DNA of 64,000 bases from Gluconobacter potus. GTDB lineage: Bacteria > Pseudomonadota > Alphaproteobacteria > Acetobacterales > Acetobacteraceae. Below are positions 1 through 64,000 of the stretch, one piece after another. Positions within the stretch are counted from its first letter, which is position 1, and the number at the start of each line of letters is the position of its first letter. The notes under the pieces were generated by a model, which was not told the origin of the DNA, ran no database searches, and saw only the letters and a list, made by a program, of their open reading frames with translations. Location of the stretch: the NCBI RefSeq assembly GCF_015244705.1, contig NZ_JABCQF010000006.1:62001-126000 (forward strand), given 5' to 3'. Both the position numbers and the translations under genes were made by a program.

Positions 1-1095
1 GACTGGTGGCCGCCTTTGCAGGGCAGCACGATGATGGGGCCTGGCACCTATCACAACATCAATAACGGCCATCGGGACCGGCTGGGCCATTTCGTGGAAT
101 GGGATGCGCAGTGGCTGCCACGCTTTTCCACGCAGCTCGGGTTCCGCAATGACGTCGTGATGATGAATACGGGGAAGGTTGCCCCCTATTCCTGGAGCAG
201 CATGATGTCGATGACGGATGCTGCCGCAGCCGAGACATTCAACAAGGCGTCACGCGGCCGGACGGACGTCAATTTCGATGTCACGGCAACGGGGCGATGG
301 AAGCCGCTGGACAGCCTGTCCATTGAAGGTGGCTATGCCCGCAAGACGCGCTCGCCGAACCTGTATGAGCGTTATGCCTGGGGCATGGGCAGCATGGCGA
401 CGCGCATGATCGGCTGGTTTGGCGATGGCAACGGCTATGTGGGGAACCTGAACCTGTCGCCCGAAATCGCCAATACGGCCAGCGTGACGGTGGACTGGCA
501 TGACCCCAACCCGATGCAGCGCTGGGACCTGAAAATCCAGCCGTTTTACACCTACACGCACAACTACATTAACGTCCGGCGCCTGGGCAGCTTCTCGAAC
601 GGGCTGTCGATGCTGGGCTTCGTCAACCACAACGCCCAGAGCTACGGCATCAACGCCTCTGGGTCCGTACGTCTTTGGAACAGGCCGGCTTACGGACGGG
701 GCGAGCTTGTCGGGAACATCAACTGGGTCCGCGGCGTGGATCTGGTGACGCATTCGGGCCTGTATCACCAGATGCCGGCGAATGGCGTGATCGGGCTGCA
801 CGAGACGTACGAGAACTGGACGGGACGCGTCGAAGTAACGCTCGTAAAGTCCAAGGACACCGTGGACTGGCTGCGCAACGAGCCCCGCACGCCGGGCTAT
901 GCGCTGCTGGGGCTTGGGGGGAGCTATCGCTGGCGGTATTTCACGCTCAATGCCGAACTGGCGAACGTGCTGAACCAGAGATACTACCTGCCGCTCGGCG
1001 GCCTCTCACTGGGTGACTATGACGCCACGGGTATTCTGGGGCCGTTGCCGGGAATGGGGCGGTCCTTCAACATGAACATGACCGCCTCATTCTGA
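1..1095 (+). CDS. TonB-dependent receptor, copper (OprC/NosA) type, C-terminal part
   Basis: The reading frame is open from the first base, so the gene starts upstream of the window and only the beta-barrel C-terminal part is present. It ends in the aromatic residues AS-F, the usual outer-membrane assembly signal. The barrel is rich in methionine and contains the stretch SPNLYERYAWG followed by MIGWFGDGNGYVGN, which I associate with the OprC/NosA family of outer-membrane copper receptors. The copper substrate is inference from this resemblance. No plug domain or TonB box is visible because the 5' part is missing. It converges on dld, with 30 bases between the two stops. Confidence 0.8.
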   Translation, partial: DWWPPLQGSTMMGPGTYHNINNGHRDRLGHFVEWDAQWLPRFSTQLGFRNDVVMMNTGKVAPYSWSSMMSMTDAAAAETFNKASRGRTDVNFDVTATGRWKPLDSLSIEGGYARKTRSPNLYERYAWGMGSMATRMIGWFGDGNGYVGNLNLSPEIANTASVTVDWHDPNPMQRWDLKIQPFYTYTHNYINVRRLGSFSNGLSMLGFVNHNAQSYGINASGSVRLWNRPAYGRGELVGNINWVRGVDLVTHSGLYHQMPANGVIGLHETYENWTGRVEVTLVKSKDTVDWLRNEPRTPGYALLGLGGSYRWRYFTLNAELANVLNQRYYLPLGGLSLGDYDATGILGPLPGMGRSFNMNMTASF

Positions 1096-1125
1096 AAAGA
1101 CCGGGCCGGGAGAACCGGGAGCGCG

Positions 1126-2856
1126 TCAGACGCTCTCGGCAACCCAGTTCCGCTTCTTTGTCGCCAGACCGATGCCCGGGTTGAAGCAGTTGCAGGGATC
1201 GAGGCTGCGGTAATGCTCGACCATTTCCTCGGGCGCCTTGTAGAGATGGCCAACATTATGTTCGGCCGGATAGCGCGCACCACGGGCATCCAGGCCGGGG
1301 AGCATGTCGTGCTCCACCTGCATGGCGTTGTAGCCCTTCTTGATCACGTAATCCTGGTGCATCACGTGGCAGAAAAAGTGACCGTAATAGAGTTTGACGA
1401 TGATCCGGTCCTCGATTTCCTTGGGAAGGACCTCGAACCACTCACGGTCATTGCGGCGCAGGGCAACGTCGAGCGCCACGATGTCTTCAGCGGTTTTCGT
1501 ATGGACCGCACGGTAACGCACGGCGGCACCGGCTGCTGCGAAACGGTGTAGGAAGGCGCGTGTGCCTTCATCCGGCGTACATTCAAAGAAGGCGCCCCCC
1601 GTGCTTGAGGCCCACTGCTCCAGATAGGCACGGACGGGTGCGGTCATGTGGGCGGAGACCTTGAGCATCAGGTGATGCTCGAAACGGTCGCGGTAATCGC
1701 ACATGCGCTGGGGAAGCTGTTTTGGCAGGAAGCGACTGAGAAACTGCATCGCCAGATCGCTGAAATGATCAGACAGGAAGGGCAGGCGCTGCGCAAAAAC
1801 GTCAAACCTAGACTTCATGGAGAAGAACATCGGCAGGTATTTCGTGCCGAAATAGCGGATAACCGCGAAGGTATCCTTGCCGTATTTTTCGGCGATATTG
1901 AACGCATCGCGGTGCAGGTACTCACCGGCGATCGGCAGCTCGTCGAAATGGGTCAGAACATGGCGGCGGAGGTCTTCGAGGTCGGATGTGTTGTTCGTCC
2001 CGATATAGAACACGCCCGGATTCTTGTTGGCTTCGAACGTGTCGAGACGGACAGCAAACACGACCAGCTTGCCCGCACAGCCCGCGGCTTCGTACCAGCG
2101 GTTGGGGTCGGCATTGAAACGGGCGGGAGTGTCGGCGTCCACGTCGCGGACATGGGTGGCGTAGTTCTCGTCATGACCGCGACCGGCCTTCCAGTCGATG
2201 GCATTTTCCGGAAGCTGACCGGCCTGTACGGCGGCAAGGATCTGCTCGGGATTGCCTTCAATACGGATACCCAGATGGTTGACGAGGTGGAGCTTGCCGT
2301 CCTCGCCCATCTGGCCGAACAGAGCCATCTCGGTGAAGGCTGGTCCACGCTGGACCAGCGCGCCGCCGGAGTTGTTGCTAACACCACCCAGAACCGAAGC
2401 GCCGATACAAGACGAGCCGATGACAGAATGAGGCTCACGGCCAATGGCAGCGAGTTTTTCTTCCAGATCATGCAGGGTGGAGCCCGGCAGGCAGACGACC
2501 TGCTTGCCTTGACCAATCAGGTGAATACCATCCAGACGGTTGGTGCTGATGATGACCACGTCACGGTCATAATCGTTGCCGTCAGGGGTGGAACCGCCGG
2601 TCAGGCCGGTATTGGCGGCCTGCATGATGATGATCCGGCCCGTTTCGGCACAGAGTTTCGCAGCGCGCCACAGTTCGACCAGACTGCCCGGCTGAAGCAC
2701 CGCAACAACGTCGCCCATACCGAAGCGGAACCCCTTACGGAAGCGGTAGGTCGCCGACGGCTTCGTCAGGACGTGCCGCGCGCCCACGATGGCCCGCAGG
2801 GAGTGGATGAGCGAGGCATTGCTGACCTCGGAACTGCCTTTTAGTGACGCTGACAT
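1126..2856 (-). CDS. dld: D-lactate dehydrogenase, quinone-dependent, FAD-linked
   Basis: It oxidises D-lactate to pyruvate at the inner face of the membrane and passes electrons to ubiquinone. The N-terminal third is an FAD-binding type 4 domain with the phosphate-binding stretch QAANTGLTGGSTPDG and the later SSCIGASVLGGVSNNSGG. The C-terminal two thirds fit the membrane-associated Dld domain, ending in HNVGHLYKAPEEMVEHYRSLD and DPCNCFNPGIG. The length of 576 residues is normal for the family. I chose the ATG at 2856 because AGGAAAG lies a few bases upstream; an in-frame extension to 2928 has no ribosome site. It is a single-gene unit between mutL and the TonB receptor. Acetic acid bacteria use it for incomplete oxidation of lactate. 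Confidence 0.93.
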   Translation of the reverse strand: MSASLKGSSEVSNASLIHSLRAIVGARHVLTKPSATYRFRKGFRFGMGDVVAVLQPGSLVELWRAAKLCAETGRIIIMQAANTGLTGGSTPDGNDYDRDVVIISTNRLDGIHLIGQGKQVVCLPGSTLHDLEEKLAAIGREPHSVIGSSCIGASVLGGVSNNSGGALVQRGPAFTEMALFGQMGEDGKLHLVNHLGIRIEGNPEQILAAVQAGQLPENAIDWKAGRGHDENYATHVRDVDADTPARFNADPNRWYEAAGCAGKLVVFAVRLDTFEANKNPGVFYIGTNNTSDLEDLRRHVLTHFDELPIAGEYLHRDAFNIAEKYGKDTFAVIRYFGTKYLPMFFSMKSRFDVFAQRLPFLSDHFSDLAMQFLSRFLPKQLPQRMCDYRDRFEHHLMLKVSAHMTAPVRAYLEQWASSTGGAFFECTPDEGTRAFLHRFAAAGAAVRYRAVHTKTAEDIVALDVALRRNDREWFEVLPKEIEDRIIVKLYYGHFFCHVMHQDYVIKKGYNAMQVEHDMLPGLDARGARYPAEHNVGHLYKAPEEMVEHYRSLDPCNCFNPGIGLATKKRNWVAESV

Positions 2857-2937
2857 TCTGTTGTCTTTCCTGCCGCCAAAGTGATCGCCGCTGGTCCTAA
2901 CATGGTGTTGCAAGAAACCGCTCTTCAACCCTGCGTG

Positions 2938-4797
2938 TTATTTAACGCGCCCAAAAAGACGTTCAAGTTCACGCCGTGTCAGTTTGAGCCATGTCGGTCG
3001 TCCATGTGAGCAAGTATTTGCACGCGGTGTCAGTTCCATCTCGCGCAACAGAGCATCCATTTCCTCGGGCTTGAGGCGACGACCTGCGCGGATGCTGCCA
3101 TGACATGCCATGCGTGCGAGAATGGCATCCAGATGATGCGAGAAACTTCCCGTACTGGCGGCGTCCAAATCCGGATCACTGGCCAGTTCGTCGGCAATAT
3201 CCTTCAGGAGCCCCTGAATGTCCTGAGCGCCCAGAAGGGCCGGCACCGAGCGCAAAAGAACACTGCCGGGTCCAAAGGATTCAAGATCGATCCCCAGTTT
3301 TGACAGGTCTTCGGCCCGGGCCATGAGGGCTTCCGCCTCGCGACGCGGCAGGTCCACCACTTCCGGCAGGAGCAGAGCCTGCGACCGCAGCGTGCTGCCA
3401 TTGGCGTACTGTTCACGCAGGCGTTCATGGGTCAGGCGCTCATGGGCGGCATGCTGGTCCACGAGGACGAGGTCCCCATCGGGAGCGAGGGCCAGGATAT
3501 AGGTATCGAAGACCTGCGCGATGGCGGCACCCAGCGGAAACGCAGGATCAAGCGCTTCGGGCTGCTGCGGAGCACGGGCAGCGGGCGCAAAACCGGGGTC
3601 CGTTTCCGCAAAACCCGGTCGGGCCAGAGACGGAGTGGGGTCCGGCAGAGGCGAGGATCGCGGAGCATAACCGGTCGGAAGGCTGCCCTGTAGCGGTACG
3701 GAAGCCGGAGCTTCCCGTGGCTCCGGCGGCCGGGGCGGATAGACGATGGACGGCCGCGAACCGAAGCTCGCATGAATGCCACCACCGCCATTCGAACCAT
3801 GACCCAGCGCCCGGCCCAGACCGCCAATCACGAGAGACCGGATTTCGGCTTCGTCGGCAAACCGCAGTTCCGTCTTGGCGGGATGGACATTCACGTCCAG
3901 CCGTTCCAGCGGCACGGTCAGATGCAGCGCCATGACCGGGAAGCGGCCACGCTCGATCACGGGACGGTAGGCCACGCGGATGGCGGTCCGGAGCATGGGG
4001 TCCGTTACCGGGCGGTTGTTGACCAGAATGAACTGCCCCGATCCAGTGGCGCGGGTGCGAGCCGGGCCGCAGGCGAACCCCGACAGACGCACGGCCCCAC
4101 GCTGTTCGTCGAGGTGGATCAGCGTGTCAGGAGTCGTGTCCAGCACGGAAGCTGCCCGAGCAATGGGGCTCTGCTCGGGCAGGTCGAACAGAACCTTGTC
4201 GTCCAGCAGGACGCGCATGGCGCAATGAGGCGCGGACAGGGCCAGACGCCGCATGACGGATTCGGCATGTCCGCTTTCGACGCGGGCGCTCTTGAGGAAC
4301 TTGCGCCGCGCCGGGGTGGCAAAGAACAGATCTGTCACGACGATACGCGTGCCGACCGGGCCGGAAGCGGGCTGCGGCGGCGTGATGACGCCCCCATCGA
4401 CGCGGATGCACCAGGCGGTATCGGACTCCGGCGTGCGGGACGTGATGGACAGGCGCGCGCTGGCGCCGATGGACGGCAGAGCCTCGCCCCGGAAGCCCAG
4501 CGTGCGGATCTGGACGAGGCGTTCGTCCTGAAGCTTGGAGGTACAGTGCCGCTCGACGGCCAGTTCCAGCTCGACCGGAGTCATGCCGCAGCCATTGTCG
4601 ATGACATCGATCCGGTCCGTCCCGCCGGCACGCAGGGCAACCACGATGCGGGTCGCGCCTGCATCGATGGCGTTCTCCACCAGTTCCTTCAGCGCAGCGG
4701 CGGGGCGCTCGATGACTTCACCAGCCGCAATCAGATCAATGACATGACCGGAAAGACGACGGATTGTGGGGCGGGGAAAGGACGGGGCCTCGGACAC
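2938..4797 (-). CDS. mutL: DNA mismatch repair protein MutL
   Basis: MutL links mismatch recognition by MutS to strand incision. The N-terminal GHKL ATPase shows ENAIDAG (residues 41-47), DNGCGM (67-72) and GFRGEAL (101-107). A proline-rich linker covers about residues 345-415. The C-terminal dimerisation domain contains DQHAAHERLTHE starting at residue 447, which fits the DQHA-x2-E-x4-E metal-binding endonuclease motif, so this is the nicking type of MutL, unlike that of E. coli. The protein has 619 residues. It is transcribed alone, with 80 bases between its stop and the dld start and 89 bases separating it from the DUF3035 gene upstream. Confidence 0.96.
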   Translation of the reverse strand: MSEAPSFPRPTIRRLSGHVIDLIAAGEVIERPAAALKELVENAIDAGATRIVVALRAGGTDRIDVIDNGCGMTPVELELAVERHCTSKLQDERLVQIRTLGFRGEALPSIGASARLSITSRTPESDTAWCIRVDGGVITPPQPASGPVGTRIVVTDLFFATPARRKFLKSARVESGHAESVMRRLALSAPHCAMRVLLDDKVLFDLPEQSPIARAASVLDTTPDTLIHLDEQRGAVRLSGFACGPARTRATGSGQFILVNNRPVTDPMLRTAIRVAYRPVIERGRFPVMALHLTVPLERLDVNVHPAKTELRFADEAEIRSLVIGGLGRALGHGSNGGGGIHASFGSRPSIVYPPRPPEPREAPASVPLQGSLPTGYAPRSSPLPDPTPSLARPGFAETDPGFAPAARAPQQPEALDPAFPLGAAIAQVFDTYILALAPDGDLVLVDQHAAHERLTHERLREQYANGSTLRSQALLLPEVVDLPRREAEALMARAEDLSKLGIDLESFGPGSVLLRSVPALLGAQDIQGLLKDIADELASDPDLDAASTGSFSHHLDAILARMACHGSIRAGRRLKPEEMDALLREMELTPRANTCSHGRPTWLKLTRRELERLFGRVK

Positions 4798-4886
4798 GAT
4801 GCCTCCTCATCGTCCGGACAGGGGCCGGACGGCAGACGGGGCCGTCCCGTCCACCCAATCAGGGGGCAGTCGGGACGGAGGGTACT

Positions 4887-5459
4887 TCAGAGAACGCCGA
4901 GGAAGGCCTTCTTCTTTCTGACGGTCGGGGTCGCACCCGTTGCGGGATTGCGGCCCAGGGCCGAGTTCTCGCGGATGCGGCGGTTTTCGGCGTCACCATC
5001 GACGACGGAACCGGCATTGCCGCCCTTCCAGAACATCAGGTTGTCCACAAAACCGGCATCGGCCGCGCCAAGCTCGGCATTGTTCGGTGCGCTGGCGGAC
5101 TTGTCCACCTGTCCGACCAGTGCGGTCTGGCCGGTGCTGCCCTTGCCGGAATCCGGATGCAGGGCCGTATCAGGCGACAGGGTTTCGAGCGCCTGCATCC
5201 GCGGGCTTTCGTCCGGACGATGGGCATCTGCGGCACCGGGTAGCTGCATCTGCTCGGAAGGCGGCATGGAGAGCGGGGCGCGGGTCGTGACGGTGTACTC
5301 GTCGGGCATGGCCCGTTCGAGACCGATCGCGCGTGAGACATCGGCGCCCGAGCAGCCCGAAAGCAGCAGGCCGACGGAAGCCATGGCACCCATCTGGACA
5401 CTGAGACGGGCAACGGAAAGACGGTTACGGCGCATGGAGGGCCCCTGGGACGCGATCAT
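4887..5459 (-). CDS. DUF3035 lipoprotein, BamF-like
   Basis: A small outer-membrane lipoprotein candidate: a basic N-terminus, a hydrophobic segment and the lipobox LLLSGC, then PDEYTVTTRAPLSMPP, typical of DUF3035. In Caulobacter a DUF3035 protein (BamF) is part of the beta-barrel assembly complex, and the same role is inferred here. The C-terminal half is low in recognisable structure and ends in a basic segment. The gene follows lspA in the order ileS-lspA-DUF3035, a common alphaproteobacterial arrangement, and LspA would process it. The start at 5459 is favoured by TAGGAG upstream. A second in-frame ATG at 5435 has no ribosome site. Confidence 0.85.
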   Translation of the reverse strand: MIASQGPSMRRNRLSVARLSVQMGAMASVGLLLSGCSGADVSRAIGLERAMPDEYTVTTRAPLSMPPSEQMQLPGAADAHRPDESPRMQALETLSPDTALHPDSGKGSTGQTALVGQVDKSASAPNNAELGAADAGFVDNLMFWKGGNAGSVVDGDAENRRIRENSALGRNPATGATPTVRKKKAFLGVL

Positions 5460-5524
5460 GATGCAACACTCCTACAGTCCGCGCGGCGCCGGAGCAAGCC
5501 ATTGGAACAAGTTCCGTGACCGCA

Positions 5525-6037
5525 TCACTTGGCAGCCGCCTGACGTTCGGCGAGCAGGGAATCAATCAGCCAGACGGCGACGCCGCAGACAATCCCTGAA
5601 TCCGCGATATTGAAGACATACCATGACCAGCCAAAAGCATGGGCATGCAGGAAATCCACGACTGCCCCATAGCGCAGGCGATCGATGACATTGCCGATGG
5701 CGCCACCTGCAATCGCCCCGCAGGCCGCCGCCACGAGGGTGCGCTGCGTGCGGGTCAGGGTCCACACCAGAAGCCCCACCGCGATCAGGGAGACCGCGCA
5801 GAAGATCCACGGCCCACGACTGCCGAGGCCGCCGAACATGCCGAACGTCACGGCGTGGTTCCAGACCATCGTGAAGTTCAGGAACGGCAGGATCTCGACC
5901 GATCCCCGGTCCGGCAGGTGATAGACATAGAGGATCCAGTCCTTGCTGGCCTGATCCAAAACGAGGACCAGAACCAGCAGGGCAAACCCCAGAACCATGC
6001 GGCCTGTCCGGCTCATGCCCTCATGCCACAGGGACAT
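5525..6037 (-). CDS. lspA: Lipoprotein signal peptidase LspA
   Basis: This inner-membrane aspartic protease removes signal peptides from prolipoproteins after diacylglyceryl transfer. The 170-residue product has four hydrophobic segments and the two catalytic-aspartate motifs: NVIDRLRYGAVVDF and NIADSGI. The start codon at 6037 shares one base with the ileS stop (TGATG), which points to translational coupling and decides the start over a longer in-frame extension inside ileS. It stands between ileS and the DUF3035 lipoprotein gene, a probable substrate. Confidence 0.95.
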   Translation of the reverse strand: MSLWHEGMSRTGRMVLGFALLVLVLVLDQASKDWILYVYHLPDRGSVEILPFLNFTMVWNHAVTFGMFGGLGSRGPWIFCAVSLIAVGLLVWTLTRTQRTLVAAACGAIAGGAIGNVIDRLRYGAVVDFLHAHAFGWSWYVFNIADSGIVCGVAVWLIDSLLAERQAAAK

Positions 6038-8919
6038 CAGGCACTCACCACGTCGATGCAGCGGCGGCACAGCGCCGGATGTTCGGCGTTCTCGCCGACT
6101 TCGGGCAGAACCTTCCAGCAGCGGGCGCATTTATGGCCCGGCGCACGCTCGACCTGCGGGCCGCCATGGGCCGTGTCACCCGGCAGCAGTTCGGTTTCGG
6201 CATGGGATGTGATGAGCAGCTCGGCCCAGTCCAGGCCGCCGAAAATCCCGGCCTCTTCCTGCGACAGAGGCAGCGTGACGCTGGCTTCGAGCGAGGAGCC
6301 GATCGTGCCGTCACGGCGAGCCGTTTCCAGCTCGGTCGTGATCAGGCGGCGATAGGCACGGATGTCTTCCCAGCGGTTACCGAGTTCCGGGTCGTTCCAC
6401 TCAGCTTCCGGTTCGAAAAACTGTGCGAGATGCACGCTGTCTTCCTCGCCGAAGCGCGCCTGCCAGGCTTCCTCGGCCGTGAAGACGAGGACGGGGGCCA
6501 GCCAGGTGCAGAGCGCGCGATGCAGGGCATCCAGCACCGTGCGGGCGGCACGGCGCGTCGGGTCAGACGGGGCGTCGCAGTAGATCGCATCCTTGCGGAT
6601 GTCGAAATAGAAGGCCGAGAGATCGGTGGTGCAGAAGCCATGCAGTGCCGGATAGACACCAACCCACTGATGCGTCTCGACTGCGCTGGCGATCAGGCCG
6701 CGCAATTCCGACAGGCGGTGCAGGATATACTGCTCCAGCGGCGGCAGATCAGCGTAAGGCACAGCTTCTTCGGGCGTGAAGCCGTCCAGCGCCCCCAGCA
6801 GCCAGCGCAGGGTATTGCGCAGGCGGCGATAGAGTTCGCCCTGCTGCTTGAGGATTTCCTGCCCGATGCGGAGGTCTTCGTTCGTGTCCGAGTTCAGGAC
6901 CCACAGACGCAGGATGTCGGCGCCGAGGCTGTCGGTCACGTCCGAAGGGGCCACGACATTGCCCAGCGACTTGGACATCTTGCGGCCCTGTTCGTCCATG
7001 ACGAAGCCATTGGTCACGAGCGCCTTGTAGGGTGCGACACCCATCGTTCCTACGCTTTCCAGCAGGGAGGACTGGAACCAGCCGCGATGCTGGTCGGAAC
7101 CTTCAAGGTAAAGATCAGCCGGGAAGTTCAGACCTTCTTGCCCCAGATCGAAGCGATGGGTGGAGCCGCTCTCGAACCAGACGTCCACGATGTCGAAGAC
7201 CTGCTCGTAATCGGCGGGATCACGGCCTTCACCCAAGAAGAGCGCCGGGTCGGCTTCGTACCAGATATCCGCACCCTTTTCGCGGAAAGCCTCGACGATA
7301 CGCTGCATGACGGCCGGATCACGCAGGACGTCGCCGGTGCGCTTCTCGACGAAAACCGCGATCGGCACACCCCAGGCACGCTGGCGGGAGATGCACCAGT
7401 CGGGGCGCTGCTCGATCATGGAGGTCAGGCGACGGCGGGCGGCTTCGGGGACGAAGGTGACGTTATCGAGAGCGCTCAGGGCTTTTTCGCGCAGCTTCGT
7501 CTCGCCATCCATCGCAATGAACCACTGCGGCGTGGCGCGGAAAATGATCGGTGCCTTGGAGCGCCAGGAATGCGGATAGGAATGACGGACCGTTCCGCGG
7601 GCCATCAGGCCGGTGGCCGGGGCGTCATCATGTTCGGCGGACTGGCGGGCTTCGGTCAGCAGGTCACAGACCGGATCGGCCGCCTTGAAGACATGGATGC
7701 CGGCCAGATGCGGAACCCACGGTGCATAGCGGCCGTCATCCTGTACGAGTTCGGGGACTTCGATGCCGTACTGACGGCAGAGCATGAAGTCGTCCTGACC
7801 GTGGGACGGCGCCATATGGACGAGGCCCGTGCCAGCATCGGTCGTGACGAAATCGCCCGGCAGCATCGGCACGTCATACTCATAGCCACGGCCACGCAGC
7901 GGATGGGCGCAGACCGCGCCTTCAAGCCCGTTGCCCGGCAGGGTGTAGAGGATGTGATGGGCGGTGATGCCCGTCTCCGTGCAGAACGCGTCCACACGAT
8001 CCTCGGCCACCAGCAGCTTCGCACCCTGCGGGACGAGGCTGTTCTCGTTCGTCTCATCGACGCGCAGGACGACATAGGTGATGTCCGGACCATAGGCGAG
8101 CGCGCGGTTGGCGGGGATGGTCCAGGGTGTGGTCGTCCAGATGACGGCCGATACACCGTTCAGGGCGTGAGCGGGCGTCGGGTCCTTGATGATCGGGAAG
8201 GCCACGAAGATCGTGGTGGAGTCGATGTCGTGATATTCGATCTCGGCTTCGGCCAGGGCCGTCTTCTCAACCGGGCTCCACATGACGGGGCGCAGGCCGC
8301 GATAGAGGCTGCCATTGAGCAGGAACTTGCCGATTTCGTCGACGATCTTGGCTTCGGAGCTGAAGTCCATCGTCACATAGCGGTTGGCCCATTCGGCCTG
8401 AACGCCGATGCGCTTGAAGTCCTCGGCCTGCTTCTGCACCCATTCGGCGGCGTACTGGCGGCATTCGGCACGGAACTGGAGCAGGGGGACCTGGTCCTTG
8501 TCCTTGCCAGCCTTGCGATACTGTTCCTCGATCCGCCATTCGATCGGCAGGCCGTGGCAGTCCCAGCCCGGAAGATAGCGGACCTCATACCCCGACATGC
8601 GATGGGCGCGGTTGATGACGTCCTTCATCACCTTGTTCAGGGCGTGTCCGATGTGAATGTGACCGTTGGCGTAGGGCGGTCCGTCATGAAGCGTGAAGAC
8701 GGGACGTCCCTTCCCGGCCTCGCGGATCTTTTCGTCCAGCCCCGTAACAGCCCAGCGGGCGAGCGTTTCAGGCTCGCGCTTGGGCAGGCCGCCGCGCATC
8801 GGAAAGCCGGTGCGGGGGAGGAACACGGTATCGCGGTAGCGATCCTGCTGTTCCTTGAAGGCGGCGACGGAAGGATCGGGAGTCTTATCGGACATGAGGG
8901 ACGAGCCAGTTTCGGTCAT
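6037..8919 (-). CDS. ileS: Isoleucyl-tRNA synthetase
   Basis: This class I synthetase charges tRNA-Ile and edits valine. The HIGH-type signature HIHIGH is at about residues 87-92 and KMSKS at about 645. The C-terminus carries the zinc-finger cysteines CARC and CRRC seen in bacterial IleRS. The length of 960 residues is normal. The start could be the ATG at 8919 or the in-frame ATG at 8895 (MSDKTPDPS); neither has a convincing ribosome site. It is the first gene of the ileS-lspA-DUF3035 operon. The 155 bases upstream separate it from the divergent TraB/GumN gene and must hold both promoters. Confidence 0.97.
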   Translation of the reverse strand: MTETGSSLMSDKTPDPSVAAFKEQQDRYRDTVFLPRTGFPMRGGLPKREPETLARWAVTGLDEKIREAGKGRPVFTLHDGPPYANGHIHIGHALNKVMKDVINRAHRMSGYEVRYLPGWDCHGLPIEWRIEEQYRKAGKDKDQVPLLQFRAECRQYAAEWVQKQAEDFKRIGVQAEWANRYVTMDFSSEAKIVDEIGKFLLNGSLYRGLRPVMWSPVEKTALAEAEIEYHDIDSTTIFVAFPIIKDPTPAHALNGVSAVIWTTTPWTIPANRALAYGPDITYVVLRVDETNENSLVPQGAKLLVAEDRVDAFCTETGITAHHILYTLPGNGLEGAVCAHPLRGRGYEYDVPMLPGDFVTTDAGTGLVHMAPSHGQDDFMLCRQYGIEVPELVQDDGRYAPWVPHLAGIHVFKAADPVCDLLTEARQSAEHDDAPATGLMARGTVRHSYPHSWRSKAPIIFRATPQWFIAMDGETKLREKALSALDNVTFVPEAARRRLTSMIEQRPDWCISRQRAWGVPIAVFVEKRTGDVLRDPAVMQRIVEAFREKGADIWYEADPALFLGEGRDPADYEQVFDIVDVWFESGSTHRFDLGQEGLNFPADLYLEGSDQHRGWFQSSLLESVGTMGVAPYKALVTNGFVMDEQGRKMSKSLGNVVAPSDVTDSLGADILRLWVLNSDTNEDLRIGQEILKQQGELYRRLRNTLRWLLGALDGFTPEEAVPYADLPPLEQYILHRLSELRGLIASAVETHQWVGVYPALHGFCTTDLSAFYFDIRKDAIYCDAPSDPTRRAARTVLDALHRALCTWLAPVLVFTAEEAWQARFGEEDSVHLAQFFEPEAEWNDPELGNRWEDIRAYRRLITTELETARRDGTIGSSLEASVTLPLSQEEAGIFGGLDWAELLITSHAETELLPGDTAHGGPQVERAPGHKCARCWKVLPEVGENAEHPALCRRCIDVVSA

Positions 8920-9074
8920 TCACACAAAGGGTGGGTTATATGGAGATCGCGAGCCAATCCGGTCAAGTCCGCGTTAAGGGCGGCAGCAATGCAGGGCTGC
9001 CCCAAAGCGGGTTGCCGGGGCGGCGGGACTCGCGGATGATGGACGATATGGCGCTTTTTTCAGAAGGCAGAACC

Positions 9075-10046
9075 GTGAACGCACTTCGTCTCTTCCAGTC
9101 TGTTGCAGGAGCCGTTCTGGGTGTCTGTACGGGGTTCAGCATGGCCGCACACGCGCAGGCGCCCCGTTGCCCGGCGGCGGCGAGTGTTCCGGACAAGGCC
9201 CGGATGACGCAGATGTTCCAGACGGCACCGGACCGGGGCTTCCTGTGGAAAGTGACGAAGGACGGTCACTCCTCCTGGCTGTATGGGACGCTGCATGTCG
9301 CAAAACAGGATTGGCTGCTGCCCGGCCCACTGACCCGCGCCGCGATCCTGCAGAGCGGCGAGGTCGCCCTTGAGCTTGATCTGAACGCCCCGGACACGGC
9401 CACCACGCTGCGGCAGCCGGAAGATCCGGCCCGATGGGCGCATCTCGTGCAGTCCGGGCGCAAGGCGAAAGTGGATGCGCTCATGGATCAGCAATGCGTG
9501 CCGAGTGCTGCGTTCGCGCATGTGGCGGTTGGCGTGGAAGCGGCTGGTGTCGAATCCCTGGCGTCACGCCAGGATGGATATTATCCGGATTATGCGGTGG
9601 ATGCCGTTCTACAGGGCATGGCGGGAAGTCTGAAAAAGCCTCTGATCGGGCTGGAGACGGTGCAGATGCAGCGGGATCTGCTGATCGGTCCGGATCAGGC
9701 GGATGAAGATGCGTTTATTGATGACATCGTCAAAGGTGTGTCTTCCGGCAAGACGCAGGCCGAGAACCGCAAGCTGACACAGATGTGGGCCTCAAGCGAC
9801 GTGAAGCGTCTCGATCATTATCAGGACTGGTGCGACTGCCTGAATACGGCACAGGAACGCCGTTTCATGTCCCGGCTTCTGGATGAGCGGAATGTCGGCA
9901 TGGCGCAGAAAATCGAGAAGATCCATGAGAGCGGGACATCGCTGTTCGCGGCCGTGGGCTCCCTGCACATGGCTGGGCCGAAGGGTCTGCCCGCCCTGCT
10001 CCGCAAGGATGGGTTCGAGGTCCAGCAGATCGTACCCGCGCTCTGA
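9075..10046 (+). CDS. TraB/GumN family exported protein
   Basis: The mature protein contains SSWLYGTLHVAK near its start and VGSLHMAGPKGLPALL near its end. This pair of GxxH-type motifs is typical of the TraB/GumN (TIKI-like) family, whose bacterial members are thought to be metal-dependent hydrolases of unknown substrate. The GTG at 9075 is chosen because AAGG precedes it and it begins directly with a signal peptide (NALRLFQSVAGAVLGVCTGFS, cut after AHAQA). An in-frame ATG at 9048 would add an unlikely N-terminal stretch. The stop overlaps the start of the Sel1 gene (TGATG), so the two are co-translated. Confidence 0.8.
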   Translation: MNALRLFQSVAGAVLGVCTGFSMAAHAQAPRCPAAASVPDKARMTQMFQTAPDRGFLWKVTKDGHSSWLYGTLHVAKQDWLLPGPLTRAAILQSGEVALELDLNAPDTATTLRQPEDPARWAHLVQSGRKAKVDALMDQQCVPSAAFAHVAVGVEAAGVESLASRQDGYYPDYAVDAVLQGMAGSLKKPLIGLETVQMQRDLLIGPDQADEDAFIDDIVKGVSSGKTQAENRKLTQMWASSDVKRLDHYQDWCDCLNTAQERRFMSRLLDERNVGMAQKIEKIHESGTSLFAAVGSLHMAGPKGLPALLRKDGFEVQQIVPAL

Positions 10047-10840
10047 TGAAACGGATCGTTCAGAAGTTCCTGGGCTGCAAAGTGCCCACGCGCCGTCCCG
10101 AGCCTCCTGCCCTGCCACCGCAGATCGAGGAGATCCGGCAGGGCGCGTTGAAGGGACAGCATCTTCAGATCGTACAGTGGGGACAGGTGCTGCTGGACAG
10201 CGTGTATGTTCCACGTGATCCGATGGCAGCGGTGGAATGGTTCACGATCGCGGCCAATGCCGGGTTCGGCCCGGGGCACAACATGCGCGGGCGGTGCTTC
10301 CAGTTCGGCTGGGGCTGCGAGAAGGACCTTCAGCAGGCCGCGCGCTGTTATGAAGCTGCTGCGAAAACCGGAGACGAGTGGGGCCGGTACAATCTGGGCA
10401 TCATGACCATGCGCGGGATCGGCATGGAGCCGGATCTGGCGCGGGCGCTGGATCTGTTCCGGACAGCGGCAAATAACGGCCATGCGAAATCCATGAACCT
10501 GTATGCGCGGTTTCTGGAAGAAGGATGGGTTGTGCCGCAGGACCGGGCGGCGGCGCTGGACTGGTATCGGAAATCAGCAGAAGGCGGCGATTACCGGGGG
10601 CAGCACAATCATGCCACGGCGCTTGTGGATGCCGGGAAGATCGATGAGGCGCTGGGCTGGTGGCGCCAGGCCGTCGTGGATGCGACGTCCGACATCCTGC
10701 TGGCGATGGATCAGAAGCTGACGGCGCTGGGGCCAAAAGGTGATGCGGACCTGCTGGAGCGGGTGCGCGAACGCCTGAAGGAGATGGGGATTTCTCCTTC
10801 AGGCGAGGCTGTTTCGGTCAGTAATTCGCCGAAAGGTTGA
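10046..10840 (+). CDS. Sel1-like repeat protein
   Basis: 264 residues made mostly of about four Sel1/TPR-like helical repeats, recognised by AVEWFTIAANAGF, AARCYEAAAKTGDEW, ALDLFRTAANNGHA and ALDWYRKSAEGGDY. Such repeats bind other proteins; no enzymatic motif is visible. There is no signal peptide, so a cytoplasmic location is likely. The start overlaps the stop of the TraB/GumN gene, indicating one operon. Its 3' end overlaps the 3' end of the opposing siderophore receptor gene by 23 bases. Confidence 0.82.
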   Translation: MKRIVQKFLGCKVPTRRPEPPALPPQIEEIRQGALKGQHLQIVQWGQVLLDSVYVPRDPMAAVEWFTIAANAGFGPGHNMRGRCFQFGWGCEKDLQQAARCYEAAAKTGDEWGRYNLGIMTMRGIGMEPDLARALDLFRTAANNGHAKSMNLYARFLEEGWVVPQDRAAALDWYRKSAEGGDYRGQHNHATALVDAGKIDEALGWWRQAVVDATSDILLAMDQKLTALGPKGDADLLERVRERLKEMGISPSGEAVSVSNSPKG

Positions 10841-13217
10841 AGAGGAAGGACCGGCCGACAGCCGGGGTCGCACGGTCGCTGAACAGGTTGCTGTAGTTCA
10901 GGCGGTTGTCGAGGTTGTAGCCGTTCATGGCGACGCGCCAGTGCTTGCCGAAATTGTGGGAAATCACGGCATCCCATTCCACGGTGGCAGGCACGGCCGC
11001 TGTATTGGTGGCGTTCAGGTAGACACCATCACGCCAGGTCAGACCACCGCCGAACGTGACATTCCAGGGACGGTTCGGCGCGATCGTGTAGGTGGACCAG
11101 ATGGTGGCGGAGTTCTTCGGCGCGTACTGGATGCGCTTGCCGACATCAGCCGCCGTCAGGGATGACACGGTTGTGGCGTCGTAATAGGCGTAGGTGCCGA
11201 TCATGGTCCAGTTCTTCAGGATTTCGCCCGAAACGCTGAGTTCAACGCCCTGGTTACGCTGACGGTCGCTGGACGAAGACACATCCCCCGTCGAAGGGTC
11301 GGTCATGAGCGCGTTGCCCTTTTCCAGACGGAACACAGAAGCTGCAAAGCCCATGCGACCGTGGAAGGCGTTATACTTCGCACCCAGCTCGTAAAGACTG
11401 CTGCGTTCGGGACTAAAACCCTGCGTCGTGGATTTCAGGGGTTCGGAGCTGTTCGTCACATACAGGCCCAGCGGCGTGGTGGACTGCGCCCAGTTGAAAT
11501 AGACCATGATGTTGCTGGTCGGCGTGTACATCAGGCTGACGGTCGGATTGAACGTGTCCTGCGTCTGTCCATAAGACACGCCGGCGCCAGCCGTGCCGCC
11601 ATTGGCGGAATAGTGGCTGTCCCAGTGATCCCAGCGGAAGCCGCCACGGATCGAGAACCAGGGTGCCAGCCACATCTGTTCAGAAAAAAACGCACCGACA
11701 TCCGTGGCATCGCCCGTTTTGTACAGGGCATGGCCGACACCGGAAATGTTCACGAGATTTCCGCTGTACTGGCCAAGTGAGCCAAGCAGGAGACCCGGCT
11801 GGGTGGCGGAAGGGTGGAGCAGGCTTGTCGTATCAGTCTGCGTGCCGTTCTGGCCGTTGAAATTGTAGGCGTAGTTCGTGCGCCGGTCATAGACATGCGA
11901 GATATCGACACCAGCGATGATCTGGTGACGGATGCTGCCAGTCGAGAACTTCGCGATGCCCGAGAACACGTCCTGCACGGACCAGTCGTTCTGCTGATAA
12001 GGCTCCGGACCGCCCAGATGACCACGCCGGTTGATGGTCGCCGCTTCAGGATCGGTGAAATACTCGGCAGCGCAGGTCGTATCACAGCCCGGCTGTGACG
12101 CGGAGAAATACCGGCTGTACATGCCACCGCGCGCATCGTTGTAGAACGTGATGTTCTTGTTCAGGTCGAATTTCAGGCGTGCCGTCAGCATGTCCACATT
12201 GGACGCATCCTGATCATAGGTCGTGCCGTACCAGTTGTTGCGGTTCAGGCCATATTCCGTCAGTGGCTTCGCAATGGTCGTTCCCGGCTTGGTGACGACC
12301 GGCACACCATAATCCGGCACGCGGTTGTCCGTCTGATGGAAATATTCCAGCGTGAAGGTCGTGCGCTTGCCCAGACCGAAGGCGATGGACGGGGCAATAC
12401 CCCAGCGATGGGAAAAGACATTGTCCCGGCCGACCGTGTTGTTCTCGTTACCCATGCCCGTGATGCGGATGGCCGTGGAGTCCCCGATCTGCTTGTTGAA
12501 ATCGAGCGTGCCGCGATAATACTCCGCAGAACCACCCGAGAAGCTGCCACCGTAGCTGTCCCCGAGATGGGCGACCTTGGTGGTGATGTTGATCGCGCCA
12601 CCCGTCGTTCCGTTACCGAAGACTTCCGAAGACGGCCCCTTGATGACCGAGACATGGTCGTAATCAAAGCTGTCACGGGTATAGACGCCGAAATCGCGCA
12701 GGCCATTTTCGTAGATGTCGTTCTGCGCCTGGAAGCCGCGGATCAGGAACTGGTCGCCCGCCATCCCACCTTCGCCTTCACCGACCGATGCGGTGATGCC
12801 TGGCACGTTGCGCAGGGCCTCGTCGAGCGATTTGACGTTCTGCTGTTCCATCAGGAGCTTGGGCACGACGTTGATCGTCTGCGGCGTGTGCATGACGTCT
12901 TCCGGCATCCGGCCAATGCCGATGGGGGTCTGCAACGTGTTCATCGGAGAGCCAACGACCTGCAGATGCTCGGTTTCCTCAGGCGTTGCGACGATGCTGT
13001 TGTCCGCCGTTTTTGGAACAGCCCCCGATATGGGAGCTTTGGGCGGAAGGGCCTTGGACGTCTGGGGGCTAGCTGCGTCGTTTTTGGGAAGCGGGTGACG
13101 ACGGGCCTTGTGATGGTGCCGGGTGTCGTCCTGTGCGTGCGCGGCGGAACAGACAAGCGTCAGTCCTGCGGCAAGAGATAGCGGACCCAGTGGGTGGCGG
13201 GGTGTTCTGGACGACAT
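10818..13217 (-). CDS. TonB-dependent siderophore receptor (catecholate, Fiu-like)
   Basis: An outer-membrane 22-strand receptor of 799 residues with signal peptide LSLAAGLTLVCSAAHAQ. The plug shows TPQTINVVPK, DEALRNVPGI, FLIRGFQAQ, VIKGPSSEVFGNGT and GGAINITTK, the pattern of siderophore receptors. The protein ends FNLSANY with a terminal aromatic residue. The Fiu-like catecholate assignment is inference from the plug wording; ferrichrome-type ligands are possible. The ATG at 13217 has AGGA upstream; the frame can be extended to a TTG at 13235, which is less likely. A Fur-like box lies about 85 bases upstream of the start, so iron repression is expected. Confidence 0.92.
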   Translation of the reverse strand: MSSRTPRHPLGPLSLAAGLTLVCSAAHAQDDTRHHHKARRHPLPKNDAASPQTSKALPPKAPISGAVPKTADNSIVATPEETEHLQVVGSPMNTLQTPIGIGRMPEDVMHTPQTINVVPKLLMEQQNVKSLDEALRNVPGITASVGEGEGGMAGDQFLIRGFQAQNDIYENGLRDFGVYTRDSFDYDHVSVIKGPSSEVFGNGTTGGAINITTKVAHLGDSYGGSFSGGSAEYYRGTLDFNKQIGDSTAIRITGMGNENNTVGRDNVFSHRWGIAPSIAFGLGKRTTFTLEYFHQTDNRVPDYGVPVVTKPGTTIAKPLTEYGLNRNNWYGTTYDQDASNVDMLTARLKFDLNKNITFYNDARGGMYSRYFSASQPGCDTTCAAEYFTDPEAATINRRGHLGGPEPYQQNDWSVQDVFSGIAKFSTGSIRHQIIAGVDISHVYDRRTNYAYNFNGQNGTQTDTTSLLHPSATQPGLLLGSLGQYSGNLVNISGVGHALYKTGDATDVGAFFSEQMWLAPWFSIRGGFRWDHWDSHYSANGGTAGAGVSYGQTQDTFNPTVSLMYTPTSNIMVYFNWAQSTTPLGLYVTNSSEPLKSTTQGFSPERSSLYELGAKYNAFHGRMGFAASVFRLEKGNALMTDPSTGDVSSSSDRQRNQGVELSVSGEILKNWTMIGTYAYYDATTVSSLTAADVGKRIQYAPKNSATIWSTYTIAPNRPWNVTFGGGLTWRDGVYLNATNTAAVPATVEWDAVISHNFGKHWRVAMNGYNLDNRLNYSNLFSDRATPAVGRSFLFNLSANY

Positions 13218-13298
13218 CGGATCACGATCCTGCAAACGAAAACGGATGCTGTCCTTAAAGAGTTAATGCGACTAATTCTCAATACAGATTCAGTAAAA

Positions 13299-13319
13299 TT
13301 GCGAAAGATTCTCATTCTC
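13299..13319 (-). promoter_or_regulatory. Fur-like box upstream of the siderophore receptor
   Basis: Read on the minus strand, GAGAATGAGAATCTTTCGC matches the classical 19-base Fur consensus (GATAATGATAATCATTATC) at 14 positions by my count. A second related stretch, TTGAGAATTAG, lies nearer the gene at about 13272-13282. The same 21-base plus-strand pattern recurs in front of bfd at 61763-61783 with 15 identical positions, which supports a shared regulator. Confidence 0.65.
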
Positions 13320-13361
13320 TTTGTCTGATTGTGGCAAAAATGACACGGAACGACATACGGC

Positions 13362-13397
13362 AAAAAAAAACCCTTCTCCGAAGGCGAAGAAGGGGTT
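13362..13397 (-). terminator. Intrinsic terminator after ribF
   Basis: On the minus strand an AACCCCTTCTTC / GGAGAAGGGTT stem with a short loop runs straight into nine T residues. It lies about 30 bases beyond the ribF stop and closes the recX-to-ribF operon before the receptor promoter. Confidence 0.9.
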
Positions 13398-13426
13398 CAG
13401 CAGAATTGGGAAATGAATAAAGAAAT

Positions 13427-14350
13427 TCAGACGCCGAGAATGGCCCGAGCCTGCGCGGCATCTGCTGCGATCTGGGTCTTGAGTTCGTCCAGACCGGAGA
13501 ACCTCTTTTCCTCGCGCAGGAGCGCGATCAGGGCGACACTCAAGGTCTGGCCGTACAGGTCTTCGTTGAAGTCGAAGAGATGGACTTCGAGCCGGCTTTC
13601 CTGACCGTCATTGATGGTCGGACGGCGGCCGATATTGGCGACGCCGGCAATGACCCGGCCATCCGGCAGCGTGACGCGCGCGGCATAGACGCCGCGTGCG
13701 GGCTCGACATGCTGGGTCAGGGGAATGTTGGCGGTCGGGAAGCCAAGGAGGCGTCCGCGCTGGTCTCCGTGCATGACGGGACCGGTGATGCTCCAGGGAC
13801 GGCCAAGTTCCTGCGCCGCGCGTTCGGGATAACCTTCCTGCAGCAGGCGACGGATGCGGCTTGAGGAAATCGGACCGCCCTCATCGGAAAGCTGGGGCAC
13901 AATGGTCAGCCCGATTCCATGAGGTGCCAGAAGGGTTTCAAGGCGCTCGATATTGCCGGTGCGACGGTGGCCGAACGCGAAATCTGCCCCGCAGGCCACA
14001 TGGGCCACGCCAAGGCCGTTGACCAGAACATCGTTCACGAACTGCTCGGCGCTCAGATGCGAGAATTCCGCATCGAACGGGATCTGGAAGACATGATCAA
14101 CGCCCTGCTCGCCAAGAGCGGCGGCACGGACATCCGGCAGCATCAGGCGGAACGGCGGATCCTGCGGGCGGAACAGCGTGCGGGGATGGGGATCGAACGT
14201 GACGACCGAAAGCGGATGATCGGGACGCGCCATCCGCAGCGTATCGAGCAGATGGACATGCCCGCGATGCACGCCGTCGAAATTGCCCAGGGCCGCAACC
14301 GTATTGCGGGCAGAGGCAGGGATGTTGCGCCAGTCCGTATGCAGGATCAT
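13427..14350 (-). CDS. ribF: Bifunctional riboflavin kinase/FAD synthetase
   Basis: It phosphorylates riboflavin to FMN and adenylylates FMN to FAD. The N-terminal nucleotidyltransferase half shows GNFDGVHRGH at about residues 22-31 and SSSRIRRLL (the ISSTxIR-type motif). The C-terminal riboflavin kinase half shows GFPTANI and NIGRRPTI. The length of 307 residues is typical. Its start overlaps the mtnC stop by four bases, making it the last gene of the minus-strand operon. The demand for FAD by the flavoproteins encoded nearby is obvious, but co-regulation is not shown. Confidence 0.95.
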   Translation of the reverse strand: MILHTDWRNIPASARNTVAALGNFDGVHRGHVHLLDTLRMARPDHPLSVVTFDPHPRTLFRPQDPPFRLMLPDVRAAALGEQGVDHVFQIPFDAEFSHLSAEQFVNDVLVNGLGVAHVACGADFAFGHRRTGNIERLETLLAPHGIGLTIVPQLSDEGGPISSSRIRRLLQEGYPERAAQELGRPWSITGPVMHGDQRGRLLGFPTANIPLTQHVEPARGVYAARVTLPDGRVIAGVANIGRRPTINDGQESRLEVHLFDFNEDLYGQTLSVALIALLREEKRFSGLDELKTQIAADAAQARAILGV

Positions 14351-15030
14351 GCTACGGGCAGGCCGAACTGGGTGGAGACGGCGTTCAGGTCCGGTGCCTG
14401 CGGGACGCCCGGATGGGGAACGGTGCCGTCCTGCTCGCGAACGAGCTGGCAGACGGTCAGCCCTGCTCTTTGAGCGGCGTCCAGTTCGGCGCCGATATCG
14501 GACAGGAACAGGATTTCGTCTGCGGGCAGACCGACAGCGGCTGTGATCTTTTCATAGGACGCCGCAGCTTTTTTTCCGCCGGTCGAAAGATCGAAGAAAT
14601 CCTCGAACAGCGGCGTGAGGTCACCCTGCGCCGTATGACCGTAAAGCAGCTTCTGCGACGGGATGGAGCCGGACGAGTAGACGGCCAGACGCAGACCGCC
14701 TTTCGACCAAGCCTTCAGAGCGGGTGGGACATCCGGATACAGATCGGCCTGAAGGGTTCCATCCTCGAAACCCTGACGCCAGGTCAGACCCTGAAGCGTC
14801 TTGAGGGGCGCGGCCTTCACGTCCGCCTTCATCCAGTCCTGACAGACCTTCAGCGGGTCCTGTCCCGGATGTTCCATGACGATATCCGCACGGGCTGCCA
14901 CGACCGTCGGGTTCGTATGATCCTGCATCAGGGCCGGGAGAGCTTTCGCGGCGTAGGGGAACATGACGTCCCGCACGAAAGAGATCGGCAGGGTTGTACC
15001 CTCGATATCAAGCAGGACGAGACGGATCAT
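14347..15030 (-). CDS. mtnC: Enolase-phosphatase E1 (acireductone synthase)
   Basis: A HAD-superfamily enzyme of methionine salvage: it enolises 2,3-diketo-5-methylthiopentyl-1-phosphate and removes the phosphate to give acireductone. The nucleophile motif LLDIEGTTLPISFV lies near the N-terminus, with VYSSGS as motif II and FLSDIGAELDAA as motif IV. At 227 residues the length is normal. It lies ten bases after mtnD and overlaps ribF by four bases. Confidence 0.94.
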   Translation of the reverse strand: MIRLVLLDIEGTTLPISFVRDVMFPYAAKALPALMQDHTNPTVVAARADIVMEHPGQDPLKVCQDWMKADVKAAPLKTLQGLTWRQGFEDGTLQADLYPDVPPALKAWSKGGLRLAVYSSGSIPSQKLLYGHTAQGDLTPLFEDFFDLSTGGKKAAASYEKITAAVGLPADEILFLSDIGAELDAAQRAGLTVCQLVREQDGTVPHPGVPQAPDLNAVSTQFGLPVA

Positions 15031-15039
15031 GGGGGACTT

Positions 15040-15606
15040 TCAGGAGTTGCCGGAAGCTTCGGCAGGCACTTCGGCCGGGAAACGGTTGGCAATGTCATCG
15101 CCGGTATATTGCGCGATCCAGCCAGTCGTGTCGGTGAAGACACGCAGGGCTACGACGTCCGGCGATGGTCCGGCGTCGAACCAGTGCGGGATTCCGGCGG
15201 GAACGGAGATCAGGTCGCCTTGTGTGCACAGGACGGAATAGACACGCCCGCGGATATGCAGGACGAACGCCCCCTGCCCGTGCACGAAGAAACGGACTTC
15301 ATCTTCGCTGTGGGTGTGTTCGGACAGGAATTTTTTCCGAAGCTCCGGAAGGTTTGGCGTCGTGGCGTTGATCCGAACCACGTCCGCACTACCGGCACCC
15401 GTCTCACCCATCAGCGTGTCGAGATAGGGGCGATAGGCGTCCAGCACCTCTTCTGCCGGGGCGTCAGGCGCCGGCGTGACGGGAGCGGACCAGCGATCGA
15501 AGCGGATGTTGTGGGGACGCAGGGTCTCCGCAATCTCGCCGGGCGTGGTGACATCCAGCAGGATCGTGTCGGGAGCATCATCGCGGTAGACGGTCAGGCG
15601 GCTCAT
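15040..15606 (-). CDS. mtnD: Acireductone dioxygenase
   Basis: A cupin enzyme that cleaves acireductone with O2; the Fe form gives the methionine precursor 4-methylthio-2-oxobutanoate plus formate. The metal-ligand motif HTHSEDEVRFFVHG (His, His, Glu) and the later IPHWFD histidine are present. The protein has 188 residues. It lies between mtnB and mtnC with intergenic spaces of 2 and 9 bases, so the three salvage steps are co-expressed. Confidence 0.95.
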   Translation of the reverse strand: MSRLTVYRDDAPDTILLDVTTPGEIAETLRPHNIRFDRWSAPVTPAPDAPAEEVLDAYRPYLDTLMGETGAGSADVVRINATTPNLPELRKKFLSEHTHSEDEVRFFVHGQGAFVLHIRGRVYSVLCTQGDLISVPAGIPHWFDAGPSPDVVALRVFTDTTGWIAQYTGDDIANRFPAEVPAEASGNS

Positions 15607-15608
15607 GA

Positions 15609-16235
15609 TCAGGCCTTCTTCTGCAGACGGGCGAGTTCGCAGGCCAGCAGGAACTCAAGCCCTTCAAGACGAGCCAGGGCCGTGAACATGTCTTTGCCCC
15701 AGACATAGACGCCGTGGCCGCGGATCAGATAGCCGAGGCGCATATCCGCGAGTTTTGGAGCGACGACCGTGGCCAGACGCGCGATATCCTGATCGTTATG
15801 GAACAGGGGCAGTTCGAGGCTGGTATCGTGGGTCGTCTGGCCCTCGAACACCTTGAGGACCTCATAGCCTGCCAGCGTGATCGCGCCGGACGGTTCATCC
15901 ATGGACAGGATGGTCGCAGCCACGGAGTGACCATGCAGCACGGCCCCGATTGCGGGATCATGTGCATAAAGCTGCGTGTGCAGGAGCGTTTCCGCGCTGG
16001 CACGGTTTGCGCGATCGACCGGAACACCATCGGGGGTAATCTCGATGACGTCGCTGTCCGTCAGGAAACCCTTGTGGCCACCCGAGCGCGTGATCGCGAT
16101 GCGACCGTCCGGCAGGCGGCAGGACAGGTTCCCCGCCGTGGCCGGAACCCAGCCGCGCTGGTCCATCCGCTGGCCAGCCTGCACAATCTGACGGCAGGCA
16201 TTGCCCCAGCTTTCATCAACCTTGAGGTTCTGCAT
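15609..16235 (-). CDS. mtnB: Methylthioribulose-1-phosphate dehydratase
   Basis: A class II aldolase-fold, zinc-dependent dehydratase of methionine salvage. VLHGHSVAAT carries two metal-binding histidines and LIRGHGVYVWG the third. SGGHKG and the N-terminal GWVPATAGNLSCR fit the family. The length is 208 residues. The start overlaps the tatA stop by one base. The earlier salvage enzymes (MtnN or MtnP, MtnK, MtnA) are not in this operon. Confidence 0.93.
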   Translation of the reverse strand: MQNLKVDESWGNACRQIVQAGQRMDQRGWVPATAGNLSCRLPDGRIAITRSGGHKGFLTDSDVIEITPDGVPVDRANRASAETLLHTQLYAHDPAIGAVLHGHSVAATILSMDEPSGAITLAGYEVLKVFEGQTTHDTSLELPLFHNDQDIARLATVVAPKLADMRLGYLIRGHGVYVWGKDMFTALARLEGLEFLLACELARLQKKA

Positions 16236-16489
16236 CAGACCTGGTTGCGGTGCGTTTCGCTGCTGGTCGTCTGGCTGTAGCCGGGATTCTGGTTCGGCGG
16301 AGAGATGTGACCCGGAGCCTGCGTGGCGTCCGTCGAGGTCATGGATTCATCGTCGGCCATGTTCTTCTTGAAGGACTTGATGCCCTTCGCGAAGTCTCCC
16401 ATCAGGCCGCTGATCTTGCCGCCGCCGCCAAACACGACGAGCAGGACGACCGCCAGGATCAGCCAGTGAACGGGGCTCATGCTGCCCAT
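16235..16489 (-). CDS. tatA: Sec-independent translocase subunit TatA
   Basis: An 84-residue single-span membrane protein that forms the Tat pore. The N-terminal helix [19 protein letters not shown] is followed by the amphipathic [17 protein letters not shown] and an acidic tail. Glu at the usual TatA position before the helix is replaced by His/Trp here, though the phenylalanine-glycine hinge is intact. tatB and tatC are not nearby. A Tat substrate, the small dehydrogenase subunit with an RRSFVK signal, is encoded at 24.5 kb. Confidence 0.9.
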
Positions 16490-16559
16490 AATGTATTACT
16501 CCGAAAAGCCAAGGCCACCATCATGTGGCAAGGCTTGGGCGATTGTGCAAGCGTTCCTC

Positions 16560-17048
16560 TCAGGAAGCGTCGTCACTGTCGTGCGATGAAATGAAGCCAT
16601 AGGTCGGATAAGCGCGTTTTCCGAGGCTGTGAACAGGAGCCCACCAGACGCGCACCAGCGTCCAGTCATTGCGGGCGGAAACATCCGTCACGGGGACAGC
16701 GCGATCGATGCGGCCCGGTTCCCAGTTGGCATGGTCAACGAGGATCGTGCGGTCCGAAACCTGCCGGCGCACGATGGAAACATGGCCGCTGGGCACGCGG
16801 GACGTGGCGCGGAAGACCAGGACTTCTCCGGGTCGGGGCGTATGGGTATGGGCATAGCGCCCGGCGGACTGTCCCCACCATGAGGCGGCGCTTCCGCTCA
16901 GTTTCAGGCCGGTGCGCTCGCGGGCGTAGGGTGCGCATTGCAGTGGACCATTGAAGCTGGCGCGGCTGTATTCATAGCGGTTGCCGCAGGCCGCGAGGAC
17001 GACCAGAAGGCCCAGCGGCAGGCAGCGGAAAAAGCGGGGCATCGTCAT
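16560..17048 (-). CDS. CHAP-domain lipoprotein, probable peptidoglycan amidase/peptidase
   Basis: The N-terminus is a lipoprotein signal with lipobox LVVLAAC. The rest fits a CHAP domain: the cysteine in QCAPYARE, the histidine in SGHVSIV and the downstream DHANW supply the expected Cys-His-polar triad, with WWGQSAG and PRPGEVLVF between. CHAP enzymes cut peptide bonds in the cell wall, so a role in wall remodelling at the inner or outer membrane is inferred. It starts three bases after recX (an ATG at 17042 is also possible) and lies upstream of tatA in the same orientation. Confidence 0.82.
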   Translation of the reverse strand: MTMPRFFRCLPLGLLVVLAACGNRYEYSRASFNGPLQCAPYARERTGLKLSGSAASWWGQSAGRYAHTHTPRPGEVLVFRATSRVPSGHVSIVRRQVSDRTILVDHANWEPGRIDRAVPVTDVSARNDWTLVRVWWAPVHSLGKRAYPTYGFISSHDSDDAS

Positions 17049-17051
17049 CTT

Positions 17052-17666
17052 CTACAGACTGCGGAAAGCGATAATGCGGTCTTCCGCCTCATCGGAGTCC
17101 ATGTCGAGCACGCTCTGCGCGACATCACGGGAGAAGCCGTTGCGGGCGAAGACGCCCAGTGCCTTGAGCGGATCTTCCTCTTCGCGGTCGGGTCTCTGGA
17201 ACGGGCCGAGACGGCGCTTGCGGGCCAGAACGAGGGCGGCGGCGAGTTCCGCTTCCTGCGCGCTGCTGTCCGAGCGTTCACCGAGCGAGTCGTTGAGGGC
17301 TTCGCGGGTCGTGTCCTGATCCACGCCCTTGTTGGCGAGATGGGCTTCAACGGCCCGGCGGGAGCGGCCGGTCCGGGTCAGGCTGAGCGCGCGGTTGCGG
17401 GCATAGCCGGCATCATCCACGGCACCGAGATCGGTCATGGACGCGACGATTCCGTCGATGGCGGGACGCAGGGATGCAATAACGGATTCGATGTCTTCGT
17501 TCGGCAGACCCGCCCGGGAAGCGCGCACGCCCCAGCGGCGCAGGCGGCGGTCCAGCACCTGACGCAGGCCCTGTTCGGTCGTGGCAAAGCGGGCGAGATG
17601 CGCCAGCGCCGCTTCACGCAGGGACGCTGCATCCGGGACGGGTGGCGGGGCGGGACTGTCCTCCAT
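17052..17666 (-). CDS. recX: Recombination regulator RecX
   Basis: A 204-residue, helix-rich protein with three RecX-type repeats. HLARFATTEQGLRQVLDRRL, YARNRALSLTRTGRSRRAVE and SPATASP-like later segments follow the family pattern of short right-handed three-helix modules. It would modulate RecA filaments. recA is not adjacent. It is the first gene of the operon that ends with ribF; 66 bases separate it from the divergent hydrolase gene, which must hold both promoters. Confidence 0.85.
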   Translation of the reverse strand: MEDSPAPPPVPDAASLREAALAHLARFATTEQGLRQVLDRRLRRWGVRASRAGLPNEDIESVIASLRPAIDGIVASMTDLGAVDDAGYARNRALSLTRTGRSRRAVEAHLANKGVDQDTTREALNDSLGERSDSSAQEAELAAALVLARKRRLGPFQRPDREEEDPLKALGVFARNGFSRDVAQSVLDMDSDEAEDRIIAFRSL

Positions 17667-17732
17667 AATGCTTCGGAGTATGCGGTGTGAAAGGCATTTA
17701 CGGCAAGACGCCTTGGAGCCATCATTCCCGGC

Positions 17733-19322
17733 ATGAGCGATTCATTTTCTGCCCCTTTGGCTGCCCGTCTTGAAGCGGCCCTCTCCGCCCTCCCTGCCCG
17801 CTTTCCCGGTCCCGGCGGGGCCGTGGCCGTTCTGAAGGACGGAGAGGTTCTGGTCCGGCATGGCTGGGGCTATGCGAATGTGGAACGCCGCATTCCGTTC
17901 ACGCCGTCCACACTGTTCCGCATGTGCTCCATCACCAAGCAGTTCACCTGCGCGACGCTGCTGGACCTGTATGATGATCCGTCCGAACTGGACGCGGATG
18001 TGGATGCGCGTCTGCCGCAACTTGATGAGCCCTCACCGGGAATGCTGCATCTGGCGCATAATCAGTCTGGTCTGCGGGATTACTGGGCGGTGGCGATGCT
18101 GCATGGCGCACCCATCGAAGGATATTTCGGCGACCGGGAGGCACGACGCGTCATTGACGGGACGCGGACGCTCCAGTTCCAGCCGGGCACGTCCTATTCC
18201 TACGTGAACCAGAATTTCCGGCTGATTTCCGATATTCTTCAGGATCGAACGGGGCGCAGCTTTGCCGAACTGCTCCAAACGTCGATTTTCAATCCTGTGG
18301 GCATGGAACGCGCAATCCTTGCGGCCGAAACACGCGCCATGCCGGATGGAACGGTGGGCTACGAAGGAACCGTGGAGAGTGGATTCCGCCCAGCCGTCAA
18401 CAACATCTGGTGGACGGGCGATGCCGGACTCGGCGCTTCGCTGGATGACATGATCGCCTGGGAGCGCTTCATCGATGCCACCCGCGAGGCCCCGGGCAGT
18501 CTTTACCGGCGCCTGACTATGCCGGTGACATTCAGCAACGGGCAGCCTGCGCCTTACGGGTTCGGGCTGCAACGGACGACGATGTTCGGCCGGGATGTCA
18601 CGATGCATGGGGGCGCCCTGCGGGGCTGGCGGTCCCATCGGCTGCATGTCGCGTCCGAGCGTCTGTCTGTCGTGGTGATGTTCAATCACATGAGCGCGGC
18701 GCAGGTTGCCTCGGCGCAGATCCTGGCTGCGGCTCTGGGTGTGCCCTACGAGCCCGAGCGGAGCACGCAGCAGCCGACAGCACTGTATGGCACCTATCTG
18801 GAACGGGAGACGGGGCTCTCGGCCCGAATCGAACCCGCACCCGGTGGGGCGAAGTTGCGCTATCTGATGGTGCCGGAGCTTCTGGAAGGCATTTCAGCCA
18901 CGCGGGCCGAGGCGGGAGCGGTCGTTGTGAAAACACAAGAGACTGCGGATAGCCCGGAAGCCGTGATGGAACGTCCGGGCGAGAACCGCACCGGCATCCT
19001 CGCCCGCTGTGATGAAACGACCGGCGAGGACATTGCCGAACTGGCCGGAGTCTATCGCTGCGAAGAGCTGGACGAGGCCGAAGTGACCATCGAACTGGCT
19101 GGTGGCGTGGTTTATGGCGGTTTCTCGGGAATACTGGGAGATGGTCGGATGGAAATGCTCCAGCGTCTGGCAAAGGATGTCTGGGTTCTGCCATGCCCCC
19201 GGGCGCTGGATCATACGGCACCCGGAGACTGGACACTGGCATTCGAGCGTCAGGGCAGCAGCGTAACGGCGGTGCGTGTCGGGTGCTGGCTGGCGCGGGA
19301 TCTGATGTATCAGCGGGTCTGA
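17733..19322 (+). CDS. Serine hydrolase, D-aminopeptidase-like (class C beta-lactamase fold)
   Basis: 529 residues. The N-terminal penicillin-recognising domain has the catalytic SITK (Ser-x-x-Lys), the second motif YVNQN (Tyr-x-Asn) and a later MHGGALRGW in place of KTG. Two beta-barrel-like C-terminal domains follow, the layout of Ochrobactrum D-aminopeptidase, which releases N-terminal D-amino acids from peptides. The HGG third motif fits that enzyme better than a beta-lactamase. Substrate preference is inference. There is no clear signal peptide, so it is probably cytoplasmic. It may recycle D-alanyl peptides from cell-wall turnover. Confidence 0.8.
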   Translation: MSDSFSAPLAARLEAALSALPARFPGPGGAVAVLKDGEVLVRHGWGYANVERRIPFTPSTLFRMCSITKQFTCATLLDLYDDPSELDADVDARLPQLDEPSPGMLHLAHNQSGLRDYWAVAMLHGAPIEGYFGDREARRVIDGTRTLQFQPGTSYSYVNQNFRLISDILQDRTGRSFAELLQTSIFNPVGMERAILAAETRAMPDGTVGYEGTVESGFRPAVNNIWWTGDAGLGASLDDMIAWERFIDATREAPGSLYRRLTMPVTFSNGQPAPYGFGLQRTTMFGRDVTMHGGALRGWRSHRLHVASERLSVVVMFNHMSAAQVASAQILAAALGVPYEPERSTQQPTALYGTYLERETGLSARIEPAPGGAKLRYLMVPELLEGISATRAEAGAVVVKTQETADSPEAVMERPGENRTGILARCDETTGEDIAELAGVYRCEELDEAEVTIELAGGVVYGGFSGILGDGRMEMLQRLAKDVWVLPCPRALDHTAPGDWTLAFERQGSSVTAVRVGCWLARDLMYQRV

Positions 19323-19360
19323 TCTGCCGGGTTAACCGAGACATTCTGTTGCGTCGGGAT

Positions 19361-19390
19361 TTGACGGAACCCCTTTCTGCGCTTCACTAT
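19361..19390 (+). promoter_or_regulatory. Putative promoter of the argD operon
   Basis: TTGACG at 19361-19366 and CACTAT at 19385-19390 with 18 bases between. It lies 100 bases upstream of argD and directly before a terminator-like hairpin. Confidence 0.4.
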
Positions 19391-19409
19391 GGGGCCGTGG
19401 AACTTGAAG

Positions 19410-19439
19410 CCCTGCTCCGGGCAACCAGAGCAGGGTTTT
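19410..19439 (+). terminator. Terminator-like hairpin in the argD leader
   Basis: CCCTGCTC and GAGCAGGG form a perfect 8-base stem around a 10-base loop, followed by TTTT. It may end transcription of the hydrolase gene 90 bases upstream. Because a promoter-like sequence precedes it, it may instead act as an attenuator of argD. Confidence 0.5.
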
Positions 19440-19490
19440 GCGATTCCGCACAAACCGTTTCGTTTTCAACCAGATATTCAGAGATCCATC

Positions 19491-20687
19491 ATGATCCCCG
19501 CGCTGATGCCGAATTACAAACGTGCCGACCTTGCTTTCGAGCAGGGCGAAGGCGTCTGGCTGACGGCGACGAACGGGCGACGATATCTGGATTTCGGGGC
19601 CGGCATTGCCGTGACCTCACTGGGACATGCCCATCCGAAGCTGGTGAAGACCATTGCGGATCAGGCCGCGAAGGTCATGCATGTCTCGAACCTGTACCGG
19701 ATCCCCCAGGCCGAGAAGCTGGCGGAACTGCTGGTGCAGAACACATTTGCGGACTCGGTGCTGTTCTGCAACTCGGGTGCGGAAGCCAATGAAGGCATGG
19801 TCAAGATGATCCGCCGCGCCCAGTTCGAGAACGGGCATCCGGAACGGACCAACATCCTGTGCTTCAACGGTGCGTTCCATGGCCGGACACTCGCCATGAT
19901 CTCCGCGACGGGCAATCCCGCCTACCTCAAGGGCTTTGGCCCGGTGGTGGAAGGATTCGACCATGCGCCGTTCAACAACACCAACACTCTGCGTGACGCC
20001 ATCACGCCGCACACGGCGGGTATCGTCGTCGAACCTGTTCAGGGTGAGAGCGGCATCAAGCCGGCGACCCGTGAATTCATGGAAGGGCTCCGCGCCGTCT
20101 GTAACGAATTCGGGCTGTATCTGGGCTTTGATGAGGTCCAGACCGGTGTTGGCCGGACGGGCAAGCTGTTTGCGCATGAATGGTATGGCGTCCGTCCGGA
20201 CGTGATTTCCGTGGCCAAGGGGATCGGTGGCGGCTTCCCCCTCGGCGCCGTTCTTGCGACGGAAGAGCTGGCGCGGCATCTGACCCCGGGCTCACACGGG
20301 ACGACCTTTGGCGGCAATCCGCTGGCCTGCGCAGCGGGTGTGACCGTTCTGGAAGAAATCCTGAGCCCCGGTTTTCTGGAGCATGTCCGGAGCGTCGGCG
20401 ACGCGTTCGGGAAGATGCTGGAAGATGTGGTCAGCCGTTCGGAAGGTGTTTTCGACAATGTCCGCGGGATTGGGCTGATGCGGGGGCTGCATTGCGTGCC
20501 GCCTGTCGCAGACGTCATGCAGGCCGTGCTGAATCAGGAGCTTCTGACGGTCAGCGCCGGGGACAACGTGCTGCGCCTCGTCCCGCCGCTGGTCGTGACG
20601 GAAGCCGAATGCCGCGAAGCCTGCGAAAGGCTCGTGAAGGCGGCTCACTCCCTGAAAGCCCCTGCAACGCAGGAGAACGCATCGTGA
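19491..20687 (+). CDS. argD: Acetylornithine aminotransferase
   Basis: A PLP-dependent class III aminotransferase of arginine synthesis, converting N-acetylglutamate semialdehyde to N-acetylornithine. FCNSGAEANEGMVK, FDEVQTGVGRTG and SVAKGIGGGFPLGA (with the PLP lysine) are all present. The start at 19491 gives 398 residues and begins MIPALMPNYKRADL as in homologues; the frame stays open upstream to 19389 but the extra residues look like leader sequence. argF follows with a four-base overlap. Confidence 0.95.
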   Translation: MIPALMPNYKRADLAFEQGEGVWLTATNGRRYLDFGAGIAVTSLGHAHPKLVKTIADQAAKVMHVSNLYRIPQAEKLAELLVQNTFADSVLFCNSGAEANEGMVKMIRRAQFENGHPERTNILCFNGAFHGRTLAMISATGNPAYLKGFGPVVEGFDHAPFNNTNTLRDAITPHTAGIVVEPVQGESGIKPATREFMEGLRAVCNEFGLYLGFDEVQTGVGRTGKLFAHEWYGVRPDVISVAKGIGGGFPLGAVLATEELARHLTPGSHGTTFGGNPLACAAGVTVLEEILSPGFLEHVRSVGDAFGKMLEDVVSRSEGVFDNVRGIGLMRGLHCVPPVADVMQAVLNQELLTVSAGDNVLRLVPPLVVTEAECREACERLVKAAHSLKAPATQENAS

Positions 20688-21637
20688 GCACCACAGCAGC
20701 AACCCTCACTCCGAGACATTTCCTGGATCTGCGGGATTTCAGCCCCGAGGTCATCCGGCAGATCATCGACCTTTCGGCGAAGGTCAAGGCTCTGCAGAAC
20801 GGGCGCCGGCAGCCCCTCCATCCCGATCGCCCGCTGGAAGGCCGCAGTCTTGGCCTGATCCTGGCCCAGCCTTCGACCCGCACCCGTGTGTCGTTCGAGG
20901 TGGGGATGGGACAGCTTGGCGGGTCCGTTTCCGTGCTCTCGCCGGGCGACATGCAGCTTGGCCGGGGCGAGACCGTGGCGGACACAGCCCGTGTCCTGTC
21001 GCGTTTTCTGGACGTGATCGTGCTGCGGACCGGCAATGACGCCAATCTGCGCGAACTGGCAAAATGGAGTTCGGTGCCGGTCATCAACGGCCTGACGCCT
21101 GTTTCCCATCCGATCCAGATCCTGGCGGATGTCCTGACATTCGAGGAACATCGCGGACCGATCCGCGGCAAAACGCTGGCCTGGATCGGGGATGGCAACA
21201 ACGTCGCCACTTCCCTGATGGAAGGCGCGGCCCTTCTCGGCTTCAATGTCCGTCTGGCAACGCCGGAAGGCTTTGCTCCCAACCCCGATGCTGTAGCGTG
21301 GGCACGGGCTCATGGCGCGACAATCGAGATTTTCCAGGACCCTGCAGAAGCTGTGGCCGGGGTGGATGCAGTACTGACGGATACCTGGGTCAGCATGGGA
21401 GACAAGGACCGTGAAACGCGCCTCAAGGTGTTCCAGCCCTATCAGGTCGATACGGCACTGATGGCAAAAGCTGCGCCCAATGCCCTGTTCCTTCACTGCC
21501 TGCCTGCCCATATCGGAGAGGAAGTGGCGTCCGAGGTCTTTGAAGGCCCGGCGTCCGTCGTCTTTGATGAGGCGGAAAACCGCCTTCACACGCAGAAGGG
21601 CCTGCTGCTCTGGGCCCTGGGGAAAGAAAACGGCTGA
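20684..21637 (+). CDS. argF: Ornithine carbamoyltransferase
   Basis: It makes citrulline from ornithine and carbamoyl phosphate. STRTR (carbamoyl phosphate binding), HPIQILAD and HCLPAH (catalytic cysteine) are visible. The GTG at 20684 is chosen because GCAGGAGA lies seven bases upstream and GTGA overlaps the argD stop, giving 317 residues, the family length. The open frame extends far upstream inside argD in another phase and should not be taken as coding. Confidence 0.95.
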   Translation: MSTTAATLTPRHFLDLRDFSPEVIRQIIDLSAKVKALQNGRRQPLHPDRPLEGRSLGLILAQPSTRTRVSFEVGMGQLGGSVSVLSPGDMQLGRGETVADTARVLSRFLDVIVLRTGNDANLRELAKWSSVPVINGLTPVSHPIQILADVLTFEEHRGPIRGKTLAWIGDGNNVATSLMEGAALLGFNVRLATPEGFAPNPDAVAWARAHGATIEIFQDPAEAVAGVDAVLTDTWVSMGDKDRETRLKVFQPYQVDTALMAKAAPNALFLHCLPAHIGEEVASEVFEGPASVVFDEAENRLHTQKGLLLWALGKENG

Positions 21638-22566
21638 TGGATACACCCCCCTTTCTTGATACGAACCGGCCTGAAGTTCCGAACATGGTCGTTTCGGGCG
21701 GTGTCATGCCGTTCTATCTGGAACGTTCGCCAGTCCGGGGCCGTCTGGTGCGGCTCGGACCACTGGCGGATGCCATCCTGTCCCGTCACGACAATCCCGA
21801 TGCCGTTTCCCGGCTTGGCGGCGAGGCTCTGGCACTCGTAGCCGCCATGGTTTCAGCTCTGAAGTTCAAAGGTGCCTTTTCCCTTCAGGTCAAGGGCGAT
21901 GGGCCGGTTTCCATGCTGGTAGCGGATGCAACGGATAGCGGAGACCTGCGGTTTTTCGCGCGCCTGCGTGAAGATACCGATCGCGATGCGCTGCCCGGAA
22001 CCGCCAAGGAGCTTCTGGGCGACGGCTACATGGCCTTCACCATCGACCAGGGGCCGGACATGGACCGGCACCAGGGCATCGTGGACCTGACGGGCACGAC
22101 GCTCGCCGATATGGCGATGAACTATTTCCAGACCAGCGAGCAGCATGACTGCTGGATCCGGCTGTTCTGTGCGAAATCGCCTGACGGCTGGAAGGCCGGT
22201 GCACTGGTTCTGGAACGGATTGCGGCCGAAGGCGGGATCGAGACCACCGAACAGGACGAAGATGCGTGGGAAACCGCCTGCACGCTGGCCGAGACGGTGA
22301 CGGAGCAGGAAGTCCTTGATCCGGACCTGTCGAACGAGCGGCTGATCCATCGGCTTTTTGGTACGCTGGATGTCCGTCTGGGCACTCCGCGCGCACTGGC
22401 CTATGGCTGCCGATGCAACCGGGCAAGGCTCGCATCCGTTCTGGAAACATTCCCCGATGACGACCTCGACCACATGGTCGAAAATGGCGCCATTACGATG
22501 AACTGTGAATTCTGCAACGTGGGTTTCCGATTCACGCGCGACGAACTTGGAGCACGCTCTGCATGA
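21637..22566 (+). CDS. hslO: Redox-regulated chaperone Hsp33
   Basis: A holdase activated by oxidative unfolding. The C-terminal zinc-binding redox switch is intact: YGCRC (C-x-C) and MNCEFC (C-x2-C). The N-terminal core has SGGVMPFYLER and VKGDGPVSMLVAD. The length is 309 residues. It overlaps argF by one base and the next gene by four, so it belongs to the arginine operon by layout, an arrangement common in alphaproteobacteria. Confidence 0.94.
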   Translation: MDTPPFLDTNRPEVPNMVVSGGVMPFYLERSPVRGRLVRLGPLADAILSRHDNPDAVSRLGGEALALVAAMVSALKFKGAFSLQVKGDGPVSMLVADATDSGDLRFFARLREDTDRDALPGTAKELLGDGYMAFTIDQGPDMDRHQGIVDLTGTTLADMAMNYFQTSEQHDCWIRLFCAKSPDGWKAGALVLERIAAEGGIETTEQDEDAWETACTLAETVTEQEVLDPDLSNERLIHRLFGTLDVRLGTPRALAYGCRCNRARLASVLETFPDDDLDHMVENGAITMNCEFCNVGFRFTRDELGARSA

Positions 22567-23525
22567 CTCTGCCACTGCTTGATGACGTGAAGCTCGATGG
22601 CTTTCCGGTCGAGCAGCTTTATCCCGGCTGGGCGCCCCTCAGCCGGGCGCCGGTCGCGGATGATTTCAGCGTTGTGGTGTTTACTGAAGCGAGCACCAGC
22701 CGGCAGGCCTGCTGGTGGCTTGAAGGCGAAAATTATCGTGCCAGCCATGTTCTGGCGCTGGATCCCTCCTTGCGGAAACGCCTTCTGACCGCCATGGATC
22801 CGGTGTTCTGGCCGCTGGCATCAGGAGTGCTGGGCTCTCCCCTGCCCGACCAGACCGGACCATCCTCCTGCGACAGCCTGCCCGAAATTGCCATGAACGA
22901 GCTTGCCGGTTCCTGGCTTGAAGGATACGCACCGCATACGCTCCTTCTGCCATCAGGCCATGCAGATAGCGGCGAGGCACTGCCATGTCCGAACGGCCGC
23001 AAAATCGGCGCAAACCGGATAACGGCTCTGCTGGCTGCCCAGCGCGGAAACGGCCCGCTGATCGTTTCTTCGCCCTTCACGGCGCTCCCCCTGCTGGCAC
23101 AGATCACGTTCCAGACGGGGCCTCTGAGTGTCAGCCGTTTTCAGGAAGCCGATACGGTTTTTTACCTGATCTGGAACGACGCTCTTCCGGCCCTTCGCCC
23201 CTCTTTCTACTATCCCGATGCCCCGCTGCTCATCAGTGATGATCCGGGCGGCGCGATGATCCCGGGGATGATCCTGAGCTGGTATGCGCGCCATCCCGAA
23301 CATGCAGCGCTGATCCGTGAGGCACGCCCCTTCAGGGCCGAGGATTTCGGAGTTGGGCAGGCGTCCGGCCTGCACCCGAAACCAGTGGACGAAAATTCGC
23401 CGCCCTCGCTGGCCACGCCAGCTCCTTCGCCGCTCCCAGTGGAACAACCGGCTTCCGCTGCCCCCCCGCAAGCGTCTAGACAGGGGCTGAAAAGTCGACT
23501 CAAGTCCCTTTTCGGTCGTCTGTAG
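22563..23525 (+). CDS. Uncharacterised protein downstream of hslO
   Basis: I do not recognise this 320-residue protein. The first 270 residues look globular and mixed alpha/beta, with WWLEGENYRASHVLALDPS and several Trp/Pro-rich stretches. Residues after about 275 form a Pro/Ala/Ser-rich linker. The end is a basic amphipathic segment (SRLKSLFGRL) that could bind a membrane or nucleic acid. It has no signal peptide. The ATGA overlap with hslO shows it is a real, co-translated gene. Confidence 0.75.
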   Translation: MTLPLLDDVKLDGFPVEQLYPGWAPLSRAPVADDFSVVVFTEASTSRQACWWLEGENYRASHVLALDPSLRKRLLTAMDPVFWPLASGVLGSPLPDQTGPSSCDSLPEIAMNELAGSWLEGYAPHTLLLPSGHADSGEALPCPNGRKIGANRITALLAAQRGNGPLIVSSPFTALPLLAQITFQTGPLSVSRFQEADTVFYLIWNDALPALRPSFYYPDAPLLISDDPGGAMIPGMILSWYARHPEHAALIREARPFRAEDFGVGQASGLHPKPVDENSPPSLATPAPSPLPVEQPASAAPPQASRQGLKSRLKSLFGRL

Positions 23526-23544
23526 CGCCTTTAGGAGACAGGAT

Positions 23545-24363
23545 ATGCGCGTACGTTACTGGGCTGGTCTGAGTGCTCTGGTGTTGTCCCTTGGCGTGGC
23601 GGCATGCTCCGATGGAGATGCGGACCAGACCTTTCCTCCGCTTGATTACAGCTATCTGTCCCAGATCCATCTAAACGTAGCGTCGATTGACGTGCAGGAT
23701 GAAGCTCCCGCTGCGCCGGACTCGCTATCGGCAAAGGCCCCTGTTGCGCCGGACCAGGCGCTGAAGGCCATGGCAAACCAGCGTCTGGTAGCCAGCGGAA
23801 CCTCCGGCAAAGCCGACTTCATCATCAAGCAGGCCTATCTGAACCGGGCAGGCGATAACGTGGTAACCGGCGCCATGGACGTACAGCTCAACGTCGCGGA
23901 TGCCGGTAACCAGCATACCGGTTTCGTCCATGCGCGCATCACCCACAAGCTGGATGCGGGAGACCGGGATCCGACCTCGCGCAAGGAACTCTATACCCTT
24001 ACCAGCCAGATGATGCAGGACATGAACGTGGAACTGGAATTCCAGATCCGCAAGAAGCTCCTTTCCTGGATGACCGATGCCGCCGGAACTCCGCTCGTCA
24101 ATGGCGGTATCCAGCAGCAGACACTTGGAGCACCTGGAACAGAACCAGTGCCCGCCCCGACAACGCCGGCACTTTCTACAGAGACTCCCCCGGAATCAGC
24201 CACGGCCGAAAAAGCCGCAGCACCCGCTGCTGCCGCGCCGAGCGCACCGGACGCCATTTTCCCCACAGGATCCGACACCGAGGCTGCAACGACAGCCACC
24301 CAGCACTCGCCGCAGCCCGGAATACTGAAGCTTCCCTCAACAGACAGCACTGAAACGCACTGA
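23545..24363 (+). CDS. Uncharacterised lipoprotein
   Basis: 272 residues with the lipoprotein signal LVLSLGVAACS. The central part (about residues 35-185) appears folded, with SGKADFIIKQAYLNR and LQ-type beta segments that resemble periplasmic lipoproteins of the DUF-type LPS or cell-envelope class, but I cannot assign a family. The last 75 residues are a Pro/Ala/Thr-rich tail that could span peptidoglycan. It starts 19 bases after the previous stop, behind AGGAGA, so it is probably in the same transcript. Confidence 0.75.
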   Translation: MRVRYWAGLSALVLSLGVAACSDGDADQTFPPLDYSYLSQIHLNVASIDVQDEAPAAPDSLSAKAPVAPDQALKAMANQRLVASGTSGKADFIIKQAYLNRAGDNVVTGAMDVQLNVADAGNQHTGFVHARITHKLDAGDRDPTSRKELYTLTSQMMQDMNVELEFQIRKKLLSWMTDAAGTPLVNGGIQQQTLGAPGTEPVPAPTTPALSTETPPESATAEKAAAPAAAAPSAPDAIFPTGSDTEAATTATQHSPQPGILKLPSTDSTETH

Positions 24364-24501
24364 TTTACGCCTCTCGTCATGTTGTGATGAGCACATGTCT
24401 GGTGAACTGCGCCTGCCTTCGTTAGGGAGAGGGCATCCATTTTGTAAAATGACCGTTTCCATATTTTCTGTCATTTCTGGTTCTACTGTCCGGAGAAACC
24501 T

Positions 24502-25212
24502 GTGCCCCCCATGGAACCGACACTGAACCGTCCACTCCGCCGCAGTTTCGTGAAGGGGCTTCTTGGGACCACATCATTCTGGATGGCTTCGGGAAACGCC
24601 TCATGGACGGCAGCGCTGGCAGCTGAGGCAGCCCATCCCTATCAGCCCATCTTTTTCGATGCGATGGAATACCGGTTTGTAGAGGCAGCCAGCGAGCGCC
24701 TCTTTCCTGCTGACAATAACGGGCCGGGTGCAAAAGCGCTGGGGGTGGCGGAATTCATCGACCGTCAGATGCAGACCCCTTATGCCCGGGGGGAAAACTG
24801 GTACATGTCCGGCCCCTTCCAGCAGGGGCCGGCCAATCTGGGGTATCAGCTCCCTTTTGTCCCGCGCGACCTGTATCGCAAGGGCATCGCAGGCGTTGAG
24901 CACTACACCCGACAACATTACGGCAAAGGCTTTGCAGACCTCCCGCCGGCGCAGCAGGATGAAATCCTGACGGCGCTGGAAGGAGGATCGGTCCAGCTAG
25001 GCGAAGTCCCGGGACGCGTCTTTTTTGAGCAGCTCCGGACCAATACACTTGAAGGCGCCTTCGCCGATCCGCTTTACGGCGGCAACCGGGGGCTTGGCGG
25101 CTGGATCATGCTGGGTTTCCCTGGCGCCAGGGCGGATTTCATGGATTGGGTCAATCAGGAAGGCGCTCCCTATCCCCTCGCGCCGGTCTCCATTTCAGGG
25201 GAGACCGCTTAA
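24502..25212 (+). CDS. Gluconate 2-dehydrogenase-type dehydrogenase, small subunit (subunit 3 family)
   Basis: The small subunit of a periplasmic flavin dehydrogenase complex, needed for export and folding of the large subunit. A Tat signal, LRRSFVKGLLG, opens the protein. The body fits gluconate dehydrogenase subunit 3: ASERLFPADNNGPGA, GVAEFIDRQMQTPYA and a C-terminal GNRGLGGWIMLGFPG. The GTG at 24502 is preferred because CGGAGA lies seven bases upstream; an ATG at 24511 is the alternative. The 138 bases before it probably hold the operon promoter. The large subunit follows after one base. Confidence 0.92.
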   Translation: MPPMEPTLNRPLRRSFVKGLLGTTSFWMASGNASWTAALAAEAAHPYQPIFFDAMEYRFVEAASERLFPADNNGPGAKALGVAEFIDRQMQTPYARGENWYMSGPFQQGPANLGYQLPFVPRDLYRKGIAGVEHYTRQHYGKGFADLPPAQQDEILTALEGGSVQLGEVPGRVFFEQLRTNTLEGAFADPLYGGNRGLGGWIMLGFPGARADFMDWVNQEGAPYPLAPVSISGETA

Positions 25213-25213
25213 G

Positions 25214-26992
25214 ATGGGCAGGACACATGTCGATGCAGTCATCGTTGGCGCTGGCTGGGCCGGTTCGATCATGGCCAAGGAACTGACCGAAGCCGGACTG
25301 TCGGTCATCATGCTGGAACGTGGCCCGGAGCGGATGACACCTGTCGAAGGCGCCTATCCGGAATCGATTGATGAACTGCGCGGCGCCGTGCGCAAGCGCC
25401 TTTTCCAGAACCTGTCCCAGTCCACGGTGACAATCCGCAATACGATGGATCAGACGGCACTGCCTTACCGTCAGCTCGCAGCCTTTCTGCCCGGAGAAGG
25501 CGTGGGCGGCGCAGGACTGCACTGGTCGGGAGTGCATTTTCGCGTTGCCCCCGAAGATCTGAGACTGCGGAGTTCCGTGATCGAACGCTACGGTGAGAAA
25601 TTCATTCCCGAAGGCATGAACCTTCAGGATTATGGCGTCACCTACGCAGAACTCGAACCATTTTTCGACAAGGCTGAAAAGGTCTTTGGCACGTCCGGGG
25701 AAGCGTACAAAGTTCAGGGAAAAATTGTCGGAAACGGAAATGTTTTTTCTCCGGATCGTTCCGATAATTTTCCACTCCAAGCCATGAAGGATACCTTTTC
25801 AGCATCGATCTTCCGCGATGCTGCGAAAAATGCGGGATATCATCCCTACGCCCTGCCGGCTGCCAACGCATCACGACAATACACCAATATCTATGGCTGT
25901 CAGATGGGGCCATGCAATTTCTGCGGCTATTGCAGCGGCTATGACTGCTATCTGTATTCCAAGGCCTCGCCCAACGTGAATATCCTGCCCGCATTGCGGC
26001 AGGACCCAGGATTTACCCTTATCCCGAATGCCCATGTCCTTCGGGTCGATCTCGACAGCACGAAAACAAAAGCAACCGGCGTGACCTATCTGGATACGGA
26101 AACCCGGGAAGAAACCTCGCTTTCTGCCGATCTGGTAATTCTGGGGGCGTTCCAGTTCAACAATGTTCATCTGATGCTGGTGTCCGGAATTGGAAAACCT
26201 TACGATCCGGTCAGCAATACCGGGACGGTCGGGCGCAATTTCGTCTACCAGACCATTACATCCTCGCGCGTCTGGCTCCCCTCCTCGACCTACACCAACC
26301 AGTTCGTCGGGGCCGGCGGGGCCGGTGTCGCCATTGATGATTTCAACAGCATGAATTTCGACCACGGGCCGCTTGGTTTTGTGGGAGGATCGCCTGTCTG
26401 GGTCAATCAGGCGGGCGTGAAACCGATTGCCGCCGCTATAGGCGCCGGCGGAGGGGGAACACCACGATGGGGCTCGGCCTACAAGAACGCCCTGATCAAT
26501 ACCTACAAGCATTCGCTGGGTATTGATGCCCATGGAAGCAATATGGCGTATCGGGATGTCTATCTGGATCTCGATCCGACATGGAAAGATGTTTACGGGC
26601 AGCCACTGCTTCGCATGACCTTCACGTGGAAGGACAATGATATCCGCATGAACCAGTATGTCGTCAGCAGGATCGAACCCATCGCCCGCGCGATGGGAGC
26701 GACAAAGATGAATCTGGTTCATCTCAATGCCGGGCAGCCCTTTGACACCCGCAATTATCAGACCACCCATCTGGGAGGCGGCGCCATCATGGGAGACAAT
26801 CCCCAGACAAGTGCGCTCAACCGCTATCTCCAGAGTTGGGATGTGTCCAATGTCTTTGTCATCGGATCAAACGCGTTCCCACAGGGAATGGGCTATAATC
26901 CAACGGGAATGGTGGCCGCTCTGGCCTACTGGGCCGCACATCACATCCGGACGACCTACCTGAAGTCCCCTGGCCCCTTGGTGAAAGCATGA
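25214..26992 (+). CDS. GMC-family flavoprotein, large subunit of a membrane-bound gluconate/polyol dehydrogenase
   Basis: The catalytic subunit, 592 residues. The FAD-binding VIVGAGWAGSIMAKEL begins near residue 9 and the C-terminal GMC part has THLGGGAIMGDNP and FVIGSNAFPQGMGYNPT. A cluster of five cysteines at residues 229-245 (C-x4-C-x2-C-x2-C-x4-C) is expected to hold a 3Fe-4S centre, as found in related glucose and fructose dehydrogenases. It has no signal peptide and would be exported with the Tat-tagged small subunit. Gluconate 2-dehydrogenase is the best guess because of the strong resemblance to that family; sorbitol or 2-ketogluconate dehydrogenase is possible. Confidence 0.9.
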   Translation: MGRTHVDAVIVGAGWAGSIMAKELTEAGLSVIMLERGPERMTPVEGAYPESIDELRGAVRKRLFQNLSQSTVTIRNTMDQTALPYRQLAAFLPGEGVGGAGLHWSGVHFRVAPEDLRLRSSVIERYGEKFIPEGMNLQDYGVTYAELEPFFDKAEKVFGTSGEAYKVQGKIVGNGNVFSPDRSDNFPLQAMKDTFSASIFRDAAKNAGYHPYALPAANASRQYTNIYGCQMGPCNFCGYCSGYDCYLYSKASPNVNILPALRQDPGFTLIPNAHVLRVDLDSTKTKATGVTYLDTETREETSLSADLVILGAFQFNNVHLMLVSGIGKPYDPVSNTGTVGRNFVYQTITSSRVWLPSSTYTNQFVGAGGAGVAIDDFNSMNFDHGPLGFVGGSPVWVNQAGVKPIAAAIGAGGGGTPRWGSAYKNALINTYKHSLGIDAHGSNMAYRDVYLDLDPTWKDVYGQPLLRMTFTWKDNDIRMNQYVVSRIEPIARAMGATKMNLVHLNAGQPFDTRNYQTTHLGGGAIMGDNPQTSALNRYLQSWDVSNVFVIGSNAFPQGMGYNPTGMVAALAYWAAHHIRTTYLKSPGPLVKA

Positions 26993-28302
26993 AGTGGCCT
27001 CTGTTCATCGCGTGCTTTCTGGGGATGGGTCTCACAGCAGAAGCGGCAGCGCAGGACTCTGACAAAGCCATTGTAGAAAAGGGACGCTATCTGGCCGCAG
27101 CGTCCGACTGCGGTGCCTGTCATTCCGTTCATGGCCAACCGGAGTATTCCGGAGGTGTATCATTTTCCCTGCCAATGGGAAAAATCTATTCCACCAACAT
27201 TACTCCAGATCCCGATCACGGGATCGGCCGCTATACGGAAGCCCAGTTCGGACAGGCATTGCGACAAGGCATCCGCCGGGATGGTGCGACACTTTATCCC
27301 GCCATGCCCTTTCTGTCCTACGCCCGACTGACAGACAGCGATATCCATGCTCTTTTTGTCTATTTCAGGGACGGCGTTAAAGCTGTGCCGGTTTCAGCGC
27401 CCAAGAACCAAATCCCCTGGCCTCTGTCCATTCGCTGGCCTCTGACATTCTGGCGCTGGGCCTTTGCTCCCACGCCCCATAAGGCCATCGCCAGCACGGC
27501 AGGAGAGTTCACCGATCCACTCCTTGCACGAGGCGCCTATCTCGTGGAAGGGCCGGCTCATTGTGGCGCCTGCCATTCCCCGCGCGCCATCACAATGCAA
27601 GAAAAAGCCCTGACTGCGCATGACGGCAGCCTTTATCTGGCTGGTGGGGCGCCAGTAGATGGCTGGACGCCACCATCACTCCGCCAGGAAAACCGAACCG
27701 GACTGGGCCGCTGGAGTGAGGAGGACATTGTTTCATTCCTCAGGACTGGCCGCTCGAACACCGGCAGCGTTTTCGGCTCCATGACCTCCGCCGTTCTGCA
27801 CGGCACACAGAAACTGACCGACAGCGACCTGCACGCCATCGCACATTATCTAAAAAGTCTGCCACCCGCCGACCAGACACAAACCCCATGGACGTATGAT
27901 CCCACGATCACCGACCAGCTTCACAAAGCAGATCTCTCCTCACGCGGCGCCCGCATCTATGTCGATCGGTGCGCAGCCTGTCACCGGACTGATGGAAAAG
28001 GCTATCCAGCCGTCTTTCCAGCCCTGGCTGGCAATCCTGTCATGATGCAGAGCGATGCGATGTCTCTCGTTCATATCGTCCAGAATGGCGCGAGCCTTCC
28101 TGCCATGACAGCCGCGCCCTCCTCCATCACCATGCCCGCTTTCAGCCACAAGCTGACCGATCAGCAGATTGCCGATGTAGTGACATTCATCCGCCATGCC
28201 TGGGGCAACAACGCTGCTCCCGTTTCGGCAGAAGACGTCAGACAGTTCAGCAAAACCATGCCCCCACCAGATATGGCAGATGATGCGGTCTCACTGAACT
28301 GA
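26989..28302 (+). CDS. Triheme cytochrome c subunit of the membrane-bound dehydrogenase
   Basis: 437 residues with signal peptide FIACFLGMGLTAEAAAQ and three CxxCH heme sites: CGACHSVHG, CGACHSPRA and CAACHRTDG. It receives electrons from the flavin/iron-sulfur subunit and passes them to ubiquinone; the C-terminal region would anchor it at the periplasmic face. The start overlaps the large-subunit stop by four bases. Its stop is only eight bases from the end of the convergent phage cluster, so the element abuts host DNA here with no spacer. Confidence 0.94.
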   Translation: MKWPLFIACFLGMGLTAEAAAQDSDKAIVEKGRYLAAASDCGACHSVHGQPEYSGGVSFSLPMGKIYSTNITPDPDHGIGRYTEAQFGQALRQGIRRDGATLYPAMPFLSYARLTDSDIHALFVYFRDGVKAVPVSAPKNQIPWPLSIRWPLTFWRWAFAPTPHKAIASTAGEFTDPLLARGAYLVEGPAHCGACHSPRAITMQEKALTAHDGSLYLAGGAPVDGWTPPSLRQENRTGLGRWSEEDIVSFLRTGRSNTGSVFGSMTSAVLHGTQKLTDSDLHAIAHYLKSLPPADQTQTPWTYDPTITDQLHKADLSSRGARIYVDRCAACHRTDGKGYPAVFPALAGNPVMMQSDAMSLVHIVQNGASLPAMTAAPSSITMPAFSHKLTDQQIADVVTFIRHAWGNNAAPVSAEDVRQFSKTMPPPDMADDAVSLN

Positions 28303-28310
28303 ATGCCGTC

Positions 28311-29567
28311 TCAGGGCAGGAAGCGATAAAGCACACAGCCCTGAAACCCGGTACCACCACTGGAAGACACGCCCTCAGCCGTTGCCGAGTAAGAACCGCC
28401 ACCACCTGCGCCGTACCGCGTTGCAAGGCGCCCCCCCTGGTTGCCACAACGCCCGGCACCTCCCCAGGGACCATCCCCACCATATCCGGAGAATGTATAG
28501 GCGTTGCACTGCCCGTCCCCACCAGAGGTTCCGCTCTGGTTCCAGATCGTGCCGCCAGAAGCATTGCCGCCCACACCGCCCGCAGATCCGGTCGTGGAAT
28601 AAAATGTTCCGCCCTGTCCACCTTCGGCCTGCAGTAGCGTCTGCCCGTTGTAACTCACCAGGGAAGTCCCGCCCGTCTGCTCGGACCCACCGCCACTTCC
28701 GACGGTAATCGCCAGACCATTCCCCTGCGTGGGGCTGACGGCATAGATACCCCAGGCATCTCCCCCACCGCCGCCACCGGCACCAGAAAACGCACCGGCA
28801 GTCGTCATCGACTGAGAAGCAGCCCCACCACCGCCACCGCCAATAACGCGCAGTTCCACCCGGGATGCCCATGCCGGAACAGGCACCGAGCCATTCACGG
28901 TCACCAGCGTCATGGGTTCCGTGCAGGCCTTGAGGAGAGCCTGCGTCGCCAGTTCCGGGATGGTCGGCCAGAAAACCTGTCCCGGCTGAACCGTCACACC
29001 TGACAGACTGGTCACCCCCTGTGGAACCGCAATCGTGTAAAGCGCCACGACACATCCGCCGGTGGGAGTAGAAGGCGGATTGGCAGCGGCGACCAGAGAA
29101 AAAACACCCGCCCGTCGCACCGGCAGCGCGCCACCGTCATTCTGGATTCCTGCCTGCGTCTGCAACGGATTGCTGGCATTGAAAAACGGTAGCACGGTGG
29201 GATCGGCATCCTGCTCGGAGCAGACTGCATAAACGGTATAGGTGTTGCCGCTCCCCGGAAGCGTAACGGTCTGCGATGTCGTGCTGATATACTGGCATGT
29301 GAGAGCCGTTGTATCCGCCGCAAGACCCCCGCCATTGCCGCCCAGACTGGTGGCATCCATGACGCCCGGCGCCAGGATCGAACCCGCCTCGACCGTCAGG
29401 CTCAGATCGCTGGAGGATGCAGAATATCCCAGTCCGGACGCGGCCATGACATTCGCACCGTACAGCATGGACGCCAGGTTTCCGAAAGCGGCCTTGGTAT
29501 ATCGCCCGGCCCGCAGAAGATCCGTGTCGAGCGGGATGGATCCCGCATAAACGATTGCCCGGTCCAT
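28311..29567 (-). CDS. Phage-type tail fibre with glycine-rich tip
   Basis: 418 residues. The first 210 residues look like a fibre base (MDRAIVYAGSIPLDTDLLRAGRYTKA is typical of the N-terminal attachment part). The C-terminal half has many glycine runs (GGGGGGAAS, GAGGGGGGDAW, GAGGGGSYS) between short polar segments, resembling receptor-binding tips built on polyglycine helices. It is the last gene of the cluster and overlaps the previous stop by one base. It would decide which cells the particle binds. The attachment to the baseplate is inferred from position. Confidence 0.75.
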   Translation of the reverse strand: MDRAIVYAGSIPLDTDLLRAGRYTKAAFGNLASMLYGANVMAASGLGYSASSSDLSLTVEAGSILAPGVMDATSLGGNGGGLAADTTALTCQYISTTSQTVTLPGSGNTYTVYAVCSEQDADPTVLPFFNASNPLQTQAGIQNDGGALPVRRAGVFSLVAAANPPSTPTGGCVVALYTIAVPQGVTSLSGVTVQPGQVFWPTIPELATQALLKACTEPMTLVTVNGSVPVPAWASRVELRVIGGGGGGAASQSMTTAGAFSGAGGGGGGDAWGIYAVSPTQGNGLAITVGSGGGSEQTGGTSLVSYNGQTLLQAEGGQGGTFYSTTGSAGGVGGNASGGTIWNQSGTSGGDGQCNAYTFSGYGGDGPWGGAGRCGNQGGRLATRYGAGGGGSYSATAEGVSSSGGTGFQGCVLYRFLP

Positions 29568-30253
29568 TAATTTTCCACCTTGATCCAGCCGATAACGCCC
29601 ATGGCCGCCGTCTGATCGACGGCACGGCAGACTGTCGCCAGATCTGCGGCCTTTCCCAGCTGTGTTTCTACAAAGAACTGACCACCCTGAAGGCTGCCGT
29701 AACGCAGGGCCGCCGCACCATAACCGTACCCCCCGCCCATGGCAGGCGCCGTTGCGCAGCCAAGGGCATGGCAGTCAGAAGCATTCAGGGTTTCAATGAT
29801 GACCGGCTGCACACCGGTCGCCGCAACAATCGCATTCGTCACGGCTTGACGTGTGTTGCGTTCGGCAAACAGCGAAGCACTGATGCGCTTGCGATAGACG
29901 GCATCCGTTTCGGAAGCCTGGCGGACCAGACCGCTTTCACCGAAATAATCGTCCGCAGCCATGTCCAGAAACGCACCGCTCATCGTCCCAAGGCGCATCT
30001 GCGGGGAACACTCCAGCATCAGTTGCCAGATACCAGCCAGGACAGCACCGACCCCGCGCAGAAGAGCCGCCAGTACTGGTGCGGCCTCCTCATCCAGCCC
30101 CTGCGGTTCTGAAGGAAACCACCCCTTGGGCAAAAGACGCCGGAGCCGGCCTGCGAAATCATCTATCGAACCGGGAGCCGGTCCCGTATCGAAAAGGATG
30201 CTTCCATCCGGTGCCCGGAGAATATCCCGGCCTTCGTCATAGAGAATACCCAT
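29567..30253 (-). CDS. Baseplate protein in the gpI position (DUF2612/tail protein I-like)
   Basis: 228 residues. The segment LRRLLPKGWF with the following helix-rich part and AERNTRQAVTNAIVAATG fits the gpI/DUF2612 baseplate proteins that join fibres to the baseplate wedge. It lies between two fibre-type genes rather than directly after gpJ. There is a four-base space to the upstream gene and a one-base overlap with the fibre. Exact family is moderately sure. Confidence 0.65.
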   Translation of the reverse strand: MGILYDEGRDILRAPDGSILFDTGPAPGSIDDFAGRLRRLLPKGWFPSEPQGLDEEAAPVLAALLRGVGAVLAGIWQLMLECSPQMRLGTMSGAFLDMAADDYFGESGLVRQASETDAVYRKRISASLFAERNTRQAVTNAIVAATGVQPVIIETLNASDCHALGCATAPAMGGGYGYGAAALRYGSLQGGQFFVETQLGKAADLATVCRAVDQTAAMGVIGWIKVEN

Positions 30254-30257
30254 CCGG

Positions 30258-31496
30258 TCATCCCCCAGCCTGGCTGGGGCTCATCAGCGGAATACGATAA
30301 TCAGCACCATTGACGTTGATATGGAGAAAACCGCCATCTGCCACAGTCGGCATCGTACCTCCGGCTCCAGTGACCGGTGACGTGATCTGAAGCTCTCCCC
30401 CGCTTGCGGGAAAAAGTCCCAGATTTCCGGAGCCTCCCGTCCCTTCCTGCACATACAGACCCGCTGCCTGCGTCCCTGCTCCCGCCTGAACCTGAAGCGC
30501 ATTGGTCGGGCTGGCCATGCCGGCAATCGAGAAGAGTGTTTCACCCTCGATATTGCCAAACAGGATTCCGTCATTGGTAAATTCCTGCCGCGTGCCACTG
30601 GTGCGTTCCGTTACCGTGGAACGAACAAATGCTCCCACATTGGCACCTGCCACACCGGAAACGGTCTCGGGCGTATGCCATTCGACAGCATGATTCCGCG
30701 CCAGAGAAACAGCTGACGCATATCCGGAATCCTTTCCATCTGTTCCCGTCAGGGACTGGGCACCGAAAACAATACCCGTCTGCCAGGAGTTCGGATTGGA
30801 AACGAATACTATTCCTGCCGCAGCATCGGACGTCCCCGACGTCTGGCCGCCACCCGCGCCAAGCTGAATTCCATACACGCCACCACCAACATTTGGCGCA
30901 TAAGGCGTGGACTGCCCCACCGCAAGGCCACCGAAATTGACAGCCTCAAGTTCCATCCCGAATGTCGGCTGGTAATCCACCCCTGCCATCCGCCACGCTT
31001 CACCATAATAGGCATAGGCGGTCGTGGTGGTAGGATTGGACGTGTCATCCGAAATTCCCCAGGACGCCACTCCGATGGAACTCGGCTGAAACCCCAGAAC
31101 CGAAGAACCACTCACCGCATCCGACGTCCGCGACCCCGCGACGAACGCACTGTTGCCGAACTGCGCAACCGACGCGCACTGAGCATCCTGCAATGCCCAG
31201 GGACCAATGGACGTCGCCGCCATGGTCTCCGACAGCCAGTCATTTTCCGAAGAACTGGCCCGGTCACTCAGAGCGGGATTTTCCGCCGCAACACCGACCA
31301 GAAGCCGGTCCGCAAAACGTTTTACCTGCGCACCCTTGTCGGCATAGAACTGACCACTGGCCGAAACGGTGACAGGAGCTTCAGTTACCTGCGCCACAGT
31401 CGCCGTCACTGTCCGTATTCCGCTGGCATCCGCCAGAACAAGGACCTCTTCTCCCGTCAGGGATTCGAGTTTCGGATATGTATTAAATACCGCCAT
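30258..31496 (-). CDS. Putative fibre or tail appendage protein between gpJ and gpI
   Basis: 412 residues, rich in Gly, Ala, Ser and Thr, with few charged residues and repeated short beta-type segments, for example TGIVFGAQSLTG and LYVQEGTGGSGNLGLF. A fibre or decoration protein is the best reading. It interrupts the usual J-I order. No enzymatic motif is visible. Spacing of 42 bases to the upstream gpJ-like gene. Confidence 0.6.
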   Translation of the reverse strand: MAVFNTYPKLESLTGEEVLVLADASGIRTVTATVAQVTEAPVTVSASGQFYADKGAQVKRFADRLLVGVAAENPALSDRASSSENDWLSETMAATSIGPWALQDAQCASVAQFGNSAFVAGSRTSDAVSGSSVLGFQPSSIGVASWGISDDTSNPTTTTAYAYYGEAWRMAGVDYQPTFGMELEAVNFGGLAVGQSTPYAPNVGGGVYGIQLGAGGGQTSGTSDAAAGIVFVSNPNSWQTGIVFGAQSLTGTDGKDSGYASAVSLARNHAVEWHTPETVSGVAGANVGAFVRSTVTERTSGTRQEFTNDGILFGNIEGETLFSIAGMASPTNALQVQAGAGTQAAGLYVQEGTGGSGNLGLFPASGGELQITSPVTGAGGTMPTVADGGFLHINVNGADYRIPLMSPSQAGG

Positions 31497-31538
31497 GAAA
31501 ATTCCTCATCCCTGCCGATGGATCCAGATTCCGGATCC

Positions 31539-32678
31539 TCAGCCCTGGGTGACATTGATCTGAATGCTTCCAACCACGAGCGCCTGATTGCCGTTGGCAG
31601 GAATATCAGCCTGCCCTCCATTGAGACGGACATTCAGAACCGACGTCACGGAGATCCCCGCCCCCGCATAGGCCAGGTAGGAGAGACGGCTGTACGGATA
31701 TCCGGCCCCCACGGTCATCGCGGCAATATCTTTCGACATGACAGACTGAATGGCGCTTTCTGCCTCCTGAACCGAAACGGAAGACGGCACCACAACATCC
31801 ATGGAAACATCCACCGTCAGAACCTGTGGGGCCTGCACACCAAACCCGACCCCAAGGGCCCGAACAGAATCAATGACTTCATAGACATTCGACAGCAGCT
31901 GATCCGAAGGCACCCCACTTCCGTCATTGACCACAGCCGTAAAGTATCCGCTCCGCGCAACACCCGCCGCATCGAGACCATCCCGGAGCGAATAACTCAG
32001 ATCCGTCTGGACATTGGCAATGGCATTCCCCACTGCGGCCCGACTGGCAGACGCCTTTGCCGCCAGCCAGAGCGGAAAACGCGCCCTCAACTGACTATCC
32101 GTCTCTTGGTCGGAGCCATTCAGGAAAGGCGCCGTATTCGTCACGGTATCCAACCCCGAGACCGCCGTTCCCATCAGGCAGATCGCACCGACCGAGACAT
32201 TTCCGGCCGCTCCCGCCTCTTGGCATGAAACAGGCACCGACAGCGTCGTCACACCTGCCGCCCGCACATATCCGCCAGCAGATGCGGACCATGTCGGCAA
32301 GGACTGATCCTGCGTCACGACAAAGGATATTCCTCCCACAGTGCGCACAATCACTCCGGGCGGAACAACAGCCGACTGCTCGCTGGCCATAAAGGACGTA
32401 AACGTCACAAGCCCTGTCGCCGGCGTTCCCGGCAGACGGGTCATGCCAAAATCATTGACGAAACTGTCACAGTCCGCCCCCGTCGACGTCGCAAGACGGG
32501 TCCGCAACAGCGACTGCAATACCAGATACTGCAACCACAATCCCACACCGCCGACACCTTCCATAAGCGCCCGCACAGGCGATCCGATGGAAACGTCCAG
32601 CAGTTGGGAACATGAGGCCTGCGCCGTTGTCACTGCAGCCGAAACAGTCGTGGAAAAGGAACGTAAGGAGAGAGACAT
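31539..32678 (-). CDS. Baseplate J-like protein
   Basis: 379 residues. The C-terminal two thirds carry the baseplate-J pattern: SGTPATGLVTFT-like, GAAGNVSVGAICLM, TNTAPFLNGSDQETDSQLRARFPLW and SRAAVGNAIANVQTD. These are hallmarks of gpJ wedge proteins of contractile tails (P2 gpJ, Mu gp47). The N-terminal 40 residues are helical. It follows the gp25-like gene by 44 bases. Confidence 0.9.
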   Translation of the reverse strand: MSLSLRSFSTTVSAAVTTAQASCSQLLDVSIGSPVRALMEGVGGVGLWLQYLVLQSLLRTRLATSTGADCDSFVNDFGMTRLPGTPATGLVTFTSFMASEQSAVVPPGVIVRTVGGISFVVTQDQSLPTWSASAGGYVRAAGVTTLSVPVSCQEAGAAGNVSVGAICLMGTAVSGLDTVTNTAPFLNGSDQETDSQLRARFPLWLAAKASASRAAVGNAIANVQTDLSYSLRDGLDAAGVARSGYFTAVVNDGSGVPSDQLLSNVYEVIDSVRALGVGFGVQAPQVLTVDVSMDVVVPSSVSVQEAESAIQSVMSKDIAAMTVGAGYPYSRLSYLAYAGAGISVTSVLNVRLNGGQADIPANGNQALVVGSIQINVTQG

Positions 32679-32722
32679 CGCATCCTCTTGGAGCGGTTCA
32701 ATACTGTGCCGCTCTCATCATT

Positions 32723-33082
32723 TCAGTAGGAAAAAGACAGGCTCTGCTGCTGACCGGATGCTGCATCGACATAAAACACGTCGCATCTGCAGACACCCCC
32801 GCCCTCATCCGTCACAGTCACTGTCACGGCCTGCGATGAATCCACCCCGGCATCTGCCTGAACCTGCGCCCGGATGACAGATTCCATCGCTTCCGGTGCA
32901 ATGACCTGACCGACCATGAGTGGCAGCCCCACCCCATAATCCAGCTGCCAGATATAATCCCCGGGAACAGTCAGCAAACGCCTCAACAGACTCTGCCTCG
33001 TCAGCTCCGTGCCAGAGACCGTCTGAAGCGTGCCGGAGTTCAGAACCAAATCGTTCCCGAAAACATGTGAAAGAGCGATCAT
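32723..33082 (-). CDS. Baseplate wedge protein, gp25/gpW-like
   Basis: 119 residues with the gp25-like core: QSLLRRLLTVPGDYIWQLDYG, followed by GLPLMVGQV, resembling the P2 gpW/T4 gp25 family that nucleates sheath polymerisation. It overlaps the spike gene by four bases. The protein is short but normal for the family. Confidence 0.85.
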   Translation of the reverse strand: MIALSHVFGNDLVLNSGTLQTVSGTELTRQSLLRRLLTVPGDYIWQLDYGVGLPLMVGQVIAPEAMESVIRAQVQADAGVDSSQAVTVTVTDEGGGVCRCDVFYVDAASGQQQSLSFSY

Positions 33083-33702
33083 CCAAGCGGTCCTTCCGTT
33101 TTCTGGCTTCCCAGCAGATGGACATGCTCATTCAGCGAATGCTGATCCGTACGCACATCCCCCCCCGAAACCGTTAACCCGGCAGATGTCAGGGTCATGT
33201 TTGTCCCACCGACAGAAAAACTGATGCCACCGTCCTTCAGAACAATCCGTGCATTTCCCGCACCCGCCGCCACACCAGCAGACCCGACATGCAGCCAGCC
33301 CGCTTCCGAAGACGTCGCCCCGGAAGCGTCTGACGAGGATACTGGCGGACGACCACACCCCCCTTTGACAAGCAGTTCTCCAGGCTGCGCAACGGCTCCG
33401 GTCAGGGGAGACACAGGCGCCATCACCACCGTGTCAAACACACCCCCCGTCACAACAAGATGCTCTCCGTCCCCCTCAACAGGCTGAAGAACAACATGCG
33501 TTCCAGGAGAAGACGGACACGCAATCCGCAGATCTCCCGCATGCACCCCGCCAGCATCCGGAATCCAGCCCGTTTCCACATTTTCAGGCTGGATCCGGAC
33601 CTTTACGGCATGATTGACAGGATCGACGGCTGAGACGATTCCAAACATCGTATGCGCCGTCCTGCCTTGAAGGGCAGCGGCATCAAAACGGGCATCACTC
33701 AT
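33079..33702 (-). CDS. Baseplate spike protein, gpV-like
   Basis: 207 residues. The N-terminal OB-like domain (FGIVSAVDPVNHAVKVRIQPENVETGWIPD split over several strands) and a repetitive beta-helical C-terminus (ISFSVGGTNMTLTSAGLTV) fit the membrane-piercing spike of contractile tails. The end, EHVHLLGSQKTEGPLG, contains histidines that could bind an apical metal ion, but I do not see the usual HxH site clearly. It overlaps its neighbours by four bases on both sides. Confidence 0.8.
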   Translation of the reverse strand: MSDARFDAAALQGRTAHTMFGIVSAVDPVNHAVKVRIQPENVETGWIPDAGGVHAGDLRIACPSSPGTHVVLQPVEGDGEHLVVTGGVFDTVVMAPVSPLTGAVAQPGELLVKGGCGRPPVSSSDASGATSSEAGWLHVGSAGVAAGAGNARIVLKDGGISFSVGGTNMTLTSAGLTVSGGDVRTDQHSLNEHVHLLGSQKTEGPLG

Positions 33703-34760
33703 GTCCCACCTCCGCGATCCCTCAGAACAACCTGCTGCACAAATCCCTGCTCCACGGAAAACCGGGAGATCACCTGATCAATCCCCAGCGTCTTTTCTCC
33801 ATTTCCCGTTACGACAGTCATGTAGTTTCTTGGCGCAATACCCGGCACACCCGGGATCCTGATCCGCACAGACAACGCATGCGCCGCAATACGTGCATGC
33901 TTGCCACGCGCCAGCCTTTGCAACTCGTCCAGCCGCCGTCCGGGAACACGAAAGGTATGGATACTGGCGTTTCCGGAAGGGGCGTCCTGAGAGAATGAAA
34001 CGCCATCATAATAAATCTGCGTCGTACTTCTCTGACGAGAATCCCACGATGCCATGTGCACAACCACACCAGACAGAAGCTGCAGATCCCGCGCAACACT
34101 GGTTTCAAGAACCGCGTTCCGCATGTCTGTAACCTGCACACCCGTATCGGACGAGGAACCCAGTGGCTGGCAGACAAGAGATGTTCCACTAGCGTAAAGG
34201 TCGCAAAAGGAATCCCGGGCAATCGTGAACGCAAGATCCGCCGCCGTCTGAAAACGATGCTGCCCCATGAGAGCACCGCGCTTATGCTCGATCTGCCAGA
34301 ACTGACCCGCCATAAGCGTAGCCTGATCAGAGGGGAGCGCAATCGCCGCATCCAGCCCCGCAGCCTGCGCCATGATTTCCAGCAATTCCTGCTGGGTATG
34401 GTTGAGCCACGCATCCTGAATCCGCAGATCCATCAGAGCCGCCAGCGCATCCCGGCATTCCATTTCCAGAACAGCATGCTCGGCCGCATATTCAATATGG
34501 TCGATCCGGCCCTCAAACAGCGTAGTCCACGAAGACAAAACGCTCTGCGTATCCCGCATCTGGAGGATCACCCACTTCCGGGCGGGTTGCTCCGTCTCAA
34601 ACCACAAAGCCTGCTGCGCCTGATCCCTGACGGCAAAACGCAGCGATGCGACATCACAGGCTTCATAGCGGTTCGCATCAATCTCGAACTGCAGAAGCGC
34701 CAGAACCGGATCAACCTGCCCATCAAAAAGAACCTGGACTTCCAGGTTTCTGACGCTCAT
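33699..34760 (-). CDS. Baseplate hub protein, gpD-like
   Basis: 353 residues in the position of the P2 gpD/Mu gp44 hub. WTTLFEGRIDHIEY, ALAALMDLRIQDAWLNHTQQELLEIMAQ and the C-terminal PGRRLDELQRLARGKHA fit this fold, which caps the tube and carries the spike. The family is inferred from order and local patterns. It overlaps both neighbours by four bases. Confidence 0.78.
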   Translation of the reverse strand: MSVRNLEVQVLFDGQVDPVLALLQFEIDANRYEACDVASLRFAVRDQAQQALWFETEQPARKWVILQMRDTQSVLSSWTTLFEGRIDHIEYAAEHAVLEMECRDALAALMDLRIQDAWLNHTQQELLEIMAQAAGLDAAIALPSDQATLMAGQFWQIEHKRGALMGQHRFQTAADLAFTIARDSFCDLYASGTSLVCQPLGSSSDTGVQVTDMRNAVLETSVARDLQLLSGVVVHMASWDSRQRSTTQIYYDGVSFSQDAPSGNASIHTFRVPGRRLDELQRLARGKHARIAAHALSVRIRIPGVPGIAPRNYMTVVTGNGEKTLGIDQVISRFSVEQGFVQQVVLRDRGGGT

Positions 34761-34969
34761 TCCAAAACCCCGTCAGGCAAACCCGATACCAGATCACTCT
34801 CGACTGCCGGCACCTTGAGCACGACAGTTTCGAAAATCCATCCCAGATCCGGATCCGTCATCCCGTTGACCTGCGCAATCCTCCACCATTGAGAAGCATT
34901 CCCCAGCTCACGCGCGGCCACATGAAACAACGAAATATCCGCAGCGCTGACAATAATATCCTGCATCAT
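34757..34969 (-). CDS. Small baseplate/tail protein, gpX-like
   Basis: About 70 residues, in the position of P2 gpX (LysM-like tail protein). LFHVAARELGNASQWWRIAQVNGMTDPD resembles the LysM-type fold of tail X proteins. Two overlapping start codons lie at 34969 and 34966, with GAGGA just upstream; the second has better spacing. A longer frame to 35026 overlaps the previous gene and is unlikely. Confidence 0.75.
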   Translation of the reverse strand: MMQDIIVSAADISLFHVAARELGNASQWWRIAQVNGMTDPDLGWIFETVVLKVPAVESDLVSGLPDGVLE

Positions 34970-34973
34970 GTCC

Positions 34974-35888
34974 TCATGCGAAAACGGACGGCAGAGACGT
35001 CGATTGCCCCTGCGCCACAGCAACATTCGCCGCAGAGCGATTCACCAGACTGCCCGCATCGGCCGCAGCGCTCAAAAGCGCCGCGTTCTGTCCCAAAGCG
35101 TTCAGTGAAACACTGTTGACCGGCTGAATGGCTTCAACATTCTGCCCGGCTCCGGTCAGAATGGACTGCAACCCACTCCCCGCATTTTCCAGCCCCCCGG
35201 CAACAGAGGTCAGCGCGGAAGGCACCGTAGCGAGATTCATACCACTCTGCGCCTCGCCGTTGACCGTCCCCAGAGCATCCGTCACCTTCGAGGCAAAACC
35301 CCCGGCACCGACAAGCGTCGCCAGCGGCATGACCTGCCCGACAACCGAAGACACCTGTCCCACCGCCGTAAAGACCCCTTCGGAAACATCCGAAACCACA
35401 CTGGAAAAACTGTCGAGAGCATTCCCGACATCATCTCCCAGCACTCCGGACAAAGTACCGGAAGTCTGTACAGCCGTCGTTTCCTGTGGTCGCTCAAGAA
35501 TCAGCGTATAGGAACAGACAGCGCCTTTTGCCTGGTAAACGTAATGAAACTGGGCAATCCAGACTTGAACGGAAAGCCCCGCAGCCGAAAAAGCAACCTG
35601 CTGCCCGGCCATCCGCATGCGTTCCACCGCCTGCGCCCGCATCTGCGCATCCGGACCAAGAAAGCGCCCTTTCAGCTCCAGTCGCCCGGGATCGTTGCCG
35701 AGCGCATCAACAACACGCCCCCCCCCCGGAAGACGATGCACAACCAGCATCTGCCGACCGCCAACCTGAAGCGTATCGGGAACTTCAATTCCCGTCAGAA
35801 CCAGATTTCCCAGTATGACAGGAGATGATGATCCCAGCCGCCCCACGGCACCAATGGCATTTTCGATGTCGGAAAGACCAATACCCAT
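34974..35888 (-). CDS. Tail/baseplate protein, DNA-circularisation (gpN) N-terminal-like
   Basis: 304 residues. The N-terminal 130 residues (VILGNLVLTGIEVPDTL, GGRVVDALGNDPGRLELKG, YVYQAKGAVCSYTLILE) look like the small beta-rich tail proteins related to P2 gpU and Mu gpN. The C-terminal half is a low-complexity Ser/Ala/Gly/Val segment (SVVSDVSEGVFTAVGQVSSVVG). A run of nine G residues in the coding strand at 35718-35726 encodes PGGGR and could be slip-prone. Confidence 0.6.
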   Translation of the reverse strand: MGIGLSDIENAIGAVGRLGSSSPVILGNLVLTGIEVPDTLQVGGRQMLVVHRLPGGGRVVDALGNDPGRLELKGRFLGPDAQMRAQAVERMRMAGQQVAFSAAGLSVQVWIAQFHYVYQAKGAVCSYTLILERPQETTAVQTSGTLSGVLGDDVGNALDSFSSVVSDVSEGVFTAVGQVSSVVGQVMPLATLVGAGGFASKVTDALGTVNGEAQSGMNLATVPSALTSVAGGLENAGSGLQSILTGAGQNVEAIQPVNSVSLNALGQNAALLSAAADAGSLVNRSAANVAVAQGQSTSLPSVFA

Positions 35889-35906
35889 CGGGGAACATCT
35901 CCTCTG

Positions 35907-36764
35907 TCAGAAAAATCCGATACTTCGACCCGGATACTGAGGTTGCATGATTTCATCCACGCCCCCGCCAGAACGTCGCGCCGCCAGACGGGACCTGCGA
36001 TTGCCGAACGAGAAATCATCACACCTCATTTCGTGATGCGCCTCACCATTCACAGTGTTCCTATCGTGATAATTCCGGAGCGCTGGAAAGGCTGGAAGCG
36101 CATCATGTCCTCGTCCAGCTCCTTCAGATGATGGCGCGTGCACAGTCTGTTTCCGCACTGGCGGAATGCAGGCCGAACCTTCATCCGCCAGTACTGCCCG
36201 GCGAACGACAGGAGACACACCCGCCGCACCATGCCTGATGCGCCTGACAGGCAATGCGCGCTCAATCATTCCCCCCCGACCCGGGAATGCCACCGCTCGC
36301 CCGACATCAGCAGCAGCCAGTTTCCGTGCCCCCACAGTCCGCCCCGATTTTGCATCCAATCGCTCCCACCGTTTCGGAAAAGCAGTCATCTCGTGCAAAG
36401 CCGCACGTATTCCCGCTTTTTCTGCAACAACGGAAAAAGGCTTCAAAGGAAGACATGGTCGCAGGATCCGCACCACCCGCTGTTTTTCCCGCACGGGAAA
36501 CAACACCGAATGAAATACTCCACCCGATTTACAAACAGGCGCAATCTCCTGGATGCCCTCTCTTCTTCGAAAGCCGCCACCCCGCAGCATCCTTCCGGAA
36601 ACCAGAGGCTCCCTGATGCACGACGGCACGATCCCAGCCTGTTTTTTCAACCGTGGCACAGCCGCAACCGGAAACGACCGATGCACCCACGCCAACCCTC
36701 TGGAAGAAGCTGCAAAAAACGTCCTGACCGAGAGAAGAGACCGCCAGATGTGCTCCCGCATCAT
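35907..36764 (-). CDS. Protein in the tape-measure position, unusual composition
   Basis: 285 residues. By position, after the chaperone and before the hub genes, this should be the tape-measure protein, but it is very short and rich in Arg, Gly, Pro and Ala, without the long coiled coil or hydrophobic segments such proteins have. No known motif is visible. The start ATGATG overlaps the stop of the frameshifted chaperone (ATATGATG), so translation is coupled. If it sets tail length at about 1.5 angstrom per residue, the tail would be near 43 nm. Alternatively the true tape measure has been lost and this is a remnant. Confidence 0.55.
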   Translation of the reverse strand: MMREHIWRSLLSVRTFFAASSRGLAWVHRSFPVAAVPRLKKQAGIVPSCIREPLVSGRMLRGGGFRRREGIQEIAPVCKSGGVFHSVLFPVREKQRVVRILRPCLPLKPFSVVAEKAGIRAALHEMTAFPKRWERLDAKSGRTVGARKLAAADVGRAVAFPGRGGMIERALPVRRIRHGAAGVSPVVRRAVLADEGSACIPPVRKQTVHAPSSEGAGRGHDALPAFPALRNYHDRNTVNGEAHHEMRCDDFSFGNRRSRLAARRSGGGVDEIMQPQYPGRSIGFF

Positions 36765-37248
36765 ATCTCTCCCCGATAACCCATCATATCCCAGTCAAAA
36801 CAGTGCCCTTCCCGCTCTCCGGTAATGACACACGCGGCCAGACGCCGCGCTCTCGACCATCCTCGCAAAACATCCCACGGCACGCCGTGATCCAGCAGAT
36901 AAAGCATCTCCTGGAACCCGGAGTGCCGGCTCAGTTTTTTGCGACGTCCCGAAGATCCTCATCCGCATCACGCTCGAAAAGCGGCGTCAGCGCAGCAATT
37001 CCGGCCTTGCCGATCCGACGGGCCAGATCGCGTATTTCATCCTTGGTCTGCGGCATCTGAACCGGCACACCATCAATGGCCGTCACCGAACAGATCATTT
37101 CCGCATAACCGAGCCATGCGGATGCCGACGCGCCATTGATCGCACTGCCAGCCGCCTCGATCAGATCCAGCATATCTGCCGGATCAATCTCGCGCAGCGT
37201 CAGACGGCGGTTGTCGGACAGAACAACTTCCTGCGGAAAATCACTCAC
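36761..37248 (-). CDS. Tail assembly chaperone, long form made by -1 frameshift
   Basis: The 105-residue zero-frame protein ends AKN-stop at 36931. The slippery heptamer A AAA AAC (36940 to 36934) is the last zero-frame codon pair before the TGA. A -1 shift reads on for 57 codons without a stop, beginning LSRHSGFQEMLYLL and ending FDWDMMGYRGEI at 36761, where TGA overlaps the start of the next gene. The fused product has about 162 residues, equivalent to the gpG-gpT type fusion of other tailed phages. No experiment shows the shift, but sequence, position and open frame agree. Confidence 0.75.
36931..37248 (-). CDS. Tail assembly chaperone, short form
   Basis: 105 residues, mostly helical: LREIDPADMLDLIEAAGSA, SASAWLGYAEMI and DEIRDLARRIGKAGIAAL. 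Size and place between tube and tape-measure gene match gpG-type chaperones, made in excess over the frameshifted form. The start overlaps the tube gene stop by four bases. Confidence 0.75.
   Translation of the reverse strand: MSDFPQEVVLSDNRRLTLREIDPADMLDLIEAAGSAINGASASAWLGYAEMICSVTAIDGVPVQMPQTKDEIRDLARRIGKAGIAALTPLFERDADEDLRDVAKN
36934..36940 (-). other. -1 ribosomal frameshift slippery site A AAA AAC
   Basis: Read on the minus strand in the zero frame as GCA AAA AAC TGA. It is a canonical X XXY YYZ heptamer placed directly before the stop codon of the chaperone gene. Confidence 0.8.
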
Positions 37249-37670
37249 GAAATCTTCGTCCTCGTAGAAGCAAAAAACTGAACCGTCTGATGGATCATGT
37301 GATCCGCCTGCCAGGGGTCACTCTTCATCTGCATGGAAACATTGCTGAATTCCCAGGTACTGGTCGTGCCATCCGGTTCGGTGACGTACTGATAGATCGT
37401 CCCGCTGCCGACCGTCCCTGCATTCCAGTATGCGGCTTCGACAGCAGCCACCAGATTATCCAGTGCCGCATTGGCGCGGGCAATCTGGAATGCCCCCCGC
37501 CAGCCATTGGGAACATTGAACTCCAGCGGCACCCCGTTCAGCGGATTTGCGCGCAGGGCCTGCGTTTCCTGGGCCGCACTGAAAGACGTGACATCCCTCA
37601 GATCGACGCGCTGACCATTCCACAGAACGGTAATCCGGCAATCCCGGCCAATGCTGTATGGATTTGCCAT
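37245..37670 (-). CDS. Tail tube protein
   Basis: 141 residues directly after the sheath gene, the usual order sheath-tube. The sequence has beta-rich stretches (ITVLWNGQRVDLRDVTSF, TWEFSNVSMQMKSDPW) fitting tube proteins of contractile phages. One-base junction with the sheath stop. Confidence 0.82.
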   Translation of the reverse strand: MANPYSIGRDCRITVLWNGQRVDLRDVTSFSAAQETQALRANPLNGVPLEFNVPNGWRGAFQIARANAALDNLVAAVEAAYWNAGTVGSGTIYQYVTEPDGTTSTWEFSNVSMQMKSDPWQADHMIHQTVQFFASTRTKIS

Positions 37671-39158
37671 TTAGCCGACACTCCCCGATGCAGAGGACAC
37701 GGTGACAGACGCACCACCCTGCAGATTGACGATGAATTTCTCGTTGATGCCCTGGTAGCGAACCGCCACATCCGCCTGCACATAGCCCAGCGCCGTGCGG
37801 GACTGCGGGTTATTGCTCGAATCACAGACCACACTGTAAGGCAGCTCACCATTCTGAACGCCCAGGATCCCCTGCGACAGCAGCGACGACAGAAAACCCA
37901 GAAGCGTCGAACGGATATCGCTGAACAGCGTGTCGTTGATCACCTCACCGACATAAGCGCCCATGCCACCCGCAAGCGAAGACGCAATATAGTTCGTCAG
38001 GCGCGTATAATTGTCGCCATTCATGGTGCTCTTGCTGGACGAATTATGCCCACAGCGCACCGCCCAGTAAGTGCCACCCGGCGCCGGATTGCAGATCACA
38101 TCAATCCCGGCCGTAAACAGCACTGACAGTTCAGCCGTGGAATAGGTCGCACTGCTGCCCGTCAGACCCGCCTTCTGGCTCCCCACGATCCCCGACAGCG
38201 CCTTGTTCAGACTGGACTGCTCCGGCGAAAGAGCGGCCAGCCTGCCCCCTGCAAATGCCTGCGGGCTGACCAGCATCATGCCGTTGGTATCATCATTCCA
38301 CCACAGCCAGTCACCGAACATCAGCTTGACCGACGCCGCATCCAGCCCACTCGCAGCCTTGACTGCAATCGCATTCGTCACCGTATCGGAAGCCAGCCCG
38401 ACAGCGATCATATAGACCCCTTCGGACGTCCCGAAAGCCGCCTGCGCCGTATAGGACGTGCTGTCCGTGACACCATGCAGCAGCGCCACCGCACAGCCCT
38501 GCCCGCGCAGCGCATACATACCGGTCCGCACCGTACTGTCCTGCCCGATGAACTGAGCCGTCGTCGGCACACCACCATCCGTACCGCCCGAAAGCGTCAC
38601 ACTCGCTGCTGCCACAGCCGGAACCGTCTCCGGAAGCACAACCTTCACCAGCGCATTCAGATCCTGCGCCACTGCCGCTGCAATGGCAGACCAGTCCGCC
38701 CCCGCATAGGTCGCCGCCCCCAGATCCGCATGCGTGACCGCAAGCGCATATCCAGAACCCGTAGCCGTCACGGCCGCCACGATACCATTACCCACGCTAC
38801 CCGTATGAACAGCCTGGATCGTCACGCCATCCAGCGTGCCGGATGCCGCCACATCCGTCCCGTCCGTCACCCGGACGACAACAAAAGACGATGCTTCCTG
38901 CATCACGGCGATATTGACCGCCAGACCTGCATCTGTCGTTTTGTTCTGCTTGGCGCCGAACGCCGCGACATAGTCGCTCATGCCCCCGATCGGCAGTGGC
39001 ATCCCCACAGGACCCCAGCCCGCAGTGCCCACAATGCCCAACTGCGAAGACGATGCTCCCGCCAGGGCCAGCGTCTGCGGCTGGGCGATCTGCACATAAA
39101 GATTTGGCACGGTCAGTGCCGTGGTATTCAGCGTTCCCGCCTGATAGACCAGAGACAT
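37671..39158 (-). CDS. Contractile tail sheath protein
   Basis: 495 residues from the ATG at 39158. The N-terminus (VPNLYVQIAQPQTLALAGASSS, LGIVGTAGWGPVGMPLPI) and the C-terminus (LGYVQADVAVRYQGINEKFIVNLQGG) are typical of phage sheath proteins. The middle carries a variable surface domain. A sheath gene shows that the particle is a contractile, myovirus-type machine. A long stem-loop lies just upstream in the mRNA. The frame can be extended to a TTG at 39176, which is less likely. Confidence 0.93.
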   Translation of the reverse strand: MSLVYQAGTLNTTALTVPNLYVQIAQPQTLALAGASSSQLGIVGTAGWGPVGMPLPIGGMSDYVAAFGAKQNKTTDAGLAVNIAVMQEASSFVVVRVTDGTDVAASGTLDGVTIQAVHTGSVGNGIVAAVTATGSGYALAVTHADLGAATYAGADWSAIAAAVAQDLNALVKVVLPETVPAVAAASVTLSGGTDGGVPTTAQFIGQDSTVRTGMYALRGQGCAVALLHGVTDSTSYTAQAAFGTSEGVYMIAVGLASDTVTNAIAVKAASGLDAASVKLMFGDWLWWNDDTNGMMLVSPQAFAGGRLAALSPEQSSLNKALSGIVGSQKAGLTGSSATYSTAELSVLFTAGIDVICNPAPGGTYWAVRCGHNSSSKSTMNGDNYTRLTNYIASSLAGGMGAYVGEVINDTLFSDIRSTLLGFLSSLLSQGILGVQNGELPYSVVCDSSNNPQSRTALGYVQADVAVRYQGINEKFIVNLQGGASVTVSSASGSVG

Positions 39159-39182
39159 CCCCGGATCGCTCTCCAAAATGCA

Positions 39183-39218
39183 GAAAGCGGGCGCTTCCGA
39201 CAGAAGCCACCCGCTTTC
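39183..39218 (-). promoter_or_regulatory. Stem-loop in front of the sheath gene
   Basis: On the minus strand GAAAGCGGG and CCCGCTTTC form a nine-base stem that continues, after one mismatch, with GGCTTC/GAAGC around a five-base loop. It is followed by TGCATTTT. It could be an RNA processing or stability element raising sheath and tube output, or a partial terminator. It lies about 25 bases before the sheath start. Confidence 0.5.
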
Positions 39219-39254
39219 CTGATGAAATTTCAGCGCTTTGATTCAGCTTCTGCG

Positions 39255-40238
39255 TCAGGCAGCAGCGACCACTGTCCCGAACTGATCAACCCCCAGCCCC
39301 GGATAGGCCGTAGCAGCAGCTTGTGCCGCCACCACCGCCTGCATGGCGTCCAGAGCCGCCGTTACCGTCTGGTTCGCTCCCCCGGGAGCCAGCTCCCCGA
39401 AAGACATCGCTGCCCCGCCCTCTCCAGAGAGGTTCCCGATGCCGCACAGCATTTCGGAAGCCCACTGCACCTGAAGGGTGTCAAAAACCAGCTCATAGAA
39501 ATAATCCCGCCGATACAGCGCCTCGTTCTGCATCGTGTCGACATCGTCCACGCTCTGGAACCGGAGCTGAGCCTCCCGCCCATCCAAAGTGCTGATCCAG
39601 CTCTGCTCCGCCAGCGCCGTATCCAGAACGGACGCCAGCGTCTCCCGCGCCGTCGCATCCGCAGTCCAGATCGAAACCCGATAAAGCTGCGCCTGCCGCC
39701 GCGTCACCCGAACCGACTGCCCATACCCACCAGCATGACCGTTCAGAACCCGACCCGGCACACGGACCGTCACCCCGCTCGCCACACCATCCGTCAACGC
39801 CGCCGCCAGAGCCGCCGCAACCGTCGCTGGCGTATCCTGCGCCGTCACCGCATAAGCCGCAGAAGGCGCACCTCCATGCGGCATGTCATCCAGCCAGACC
39901 GCCACCACACCCGCAGGCGTGAATGTCCCGGAAAAGACGATTTCAACCGTCCCATCCGCAACGACAACCCCAACCGTAGACTCAACCTTCTGCTGCACCC
40001 GCCAGGGCCGCCCCAGAGGTTCCGCCCATTCCGGCATTTTCCGGGGCGCCATGGTGACCGTGACGAAATCGATGTTGTTGCGGATATTCTGCGCCGCAAA
40101 AAGATCGCTCGGCAACAGCCACCCCCGCCGCAGCACCACCTGCCGTCCCGTCACCGAAGCTCCCGAAAGACCCTCCGGATAAAGGACCTGCGCACAGTTA
40201 TAGGCCAACGCCAGCCCGACCCTGGAGGCATCCGTCAT
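39255..40238 (-). CDS. Phage neck/tail protein of unknown family
   Basis: 327 residues between the connector-type genes and the sheath. Position suggests a tail terminator or neck protein, but the length is large for that. It has many Ala/Val-rich segments (ATVAAALAAALTDGVASGVTV) and a pair WTADATARETLASVLDTALAEQ / FYELVFDTLQ, resembling tail completion proteins. No confident family. The structural order, not a motif, carries this call. Confidence 0.55.
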   Translation of the reverse strand: MTDASRVGLALAYNCAQVLYPEGLSGASVTGRQVVLRRGWLLPSDLFAAQNIRNNIDFVTVTMAPRKMPEWAEPLGRPWRVQQKVESTVGVVVADGTVEIVFSGTFTPAGVVAVWLDDMPHGGAPSAAYAVTAQDTPATVAAALAAALTDGVASGVTVRVPGRVLNGHAGGYGQSVRVTRRQAQLYRVSIWTADATARETLASVLDTALAEQSWISTLDGREAQLRFQSVDDVDTMQNEALYRRDYFYELVFDTLQVQWASEMLCGIGNLSGEGGAAMSFGELAPGGANQTVTAALDAMQAVVAAQAAATAYPGLGVDQFGTVVAAA

Positions 40239-40250
40239 TCTTATCCTCCC

Positions 40251-40850
40251 TCAGACCTGCTGAAGCGACATGGTACACCGGATCCCGAACCCGGAAGTTT
40301 CCACCGCATTAACCGTATAAGTTGTGCCCAGATCAGTCGTGACCGTCATATAAGGCGTCAGCACCACCCCGGGCAGAAGCGGAAGATACATCACGGACTG
40401 TCCCGGACGCGTCGCGCCCGGAATCCCACTGCCCGAAGACTCCCCTTTCGCCCGCATGATAACGGCCGCCGGACAATCCGAGACCAGCGTCTCCACCGTT
40501 CCCGTAACCCCGCTGACTGTCACGGTCCGGCTGCACACCACACATAAAGGCGGCCGCAGAGGCTCCACGGACGCGACAAAATAGGTCCGCCCGTTTGCTA
40601 CAAGAATATCGGCAACCTGCGTATCATCCCGCCGATCCGTCAGGACATATTCCGTCGGAATCCCCCACCCGATCGGCCGTGCAAACGAAAAGCCGGCATC
40701 GACGTCAAAAGCCAGCATAGGCTGCGCATAAAGGGTTTCCATCGGCGACAGACCGCCCGAAGGACGATATTGTTCCCCCAAAGCCCCCAGAACGGCCGCC
40801 GCCTTCGCATACCCTCTGGAGAGCCTGGCCGCGATCATTGCCTGCTGCAC
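40251..40850 (-). CDS. Phage head-tail connector/neck protein candidate
   Basis: 199 residues from a GTG at 40850, chosen for GAGGAGG five bases upstream; the start overlaps the coding end of the upstream gene's neighbourhood by none. The middle is beta-rich (VLTDRRDDTQVADILVANGRTYFVASVEP). It occupies the neck position between connector-like and tail genes. No specific family recognised. Confidence 0.6.
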   Translation of the reverse strand: MQQAMIAARLSRGYAKAAAVLGALGEQYRPSGGLSPMETLYAQPMLAFDVDAGFSFARPIGWGIPTEYVLTDRRDDTQVADILVANGRTYFVASVEPLRPPLCVVCSRTVTVSGVTGTVETLVSDCPAAVIMRAKGESSGSGIPGATRPGQSVMYLPLLPGVVLTPYMTVTTDLGTTYTVNAVETSGFGIRCTMSLQQV

Positions 40851-40860
40851 ACAGCCCTCC

Positions 40861-41262
40861 TCAAACCACGATCGCCCGGCCGTCCTGCAATTCCAGACCA
40901 CCCGTCACGCCCAGAAACGCACACAGACGCCGCCGCCACAGCGTGAACAGCATCACCCGGTCCTGCACTTCCCGGCCATTGTGGTACCAGCCCGCAGCCC
41001 GCGCCGTATCCAGATTGTCTGACGCCGCCGTAATCGCGTTTTCCAGCGGATAAAGCTGCGACAGATAAAGCCGGATCTGCTGAAGCTCAGCCCCGGACAG
41101 ACAGTTCATCCGCCATTCCAGTGCCCCTTCCACCTGAAAGAAACGCCAGGATTCCTGATTACCTTCCCGCGCCCCGATCGCGGGATAACCACAGAACCGA
41201 CGGATATCCATTTTCTCTCCTTCCGAGAGAATATCCGTCGATAAACCAACCGTTCCGGACAT
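40861..41262 (-). CDS. Phage head-tail connector candidate
   Basis: 133 residues directly after the major capsid gene. LSGAELQQIRLYLSQLYPLENAITAASDNLDTAR forms helices as in connector proteins of the gp6/gp15 type that attach to the portal ring. The assignment rests on helix content and position. Confidence 0.55.
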   Translation of the reverse strand: MSGTVGLSTDILSEGEKMDIRRFCGYPAIGAREGNQESWRFFQVEGALEWRMNCLSGAELQQIRLYLSQLYPLENAITAASDNLDTARAAGWYHNGREVQDRVMLFTLWRRRLCAFLGVTGGLELQDGRAIVV

Positions 41263-41282
41263 GTCATTCTCCCCGCAAGAGA

Positions 41283-41307
41283 GGCCCCCGCCCTACAGAC
41301 AGGGGCC
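41283..41307 (-). terminator. Hairpin after the capsid gene
   Basis: GGCCCC and GGGGCC pair around a 13-base loop just past the capsid stop, followed on the minus strand by TCTCTTG. A partial terminator or mRNA-stabilising hairpin that favours capsid expression is possible. Confidence 0.35.
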
Positions 41308-41315
41308 GGAAAACC

Positions 41316-42695
41316 TCAGAACGTCAGACCAAGCGCATCCGTGCCAAGGCTCTCGATCACGACACCACGCTTGAGATAGCTGTTCGTGGCTGTCGGAATA
41401 ACGGTCATGTCGGCCGTCACGTCCGTCGGCAGCGCAAAACCGCCAATCCAGTACCAGGACTGCGCAATGATCTGGCGCAAACGATCCAGCGGCTCACGCG
41501 TGACCATCGCCACACTGTCCACCATCTCGATCAGCGCACGCTCGGAATCCGGAATATCGGAATGACCCGTCAGCGCGCAGTCACCCTCAATCAGCGCACC
41601 CTGCCCCAGCAGCAGCGCACGATGAATGGAACCGGAACCCAGAGACGCCTGCTGCGGCGCTTCCGTCGTCGGGATGAACCGCACACCCAGAAGCTCTATC
41701 ACCTGACCGGAACGATACTCTTCCGAACCATAAGCACCACGGTACAGATGCTTGAAATCCGGATCGCGAAACAGCGAAAGAAGCTGCAGATCATCCAGGT
41801 AACAGTGATATGCACCATTGATCATCGGCACGTTGTTACGCCGCAGCGTCGCCACACCGGCCAGAACCTGTTGGATGCCCAGCGTATCCGCCAGACCACT
41901 CGAGCTTGCCGTCTGCAGTGCCGCCGTTGTCAGACGCCCGTTCGGACGGATCACCAGCGGCGCCGTGGAGGCCACAACCGCCTGACCTTCCGTCCCATCC
42001 GCAACCGATACGGACGCCGAGAACGTCATCTGACCCGAAACACCGCCCGGCGCTGTGGACACATTCGTCGCATCCGCCGTCACACTGACAAGGGTGTAAA
42101 CATCCCCGCCCACCGTCACGGTCATACCATTGGTCGCGCTGATCGGCGTCACCTGACCATTCACGATCACGGACTGGAAACCGCGAATATCGTCCACAGC
42201 AATGGTGTCGCCAGCACTGCCCAGCGTTGCCGTCACACGCGTATTGCCGCCCAGATAGCCACCCACACCATTCTGCGCACCTCCAAACAGCGTATTGCGT
42301 GCCAGACGGTCCAGAGACTGCATGGCCTGCACACCATTGGTGTTGGCATTGGCCAGGAACTGCGACGCAATCCCCACGCCACTCGTGACCATGTTCAGGT
42401 CGATCGTATCGCCATACTGGTTGATGGACAGCGTATACTGCTCGATCGACCAGCCGGAGGGGCTCAGACCATTATCGAAATTCGTATTGCCCGTCGGGTT
42501 CAGCGGCGTCGTCACCGGAGCCTTGAGGCTTTTGCGGGTTTTCGTCAGCGTCTCACCGATGGCATTCGGGAACACTTCACGATCGGCAACCTGCCGGAAA
42601 CCCAGTCGGGATTTCAGACCATTCTCGAATTCGCGGGCCAGAAAACCCTGCTGAATGGCGGCCTGAAGCTGAACAGGAAAATTATCAATGCTCAT
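41316..42695 (-). CDS. Major capsid protein (N4 gp56-like)
   Basis: 459 residues from the ATG at 42695. LARNTLFGGAQNGVGGYLGG and the preceding IEQYTLSINQYGDTIDLN resemble N4 gp56-family capsid proteins with an HK97 fold. Residues of about 150-245 form a beta-rich, Thr/Val-rich insertion (TVTVGGDVYTLVSVTADA), probably a surface domain. There is no fused or adjacent protease; a separate scaffold-like gene lies upstream. A longer frame to 42737 has no good ribosome site. Confidence 0.85.
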   Translation of the reverse strand: MSIDNFPVQLQAAIQQGFLAREFENGLKSRLGFRQVADREVFPNAIGETLTKTRKSLKAPVTTPLNPTGNTNFDNGLSPSGWSIEQYTLSINQYGDTIDLNMVTSGVGIASQFLANANTNGVQAMQSLDRLARNTLFGGAQNGVGGYLGGNTRVTATLGSAGDTIAVDDIRGFQSVIVNGQVTPISATNGMTVTVGGDVYTLVSVTADATNVSTAPGGVSGQMTFSASVSVADGTEGQAVVASTAPLVIRPNGRLTTAALQTASSSGLADTLGIQQVLAGVATLRRNNVPMINGAYHCYLDDLQLLSLFRDPDFKHLYRGAYGSEEYRSGQVIELLGVRFIPTTEAPQQASLGSGSIHRALLLGQGALIEGDCALTGHSDIPDSERALIEMVDSVAMVTREPLDRLRQIIAQSWYWIGGFALPTDVTADMTVIPTATNSYLKRGVVIESLGTDALGLTF

Positions 42696-42766
42696 GTGTT
42701 TTTTCCGTAAATGTGTTTTCTGAACCCGGCCTGCCATCAGGCCCGGTCAAATATCGTCCCGGGCCT

Positions 42767-43282
42767 TCAGCCCTGGGCCAGAAACTGCCATTTGCGCGCT
42801 TCATAATCCGCCTCGCTGACGGCGCGCGCATTGAACGGTTCGATCCCGCCCGGGCGTGGCGCTACCTGCCCGACGGTGGTTCCGCTCGAATATCCGGGCC
42901 GCAGCACCTCGCCGAACAGATAGGCCCGCTCCTGACGCGCCTGCTGCAAAGCCTCGGCCACACCAACCACGGAGCCATCATCGCCCCGATTGATCCCTTC
43001 CAGATCAATCAGCCGCACGACATCATCAGGATTATGCGCACCATTGCGGATCGCCTCTGCCCGAAGCGCCGCCACAATGACTTCCCGGTCACTGTCCTGC
43101 CGCACCCGGGCCAGCGCTTCCTCATGACTGCGCTGAAGCGTCTCCTGCCGCATCACAACATCCGTCATTTCCTGACGAACCGCCTCAACCTCGCTCCGCG
43201 CTTCATTCAGCGCCCGACGCAGAGCCTCCACATCCTCAATGGTGTCATCAGTTCCGGACATCATTCCCCCGTCAACACTCAT
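42767..43282 (-). CDS. Putative capsid scaffold protein
   Basis: 171 residues. The N-terminal half is a predicted coiled coil (VEALRRALNEARSEVEAVRQ and QSHEEALARVRQDSDREVI-type heptads); the C-terminal part has HNPDDVVRLIDLEG and a Gly-rich stretch, the pattern of gp20-type scaffolds, where the C-terminus contacts capsid. Its position between portal and capsid supports this. The start overlaps the portal stop by four bases. Confidence 0.7.
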   Translation of the reverse strand: MSVDGGMMSGTDDTIEDVEALRRALNEARSEVEAVRQEMTDVVMRQETLQRSHEEALARVRQDSDREVIVAALRAEAIRNGAHNPDDVVRLIDLEGINRGDDGSVVGVAEALQQARQERAYLFGEVLRPGYSSGTTVGQVAPRPGGIEPFNARAVSEADYEARKWQFLAQG

Positions 43283-44697
43283 GCTTGTTCAGAAGCACAC
43301 CACTGCTCCAGCATTTTCCATTCCGTATTCGGATCAGAATTTCCCGATGCCATCGCAAACATCCGAACCGCCGTCTCGCGGCTCAGAATTCCATTGGAAA
43401 CCGCCGTCACCAGACCCTGCGTCAACGACAGCAGCTCTGGATCGGTAGACGGAAACCATGCCGGCCACCGCAGGCTCATGCGGCAGTACGGCAGGTCCTT
43501 GACCAGCGTTCCCCCGATCCGCAGCCCGTTTTCCAGAACACAGGAAAACCGGCACGCCATCCGGTAAATCGAGAGCAGTGCTCCCTCTCCGTAAGAATGC
43601 CGCAGACGATCCACCAGCCAGATCAGCGGCTGACACATCATCTCCATGGCCTTGCCCGACTGCGCACCACCAACCCGGTCGCCATGCGCCCGGTTGCCAT
43701 GCAGCTGCTCAAGTACCACCAGACGCAGCTCCCGATAATGATCGAGCACCGCCCCTGCCGCATTCCCGTTGATTTCCAGAAGCTTGGCATCACCTTCCGG
43801 CGGCAGCGTCAGCGCCGAAGCCGCCCCACCCTGATGCGCCACACCGTCGGAAAAGCCACCCGTCTTCAGCACCAGCGTCGGATCAGACCCGTATTTCAGC
43901 CCCCGACCTGCCTGTGACAGCAGATAATCCGCCTCGATCACCGTATCGATGGCCCGCTCGAACGTGCACTCACCTTCCGGATCACGCCCACAAGGCCCAC
44001 CCAGATTGCGTATCCACACGATGGGCACGAACCCCAGCCCATGCCGGACGGAGCGGCTCTCGTCCCGAACCCCGCCATCCATTCCCACCAGCCAGGGCAC
44101 GGACACCGCACAATCCAGCGGCGTCCAGATCCGCTGCCACCAGAACTGCGCCCCCAGAAGCTCATCCGCAATCGGATAGCCCTGCGCCGCCAGATCCCGC
44201 CCCCGGACCAGAAACCGCTCCTCGACCCGAAGCAGTACCCCCGTCGCATCATCCCAGAACGGCGTCAGATACGCCGTCTCCAGAACTGAGAGTTTCGGAA
44301 CCCCGGCCGAGACCTCGAACAGGATCGCAACCGACCCCACCGAACCCAGTCGCGCCGCTTCCATAAGAAGTGACGCCAGCCGGGTCTGCGACGCGAACGC
44401 GCTCAGGGCATGCGCCACCCGCGCATCATCCGTCACCAGACCCGGCCAGTGCGTATCCCCGAACAGCAGCGAAACCGACTCATCCACCACCGTCCGACAC
44501 AGATTTGTCCGCACCGAAGGACGCCGGCTCGACAGCGGGATGTATTCCCCCGCCCCCGACTTCTCCATCGAGAACGGATGCGGCAGCGCATCATACTGCG
44601 TCCCGTCCAGAACACGCTTGAGCGCCAGCAGCCGCGCCGTCCGCGCGGACGCACCCGCGGGAACAGCGTAACGCTGTTGCAGGGACAACCAGTCCAT
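43279..44697 (-). CDS. Phage portal protein (SPP1 gp6-like)
   Basis: 472 residues forming the DNA entry ring at one capsid vertex. NLCRTVVDESVSLLFGD near residue 65, FVPIVWIRNLGG and ADYLLSQAGRGLKYGSDPTLVL are typical of this portal family; SGKAMEMMCQPLIWLVDRLR is the helical wing. The start at 44697 has GGAGAACAC directly upstream. It lies 46 bases after the large terminase gene. Confidence 0.87.
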   Translation of the reverse strand: MDWLSLQQRYAVPAGASARTARLLALKRVLDGTQYDALPHPFSMEKSGAGEYIPLSSRRPSVRTNLCRTVVDESVSLLFGDTHWPGLVTDDARVAHALSAFASQTRLASLLMEAARLGSVGSVAILFEVSAGVPKLSVLETAYLTPFWDDATGVLLRVEERFLVRGRDLAAQGYPIADELLGAQFWWQRIWTPLDCAVSVPWLVGMDGGVRDESRSVRHGLGFVPIVWIRNLGGPCGRDPEGECTFERAIDTVIEADYLLSQAGRGLKYGSDPTLVLKTGGFSDGVAHQGGAASALTLPPEGDAKLLEINGNAAGAVLDHYRELRLVVLEQLHGNRAHGDRVGGAQSGKAMEMMCQPLIWLVDRLRHSYGEGALLSIYRMACRFSCVLENGLRIGGTLVKDLPYCRMSLRWPAWFPSTDPELLSLTQGLVTAVSNGILSRETAVRMFAMASGNSDPNTEWKMLEQWCASEQA

Positions 44698-44743
44698 GTG
44701 TTCTCCATTGTTTCAGGCCGCGATCCCGACCCGAACGGTCGGT

Positions 44744-46057
44744 TCAACGCGCCAGCGAAAATCCAGACGGACCCCAGCCCGTCATGCCGCCACTTCCGGC
44801 CAGCATCAGTTCACTCAGCCCCCAGACCATCGCATCCGCCCGATCCGGAGACCGTGGCCCGCGATACCCGCTGACCGAGAAATGACAGAGCTGATCCTCC
44901 AGAGCCGTAAAGCGGCCATGATGAACAACCCTGCCAACCTCATAGAGCGCTGCAACCGGCTCTGCGCGCGCCGCCTTGCCCCGCGCCGCCGTCACCAGCT
45001 TGACCGAGGCATGCGCCCGCACACTCCGGATCGTGCCCTCTACCAGAGCCCCGCCGAAGTTCCGCTCCGCAACAATGCGTTCAGCACCCCATTCATCAAA
45101 TGCCCGCAAGGCCCTGGCAGCCCAACCCGCCGGGCTATCCCTGGCAGACAGATCTTCCAGAACATGCCCCACACCAGCCGCATCAACGCCACAGACCACA
45201 ATTCCGATCTCGTCGGACCTGTAATCTTCCGGTCCCGCCGCCCCCGAAGGATCAACAGACACCAGAATACGCCGCATCCGAGCCGCCACATCCGCCCGGC
45301 TCTGCGACGTAATCGCCGCCTCGCGCCGGAACATCTCCAGCCGCCACAGCGCGCCTTCAACAACCGATTGATATTCACCATACAGAAACCGCCGCTTTTC
45401 CCGCTCAGGGAGCGCTTCAAGGCTGGCGAGATAATCCTCGCTCAGATTATCCCGGTTGGCCTGCGGATTGAGGATCATCGTCGCATAAAGCGACCTGTCC
45501 CCGACCGGTTCCCCCGATTTGGGCTCGATCCCGCTTTCGAAAAGCGCATAGAGCCAGTGCCCCATGCTCGGCGGGTTGGCATCGATATATTCCTTGACCG
45601 CAAGACCCGTCTTCTGCGCCAGACGCGTCAGAAGCATGTTCCGCGCACCATAACTGATCTGGCTGGCCTCGTTCAGATAAACCGTCGCAAATTCCAGACC
45701 GAGGATCTTCTCGGTCCGCTGCTCGTCATCCAGCCCCCCGAAAAAGATCGTCGATCCATTCGGGAACGTCACGACACAGTCCTGCCGGTCCAGCTTCCAT
45801 CCGACCTGCGGAAAACACATCCGCATGACCTTCGGAAACGTATCCCGCAGAACAGACGCCTTCAGCGCAGTCAGTCGATGGCGAAAAATGCCATGCCGAC
45901 TGTCCGGAGCCTTCAGCGCCCTGATCACAACGGCCCGAACCAGAACAAAGGTCTTCCCCGACCGCGACCCGCCTCTCAGAAGAATATGTCTTGCCGGCCC
46001 ACCAAGCAGCCGCACCGCCTCACGCTGCGAATCATTCAGCCTAAAGGGCGCTGTCAT
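44744..46057 (-). CDS. Terminase large subunit
   Basis: A DNA-packaging ATPase and nuclease of 437 residues from the ATG at 46057. Walker A is LRGGSRSGKT near residue 24-33 and Walker B FATVYLNEAS; the nuclease aspartates are seen in SVDPSGAAG and DRADAMVWGLSEL. It overlaps the small subunit gene by 17 bases. Its presence with portal and capsid shows that DNA packaging was once, or still is, a function of the element. Confidence 0.93.
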   Translation of the reverse strand: MTAPFRLNDSQREAVRLLGGPARHILLRGGSRSGKTFVLVRAVVIRALKAPDSRHGIFRHRLTALKASVLRDTFPKVMRMCFPQVGWKLDRQDCVVTFPNGSTIFFGGLDDEQRTEKILGLEFATVYLNEASQISYGARNMLLTRLAQKTGLAVKEYIDANPPSMGHWLYALFESGIEPKSGEPVGDRSLYATMILNPQANRDNLSEDYLASLEALPEREKRRFLYGEYQSVVEGALWRLEMFRREAAITSQSRADVAARMRRILVSVDPSGAAGPEDYRSDEIGIVVCGVDAAGVGHVLEDLSARDSPAGWAARALRAFDEWGAERIVAERNFGGALVEGTIRSVRAHASVKLVTAARGKAARAEPVAALYEVGRVVHHGRFTALEDQLCHFSVSGYRGPRSPDRADAMVWGLSELMLAGSGGMTGWGPSGFSLAR

Positions 46058-46493
46058 CACTACTGATATTGATCGAAATCGTCCCCGAACGTCCCTCGGA
46101 CTCCATACCCGCCCTGAAACGGGATGGGCGATGCGCACGAAGCAGAAACGCCATCAATCCGTCGCTATAGCGTTTGCGAACAATGGGATTGCCCGTATCC
46201 GGATCGCAGACAACTCGCCCCGCATAGGTAATAGGCTCGTCATATCCTTCCACGGCGCGTCGACGCGCTTCCGCTTCAAGAGCATCCGCAGCCTCTTCCA
46301 GAGCCTCCTCCCACCGGGAAGAAAATTCCTTATCCGTATCTTTCCAGAGATATAACGTACTGCGCCGGACCTCAGCGACACGCCCGGCTTCAGAAATATT
46401 TCCACTCACAGACAGATGTTCGAGAAATCTTTTCTTCCGTTCCCAAGACTGTTCCCGTCGCAAAGAACATTTACCAGATACGTCTTCATCCAT
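46041..46493 (-). CDS. Terminase small subunit-like protein
   Basis: 150 residues from the ATG at 46493, with AAGG upstream. The N-terminal helix-turn-helix (LEHLSVSGNISEAGRVAEVRRSTLYLWKD) and a following Ala/Glu-rich helix are typical of small terminases that recognise the packaging site. The C-terminus ends in Ser/Asp. A TTG at 46532 would extend the frame but is unlikely. Confidence 0.8.
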   Translation of the reverse strand: MDEDVSGKCSLRREQSWERKKRFLEHLSVSGNISEAGRVAEVRRSTLYLWKDTDKEFSSRWEEALEEAADALEAEARRRAVEGYDEPITYAGRVVCDPDTGNPIVRKRYSDGLMAFLLRAHRPSRFRAGMESEGRSGTISINISSDDSAL

Positions 46494-46535
46494 CTGCTTC
46501 AACCTTTTTCCCCAGATCGCCCTGAGAACCAACCG

Positions 46536-46970
46536 TCAGACGGCTCTCAGCGAAGCCTCCCTGCGGCTCATCATCATGCCACCCTCGAGCCAGACAGCCC
46601 GAACCGGCCTGTGCCGTGGCCGATCCCTCGGACCCGCCCCCTTTCGCGCCAAGGTTTCCACATTGCGCTGCGTCTGTTCACGCCCGGCCCGTACCGCCAC
46701 ACGGGAGAGGGTTTCCGGCGCGATCCGTCCAATCACCCGGGCGGAAAGAACCGACCGCTGACAGGGAATGGACCTGCACCGGACATCCAGGCGGGAAAGG
46801 CCTGCATCCACCAGTTCGTACCATTCCAGAACAACATCCGCCCGATGAACCGGCTCGCCTTCATAAACGAGGGGACACCCGGCAAATGAACCTGCATTTT
46901 TCTGAAGAACAATGAATGTCTGCCTGCCAGACAACACAACGCTACCAGAAGAAATTTCACACTTTTCCAT
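46536..46970 (-). CDS. Uncharacterised phage-cluster protein, first gene of the late operon
   Basis: 144 residues of unknown family. It has a cysteine-containing N-terminal half (KCEISSGSVVLSG) and an Arg-rich C-terminal half (RAGREQTQRNVETLARKGAG). No membrane segment, so it is not an obvious holin. It starts about 20 bases after the leader hairpin and precedes the small terminase by 42 bases. It may be a packaging or head accessory protein. Confidence 0.55.
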   Translation of the reverse strand: MEKCEISSGSVVLSGRQTFIVLQKNAGSFAGCPLVYEGEPVHRADVVLEWYELVDAGLSRLDVRCRSIPCQRSVLSARVIGRIAPETLSRVAVRAGREQTQRNVETLARKGAGPRDRPRHRPVRAVWLEGGMMMSRREASLRAV

Positions 46971-46989
46971 AAATCAGGAAACTTCCAAA

Positions 46990-47020
46990 ATAAAAGCCGG
47001 CCTCTCGCGAGAGGCCGGCT
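46990..47020 (-). terminator. Perfect palindromic hairpin with T-rich tail in the late leader
   Basis: AGCCGGCCTCTCGCGAGAGGCCGGCT at 46995-47020 is perfectly self-complementary over 26 bases. Reading the minus strand, it is followed by TTTATTTT. It is an excellent intrinsic terminator between a candidate promoter and the first structural gene. Confidence 0.75.
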
Positions 47021-47057
47021 TCAGATTTTCATGTCGTAATTCTTCAGTATGCGTTTT

Positions 47058-47086
47058 TTATATCAAAACCGCGTTCAAATAGCAAG
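47058..47086 (-). promoter_or_regulatory. Putative late-operon promoter
   Basis: On the minus strand TTGCTA (47086-47081), a 17-base spacer and TATAAA (47063-47058). The surrounding DNA is the most AT-rich stretch of the cluster. The expected start point is about 30 bases before the hairpin at 46995-47020. Confidence 0.5.
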
Positions 47087-47099
47087 CGATAATTTATCG

Positions 47100-47639
47100 T
47101 TAACAAGATTTTTTCCTGTTTTTCTTTTTGGACAGCGTTTCATAAACATGCGCCAGCTGCTCCAGAAGCAGCGCGCACTGAGCCGACACCTTCATCCGCG
47201 CACGTCCTTCCGACAGAGCCGGATAGAGATGCCGCGCCATGGCCGAAAACGACATCTCCCGCGCCAGGAGCATCTCGAGACGAACATGCGCACACAGCCC
47301 CAGCATGTCCCGAATCTGCGTAATCCGCGCAGAACACTGTCCGCGGCCCATCATCCAGGTGTGAATGTCTCCCCGCTCCCTGACACGACCATCAGAAGGC
47401 GAATTTTCCACCACACCCAGAGAGGCAAAGACATATTCGCGATACCAGCGATCCGCAGCAGCCAGTTCATCGTCCCCGATATCGCCGGCGTCATACATGG
47501 ACTGCACCGCATTTACGACCCGGAACGTATTTCCAACCTCACGGATCTCCGAATGGCGGTACCGCTCCCCAGTCGGCCTGACCACACCATCAGACAGTCC
47601 CGCAGCAACAACCGGTATTTCCCGCACCATCTCGAACAT
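47100..47639 (-). CDS. Putative regulatory protein of the phage cluster
   Basis: 179 residues. The C-terminal part, CAHVRLEMLLAREMSFSAMARHLYP followed by RARMKVSAQCALLLEQLAHVY, reads like a helix-turn-helix domain of the sigma-like or RinA/DUF6456 type found in phage late activators. The basic tail is KKKNRKKSC. The ATG at 47639 overlaps the previous stop (TGATG). The place right before the late promoter fits a late-gene regulator, but this is inference. Confidence 0.5.
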   Translation of the reverse strand: MFEMVREIPVVAAGLSDGVVRPTGERYRHSEIREVGNTFRVVNAVQSMYDAGDIGDDELAAADRWYREYVFASLGVVENSPSDGRVRERGDIHTWMMGRGQCSARITQIRDMLGLCAHVRLEMLLAREMSFSAMARHLYPALSEGRARMKVSAQCALLLEQLAHVYETLSKKKNRKKSC

Positions 47640-47944
47640 CAATTGATCTCCAATCCGGCTTCACGGCCACCCATCGGCTGCAATCCCGGAAAGACCGGCA
47701 CCAGATCCGCACCCCACAGCGCATTCCAGCTTACAGGATGACCCGCCGGCAATGCCTCGGCCGTCTCCCGGTCCGTCACCGTCCGCACACGTGAAGCCGA
47801 CGCCTCAGATGTTTTCCTCGCAGAACGTCCCCGCCCCTTGCGTGCACTTCCCTGCTCAGGTAGCCAACCATCGGACGCCAGCATGGCGGCGAGAGCACTT
47901 GCGGACACCCGCCGGGGTGCGGAACCTGACTTGACCTGCCTCAT
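47639..47944 (-). CDS. Uncharacterised small basic protein, first gene opposite the repressor
   Basis: 101 residues from the ATG at 47944, chosen for AAGGA seven bases upstream; a GTG at 47959 would add five residues. SASALAAMLASDGWLP may be a helix-turn-helix-like segment and SARKGRGRSARKT is basic, so DNA binding is possible. It is divergent from the repressor gene across 112 bases with two operator-like palindromes. Confidence 0.5.
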   Translation of the reverse strand: MRQVKSGSAPRRVSASALAAMLASDGWLPEQGSARKGRGRSARKTSEASASRVRTVTDRETAEALPAGHPVSWNALWGADLVPVFPGLQPMGGREAGLEIN

Positions 47945-47982
47945 CTCAACATCCTTCACCAGTACAGAACTGTTACCAACTT

Positions 47983-47995
47983 TGGCAAAATGCCA
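47983..47995. promoter_or_regulatory. Operator-like palindrome TGGCAAAATGCCA
   Basis: A TGGC-N5-GCCA site in the divergent region of the repressor, overlapping a possible -35 (TTGGCA) for the repressor gene. Its centre is 45 bases from that of the second site. Confidence 0.6.
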
Positions 47996-48027
47996 TAGTG
48001 TGTGATAAAAAAAACTTCTTCTGGATT

Positions 48028-48040
48028 TGGCATAAAGCCA
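48028..48040. promoter_or_regulatory. Operator-like palindrome TGGCATAAAGCCA
   Basis: A second TGGC-N5-GCCA site, 17 bases before the repressor start. It is probably an autoregulatory site. Confidence 0.6.
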
Positions 48041-48056
48041 TTGCTAAAAAGGCCTC

Positions 48057-48449
48057 ATGGCCAAACACAAGCGCCCGGACTCTCTGACTGCACTCCAACG
48101 AGCCATCGGAACTCGCATTTCCTGGGCTCGTGAACTCGTCATGCCCAATCAGAGCGAATGCGCCCGCCTGCTAGGCGTTGACGCTTCGACCCTCAACAAG
48201 ATCGAACGCGGTGACCGCGCGCCCAGCGTCTTCCTCATTGCGGCCCTGTCGAACCGCCTGCGCGTCTCGACAGATTTTCTTCTGAAAGGCGTCCTGAACG
48301 GTCGTACCGACGAAGAACTGGCCCTGCGGCTGGCTGCCCTGCACCCAGAACTGGTGCTCCAGCGGCAAGACATGGCTCCGAACACGGACAGAAACACATC
48401 TTCCGACACACCTGATCCGCCCAAGAGACCAGATGAGGAGATCCATTAG
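48057..48449 (+). CDS. XRE-family helix-turn-helix repressor
   Basis: 130 residues. Residues about 14-70 form an XRE (Cro/CI-type) DNA-binding domain with SECARLLGVDASTLNKIERGDRAPS as recognition unit. The C-terminal part (TDEELALRLAALHPELVLQ and a Pro/Asp tail) lacks the Ser-Lys peptidase of LexA-type repressors, so RecA-stimulated self-cleavage is not expected. It is the only gene of the cluster on the plus strand. It probably binds the TGGC-N5-GCCA palindromes around it. Confidence 0.85.
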   Translation: MAKHKRPDSLTALQRAIGTRISWARELVMPNQSECARLLGVDASTLNKIERGDRAPSVFLIAALSNRLRVSTDFLLKGVLNGRTDEELALRLAALHPELVLQRQDMAPNTDRNTSSDTPDPPKRPDEEIH

Positions 48450-48636
48450 TGACTGTTTCACTGGTTTCCGTACGCATTCAGGCGCCCCCCATTCGATACG
48501 ACACGATAAGCTCGCCTCATCGATGGAATGAACAAATCAGAAACATCCCCGGTCATCAGAGTGCCTGAATTCATTGACCGGTTCCCTTCCTTTCCCGTTG
48601 ATCGCCCCCATGGCAACCACCGATTAACGATAAATT

Positions 48637-48653
48637 AATGGCACTGTGCCATT
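48637..48653. promoter_or_regulatory. Operator-like palindrome AATGGCACTGTGCCATT
   Basis: A perfect 17-base palindrome containing TGGC-N5-GCCA. On the minus strand TTGACC directly precedes it, so it could overlap a promoter spacer. Confidence 0.6.
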
Positions 48654-48669
48654 GGGTCAAGGAACAAAT

Positions 48670-48684
48670 ATGGCTTTAAGCCAT
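48670..48684. promoter_or_regulatory. Operator-like palindrome ATGGCTTTAAGCCAT
   Basis: A perfect 15-base palindrome of the same family, centre 32 bases from its neighbour. No gene starts nearby, although such operators normally control one. Confidence 0.6.
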
Positions 48685-49010
48685 TAAGACAGATTTTGGC
48701 TGTCGCCAGTTTTTCGCATTGCAGCCACAATTCGGCACGGCGGATAGGCACCTTCAACCGCGTTTCACAGAGAAATCACGCTGAAGAGTTTCATATTACA
48801 GCTTTTTTCTGACTGTATATTTTAATGAAATCTGTACTTTTGAAGTACTGATTCAATTATCGAGACATTCCATACCCGCCCACGCGGACGCTTTTCCGAA
48901 AAAAATCCCGACGATTTTTCACGATCAGAACCGCTGGGCAGCTCTATCCCTCAGACAGGATCGCCGGAGGGATATCCGCATCATTCAAAGTACTCGCCCT
49001 GTCCGCAGAG

Positions 49011-50531
49011 CTACTCGTGAATAACGTCCAGATCTCCGAACCGGGTATATTCCCCTTCGAAATACAGCTGGATCATTCCGGTAGGGCCATGCCGCTGCTT
49101 CTCAAGAATCAACTCTGCTTTGTTGTGCACGAGAGCCATCTTGCGCTGCCACTCTTCTGTAGCAGCCTGGAACTTGTCATTGCTGTCGTAGGCACTGTCC
49201 TTGGGCTGACGCTGCTGCAGGTAATATTCGTCGCGATAAACGAACATGACCGCATCCGCATCCTGCTCGATCGAACCCGATTCGCGCAGATCCGACAGCA
49301 TCGGCCGCTTATCCTCACGCGATTCCACCTGACGCGAGAGCTGGGACAATGCAATCACGGGCACGGAAAGCTCTTTCGCAATCGCCTTGAGCCCCTGCGT
49401 AATCATCGAAATTTCCAGAACACGACTGTCAGGCTTCGTCCCGATGGCCGGCCGCATCAGCTGCAGATAATCCACCACCACCAGGCTCAGCCCCTGCGTC
49501 CGCGCCAGGCGGCGGCACCGCGTCCGCATGGCAGACAGGGAAATCGCCGGCGTATCGTCGATATAGAGCGGCAGTCGCTGCAGCTCGCGGGCAACCCGGA
49601 CAAACCGGTCAAATTCCTTCTGCCCGATATCACCACGACGGATCTTCTCACCCGAAACTTCGGCCTCACCCGAAAGAATACGGGTCGCCAGCTGCTCGGA
49701 TGACATTTCCAGCGAGAAAATCGCAACCGATCCCTTTGGCTTCTCGCCGCTGTCCTCGGCATCCCGCAGGATCGAGCGCGCTGCAGAGAACGCGATCTTG
49801 GTCGCGAGCGCCGTCTTGCCCATGGCAGGACGGCCGGCAAGGATAATCAGGTCGGAAGGATGCAAACCACCCGTCCGCTTGTCGAAGTCCCGCAAACCCG
49901 ACGTCAGACCGACCACGTCTCCGGTCCGCTGATAGGCCTTGGTCGCAACACTGACCGCTTCCGTCAGGGCTTTGGTAAACGAGACGAACCCGCCTTCCTG
50001 GCCCCGCTCCGTCGCCAGCTTGAACAATGCTTCTTCAGACGCCGCAATCTGATCGGAACCATCCAGATCAGGCCGCGCTCCAAAGGCATTGTTAACGACA
50101 GTTTCACCAATATCGATCAGCTGCCGGCGCACCCAGGCATCATGGATCACCCGCCCATAATCACCCGCATTGACGATACCCACCATCGCCGTCAGCAGCT
50201 TGGCCAGATAGGCCGGGCCGCCCGCAGCATCCAGAACACCGGTATGCTCGAACTCCGCCCGCATGGTCACGGGATCGGCCAACTGCCCGCGCTCGATCCG
50301 CCGGGCAATGGCCTCGTAGATCCGTCCATTGAGCGGATCGGAAAAATGAGCCGGTTCCAGAAAGTCCGAAACCCGCTCATACGCCTTGTTGTTGGTCAGA
50401 ATGGCGCCCAGAAGCGCCTGCTCGGCGGCCGTGCTGGACGGCGGGCTGCGCCTCAGCAGGACACCCAGATCTCCATCGTTCGAGGAAGCATCAGAAACGG
50501 TCGGAGAGGAATGCGATTCGATCATGTTCAC
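49011..50531 (-). CDS. dnaB: Replicative DNA helicase DnaB
   Basis: 506 residues. The N-terminal collar domain (STAAEQALLGAILTNNKAYERVSDFL) is followed by the RecA-like motor with Walker A AGRPAMGKTALA and Walker B VVDYLQLM. Its length and the collar domain mark it as the host replicative helicase rather than a phage one. It is followed by folC 40 bases upstream in the same direction. The phage cluster lies just downstream of it. Confidence 0.96.
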   Translation of the reverse strand: MNMIESHSSPTVSDASSNDGDLGVLLRRSPPSSTAAEQALLGAILTNNKAYERVSDFLEPAHFSDPLNGRIYEAIARRIERGQLADPVTMRAEFEHTGVLDAAGGPAYLAKLLTAMVGIVNAGDYGRVIHDAWVRRQLIDIGETVVNNAFGARPDLDGSDQIAASEEALFKLATERGQEGGFVSFTKALTEAVSVATKAYQRTGDVVGLTSGLRDFDKRTGGLHPSDLIILAGRPAMGKTALATKIAFSAARSILRDAEDSGEKPKGSVAIFSLEMSSEQLATRILSGEAEVSGEKIRRGDIGQKEFDRFVRVARELQRLPLYIDDTPAISLSAMRTRCRRLARTQGLSLVVVDYLQLMRPAIGTKPDSRVLEISMITQGLKAIAKELSVPVIALSQLSRQVESREDKRPMLSDLRESGSIEQDADAVMFVYRDEYYLQQRQPKDSAYDSNDKFQAATEEWQRKMALVHNKAELILEKQRHGPTGMIQLYFEGEYTRFGDLDVIHE

Positions 50532-50570
50532 GCTGCCCTTCTACCATCCTGCATCGCGACCAGAAACGGA

Positions 50571-51893
50571 TTACCTCGCGACCCAGCCATCCTCGGCCAG
50601 AACCACACCCGCCAGATAAAGACTGCCACAGATCAACACGCGTGCAGGCGCCCCCCCTTCAGCGACCAGACGCTCCAGAGCTTCCCTGACAGTCGGACCA
50701 GCAATCGCCCGCCCCCCCGAAGCTGCAATGATCTCTTCGACCGGCATCGCCAGATGCTGCCCCGGCTCCGCCACCGCCTGAACCGAAGCCGCCCGCTCAA
50801 CAATCGGCTTGAGAAACCCTGACGCATCCTTGGTCTGCTTCACACCGGCAATCACATGGACAGGCCGGTCTTTCCAGCCATCCAGAACCGTTCCCAGCAC
50901 CTGCCCGGCATCCGGATTGTGACCACCATCCAGATAGAGTTCCCATCCGGCAGGAAGCATCTGCGCCAGCGTACCATCCAGTTTCTGCAACCGCGCAGGC
51001 CAGAAAGTCCTGGAAATACCCTGATAAGCCGAAACCGGCAGACCCAGCCCCGAAACCCGTAATGCCGCCACAGCCAGCGCCGCATTCCCGGCCTGATGCT
51101 GCCCTTTCAGAGCGGGCAGAGGCAGTGAGAGCACGCCATCCGCATCGCGATATTCCAGACCATCGGCGCGCTCGGTAAAGACAACATCCTGCCCGATCAC
51201 CCGAAGCGGCGCATTCAGCTCTGAGGCCCGGCGACGAATGACATCCAGCGCCTCCGGTATCTGGGCCGCCGAAACAACCGGTACACCCTCCTTGATGATC
51301 CCGGCCTTCTCCCCGGCAATGGCCGCAACCGTACTGCCCAGAAACGCCTCATGATCCAGACTGACCGGCGTAATCACGCAGGCCGCAGGCTTCGGCACGA
51401 CATTGGTCGCATCCAGCCGCCCCCCAAGCCCGACTTCCAGAACGACCAGATCCGCAGGAACCTGCGAAAAAAGCAAAAAACCCGCCGCCGTCAGAACTTC
51501 GAAAACCGTAATCGGAGCACCCGCATTTACCTGCTCGACCTTTTCGAGCGCAGCAACCAGAACATCCTCATCCACAAGCCGCCCCGCCAGCCGGAAGCGC
51601 TCGGTCACGCTCACCAGATGCGGGCTGCTCATGACATGAACGCGCAGACCACCCGCCTCGGCAATCGCCCGCAGATTGGCGCAGGTGCTACCCTTGCCGT
51701 TCGTCCCGGCCACATGAATGACTGGCGGCAGATGACGCTCGGGATTGCCCAGCTTCGCCAGAAGCGCCTCAAGCCGCCCCAGCGAAAGATCAATCAGCGC
51801 CGGATAAAGCTCCTGCAACCGCGCAAGAACGGCACCCGGCCGTCCCTGATATTCGCCGGACAACCGAACCGGCGCCCCACGCTCCGCAGTCAT
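50571..51893 (-). CDS. folC: Folylpolyglutamate/dihydrofolate synthase
   Basis: It joins dihydropteroate with glutamate and lengthens the folate polyglutamate tail. VAGTNGKGSTCANL is the P-loop region of this Mur-ligase-like enzyme and ISLDHEAFLG-type PVSLDHEAFLGSTV carries the metal-binding His. The protein has 440 residues. The start overlaps the accD stop by one base; accD-folC is a conserved pair. Confidence 0.94.
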   Translation of the reverse strand: MTAERGAPVRLSGEYQGRPGAVLARLQELYPALIDLSLGRLEALLAKLGNPERHLPPVIHVAGTNGKGSTCANLRAIAEAGGLRVHVMSSPHLVSVTERFRLAGRLVDEDVLVAALEKVEQVNAGAPITVFEVLTAAGFLLFSQVPADLVVLEVGLGGRLDATNVVPKPAACVITPVSLDHEAFLGSTVAAIAGEKAGIIKEGVPVVSAAQIPEALDVIRRRASELNAPLRVIGQDVVFTERADGLEYRDADGVLSLPLPALKGQHQAGNAALAVAALRVSGLGLPVSAYQGISRTFWPARLQKLDGTLAQMLPAGWELYLDGGHNPDAGQVLGTVLDGWKDRPVHVIAGVKQTKDASGFLKPIVERAASVQAVAEPGQHLAMPVEEIIAASGGRAIAGPTVREALERLVAEGGAPARVLICGSLYLAGVVLAEDGWVAR

Positions 51894-52762
51894 CAGGCTG
51901 CCGCGTCGGAAACGGTTTTCTGGCGCATCATGATGCCCAGAATCCGCCCCAGAAGTTCCGGAAGCTCGGAGCGCTTGGCCACGATATCGACCATGCCGTG
52001 CTCACGCAGATACTCCGAACGCTGAAAGCCTTCCGGCAGCTTCTCACGGACGGTATCCTGAATGACGCGCGGCCCCGCGAATGCGATCAGCGCATTGGGC
52101 TCGGCGATATGCACATCACCCAGCATCGCAAAGGACGCCGAGACACCGCCCGTCGTCGGGTTCGTGAACACGACAACATAAGGCAGACCCGCTTCCTGGA
52201 GCATCTGCACACCGATCGTCGTCCGCGGCATCTGCATCAGGCTGACAACGCCTTCCTGCATCCGCGCCCCACCCGAAGCCGTATAAACCACCAGCGGCGC
52301 CTTCTGCAGAACAGCCAGACGGCAGGCGGCCACGAAAGCCTCGCCCAGCGCAGCGCCCATCGTCCCCAGCAGGAACTCGGGCGCCATGACGGCAACCACG
52401 GCCTTCTGTCCCTTGATCATGCCATGAGCAACGACCAGTGCCTCATCAAGATGCGACTTGTTCCGCGCATCCTTCAGACGATCCGTATAACGCTTGGAAT
52501 CCTTGAACCCCAGCGGATCGACCGGCATCTTCGGCAACTCGATGGTGGTGTATTCCCCCCCGTCGAACGTCCAGCCCAGACGCTCCTTCGCCGTAGCCCG
52601 CATGTGGTGCCCGCAATGCGGACAGACCTTCTCGGACCGCTCCAGCTCCTTGGTGAGCATCATCTGCCCGCAGGATTCGCAGTTGGTCCACAGATTGTCC
52701 GGCACGTCCCGCTGAAGCAGGCCACGCAGCTTGGGTCGGACGTAGTCGGTCATCCAGCTCAT
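51893..52762 (-). CDS. accD: Acetyl-CoA carboxylase carboxyltransferase subunit beta
   Basis: 289 residues. An N-terminal zinc ribbon CESCGQMM...CPHCGHH precedes the crotonase-fold transferase domain with ASGGARMQEGVVSLMQM. It makes malonyl-CoA together with AccA. In most alphaproteobacteria it follows trpA directly; here a divergent HdeD gene intervenes. The 273 bases upstream hold the promoters of accD and of that gene. Confidence 0.96.
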   Translation of the reverse strand: MSWMTDYVRPKLRGLLQRDVPDNLWTNCESCGQMMLTKELERSEKVCPHCGHHMRATAKERLGWTFDGGEYTTIELPKMPVDPLGFKDSKRYTDRLKDARNKSHLDEALVVAHGMIKGQKAVVAVMAPEFLLGTMGAALGEAFVAACRLAVLQKAPLVVYTASGGARMQEGVVSLMQMPRTTIGVQMLQEAGLPYVVVFTNPTTGGVSASFAMLGDVHIAEPNALIAFAGPRVIQDTVREKLPEGFQRSEYLREHGMVDIVAKRSELPELLGRILGIMMRQKTVSDAAA

Positions 52763-53035
52763 GTCGTCTCGTTACTTTCTGCCCGCCTTCAGGACAAAGG
52801 ACGGAATGGGGGGTTAAAGCCCGGCGAAGGGCTGCATTCTCTGGCGCGTTTTAACGCCCGGAGGCCAAATATGCCAGCCCAACCATCAGCGGGCCCGTCT
52901 TATCTCTCCCGCCTGCATCACAAATCATGCCATCTTCCCCAACACGACCCATCACAGCGGACGTCATGTCCGGGATCCGGCCCCTTTCCCGAAAAGAGCC
53001 AGCCCGACAGACCACGTTCCTGAACGGAGAAGACC

Positions 53036-53602
53036 ATGTCCGACAGTTTCAACACCATCCGCTTCCCCAGCCCACAAGGCCTCAAGCCCGGCTGGTTCAT
53101 CGGTTTCGGAGCTTTCCTGATCATTCTCGGCATCCTGGCCGCCCTGGATACAGTCGCCACCACCCTGACCAGCATGGTCATCCTCGGCGTCCTGATGATC
53201 ATCGGCGGCGTCGCCCAGGTCATGCAGAGCTTCGCCCATCGCGGCCTGCCCGTCCCGAACCAGTGGCTTTCCGGACTGATCGGCGGCCTCTATATTTTCG
53301 GCGGACTGCTCCTGATCGAAGAGCCCGCAACCGGCTCGATCTTCCTGACCGCCATCCTCGCAGGTTGCCTGATCTTCGCAGGTCTCGCCCGCACCTTCTG
53401 GGCTGGCGGCCACCGCAACAACAGAAGCTGGCTCGCTCTCGCCATCAGCGGACTTGTCACGCTGATCATCGGCATCATGCTCTACATGACACTGCCCTGG
53501 TCCGGCCTGTGGCTGATCGGCATGTTCATCGCCGTGGAACTGCTGATGGCCGGCGTCGCAACCGTCCTCTTCGGACTGTCCCTGCGCAGCAACGGCGTCT
53601 GA
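53036..53602 (+). CDS. HdeD-family membrane protein (DUF308)
   Basis: 188 residues with six hydrophobic segments arranged as three repeated hairpins (GFGAFLIILGILAALDTV, SGLIGGLYIFGGLLLIEEP, LALAISGLVTLIIGIMLYM), the DUF308 pattern of HdeD, an acid-resistance membrane protein of enteric bacteria. An acid-stress role is plausible in an acetic acid producer but is inferred. It has its own upstream region, opposite in direction to trpBA and accD. Confidence 0.85.
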   Translation: MSDSFNTIRFPSPQGLKPGWFIGFGAFLIILGILAALDTVATTLTSMVILGVLMIIGGVAQVMQSFAHRGLPVPNQWLSGLIGGLYIFGGLLLIEEPATGSIFLTAILAGCLIFAGLARTFWAGGHRNNRSWLALAISGLVTLIIGIMLYMTLPWSGLWLIGMFIAVELLMAGVATVLFGLSLRSNGV

Positions 53603-53608
53603 GTACCC

Positions 53609-53638
53609 TGTCCCGGCAGGCACCAGCCTGCCGGGACA
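53609..53638. terminator. Shared hairpin between hdeD-like gene and trpA
   Basis: TGTCCCGGCAGGC and GCCTGCCGGGACA form a perfect 13-base stem around ACCA in the gap between two convergent genes. There is no T-run, so termination strength is uncertain. Confidence 0.6.
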
Positions 53639-53645
53639 TCAGAAA

Positions 53646-54458
53646 TCAGGCCCGGACGGCCGCCGCCAGACCTTCAAGCTGCTTCAGAACGGACGGGACG
53701 GTCCGCTCCGTCGCCCGGCCATCCTCAAGCGTGCCGGCCATGGTTTTGATCAAAGCCGAAGCCACAACAGCCGCATCCCCGATCCGCGACGCCGTCCGCG
53801 CCTGCTCCGGCGTGGAAATCCCGAACCCGATGGCCACCGGCAGGCTGGTCGCCTCCCGGATCCGCGGGAGCGCCTTCTCCAGATCCGCCGCACTCGCACT
53901 GTTCGTCCCGGTAATCCCGGTAATGCTCACATAATAGACGAACCCGCTTGCGTCCCGCAGGACGTGGAACAGACGGGAGTTCGACGTCGTCGGCGCCACC
54001 AGCGAGATGATATCGAGGCCCGCTTCCCGCGCATGCGCATCCAGCAGATCCGCTTCCTCGGTCGGCATGTCGACGACGATGATCCCGTCCACACCCGCCT
54101 GAGCCGCATCAAAGCAGAACTCGGCCGGACCATAGCTGTCGATCGGGTTCAGATACCCCATCAGCACGATCGGCGTTTCATTGTCGGTCTCACGGAACGC
54201 CCGGACCATCTCCAGCACACGCCCCAACGTCGCCCCGGCCTTCAGCCCACGAAGTGCTGCCGCCTGAATCGTTGGCCCATCCGCGGACGGATCGGAAAAC
54301 GGCACCCCGATCTCGATCAGATCCGCCCCCGCCGCCGGCATCGCCCGTAGCAGTTCCAGCGAAGTATCATAATCCGGGTCACAGGCCTGAAGATACGGAA
54401 TCAGGGCGCCACGCCCTTCCTTCTTCAGGGCGGCAAAACGTGTCTGGATACGGCTCAC
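53646..54458 (-). CDS. trpA: Tryptophan synthase alpha chain
   Basis: It cleaves indole-3-glycerol phosphate. The catalytic motifs [16 protein letters not shown] (Asp/Glu) and GFGIS near the end are present. The start is the GTG at 54458, which overlaps the trpB stop (GTGA) and has GGGAG seven bases upstream, giving 270 residues. A longer frame runs into trpB and is not coding. Confidence 0.95.
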
Positions 54459-55693
54459 AGCTTCACTCCCAGATGATGCGCCACAGTAAAGATATCCTTG
54501 TCCCCACGACCGGAGACATTCAGGACAATGATCTGGTCCTTCGCCATCGCGGGCGCAATCTTCATGACATGCGCCAGCCCATGCGCACATTCGAGCGCCG
54601 GAATGATGCCCTCCGACCGCGTGCAGACCTGGAACGCCTCAAGCGCCTCCTCATCCGTCACCCCGACATATTCGGCCCGCCCGATATCATTCAGCCAGGA
54701 ATGCTCCGGCCCGATCCCTGGGTAATCCAGCCCCGCACTGATCGAATGAGCCTCCTCGATCTGTCCGTGCTTGTCCTGAAGCAGATACGTCCGGTTGCCA
54801 TGCAGCACACCCGGCCGACCACGGGAAATGGACGCCGCCGTCTTCCCGGAATCCAGCCCATGCCCCGCCGCCTCGACACCGATCAGCCTGACGGATGCAT
54901 CATCGAGGAACGGATGGAAAATCCCCATCGCATTCGAGCCGCCCCCGATGGCCGCCACGATCACATCCGGCAGACGCCCCTCGGCCTGGGTAATCTGCTC
55001 CTTGACCTCAACCCCGATGACGGACTGGAAATCACGAACCATCTCCGGATACGGATGAGGCCCCGCGACCGTACCGACAAGGAAATACGTGTCGGAGACA
55101 TTGGCCACCCAGTCGCGCATCGCCTCGTTCATCGCATCCTTGAGCGTCCCCGCCCCGGCCGTCACCGGCTTCACTTCCGCGCCCAGCAGATGCATGCGGA
55201 ACACATTGGGCTTCTGACGCTCGACATCAGTCGCGCCCATGTAAATCGTGCATTTCAGCCCGAAAAGCGCACAGACCGTCGCCGTTGCCACACCGTGCTG
55301 CCCTGCGCCGGTCTCCGCAACAATCCGCGTCTTGCCCATCCGTCGGGCAACAAGAATCTGGCCCATGACGTTGTTGAGCTTGTGCGAACCGGTATGGTTC
55401 AGCTCTTCACGCTTGAAGTAGACCTTCGCCCCCCCAAGCTCTTCCGTCAGATGCTGCGCAAACCACAGCGGGCTCGGACGACCGACATAATCCTTCAGGT
55501 AATAATCCAGCTCCTTGCGAAATTCCGGATCGGCCTGCGTGGCGCGATAGGCCTCATCCAGCTCAAGCAGCAGCGGCATCAGCGTTTCCGCAACGAAGCG
55601 GCCACCGAAAATCCCGAACCGCCCCCGGTCATCCGGACCGGAACGGAGGGAATTGACCAAAGGAGAGGACAGGGGAGAAGATGTGTTCGTCAT
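54455..55693 (-). CDS. trpB: Tryptophan synthase beta chain
   Basis: It condenses indole with serine. The PLP lysine is in [10 protein letters not shown], the glycine-rich phosphate cradle in [10 protein letters not shown], and [10 protein letters not shown] is intact. 412 residues. It pairs with trpA by overlap. trpF, often upstream, is not present; corA lies divergently after 180 bases. Confidence 0.96.
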
Positions 55694-55873
55694 ACCGCAC
55701 TCGGTTCCACTTCAGGGCTCCAATGCGATACCAAGGGCAGCCCGCGCCGTCCATCCACCTCGCTGATTTCCGACGTCTCCTGAAACAATTCCGGGACAGG
55801 ACCTTGCGATCCCGCGGCAGTCAGGACATGAGAGAGCCTCACAGCCATTTCATTTGTCCCAAGGATCTGCCTG

Positions 55874-56851
55874 ATGTTCCTCGTTCGCCCCGCTGGCGTT
55901 CCGGCCCGGGAAATCGGACCGGATGTCGATATTTCCAAAGCGGTCTGGCTCGATCTCATCAATCCGACCGCGGACGAAATCGACCGTGCTGAAAAGGCCC
56001 TTGGCACCCATATCCCCCGCCGGGAGGAACTTGAGGAAATCGAAAGCTCGTCCCGCCATCACGAAGAGGGTGGGGTCCTCTATCTTTCAACCCCCCTCGT
56101 CAGACGCACCGAAGACACGGCGTTTTCCCTGCCAATCGGCTTCGTCCTGACCGACAGGCGCCTCATCACCGTCCGTTATGCCGACTATTATGGCTTTGAC
56201 ATCGTCGGACGCCGTCAGGCCGAACGCGACCCCGCCAAAGGCGAGCCCTCCGCCAACGAAATCCTCGTCGAGATCATCGAGGAAGTCATCAACCGTCTGG
56301 CAGACATTCTGGAAGGCCTGGGCCGCGACCTCGACGCCATCTCCAAACGGGTCTTCAACACCGACCGCCCCCGTGACCCCGCCCGGGCCGGCGAGATGCT
56401 GCGCGAAACCCTGCGGCGCCTCGGCCATGGCGGCGACCTTGCCTCCATGACCCGCGACAGCCTGCTCGGCCTGGACCGGATCCTGATCTATATCGGCGAC
56501 AGGACCGAAAAGGATCCCCAGGCCCTGAGAACCCGCATCAAGGTCGCAGGACGCGACATCGCCTCCCTCAACGACTTCGATGCCCAGACCGTCAACAAGG
56601 TCCAGTTCCTGCTCGACGCCACACTCGGCTTCATCAGCATCGAACAGAATGACGGCATGAAGGTCCTGACCGTCGTCAGCGCAATCGGCATCCTTCCAAC
56701 CCTGATCGCCGGCATCTACGGCATGAACTTCCACAACATGCCCGAACTGTCATGGAAATACGGCTACCCCTACGGCCTGACCCTCATGGTCCTGTCGGTC
56801 GTCCTGCCGCTCTTCTGGTTCTGGCGCCGCGGCTGGTTCGGCGCCCGCTAG
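55874..56851 (+). CDS. corA: CorA-family magnesium/divalent metal transporter
   Basis: 325 residues. A large N-terminal cytoplasmic domain is followed by two C-terminal membrane spans with the selectivity signature YGMNF at the end of the first; the loop is HNMPELSW. It imports Mg2+ or Co2+/Ni2+. The 3' end overlaps that of the convergent DUF934 gene by four bases. The divergent neighbour is trpB. Confidence 0.93.
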   Translation: MFLVRPAGVPAREIGPDVDISKAVWLDLINPTADEIDRAEKALGTHIPRREELEEIESSSRHHEEGGVLYLSTPLVRRTEDTAFSLPIGFVLTDRRLITVRYADYYGFDIVGRRQAERDPAKGEPSANEILVEIIEEVINRLADILEGLGRDLDAISKRVFNTDRPRDPARAGEMLRETLRRLGHGGDLASMTRDSLLGLDRILIYIGDRTEKDPQALRTRIKVAGRDIASLNDFDAQTVNKVQFLLDATLGFISIEQNDGMKVLTVVSAIGILPTLIAGIYGMNFHNMPELSWKYGYPYGLTLMVLSVVLPLFWFWRRGWFGAR

Positions 56852-57294
56852 GACACCTCTTCCACCCGAAGCCCCGGCCCCACGGACCGCTCCGGCAGAA
56901 CCGAGCGCTGATACGCCACCGGAAACTGCCGGAGCTGCTTTTCCCACAAAGCCGGGTCACCATTGCCGTCCTTCGGCAGAACCACACTGTCCACCCCACA
57001 GCGACGCAGAAACGCCGCCTGGTCCGGCAGGATATGCCCTTCCGCGCGGATCTCGCCCGAAAACCGCAGATATTCCCGAAGCTCCCGCGCCTGCGTGAAC
57101 CCACGCCCATCCCTGAAACCCGGGAACCGCAGCACCACAAGATCCAGCCGGTTCAGATACGGCTTCAGAAGCGCGGGATCATCCGCACTTTCCAGCAGAA
57201 CCGCCCGCGCATCATCCCGCTCTGCCAGTTCTGCAAGCGTCACCAGCACATCATGAACCTGTGCCGTCCGCTCGCCGAGTTCAAACAGTTTCAT
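56848..57294 (-). CDS. DUF934 protein, sulfite reductase partner
   Basis: 148 residues from the ATG at 57294, chosen for GGGAGG six bases upstream; the longer frame to 57318 has no ribosome site. FPGFRDGRGFTQARELRE is typical of DUF934. This family is found next to cysI and is thought to serve assimilatory sulfate reduction, perhaps as an electron-transfer or assembly partner. It overlaps cysI by 14 bases. Confidence 0.85.
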   Translation of the reverse strand: MKLFELGERTAQVHDVLVTLAELAERDDARAVLLESADDPALLKPYLNRLDLVVLRFPGFRDGRGFTQARELREYLRFSGEIRAEGHILPDQAAFLRRCGVDSVVLPKDGNGDPALWEKQLRQFPVAYQRSVLPERSVGPGLRVEEVS

Positions 57295-58954
57295 ATGCCG
57301 CCTCCCTGAAAGGCTCATGCCCCAGCCGCGTCAGCGTATCGAGGAACGTCTCCCCACTCTCCCGGCGCCCGAGATAGCAGTCTACAAGCCGTGCAATCGC
57401 ATCCACCGTTTCGTCTTCCGGCAGAGCCGCGCCCAGAATCGTCCCGATCGCCGCGCCATTTTCGGCCCGGCCACCAACCGTCAACTGGAAGAACTCTTCA
57501 CCGCGCTTGTCCACGCCCAGAAGCCCGATATGCCCGGCATGATGATGCCCGCAGGCATTGATGCAGCCCGAGATGTTAATCCGCAGCGCCCCGATTTCCG
57601 CCTGAAGCGCCGTATCCGCAAACCGGGCCCCCAGCTTCTGCGCAATCGGAATGGACCGCGCATTCGCCAGCGCACAGTAATCCAGCCCCGGGCACGCCAC
57701 GATATCGCCAATCAGACCGATATTCGCTTCCGCCAGCCCGACTTCCGACAGACCCAGCCACAGATCCCGCAGTCGGTCCTTACGCACATGCCCCAGAACC
57801 ACGTTCTGCAGATGCGTAATCCGGATTTCCCCGAACGAATACGCATCCGCCAGATCCGCCAGACGCGCGATCTGCGCCGACGTCGCATCGCCTGGAATCC
57901 CGCCCGCCGGCTTCAGCGAAACGGTGGCAATGATATGACCCGGATCGCGGTGAACATGCGTATTGCTTCGCACCCAGCGGTCAAAGAGCGGATCATCCCG
58001 CCGCTGCTGCGCCAGAACAGCGTCCGCATCGGCCGGAGCCTCAAGCTGTGGCACGGCAAACCGCGACCGGATCGCCGCAACCGCCTCCGGCGTCAGCCGA
58101 TACCGCTCCAGATCCATCTGCGCGAGCTCCGCCTCGACAGCCTCGCGATAGGCCTCGACCCCGATCGCCTGGACCAGGATCTTGATCCGCGCCTTGTAGA
58201 TATTGTCCCGCCGCCCACGCGCATTATAGACGCGCAGAATGGCCTCAAGCGTCGCCAGAAGATGCTCTTCCCGCACGCTGTCGAACAGCTCTTCGCCAAT
58301 GATCGGCGTCCGCCCCAGACCACCGCCCACGAAAATCCGGAACACCGGCGCGCCATCCGCACCCGGACGCGCCAGAATTCCGATATCATGAAAACGCGCC
58401 GCCACCCGGTCATTCGGGCTGCCCGAAATCGCGATCTTGAACTTGCGCGGCAGGAACGTGAACTCGGGATGCAGCGTGGACCACTGACGCAGGATCTCCG
58501 CATGAACCCGCGGATCCACCAGCTCATCCGCCGCAGCTCCCGCATACTCATCCGCCGTCACATTGCGGATGCAGTTCCCGCTGGTCTGGATGGCATGCAT
58601 GTCCACCTCGGCCAGTTCCCGCAGGATGGCCGGCGTATCCTCCAGCCGGATCCAGTTGAACTGAATGTTCTGGCGCGTCGTGAAATGCCCGTAATCGCGA
58701 TCATACCGCCGGGCGATCTCCCCCAGCTTCCGCAACTGCCGACTGTCCAGAATCCCATAGGGAATGGCAACCCGCAGCATGTAGGCATGAAGCTGCAGAT
58801 AGAGCCCGTTCATCAGCCGCAGCGGCTTGAACTCGTCCTCGCTCAGCGTTCCGTCCAGACGACGCTGCACCTGCCCCTCAAACTCGGCAATCCGCGCCTG
58901 AAGGAAATCCCGGTCTATCGGGTCATACTGGTAATGGCCGACAGGAATGCTCAC
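57281..58954 (-). CDS. cysI: Nitrite/sulfite reductase, hemoprotein subunit (CysI-type)
   Basis: 557 residues, two tandem ferredoxin-like reductase modules. The siroheme/4Fe-4S ligands are CPGLDYC and GCINACGHH near residues 430-475. HFTTRQNIQFNWI is the siroheme-binding stretch of the N-terminal half. It reduces sulfite to sulfide with six electrons; a nitrite role cannot be excluded but the DUF2849 and DUF934 partners favour sulfite. A cysJ-type flavoprotein is not adjacent, so ferredoxin may be the donor. Confidence 0.9.
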   Translation of the reverse strand: MSIPVGHYQYDPIDRDFLQARIAEFEGQVQRRLDGTLSEDEFKPLRLMNGLYLQLHAYMLRVAIPYGILDSRQLRKLGEIARRYDRDYGHFTTRQNIQFNWIRLEDTPAILRELAEVDMHAIQTSGNCIRNVTADEYAGAAADELVDPRVHAEILRQWSTLHPEFTFLPRKFKIAISGSPNDRVAARFHDIGILARPGADGAPVFRIFVGGGLGRTPIIGEELFDSVREEHLLATLEAILRVYNARGRRDNIYKARIKILVQAIGVEAYREAVEAELAQMDLERYRLTPEAVAAIRSRFAVPQLEAPADADAVLAQQRRDDPLFDRWVRSNTHVHRDPGHIIATVSLKPAGGIPGDATSAQIARLADLADAYSFGEIRITHLQNVVLGHVRKDRLRDLWLGLSEVGLAEANIGLIGDIVACPGLDYCALANARSIPIAQKLGARFADTALQAEIGALRINISGCINACGHHHAGHIGLLGVDKRGEEFFQLTVGGRAENGAAIGTILGAALPEDETVDAIARLVDCYLGRRESGETFLDTLTRLGHEPFREAAYETV

Positions 58955-59268
58955 TGTTCGGTCTCCACTGCAAATTCGGGATGAACTGTCGGGCCATGCG
59001 CCCGGATCTTTTCACGAACCGTGACAGGCTCTGGTGGAACAACGGCCTGCACTGCCGTATCATACACACCAACCACACCATCACGTTGGGCCTGTTCCGA
59101 CGCACGGGAGAGCAACGCTTCCGCCTCATCCGCATCCAGCAGCGCCGCGCATCCAATGTGAAGATTCCACGTCCCGTCCGCGCACCACCAGACGGTACGC
59201 CCATCCAGAAGGCGGTTGGCAGTCAGAACCAGCTTCTGGCCAGGTTCAAGTCGGACAGGACGTTTCAT
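58951..59268 (-). CDS. DUF2849 protein, sulfite reductase operon
   Basis: 105 residues. KLVLTANRLLDGRTVWW opens the DUF2849 pattern and HPEFAVETEQ closes the protein. The family is small, mainly alphaproteobacterial, and occurs upstream of cysI. Its function is unknown. It overlaps cysI by four bases and is the first gene of the operon. Confidence 0.83.
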   Translation of the reverse strand: MKRPVRLEPGQKLVLTANRLLDGRTVWWCADGTWNLHIGCAALLDADEAEALLSRASEQAQRDGVVGVYDTAVQAVVPPEPVTVREKIRAHGPTVHPEFAVETEQ

Positions 59269-59392
59269 CAGCGCTCACCTTCCTGATGAATCCCGACCTG
59301 ACCTTCAGACCGGACCCATCATGAATCCGCCCCTGTTCCCGCGCCTGAACAGCAGAACGCAAGCAGATCGAGAACAGGGAATTCACCACACA

Positions 59393-59409
59393 GGATCAAA
59401 CATTGATCC
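59393..59409. promoter_or_regulatory. Palindrome in front of the sulfite reductase operon
   Basis: GGATCAA-ACA-TTGATCC in the 208-base space between the sulfite reductase operon and its Rrf2-type regulator. A perfect 7-base inverted repeat, candidate operator. An 8-base inverted pair CCCTGTTC/GAACAGGG surrounds positions 59333-59379. Confidence 0.45.
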
Positions 59410-59476
59410 ATCATGGTAAGATATCCAGCCCTGTAAAACGCATTTCGTGGTTTTTACAAAATACTTTTTTTACTGG

Positions 59477-59923
59477 TTATATGGAGAAAGAAATCGGTGC
59501 CCGGCTTGGACGCTGCATTCCCGCCTCTTCCGCATTCTGCAGCAGATGCTCCAGCGTGACGGACGCCATCTTTTCCGAAACCTCCTGATCCACCGACTGC
59601 CAGAACGGCTCCAGAACCTTGGTCCTCAGAAGATTAATTCCGTCCCCGGGCATTTCCGGATCTTCCGTCACAGTCCGGACAATCTCGTTCAGCGTAATGG
59701 TCCGCGGTGGCCGCCCGAGGCGATAGCCTCCCTTGGGGCCACGGACACTGGAAAGCAGCCCGGCCCGGGACAGCGCCTGCAGCACGGGCTCGATCCCCCG
59801 ACGCAGCATGTCGCCACGTCTGGCAATATCCGCACCACTCACAACCCCGGATCGACCCGCATGAAAAGCGACATCCAGCATGATGGATATGGCGGTCAAA
59901 GCTCTATCACGGCGGAGATACAT
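59477..59923 (-). CDS. Rrf2-family transcription regulator without cysteines
   Basis: 148 residues with the Rrf2 winged helix (ALTAISIMLDVAFHAG, RRGIEPVLQALSRAGLLSS, VRGPKGGYRLGRP). The protein contains no cysteine, so it cannot bind an Fe-S cluster as IscR or NsrR do; like CymR it may sense sulfur metabolites through a partner. It lies upstream of, and in the same direction as, the sulfite reductase operon, and is probably its regulator. Confidence 0.85.
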   Translation of the reverse strand: MYLRRDRALTAISIMLDVAFHAGRSGVVSGADIARRGDMLRRGIEPVLQALSRAGLLSSVRGPKGGYRLGRPPRTITLNEIVRTVTEDPEMPGDGINLLRTKVLEPFWQSVDQEVSEKMASVTLEHLLQNAEEAGMQRPSRAPISFSI

Positions 59924-60008
59924 GAGAATTCCGATTTGCTGCGACAGACGATATCATCATGACATAGTCCGATTTCATTTCGTCTATCTTGTTTTCCATG
60001 CTGGAATG

Positions 60009-61160
60009 TCAATCGCCCTCTGAGGGGTTCTCATGATTTCCAACATATTCCCGATAAAAACGGTGCCCCAGAGACGTCAGGACCTCGTATCCGATCGTTC
60101 CCGCCGCTTCCGCGACATCATCGACACTGCGTCTGGGTCCGATCAGATCCACCATCATATCGGGACCAAGTTTTCCTTCCGGCACATCTGAAATATCCAC
60201 GATCAGGGAATCCATCGAGACCCGCCCCAGGATCGGTAGACGGATCTCCTCGAACCACGCACAGCCCTGTCCGGCCCCAAGCCGGGAAAAGCCATCCGCA
60301 TATCCAACAGCCACCGTTGCAATCCGGCGCGGCCGGTCAGGCCGATAGGTCAGGCCGTAGCCAACCCCCTCACCCGGCAGGATCTCACGGATCTGCAGAA
60401 CATGGGCCTGAAGCCGAACCACCGGCGACAGCGGATTGGGGCCAGTCCGGTTGGGTGCAATTCCATACAGTGCGGCACCCGGTCGCACGACATCCAGATG
60501 ATAGTCCGTTCCCAGAAAAATCCCTGACGACGCCGACAGACTGAGCGGCGCAGGCGGCAGCCGAGCGGACATCTGCAGCATCCGGTCTTTCTGGGCCTGA
60601 TTGGCCGGATGATCCGGCGTATCGGCACAGGCCAGATGACTCATGACAAGACTGACCTTCAGTCCCTCCATAAGCCCCGTATCTGCCTGCAAGATTTCAA
60701 GATCGGTGCCGGAGAGGCCGAACCGTGACATCCCGCTATCGACCTGAAGCACCGCTTCAGGGAGCACGTCTGTCCGCGAGCCCTCGTCACGCCACAGCGC
60801 TATCTGCTCAAGACTGTTCAGGACAGGCCGCAGACCATAACGCACACAGTCTCCGGACGCCCCGGGACGCGGACCATGCAGCACCGTAATCCGGGCCTTT
60901 TCCGACACAACAGACCGCAGCCTGATGCCCTCATCGACATGCGCGACAAAGAAATCCGTGGCTCCGGCATTCTCCAGAACCGGAGCAACCCGCTCGATTC
61001 CCAGCCCATAGGCATCCGCCTTGACGACCGCCGCACAGGAAGCGCCTGAAGCCAGCGTCTGAAGATATCGGTAATTGGAAGCGATCGCGTCGAGGTCCAC
61101 CCTCAGGCGGGCACCGGCGCGATAGGAAGGCCACAGAGGATCAGGACATGCGCTCATCAT
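60009..61160 (-). CDS. alr: Alanine racemase
   Basis: It makes D-alanine for peptidoglycan. The PLP lysine is in AAVVKADAYGLG and the catalytic tyrosine in GYGLTYRPD. 383 residues. Two starts, MM at 61160 and 61157, are equivalent. It is divergent from the Lrp-type regulator across 114 bases. Confidence 0.95.
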   Translation of the reverse strand: MMSACPDPLWPSYRAGARLRVDLDAIASNYRYLQTLASGASCAAVVKADAYGLGIERVAPVLENAGATDFFVAHVDEGIRLRSVVSEKARITVLHGPRPGASGDCVRYGLRPVLNSLEQIALWRDEGSRTDVLPEAVLQVDSGMSRFGLSGTDLEILQADTGLMEGLKVSLVMSHLACADTPDHPANQAQKDRMLQMSARLPPAPLSLSASSGIFLGTDYHLDVVRPGAALYGIAPNRTGPNPLSPVVRLQAHVLQIREILPGEGVGYGLTYRPDRPRRIATVAVGYADGFSRLGAGQGCAWFEEIRLPILGRVSMDSLIVDISDVPEGKLGPDMMVDLIGPRRSVDDVAEAAGTIGYEVLTSLGHRFYREYVGNHENPSEGD

Positions 61161-61274
61161 GAAAGATGAGACTATCCCCTTCCTGATCAGAATATCCTGC
61201 CGGACGACCGCATAATCTTTCAGTTAACAAAAAATCTATGATCGAAAATGCGAAAATAGACCGATAATTCCATC

Positions 61275-61739
61275 ATGATCTTCGACCGCATCACCGAATC
61301 CATCCTGCGCATCCTCCAGCACGACGGACGCCTCAGCAATGCCGAGCTGGCACAGCGTGTGGGCCTCTCCCCGTCGGCCTGCCTCCGACGCGTCCGCCTG
61401 CTTGAGGAACAGGGCGTTATCCGGGGCTACCGAGCCGTCATCGACGAACGCTCGGCCCACAAACTCACCACCGTCATTGTCCAGATCACCCTTGAGCGTC
61501 TGACGGATGAAACGCTCCGCCGATTCGAAGCCCGTATCCGCGAATGCCCCGATGTCCGGGAGTGTTATCTCATGACGGGTGAGGCCGATTACCTGCTCCA
61601 CGTCGCCGCACGCGATCTGGCGGATTACGAACGCATCCACAAGGAAGAGCTCTCCCGCCTCCCTGGCGTCGTCCGCATCCAGAGCAATTTCGCAATCCGC
61701 CCCGTCGTCCAGCGGTGGATCAGCCAGGATTCCTCCTGA
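61275..61739 (+). CDS. Lrp/AsnC-family regulator
   Basis: 154 residues. The N-terminal helix-turn-helix (LRILQHDGRLSNAELAQRVGLSPSACLRRV) and C-terminal RAM ligand domain (DVRECYLMTGEADYLLHV) are complete. Lrp-type regulators next to alr often respond to alanine and control dad/alr genes; that link is inferred from the divergent position. dadA is absent from the window. Confidence 0.9.
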   Translation: MIFDRITESILRILQHDGRLSNAELAQRVGLSPSACLRRVRLLEEQGVIRGYRAVIDERSAHKLTTVIVQITLERLTDETLRRFEARIRECPDVRECYLMTGEADYLLHVAARDLADYERIHKEELSRLPGVVRIQSNFAIRPVVQRWISQDSS

Positions 61740-61762
61740 GTCGCCAAAAATCAAAAATGCAT

Positions 61763-61783
61763 TTGCGAACCATTTGCATTTGC
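61763..61783. promoter_or_regulatory. Fur-like box upstream of bfd
   Basis: TTGCGAACCATTTGCATTTGC matches the box before the siderophore receptor (13299-13319) at 15 of 21 positions. It sits 46 bases before the bfd start. Confidence 0.6.
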
Positions 61784-61829
61784 ACTAGGCTTGCTTCATC
61801 GGTCCCAGTGAACGGAAGCCTGCTTCTCC

Positions 61830-62030
61830 ATGATCGTCTGCTCGTGCAACGCGCTGTCCCACCAGGACATCGAAATCGCAATCCACAACGGAGCATCCCG
61901 ACCGGCGGAAATCTACTCAGCCCGGAAATGCAAGGCCAAGTGCGGCAACTGCGTCCCCGGCATCGTCTGCCTGCTGCGCTCGGCCCTTCAGAAAGCCCAG
62001 TCTGAACAGACACATCTCAACGCCGCATAA
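61830..62030 (+). CDS. bfd: Bacterioferritin-associated ferredoxin
   Basis: 66 residues that bind one 2Fe-2S cluster through C4, C6, C38 and C41 (CSC and CGNC). It reduces bacterioferritin iron so that it can be released when iron is short, which fits a Fur-like box in front. It is convergent with bfr, 56 bases apart. Confidence 0.92.
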   Translation: MIVCSCNALSHQDIEIAIHNGASRPAEIYSARKCKAKCGNCVPGIVCLLRSALQKAQSEQTHLNAA

Positions 62031-62056
62031 AAAACAACCCGGACAATGCCGGGTTG
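62029..62056 (-). terminator. Intrinsic terminator after bfr
   Basis: CAACCCGG and CCGGGTTG pair around a six-base loop, followed on the minus strand by TTTTTT. It also lies just behind the bfd stop and may work in both directions. Confidence 0.8.
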
Positions 62057-62086
62057 CTCGAAGATATTACTTACTCTGACGCTGCT

Positions 62087-62575
62087 TCAGTCCTGATCGG
62101 GTGCCGAAGCGGAGTTCTTCTGGATATAACGCTCGATCCCAACCTGCTTGATCAGGTCGAACTGGCGATCAATGAAGTCCTCGTGCTCTTCTTCGTTGAC
62201 GAGGATTTTCAGCAGCAGATCGCGCGAGACATAGTCCCGGACGCTTTCACAATAAGCGATCCCTTCCCGCAGATCCTGAATAGCCTTCTCTTCAAGCTTC
62301 AGATCGCATTCCAGGATTTCCTGAACCGTCTGACCAATCAGAATCGGGTTCAGACGCTGGACATTCGGCAGACCACCCAGGAACAGGATCCGCTCGATCA
62401 GCCAGTCTGCATGATGCATTTCCTCAATGGACTCGTCATATTCCTTCTTCCCCAGATGCGTCACACCCCAGTGCCGCAGCGTCCGGGCATGAAGGAAATA
62501 CTGGTTGATCGCCGTCAGCTCATTCGTAAGCTGCGTATTAAGATGCTCGATCACAACAGGATCTTTGATAGCCAT
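62087..62575 (-). CDS. bfr: Bacterioferritin
   Basis: 162 residues. The ferroxidase residues E19, E52, H55 and the EEEHEDF motif are visible, and M53 is the expected heme ligand. It stores iron as a 24-mer. The ATG at 62575 gives the normal length; the frame can be extended to 62635, which is not coding. Transcription probably starts near 62624 from a promoter that contains a G11 tract. Confidence 0.94.
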   Translation of the reverse strand: MAIKDPVVIEHLNTQLTNELTAINQYFLHARTLRHWGVTHLGKKEYDESIEEMHHADWLIERILFLGGLPNVQRLNPILIGQTVQEILECDLKLEEKAIQDLREGIAYCESVRDYVSRDLLLKILVNEEEHEDFIDRQFDLIKQVGIERYIQKNSASAPDQD

Positions 62576-62630
62576 GGTCCCAGACTCTCCGAAAAAAGAT
62601 GAAGATATCGAACCCGGAGAACAAAGGAAA

Positions 62631-62665
62631 ATCATATTCCCTCCACATCCCCCCCCCCCTCACAA
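62631..62665 (-). promoter_or_regulatory. Putative bfr promoter with G11 spacer
   Basis: On the minus strand TTGTGA (62665-62660) is followed by eleven G residues and twelve more bases, then TATGAT (62636-62631). The spacer is 23 bases, longer than the usual 17. Confidence 0.4.
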
Positions 62666-62680
62666 TACAGAATCAGACAA

Positions 62681-62721
62681 CTCAGAAATGAGTGGAAGCC
62701 TATCGAGACACTCTTTCTGAG
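62681..62721 (-). terminator. Hairpin after the COG0523 GTPase gene
   Basis: CTCAGAAA-GAGTG pairs with CACTC-TTTCTGAG with one bulged base and a 14-base loop. The minus-strand tail TTGTCTG is only weakly T-rich. It lies 25 bases beyond the stop. Confidence 0.45.
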
Positions 62722-62745
62722 TGGTAGATTTCCGACAGCGGTTCT

Positions 62746-63720
62746 TCAGACAGCAATATCGTCAAGATCAGTCTTCAGCGCCTGCGGATCGAACTTCCCT
62801 TTCCGACCAATGAACACAAGCCGGGTGGCTGGATCGGACTGAGCCTTCTCCGGTGCCCGCCCGATGGTAATCCGGGATCCCGTCATCTGTAGAAGCAGCG
62901 CACGCTGCGGAGCGGTGGCAAGATAGAGGATACCTTTTGCCCGAAGCAGAACCGAAGCATGTCGCTCGATCACCGCGCGAAAACCCGCTAGGTCCAGCGG
63001 AGACTCCCGCCGCCATTCAAGGCTGACGAAATCATCATCAATGCTCTCCCCTTCAGTCCGGAAAAGGGATTTTTCCGTTTTCCGGTCCAGGGGACGAAAA
63101 AGCCCCTCATGCGTCAGCAGGCTGTCTGAAAAAGGCAGGACCGGTATCCCCCGCCCGATTTCCCTGAGCCGGTCTTCTGCATCCCGGACACCAGTTTTCC
63201 CGAGTTCATCCGTATGGGAAAGAACGATCATGTCCGAAAACAGGATCTGCTCCTTCCACAGAGGATCTTCAGTCACTCTTGCCTGTGCAACCACATCGGC
63301 TGCATTGACGACACAGATCACCCCTTCAAGGGCCGCATACTGCCAAAGAATGGGATCTGCCAGCGCCCTGCGCATTTCCTGAAGTTTCGAAACCCCGCTG
63401 CATTCGATAAAAATGGCCTCAGGCAACGGCCGACGAGACAGAACCATTCTCAGCGTAGAGAACAGATCAGCCTGCAGGGAACAGCAGATGCAACCATTCC
63501 TCAGCGCCAGAACATCCTCATCCCGCCGCTCCACCAGCAACCCGTCAATATCAATCGCGCCGAAATCATTGACGAGAATGGCAAGACGCCGATGCTGCTG
63601 CGCTCGGAGCAGCCGGTTGAGCAGCGTGGTTTTCCCGGCCCCAAGAAAGCCGCCCACCACATGCACCGGAACGGCCGCAGCCTCTCCCAGACCAGCTTCC
63701 CGGCTCACACCACCCCGCAT
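62746..63720 (-). CDS. COG0523-family GTPase, CobW-like metallochaperone
   Basis: 324 residues. Walker A GGFLGAGKTT lies near residue 23, the metal-binding CxCC motif is GCICCS, and SHTDELGK supplies the guanine-specificity TxxD-type motif. The C-terminal CobW domain follows. Members of this family supply zinc or cobalt to target enzymes. Its gene overlaps the amidohydrolase gene upstream, which could be the metal-dependent client. The start is either ATG 63720 or GTG 63708 (GTGA overlap with the amidohydrolase stop). Confidence 0.88.
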   Translation of the reverse strand: MRGGVSREAGLGEAAAVPVHVVGGFLGAGKTTLLNRLLRAQQHRRLAILVNDFGAIDIDGLLVERRDEDVLALRNGCICCSLQADLFSTLRMVLSRRPLPEAIFIECSGVSKLQEMRRALADPILWQYAALEGVICVVNAADVVAQARVTEDPLWKEQILFSDMIVLSHTDELGKTGVRDAEDRLREIGRGIPVLPFSDSLLTHEGLFRPLDRKTEKSLFRTEGESIDDDFVSLEWRRESPLDLAGFRAVIERHASVLLRAKGILYLATAPQRALLLQMTGSRITIGRAPEKAQSDPATRLVFIGRKGKFDPQALKTDLDDIAV

Positions 63721-64000
63721 TGTCCACGGACGGGCTGTCCCGGGAAAGCGTCCCGGTTGAGTTCGCCTCCGGAAATCACGGACTGACCATTGACCAGAAG
63801 ATGACGAACCCCTTCCGAAGGACGGTTCATGACCGCGAAATCCGCGCGATCCGTAATCGTGGCGGCATCGAACACGACAATATCGGCATCACACCCTTCC
63901 TGAAGGCGCCCCTTCCGGCGCATCTGCGGGGAAACCGTCTCGAGGATTTTCGCGGGGCCAAGCGAACAGCGCCGCATGGCCTCGCATAACGAAACCCTGG
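63705..64000 (-). CDS. Amidohydrolase family enzyme, C-terminal part
   Basis: Open to the window edge, so only about 98 residues of the C-terminus are seen. SLCEAMRRCSLGPAKILE, KGRLQEGCDADIVVFDAA and HLLVNGQSVISGGELN are the typical final segment of metal-dependent amidohydrolases of the D-aminoacylase/dihydroorotase type. The substrate cannot be told from this part. It is in one operon with the COG0523 GTPase. Confidence 0.85.
   Translation of the reverse strand, partial: RVSLCEAMRRCSLGPAKILETVSPQMRRKGRLQEGCDADIVVFDAATITDRADFAVMNRPSEGVRHLLVNGQSVISGGELNRDAFPGQPVRGQCGVV

Follow-up and report, generated by a model that had tools for sequence, protein, structure and literature searches.

In the analysed window, that is, the whole 64,000-nucleotide stretch of Gluconobacter potus DNA, a putative tail assembly chaperone gene very probably undergoes a −1 frameshift at the slippery heptamer A AAA AAC, by which both the chaperone and an extended fusion product would be made. 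The zero-frame product (105 aa, GTG start) is encoded at 36931..37248 on the minus strand and ends at the TGA 36933..36931. The 3′ end of this gene reads GTC GCA AAA AAC TGA, and the heptamer (36934..36940, minus strand), which holds a run of six A, lies directly 5′ of the stop. The −1 frame (36761..36934, minus strand) is open for 57 codons, from CTG 36934..36932 to 36764, and closes with the TGA 36763..36761, which overlaps the ATG 36764..36762 of the following ORF. These 57 codons, read after the slip, correspond to LSRHSGFQEMLYLLDHGVPWDVLRGWSRARRLAACVITGEREGHCFDWDMMGYRGEI, and the fusion product would have a size of about 162 aa, namely the 105-aa frame plus the 57 −1 codons. Both the gene end GCA AAA AAC TGA and the open −1 frame reaching the next ATG had been pointed out in a preliminary description of this DNA, and both are exact. 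Its proposal of a programmed −1 frameshift is supported by the conservation of site and extension in 103 of 106 places, by constraint at the codon level and by a conserved downstream hairpin.

First of all, the heptamer and the extension were followed in relatives. In the first set, 150 genomes of the same family were searched with the 105-aa product, and 66 places in 60 genomes, window included, were found and all retrieved for comparison. The heptamer abuts the stop in 62 of these 66 places, as A AAA AAC in 30 and G GGA AAC in 29, with A AAA AAT, A AAA AAA and G GGA AAT occurring once each; with L079, where G GGA AAC lies 18 nt upstream of a displaced stop, 63 of the 66 places carry a heptamer. 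For the second set, 150 genomes were drawn from the order and searched with a profile, which gave 63 places, 40 of them new. All 40 new places have the heptamer together with a homologous −1 extension, the heptamer being at the stop in 33, 18 nt before it in 3 and 39 nt before it in 4. Over both sets, window included, A AAA AAN or G GGA AAC/T with a homologous −1 extension is found in 103 of 106 places; the heptamer abuts the stop in 95 of them and precedes it by 18–39 nt in the other 8. Since site and extension are kept in these eight places as well, the adjoining stop is usual and not required. The preliminary description had named relatives losing the heptamer or the −1 frame with their tail genes intact as the observation that would speak against it, and 103 of the 106 places keep both.

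The three remaining places differ from each other. In L094 (G143:C5) there is a homologous −1 extension, and the likely slip site is C CCT TTG, starting 25 nt before the stop. In the distant relative L095 (G001:C29) the homologous extension stands in the +1/−2 frame, which suggests that the shift has changed direction. Both heptamer and extension are missing in L096 (E = 9.6e-4), which looks like a chance match and is counted as a miss in the 106. In addition to the two genome sets, 80 of 286 IMG/VR loci found were examined as a third set, and site and extension were present in 77 of them. The exceptions are L160 and L183, which have the heptamer and fail the extension filter, and L178, which is without the heptamer. 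This set is not independent of the others, because it holds 57 distinct sequences that come partly from the same organisms. When the extension profile was searched class-wide, only the window's own genome matched among 289 genomes; at the sensitivity of that search and for its draw of genomes, the cassette is restricted to the family. Frameshifting of this sort in tail building is familiar from many phages; the conservation of the signal is unusually good here.

The position of the heptamer before the stop is not a matter of chance, because an in-frame X XXY YYZ (Y = A or T) occurs at 71 of 74,438 codon positions of the upstream ORFs in relatives, against 62 of 66 places and 33 of 40 places at the stop in the two sets. 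Codon choice was examined in the 62 places of the first set whose heptamer abuts the stop, on which the structure and dN/dS analyses were also based. Given their amino acids, the product of the codon frequencies, taken from neighbouring genes, is 10^−98.6 over these 62, a value to be read with the fact that the 62 were chosen for having the heptamer. Elsewhere upstream, 4 of 39 A-K-N/A-G-N triplets form a heptamer. In the first set every Lys-Asn, Lys-Lys or Gly-Asn ending is accompanied by the matching third base in the preceding codon (NNA for the A class, NNG for the G class). In neighbouring genes, Ala GCA and Gly GGA each account for only about 10% of the codons of their amino acid. Moreover, a quickly built tree that holds 99 of the 106 places (L094–L096, L135, L137, L148 and L149 being left out) has about six changes in the class of the heptamer, although support is modest and the starred branches force only two changes. 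The matching third bases, the rare codons and the class changes together point to selection on the heptamer itself and not only on the peptide.

The extension is also under purifying selection, judged from substitution rates: its median dN/dS is 0.36, and 99% of pairs are below 1 (1644 of 1891 pairs with usable dS). Among 7 close sequences from the 17 places in the window's genus, dN/dS is 0.089 for the extension and 0.054 for the chaperone. An alignment of relatives had been proposed as a check for a conserved −1 frame with synonymous bias, and both were found.

A hairpin is predicted within the reading frame of the extension. In the window, it begins 5 nt after the heptamer with its 5′ arm (CGGCAC U CCG, 36919..36928, minus strand), which faces the 3′ arm (CGG C GUGCCG, 36878..36887, minus strand), and between them lies an inner helix (36891..36915, minus strand) in which 36915..36905 pairs with 36901..36891. 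In the first set the core pairing is (C)GGCACCCC with GGGGUGCC(G), starting 5–6 nt after the heptamer, and this spacing does not vary across the 62, which align without gaps. The core of the 3′ arm is GGGGUGCC in 87 of the 99 sequences used for the tree and GGCGUGCC in the window. At least 5 of the 6 core pairs occur in the minimum-energy folds of all 62 first-set sequences, with a mean of −31.5 kcal/mol. Stimulatory structures are as a rule stable, conserved and situated 5–9 nt after the heptamer. What is found here is a conserved and stable structure at the distance of a frameshift stimulator, and a putative role in stimulation may be assigned to it. Folding the bases downstream of the site had been suggested in the preliminary description as a search for such a structure, and the hairpin was found there.

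Could the hairpin nevertheless be a by-product of the coding sequence and its GC content, with no stimulation, and the heptamer alone be used? This is improbable, although among the alternatives it fares best. On the one hand, the extension codons that form the arms are strongly biased: in the 62 sequences codon 4 is CAC in 58, codon 5 is CCC in 48, codon 17 is GGG in 61 and codon 18 is GTG in 62, whereas the frequencies in neighbouring genes lead to an expectation of 0.249 for GGG at Gly17 and 0.501 for GTG at Val18. Compared with synonymous resamples, the hairpin region has a mean z of −3.3, with 51 of the 62 below −2, and 115 of 6200 resamples are as stable; a later stretch of the same frame, used as a control, has a mean z of −0.26, with 3 of the 62 below −2. 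This synonymous-codon test, the constant spacing and the compensatory changes in the stem (within the window's genus, one pair is C-G in 4, U.G in 7 and U-A in 4 of 16 sequences) all speak against a by-product, and codon choice favours the hairpin beyond the needs of the protein. On the other hand, the hairpin of the window itself is mismatched and, taken alone, is not significant in the synonymous test: it folds at −31.0 kcal/mol, which 0 of 200 dinucleotide shuffles equal, but its z against synonymous resampling is only −1.5. The mismatch is peculiar to the window, which alone among the 16 genus sequences has GGC and not GGG/GGA in the 3′ arm at 36884, resulting in a U.C mismatch. A further point for a by-product is that six relatives have the heptamer without the hairpin. 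They form a divergent group (L126, L129, L130, L131, L136 and L143) with A AAA AAC/T and the extension and with no comparable hairpin; the stop after their heptamer is TAG in five and TAA in the sixth. Since these six are without it, and L122 folds differently, the hairpin is not universal. In IMG/VR, the stem is present in 75 of the 77 loci with site and extension and missing in 2.

The structure was also evaluated by covariation in three alignments, namely the first set, the second set (A4, 36 of its 40 places, without L135, L137, L148 and L149, whose slip site is 39 nt before the stop) and the window's genus (A5, 16 of 17 places, without L122, a second place in one genome). Paired cells make up 90.2% in the first set and 81.4% in the 36 of 40 second-set places, stemless rows included; in the 16 genus sequences the hairpin is 92.6% paired and 92.0% of the cells of the inner helix are paired. 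Both the percentage paired and the covariation score are higher than in all 500 shuffles in each of the three alignments, with the tool's warning that related sequences can exceed shuffles even without structure. The pairs changed on both sides are not above shuffles in any alignment (212, 281 and 394 of 500 reach the value). For further pair types, an excess is seen in the first set alone, where 15 of 500 shuffles reach the value, compared with 142 and 143 in the other alignments. In the second set, one slid version equals the real alignment in cells changed on both sides.

It is also conceivable that chaperone and extension are two separate genes, the extension having its own start and the heptamer being incidental. 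The GenBank records of the Komagataeibacter phages phiKX1 and phiKX2 are annotated in this way, with a second ORF from extension codon 7, and extension codon 18 is GTG in all 62 sequences. However, this GTG is invariant because it belongs to the 3′ arm of the hairpin. An ATG, GTG or TTG in the open −1 frame at most 70 nt before the stop is found in only 2 of the 62, and the first start-like codon within the extension wanders over codons 1–18, while several of codons 1–17 are nearly invariant. Moreover, a start of its own for the extension would leave the heptamer and the existence of two classes of it unexplained. Two independent genes are therefore very unlikely.

Another explanation is that RNA polymerase slips on the A run, so that −1 mRNA is produced. 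The window's site has six consecutive A, but a run of six A is short for slippage of RNA polymerase. In addition, the site is G GGA AAC/T in 30 of the 62 sequences of the first set, where no run exceeds 3 and both hairpin and spacing are the same, so transcriptional slippage cannot explain the G class, and for the window, too, we give it hardly any credence. A sequencing error or a decaying gene, which one genome alone could not have excluded, has already been refuted by the comparison with relatives, that is, by the retention of a slip site with a homologous extension in 103 of the 106 and by the low dN/dS of chaperone and extension in the 7 close sequences, and its probability is practically nil.

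Given the slip site, the open −1 frame under selection and the conserved hairpin that are observed in the sequences, we infer that slippage occurs, that its rate is that of a minority event, and that the two products have distinct roles, in the following manner. Most ribosomes would read A AAA AAC and stop at the adjoining UGA, giving the 105-aa chaperone. A minority would be held up by the hairpin 5–6 nt downstream and would slip back by one base, with tRNA-Lys and tRNA-Asn slipping in tandem on the heptamer (in the G class, tRNA-Gly and tRNA-Asn); the slipped ribosomes would then read 57 more codons and produce the fusion. By analogy with gpG and gpGT of phage lambda, the role of the short form may be to coat the tape measure, and that of the longer one to recruit the tail tube subunit. 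A Shine-Dalgarno-like stimulator was also looked for 6–20 nt before the heptamer, and AGGA, GGAG or GAGG is present in 29 of the 62 sequences, compared with 8.4 on average for 20 control windows. It is not claimed as a part of the signal, two of the 20 control windows having reached 30.

Taken in this way, the mode of action would be that of lambda G/GT, and the system another case of a type of phage tail frameshift that is already known. It has been reported, in the available text of PMC5009743, that frameshifting in chaperone genes is widely conserved among long-tailed phages, that gpG and gpGT are made in lambda at about 30:1, and that the T part binds the tail shaft protein. The likeness to lambda lies in the chaperone gene beside the tail genes, the −1 slip near its 3′ end and the fusion product (PMC5009743), while the window differs in that its heptamer ends in AAC, that the heptamer usually abuts the stop, that a conserved hairpin follows and that the tail is contractile. 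It counts against the frameshift reading that E. coli slips much less on A AAA AAC than on A AAA AAG, as stated in the same source (PMC5009743), which also mentions the same two heptamers, AAAAAAC and GGGAAAC, as reported in haloarchaeal viruses. The Caulobacter phages phiCbK (AAAAAAC) and Colossus (GGGAAAC) are similar in heptamers, in having the chaperone before the tape measure and in their alphaproteobacterial host, but they are siphophages with tape measures of 1,964 and 2,155 aa, according to the available text of PMC3556154, where a hairpin is not mentioned. For an HK97-like chaperone cluster, the available text of a prediction study gives measured values of 6% and 7% in two genes (PMC3711429). 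The distance from slip site to stop averages 26 and 36 nt in the two phage sets of a prediction tool paper, as far as its available text goes (PMC10885494), so the adjoining stop stands at the short end.

The name of the zero-frame product needs to be judged separately. Neither of the window's two products matches a Pfam family, and the 62 chaperones and 62 extensions of the first set have only scattered weak Pfam matches. The zero-frame product falls into phrog_20383 (E = 1.7e-15), a PHROG family without a function; among the 62 extensions, 7 match phrog_21699, likewise without a function, and two other families are matched by one each. Run against PDB sequences, the chaperone profile had 4 matches, all with E of 0.5 or worse. 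The AlphaFold2 models of both parts are confident, with a pLDDT of 87.9 for the zero-frame part and 91.2 for the extension. For the zero-frame part, the top PDB match in Foldseek is the HK97 tail assembly chaperone 2ob9, a weak likeness (E = 0.25, TM about 0.42) that is suggestive only. Among predicted viral structures, its top match, at E = 1.2e-5, is a protein without a name; next come a baseplate hub subunit at E = 0.020 and, at E = 0.031, the chaperone of a Rhodococcus phage. For the extension, the fold search of the PDB returned nothing below E 3.8. Since the match to 2ob9 is suggestive and the extension is without a credible match, the chaperone call rests mainly on gene order and the frameshift. 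The gene follows the sheath gene, identified by PHROG, and the putative tube gene, placed by its position. That is to say, the designation as tail assembly chaperone in the preliminary description is favoured by gene order and the weak fold match, but not by any Pfam family, and remains putative; the gpT-type look ascribed there to the extension was not borne out, no named protein being matched in sequence or fold.

The nearest named homologues are in the Komagataeibacter phages phiKX1 (L098 = LC644975) and phiKX2 (L097 = LC644976), which share the heptamer, the adjoining stop, the hairpin and the extension. The cassette of phiKX2 differs in its setting: the phage genome is complete, it includes a transposase gene, and the place of the tape measure is taken by an ORF of 742 aa. 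Chaperone and extension are recorded in both genomes as two hypothetical proteins, and the frameshift is not annotated, that is, the fusion product has been missed in both annotated phage records examined. phiKX1 is named in PMC8566455, which deals with the temperate phages of acetic acid bacteria and in whose available text the word ‘frameshift’ does not occur. In the literature on Komagataeibacter phages, tail-chaperone frameshifts and gene transfer agents of the family, a description of the cassette or the cluster was not found among the matches listed, judged by their titles and the openings of their abstracts.

The cassette is located in a head–tail cluster (28311..47959, minus strand) with terminase, portal, scaffold, major capsid, sheath, putative tube, chaperone, baseplate and fibre-like genes. 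Directly upstream of the chaperone gene lies the putative tail tube gene (37245..37670, minus strand; called by gene order, its family phrog_12993 being of unknown function), and before it the tail sheath gene of a contractile tail (37671..39176, minus strand; phrog_23 tail sheath, E = 2.6e-45). The next ORF after the cassette (35907..36764, minus strand, 285 aa) may encode a very short tape measure protein; it has no Pfam or PHROG match and is tape-measure-like only by its position and the stability of its length. In the 7 close sequences, the ORF in this place is 281–297 aa long with a dN/dS of 0.62 (20 of 21 pairs); its C-terminal VDEIMQPQYPGRSIGF is conserved, and its length is kept while the sequence drifts.

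The cluster region, taken as 28311-48449, includes a divergently oriented HTH regulator, and its counterparts in other genomes are L230–L249. The order regulator, terminase, portal, capsid, sheath, baseplate and fibre is collinear in 6 of 10 other genomes (G131, G079, G022, G025, G008 and G149), in which the regulator has 78–88% identity. The far flank, with a cytochrome c gene and two further genes, is shared in 4 of the 10 (G022, G025, G008 and G149); G079 has two of the neighbours without cytochrome c, and G131 has none. In G086, G060, G062 and G140, portal, capsid and tail genes are in the same order with no match to the regulator, and the terminase match is missing in G062 and G140. As for tyrosine integrases, 0 of the 11 matches in the window's genome lie on the contig of the cluster. 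The cluster appears to sit at the same chromosomal site in several genera, it is likely to be inherited by descent like a host gene, and it has the look of a domesticated particle and is a candidate gene transfer agent. The gene transfer agent groups that are recognised are described in PMC9662315, in whose available main text words starting with ‘Acetobacter’ do not occur. To a broader proposal we give an even chance: the cassette would work in a contractile gene transfer agent or domesticated particle, inherited at one constant chromosomal site among acetic acid bacteria and, less strictly, throughout the family; the lineage of the host would have preserved the frameshift with its two products and its codon-constrained hairpin, and the tape measure would have shrunk to about 285 residues, free in sequence and hardly varying in length.

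Aligned with each other, the relatives form a natural series in which the class of the heptamer, the place of the stop and the hairpin each vary on their own, which makes them useful for studying what determines the rate of −1 frameshifting in bacteria. The finding also suggests a function for proteins that match only phrog_20383. Should the cluster prove to be a gene transfer agent, particle production in acetic acid bacteria would become accessible through the ratio of chaperone to fusion product.
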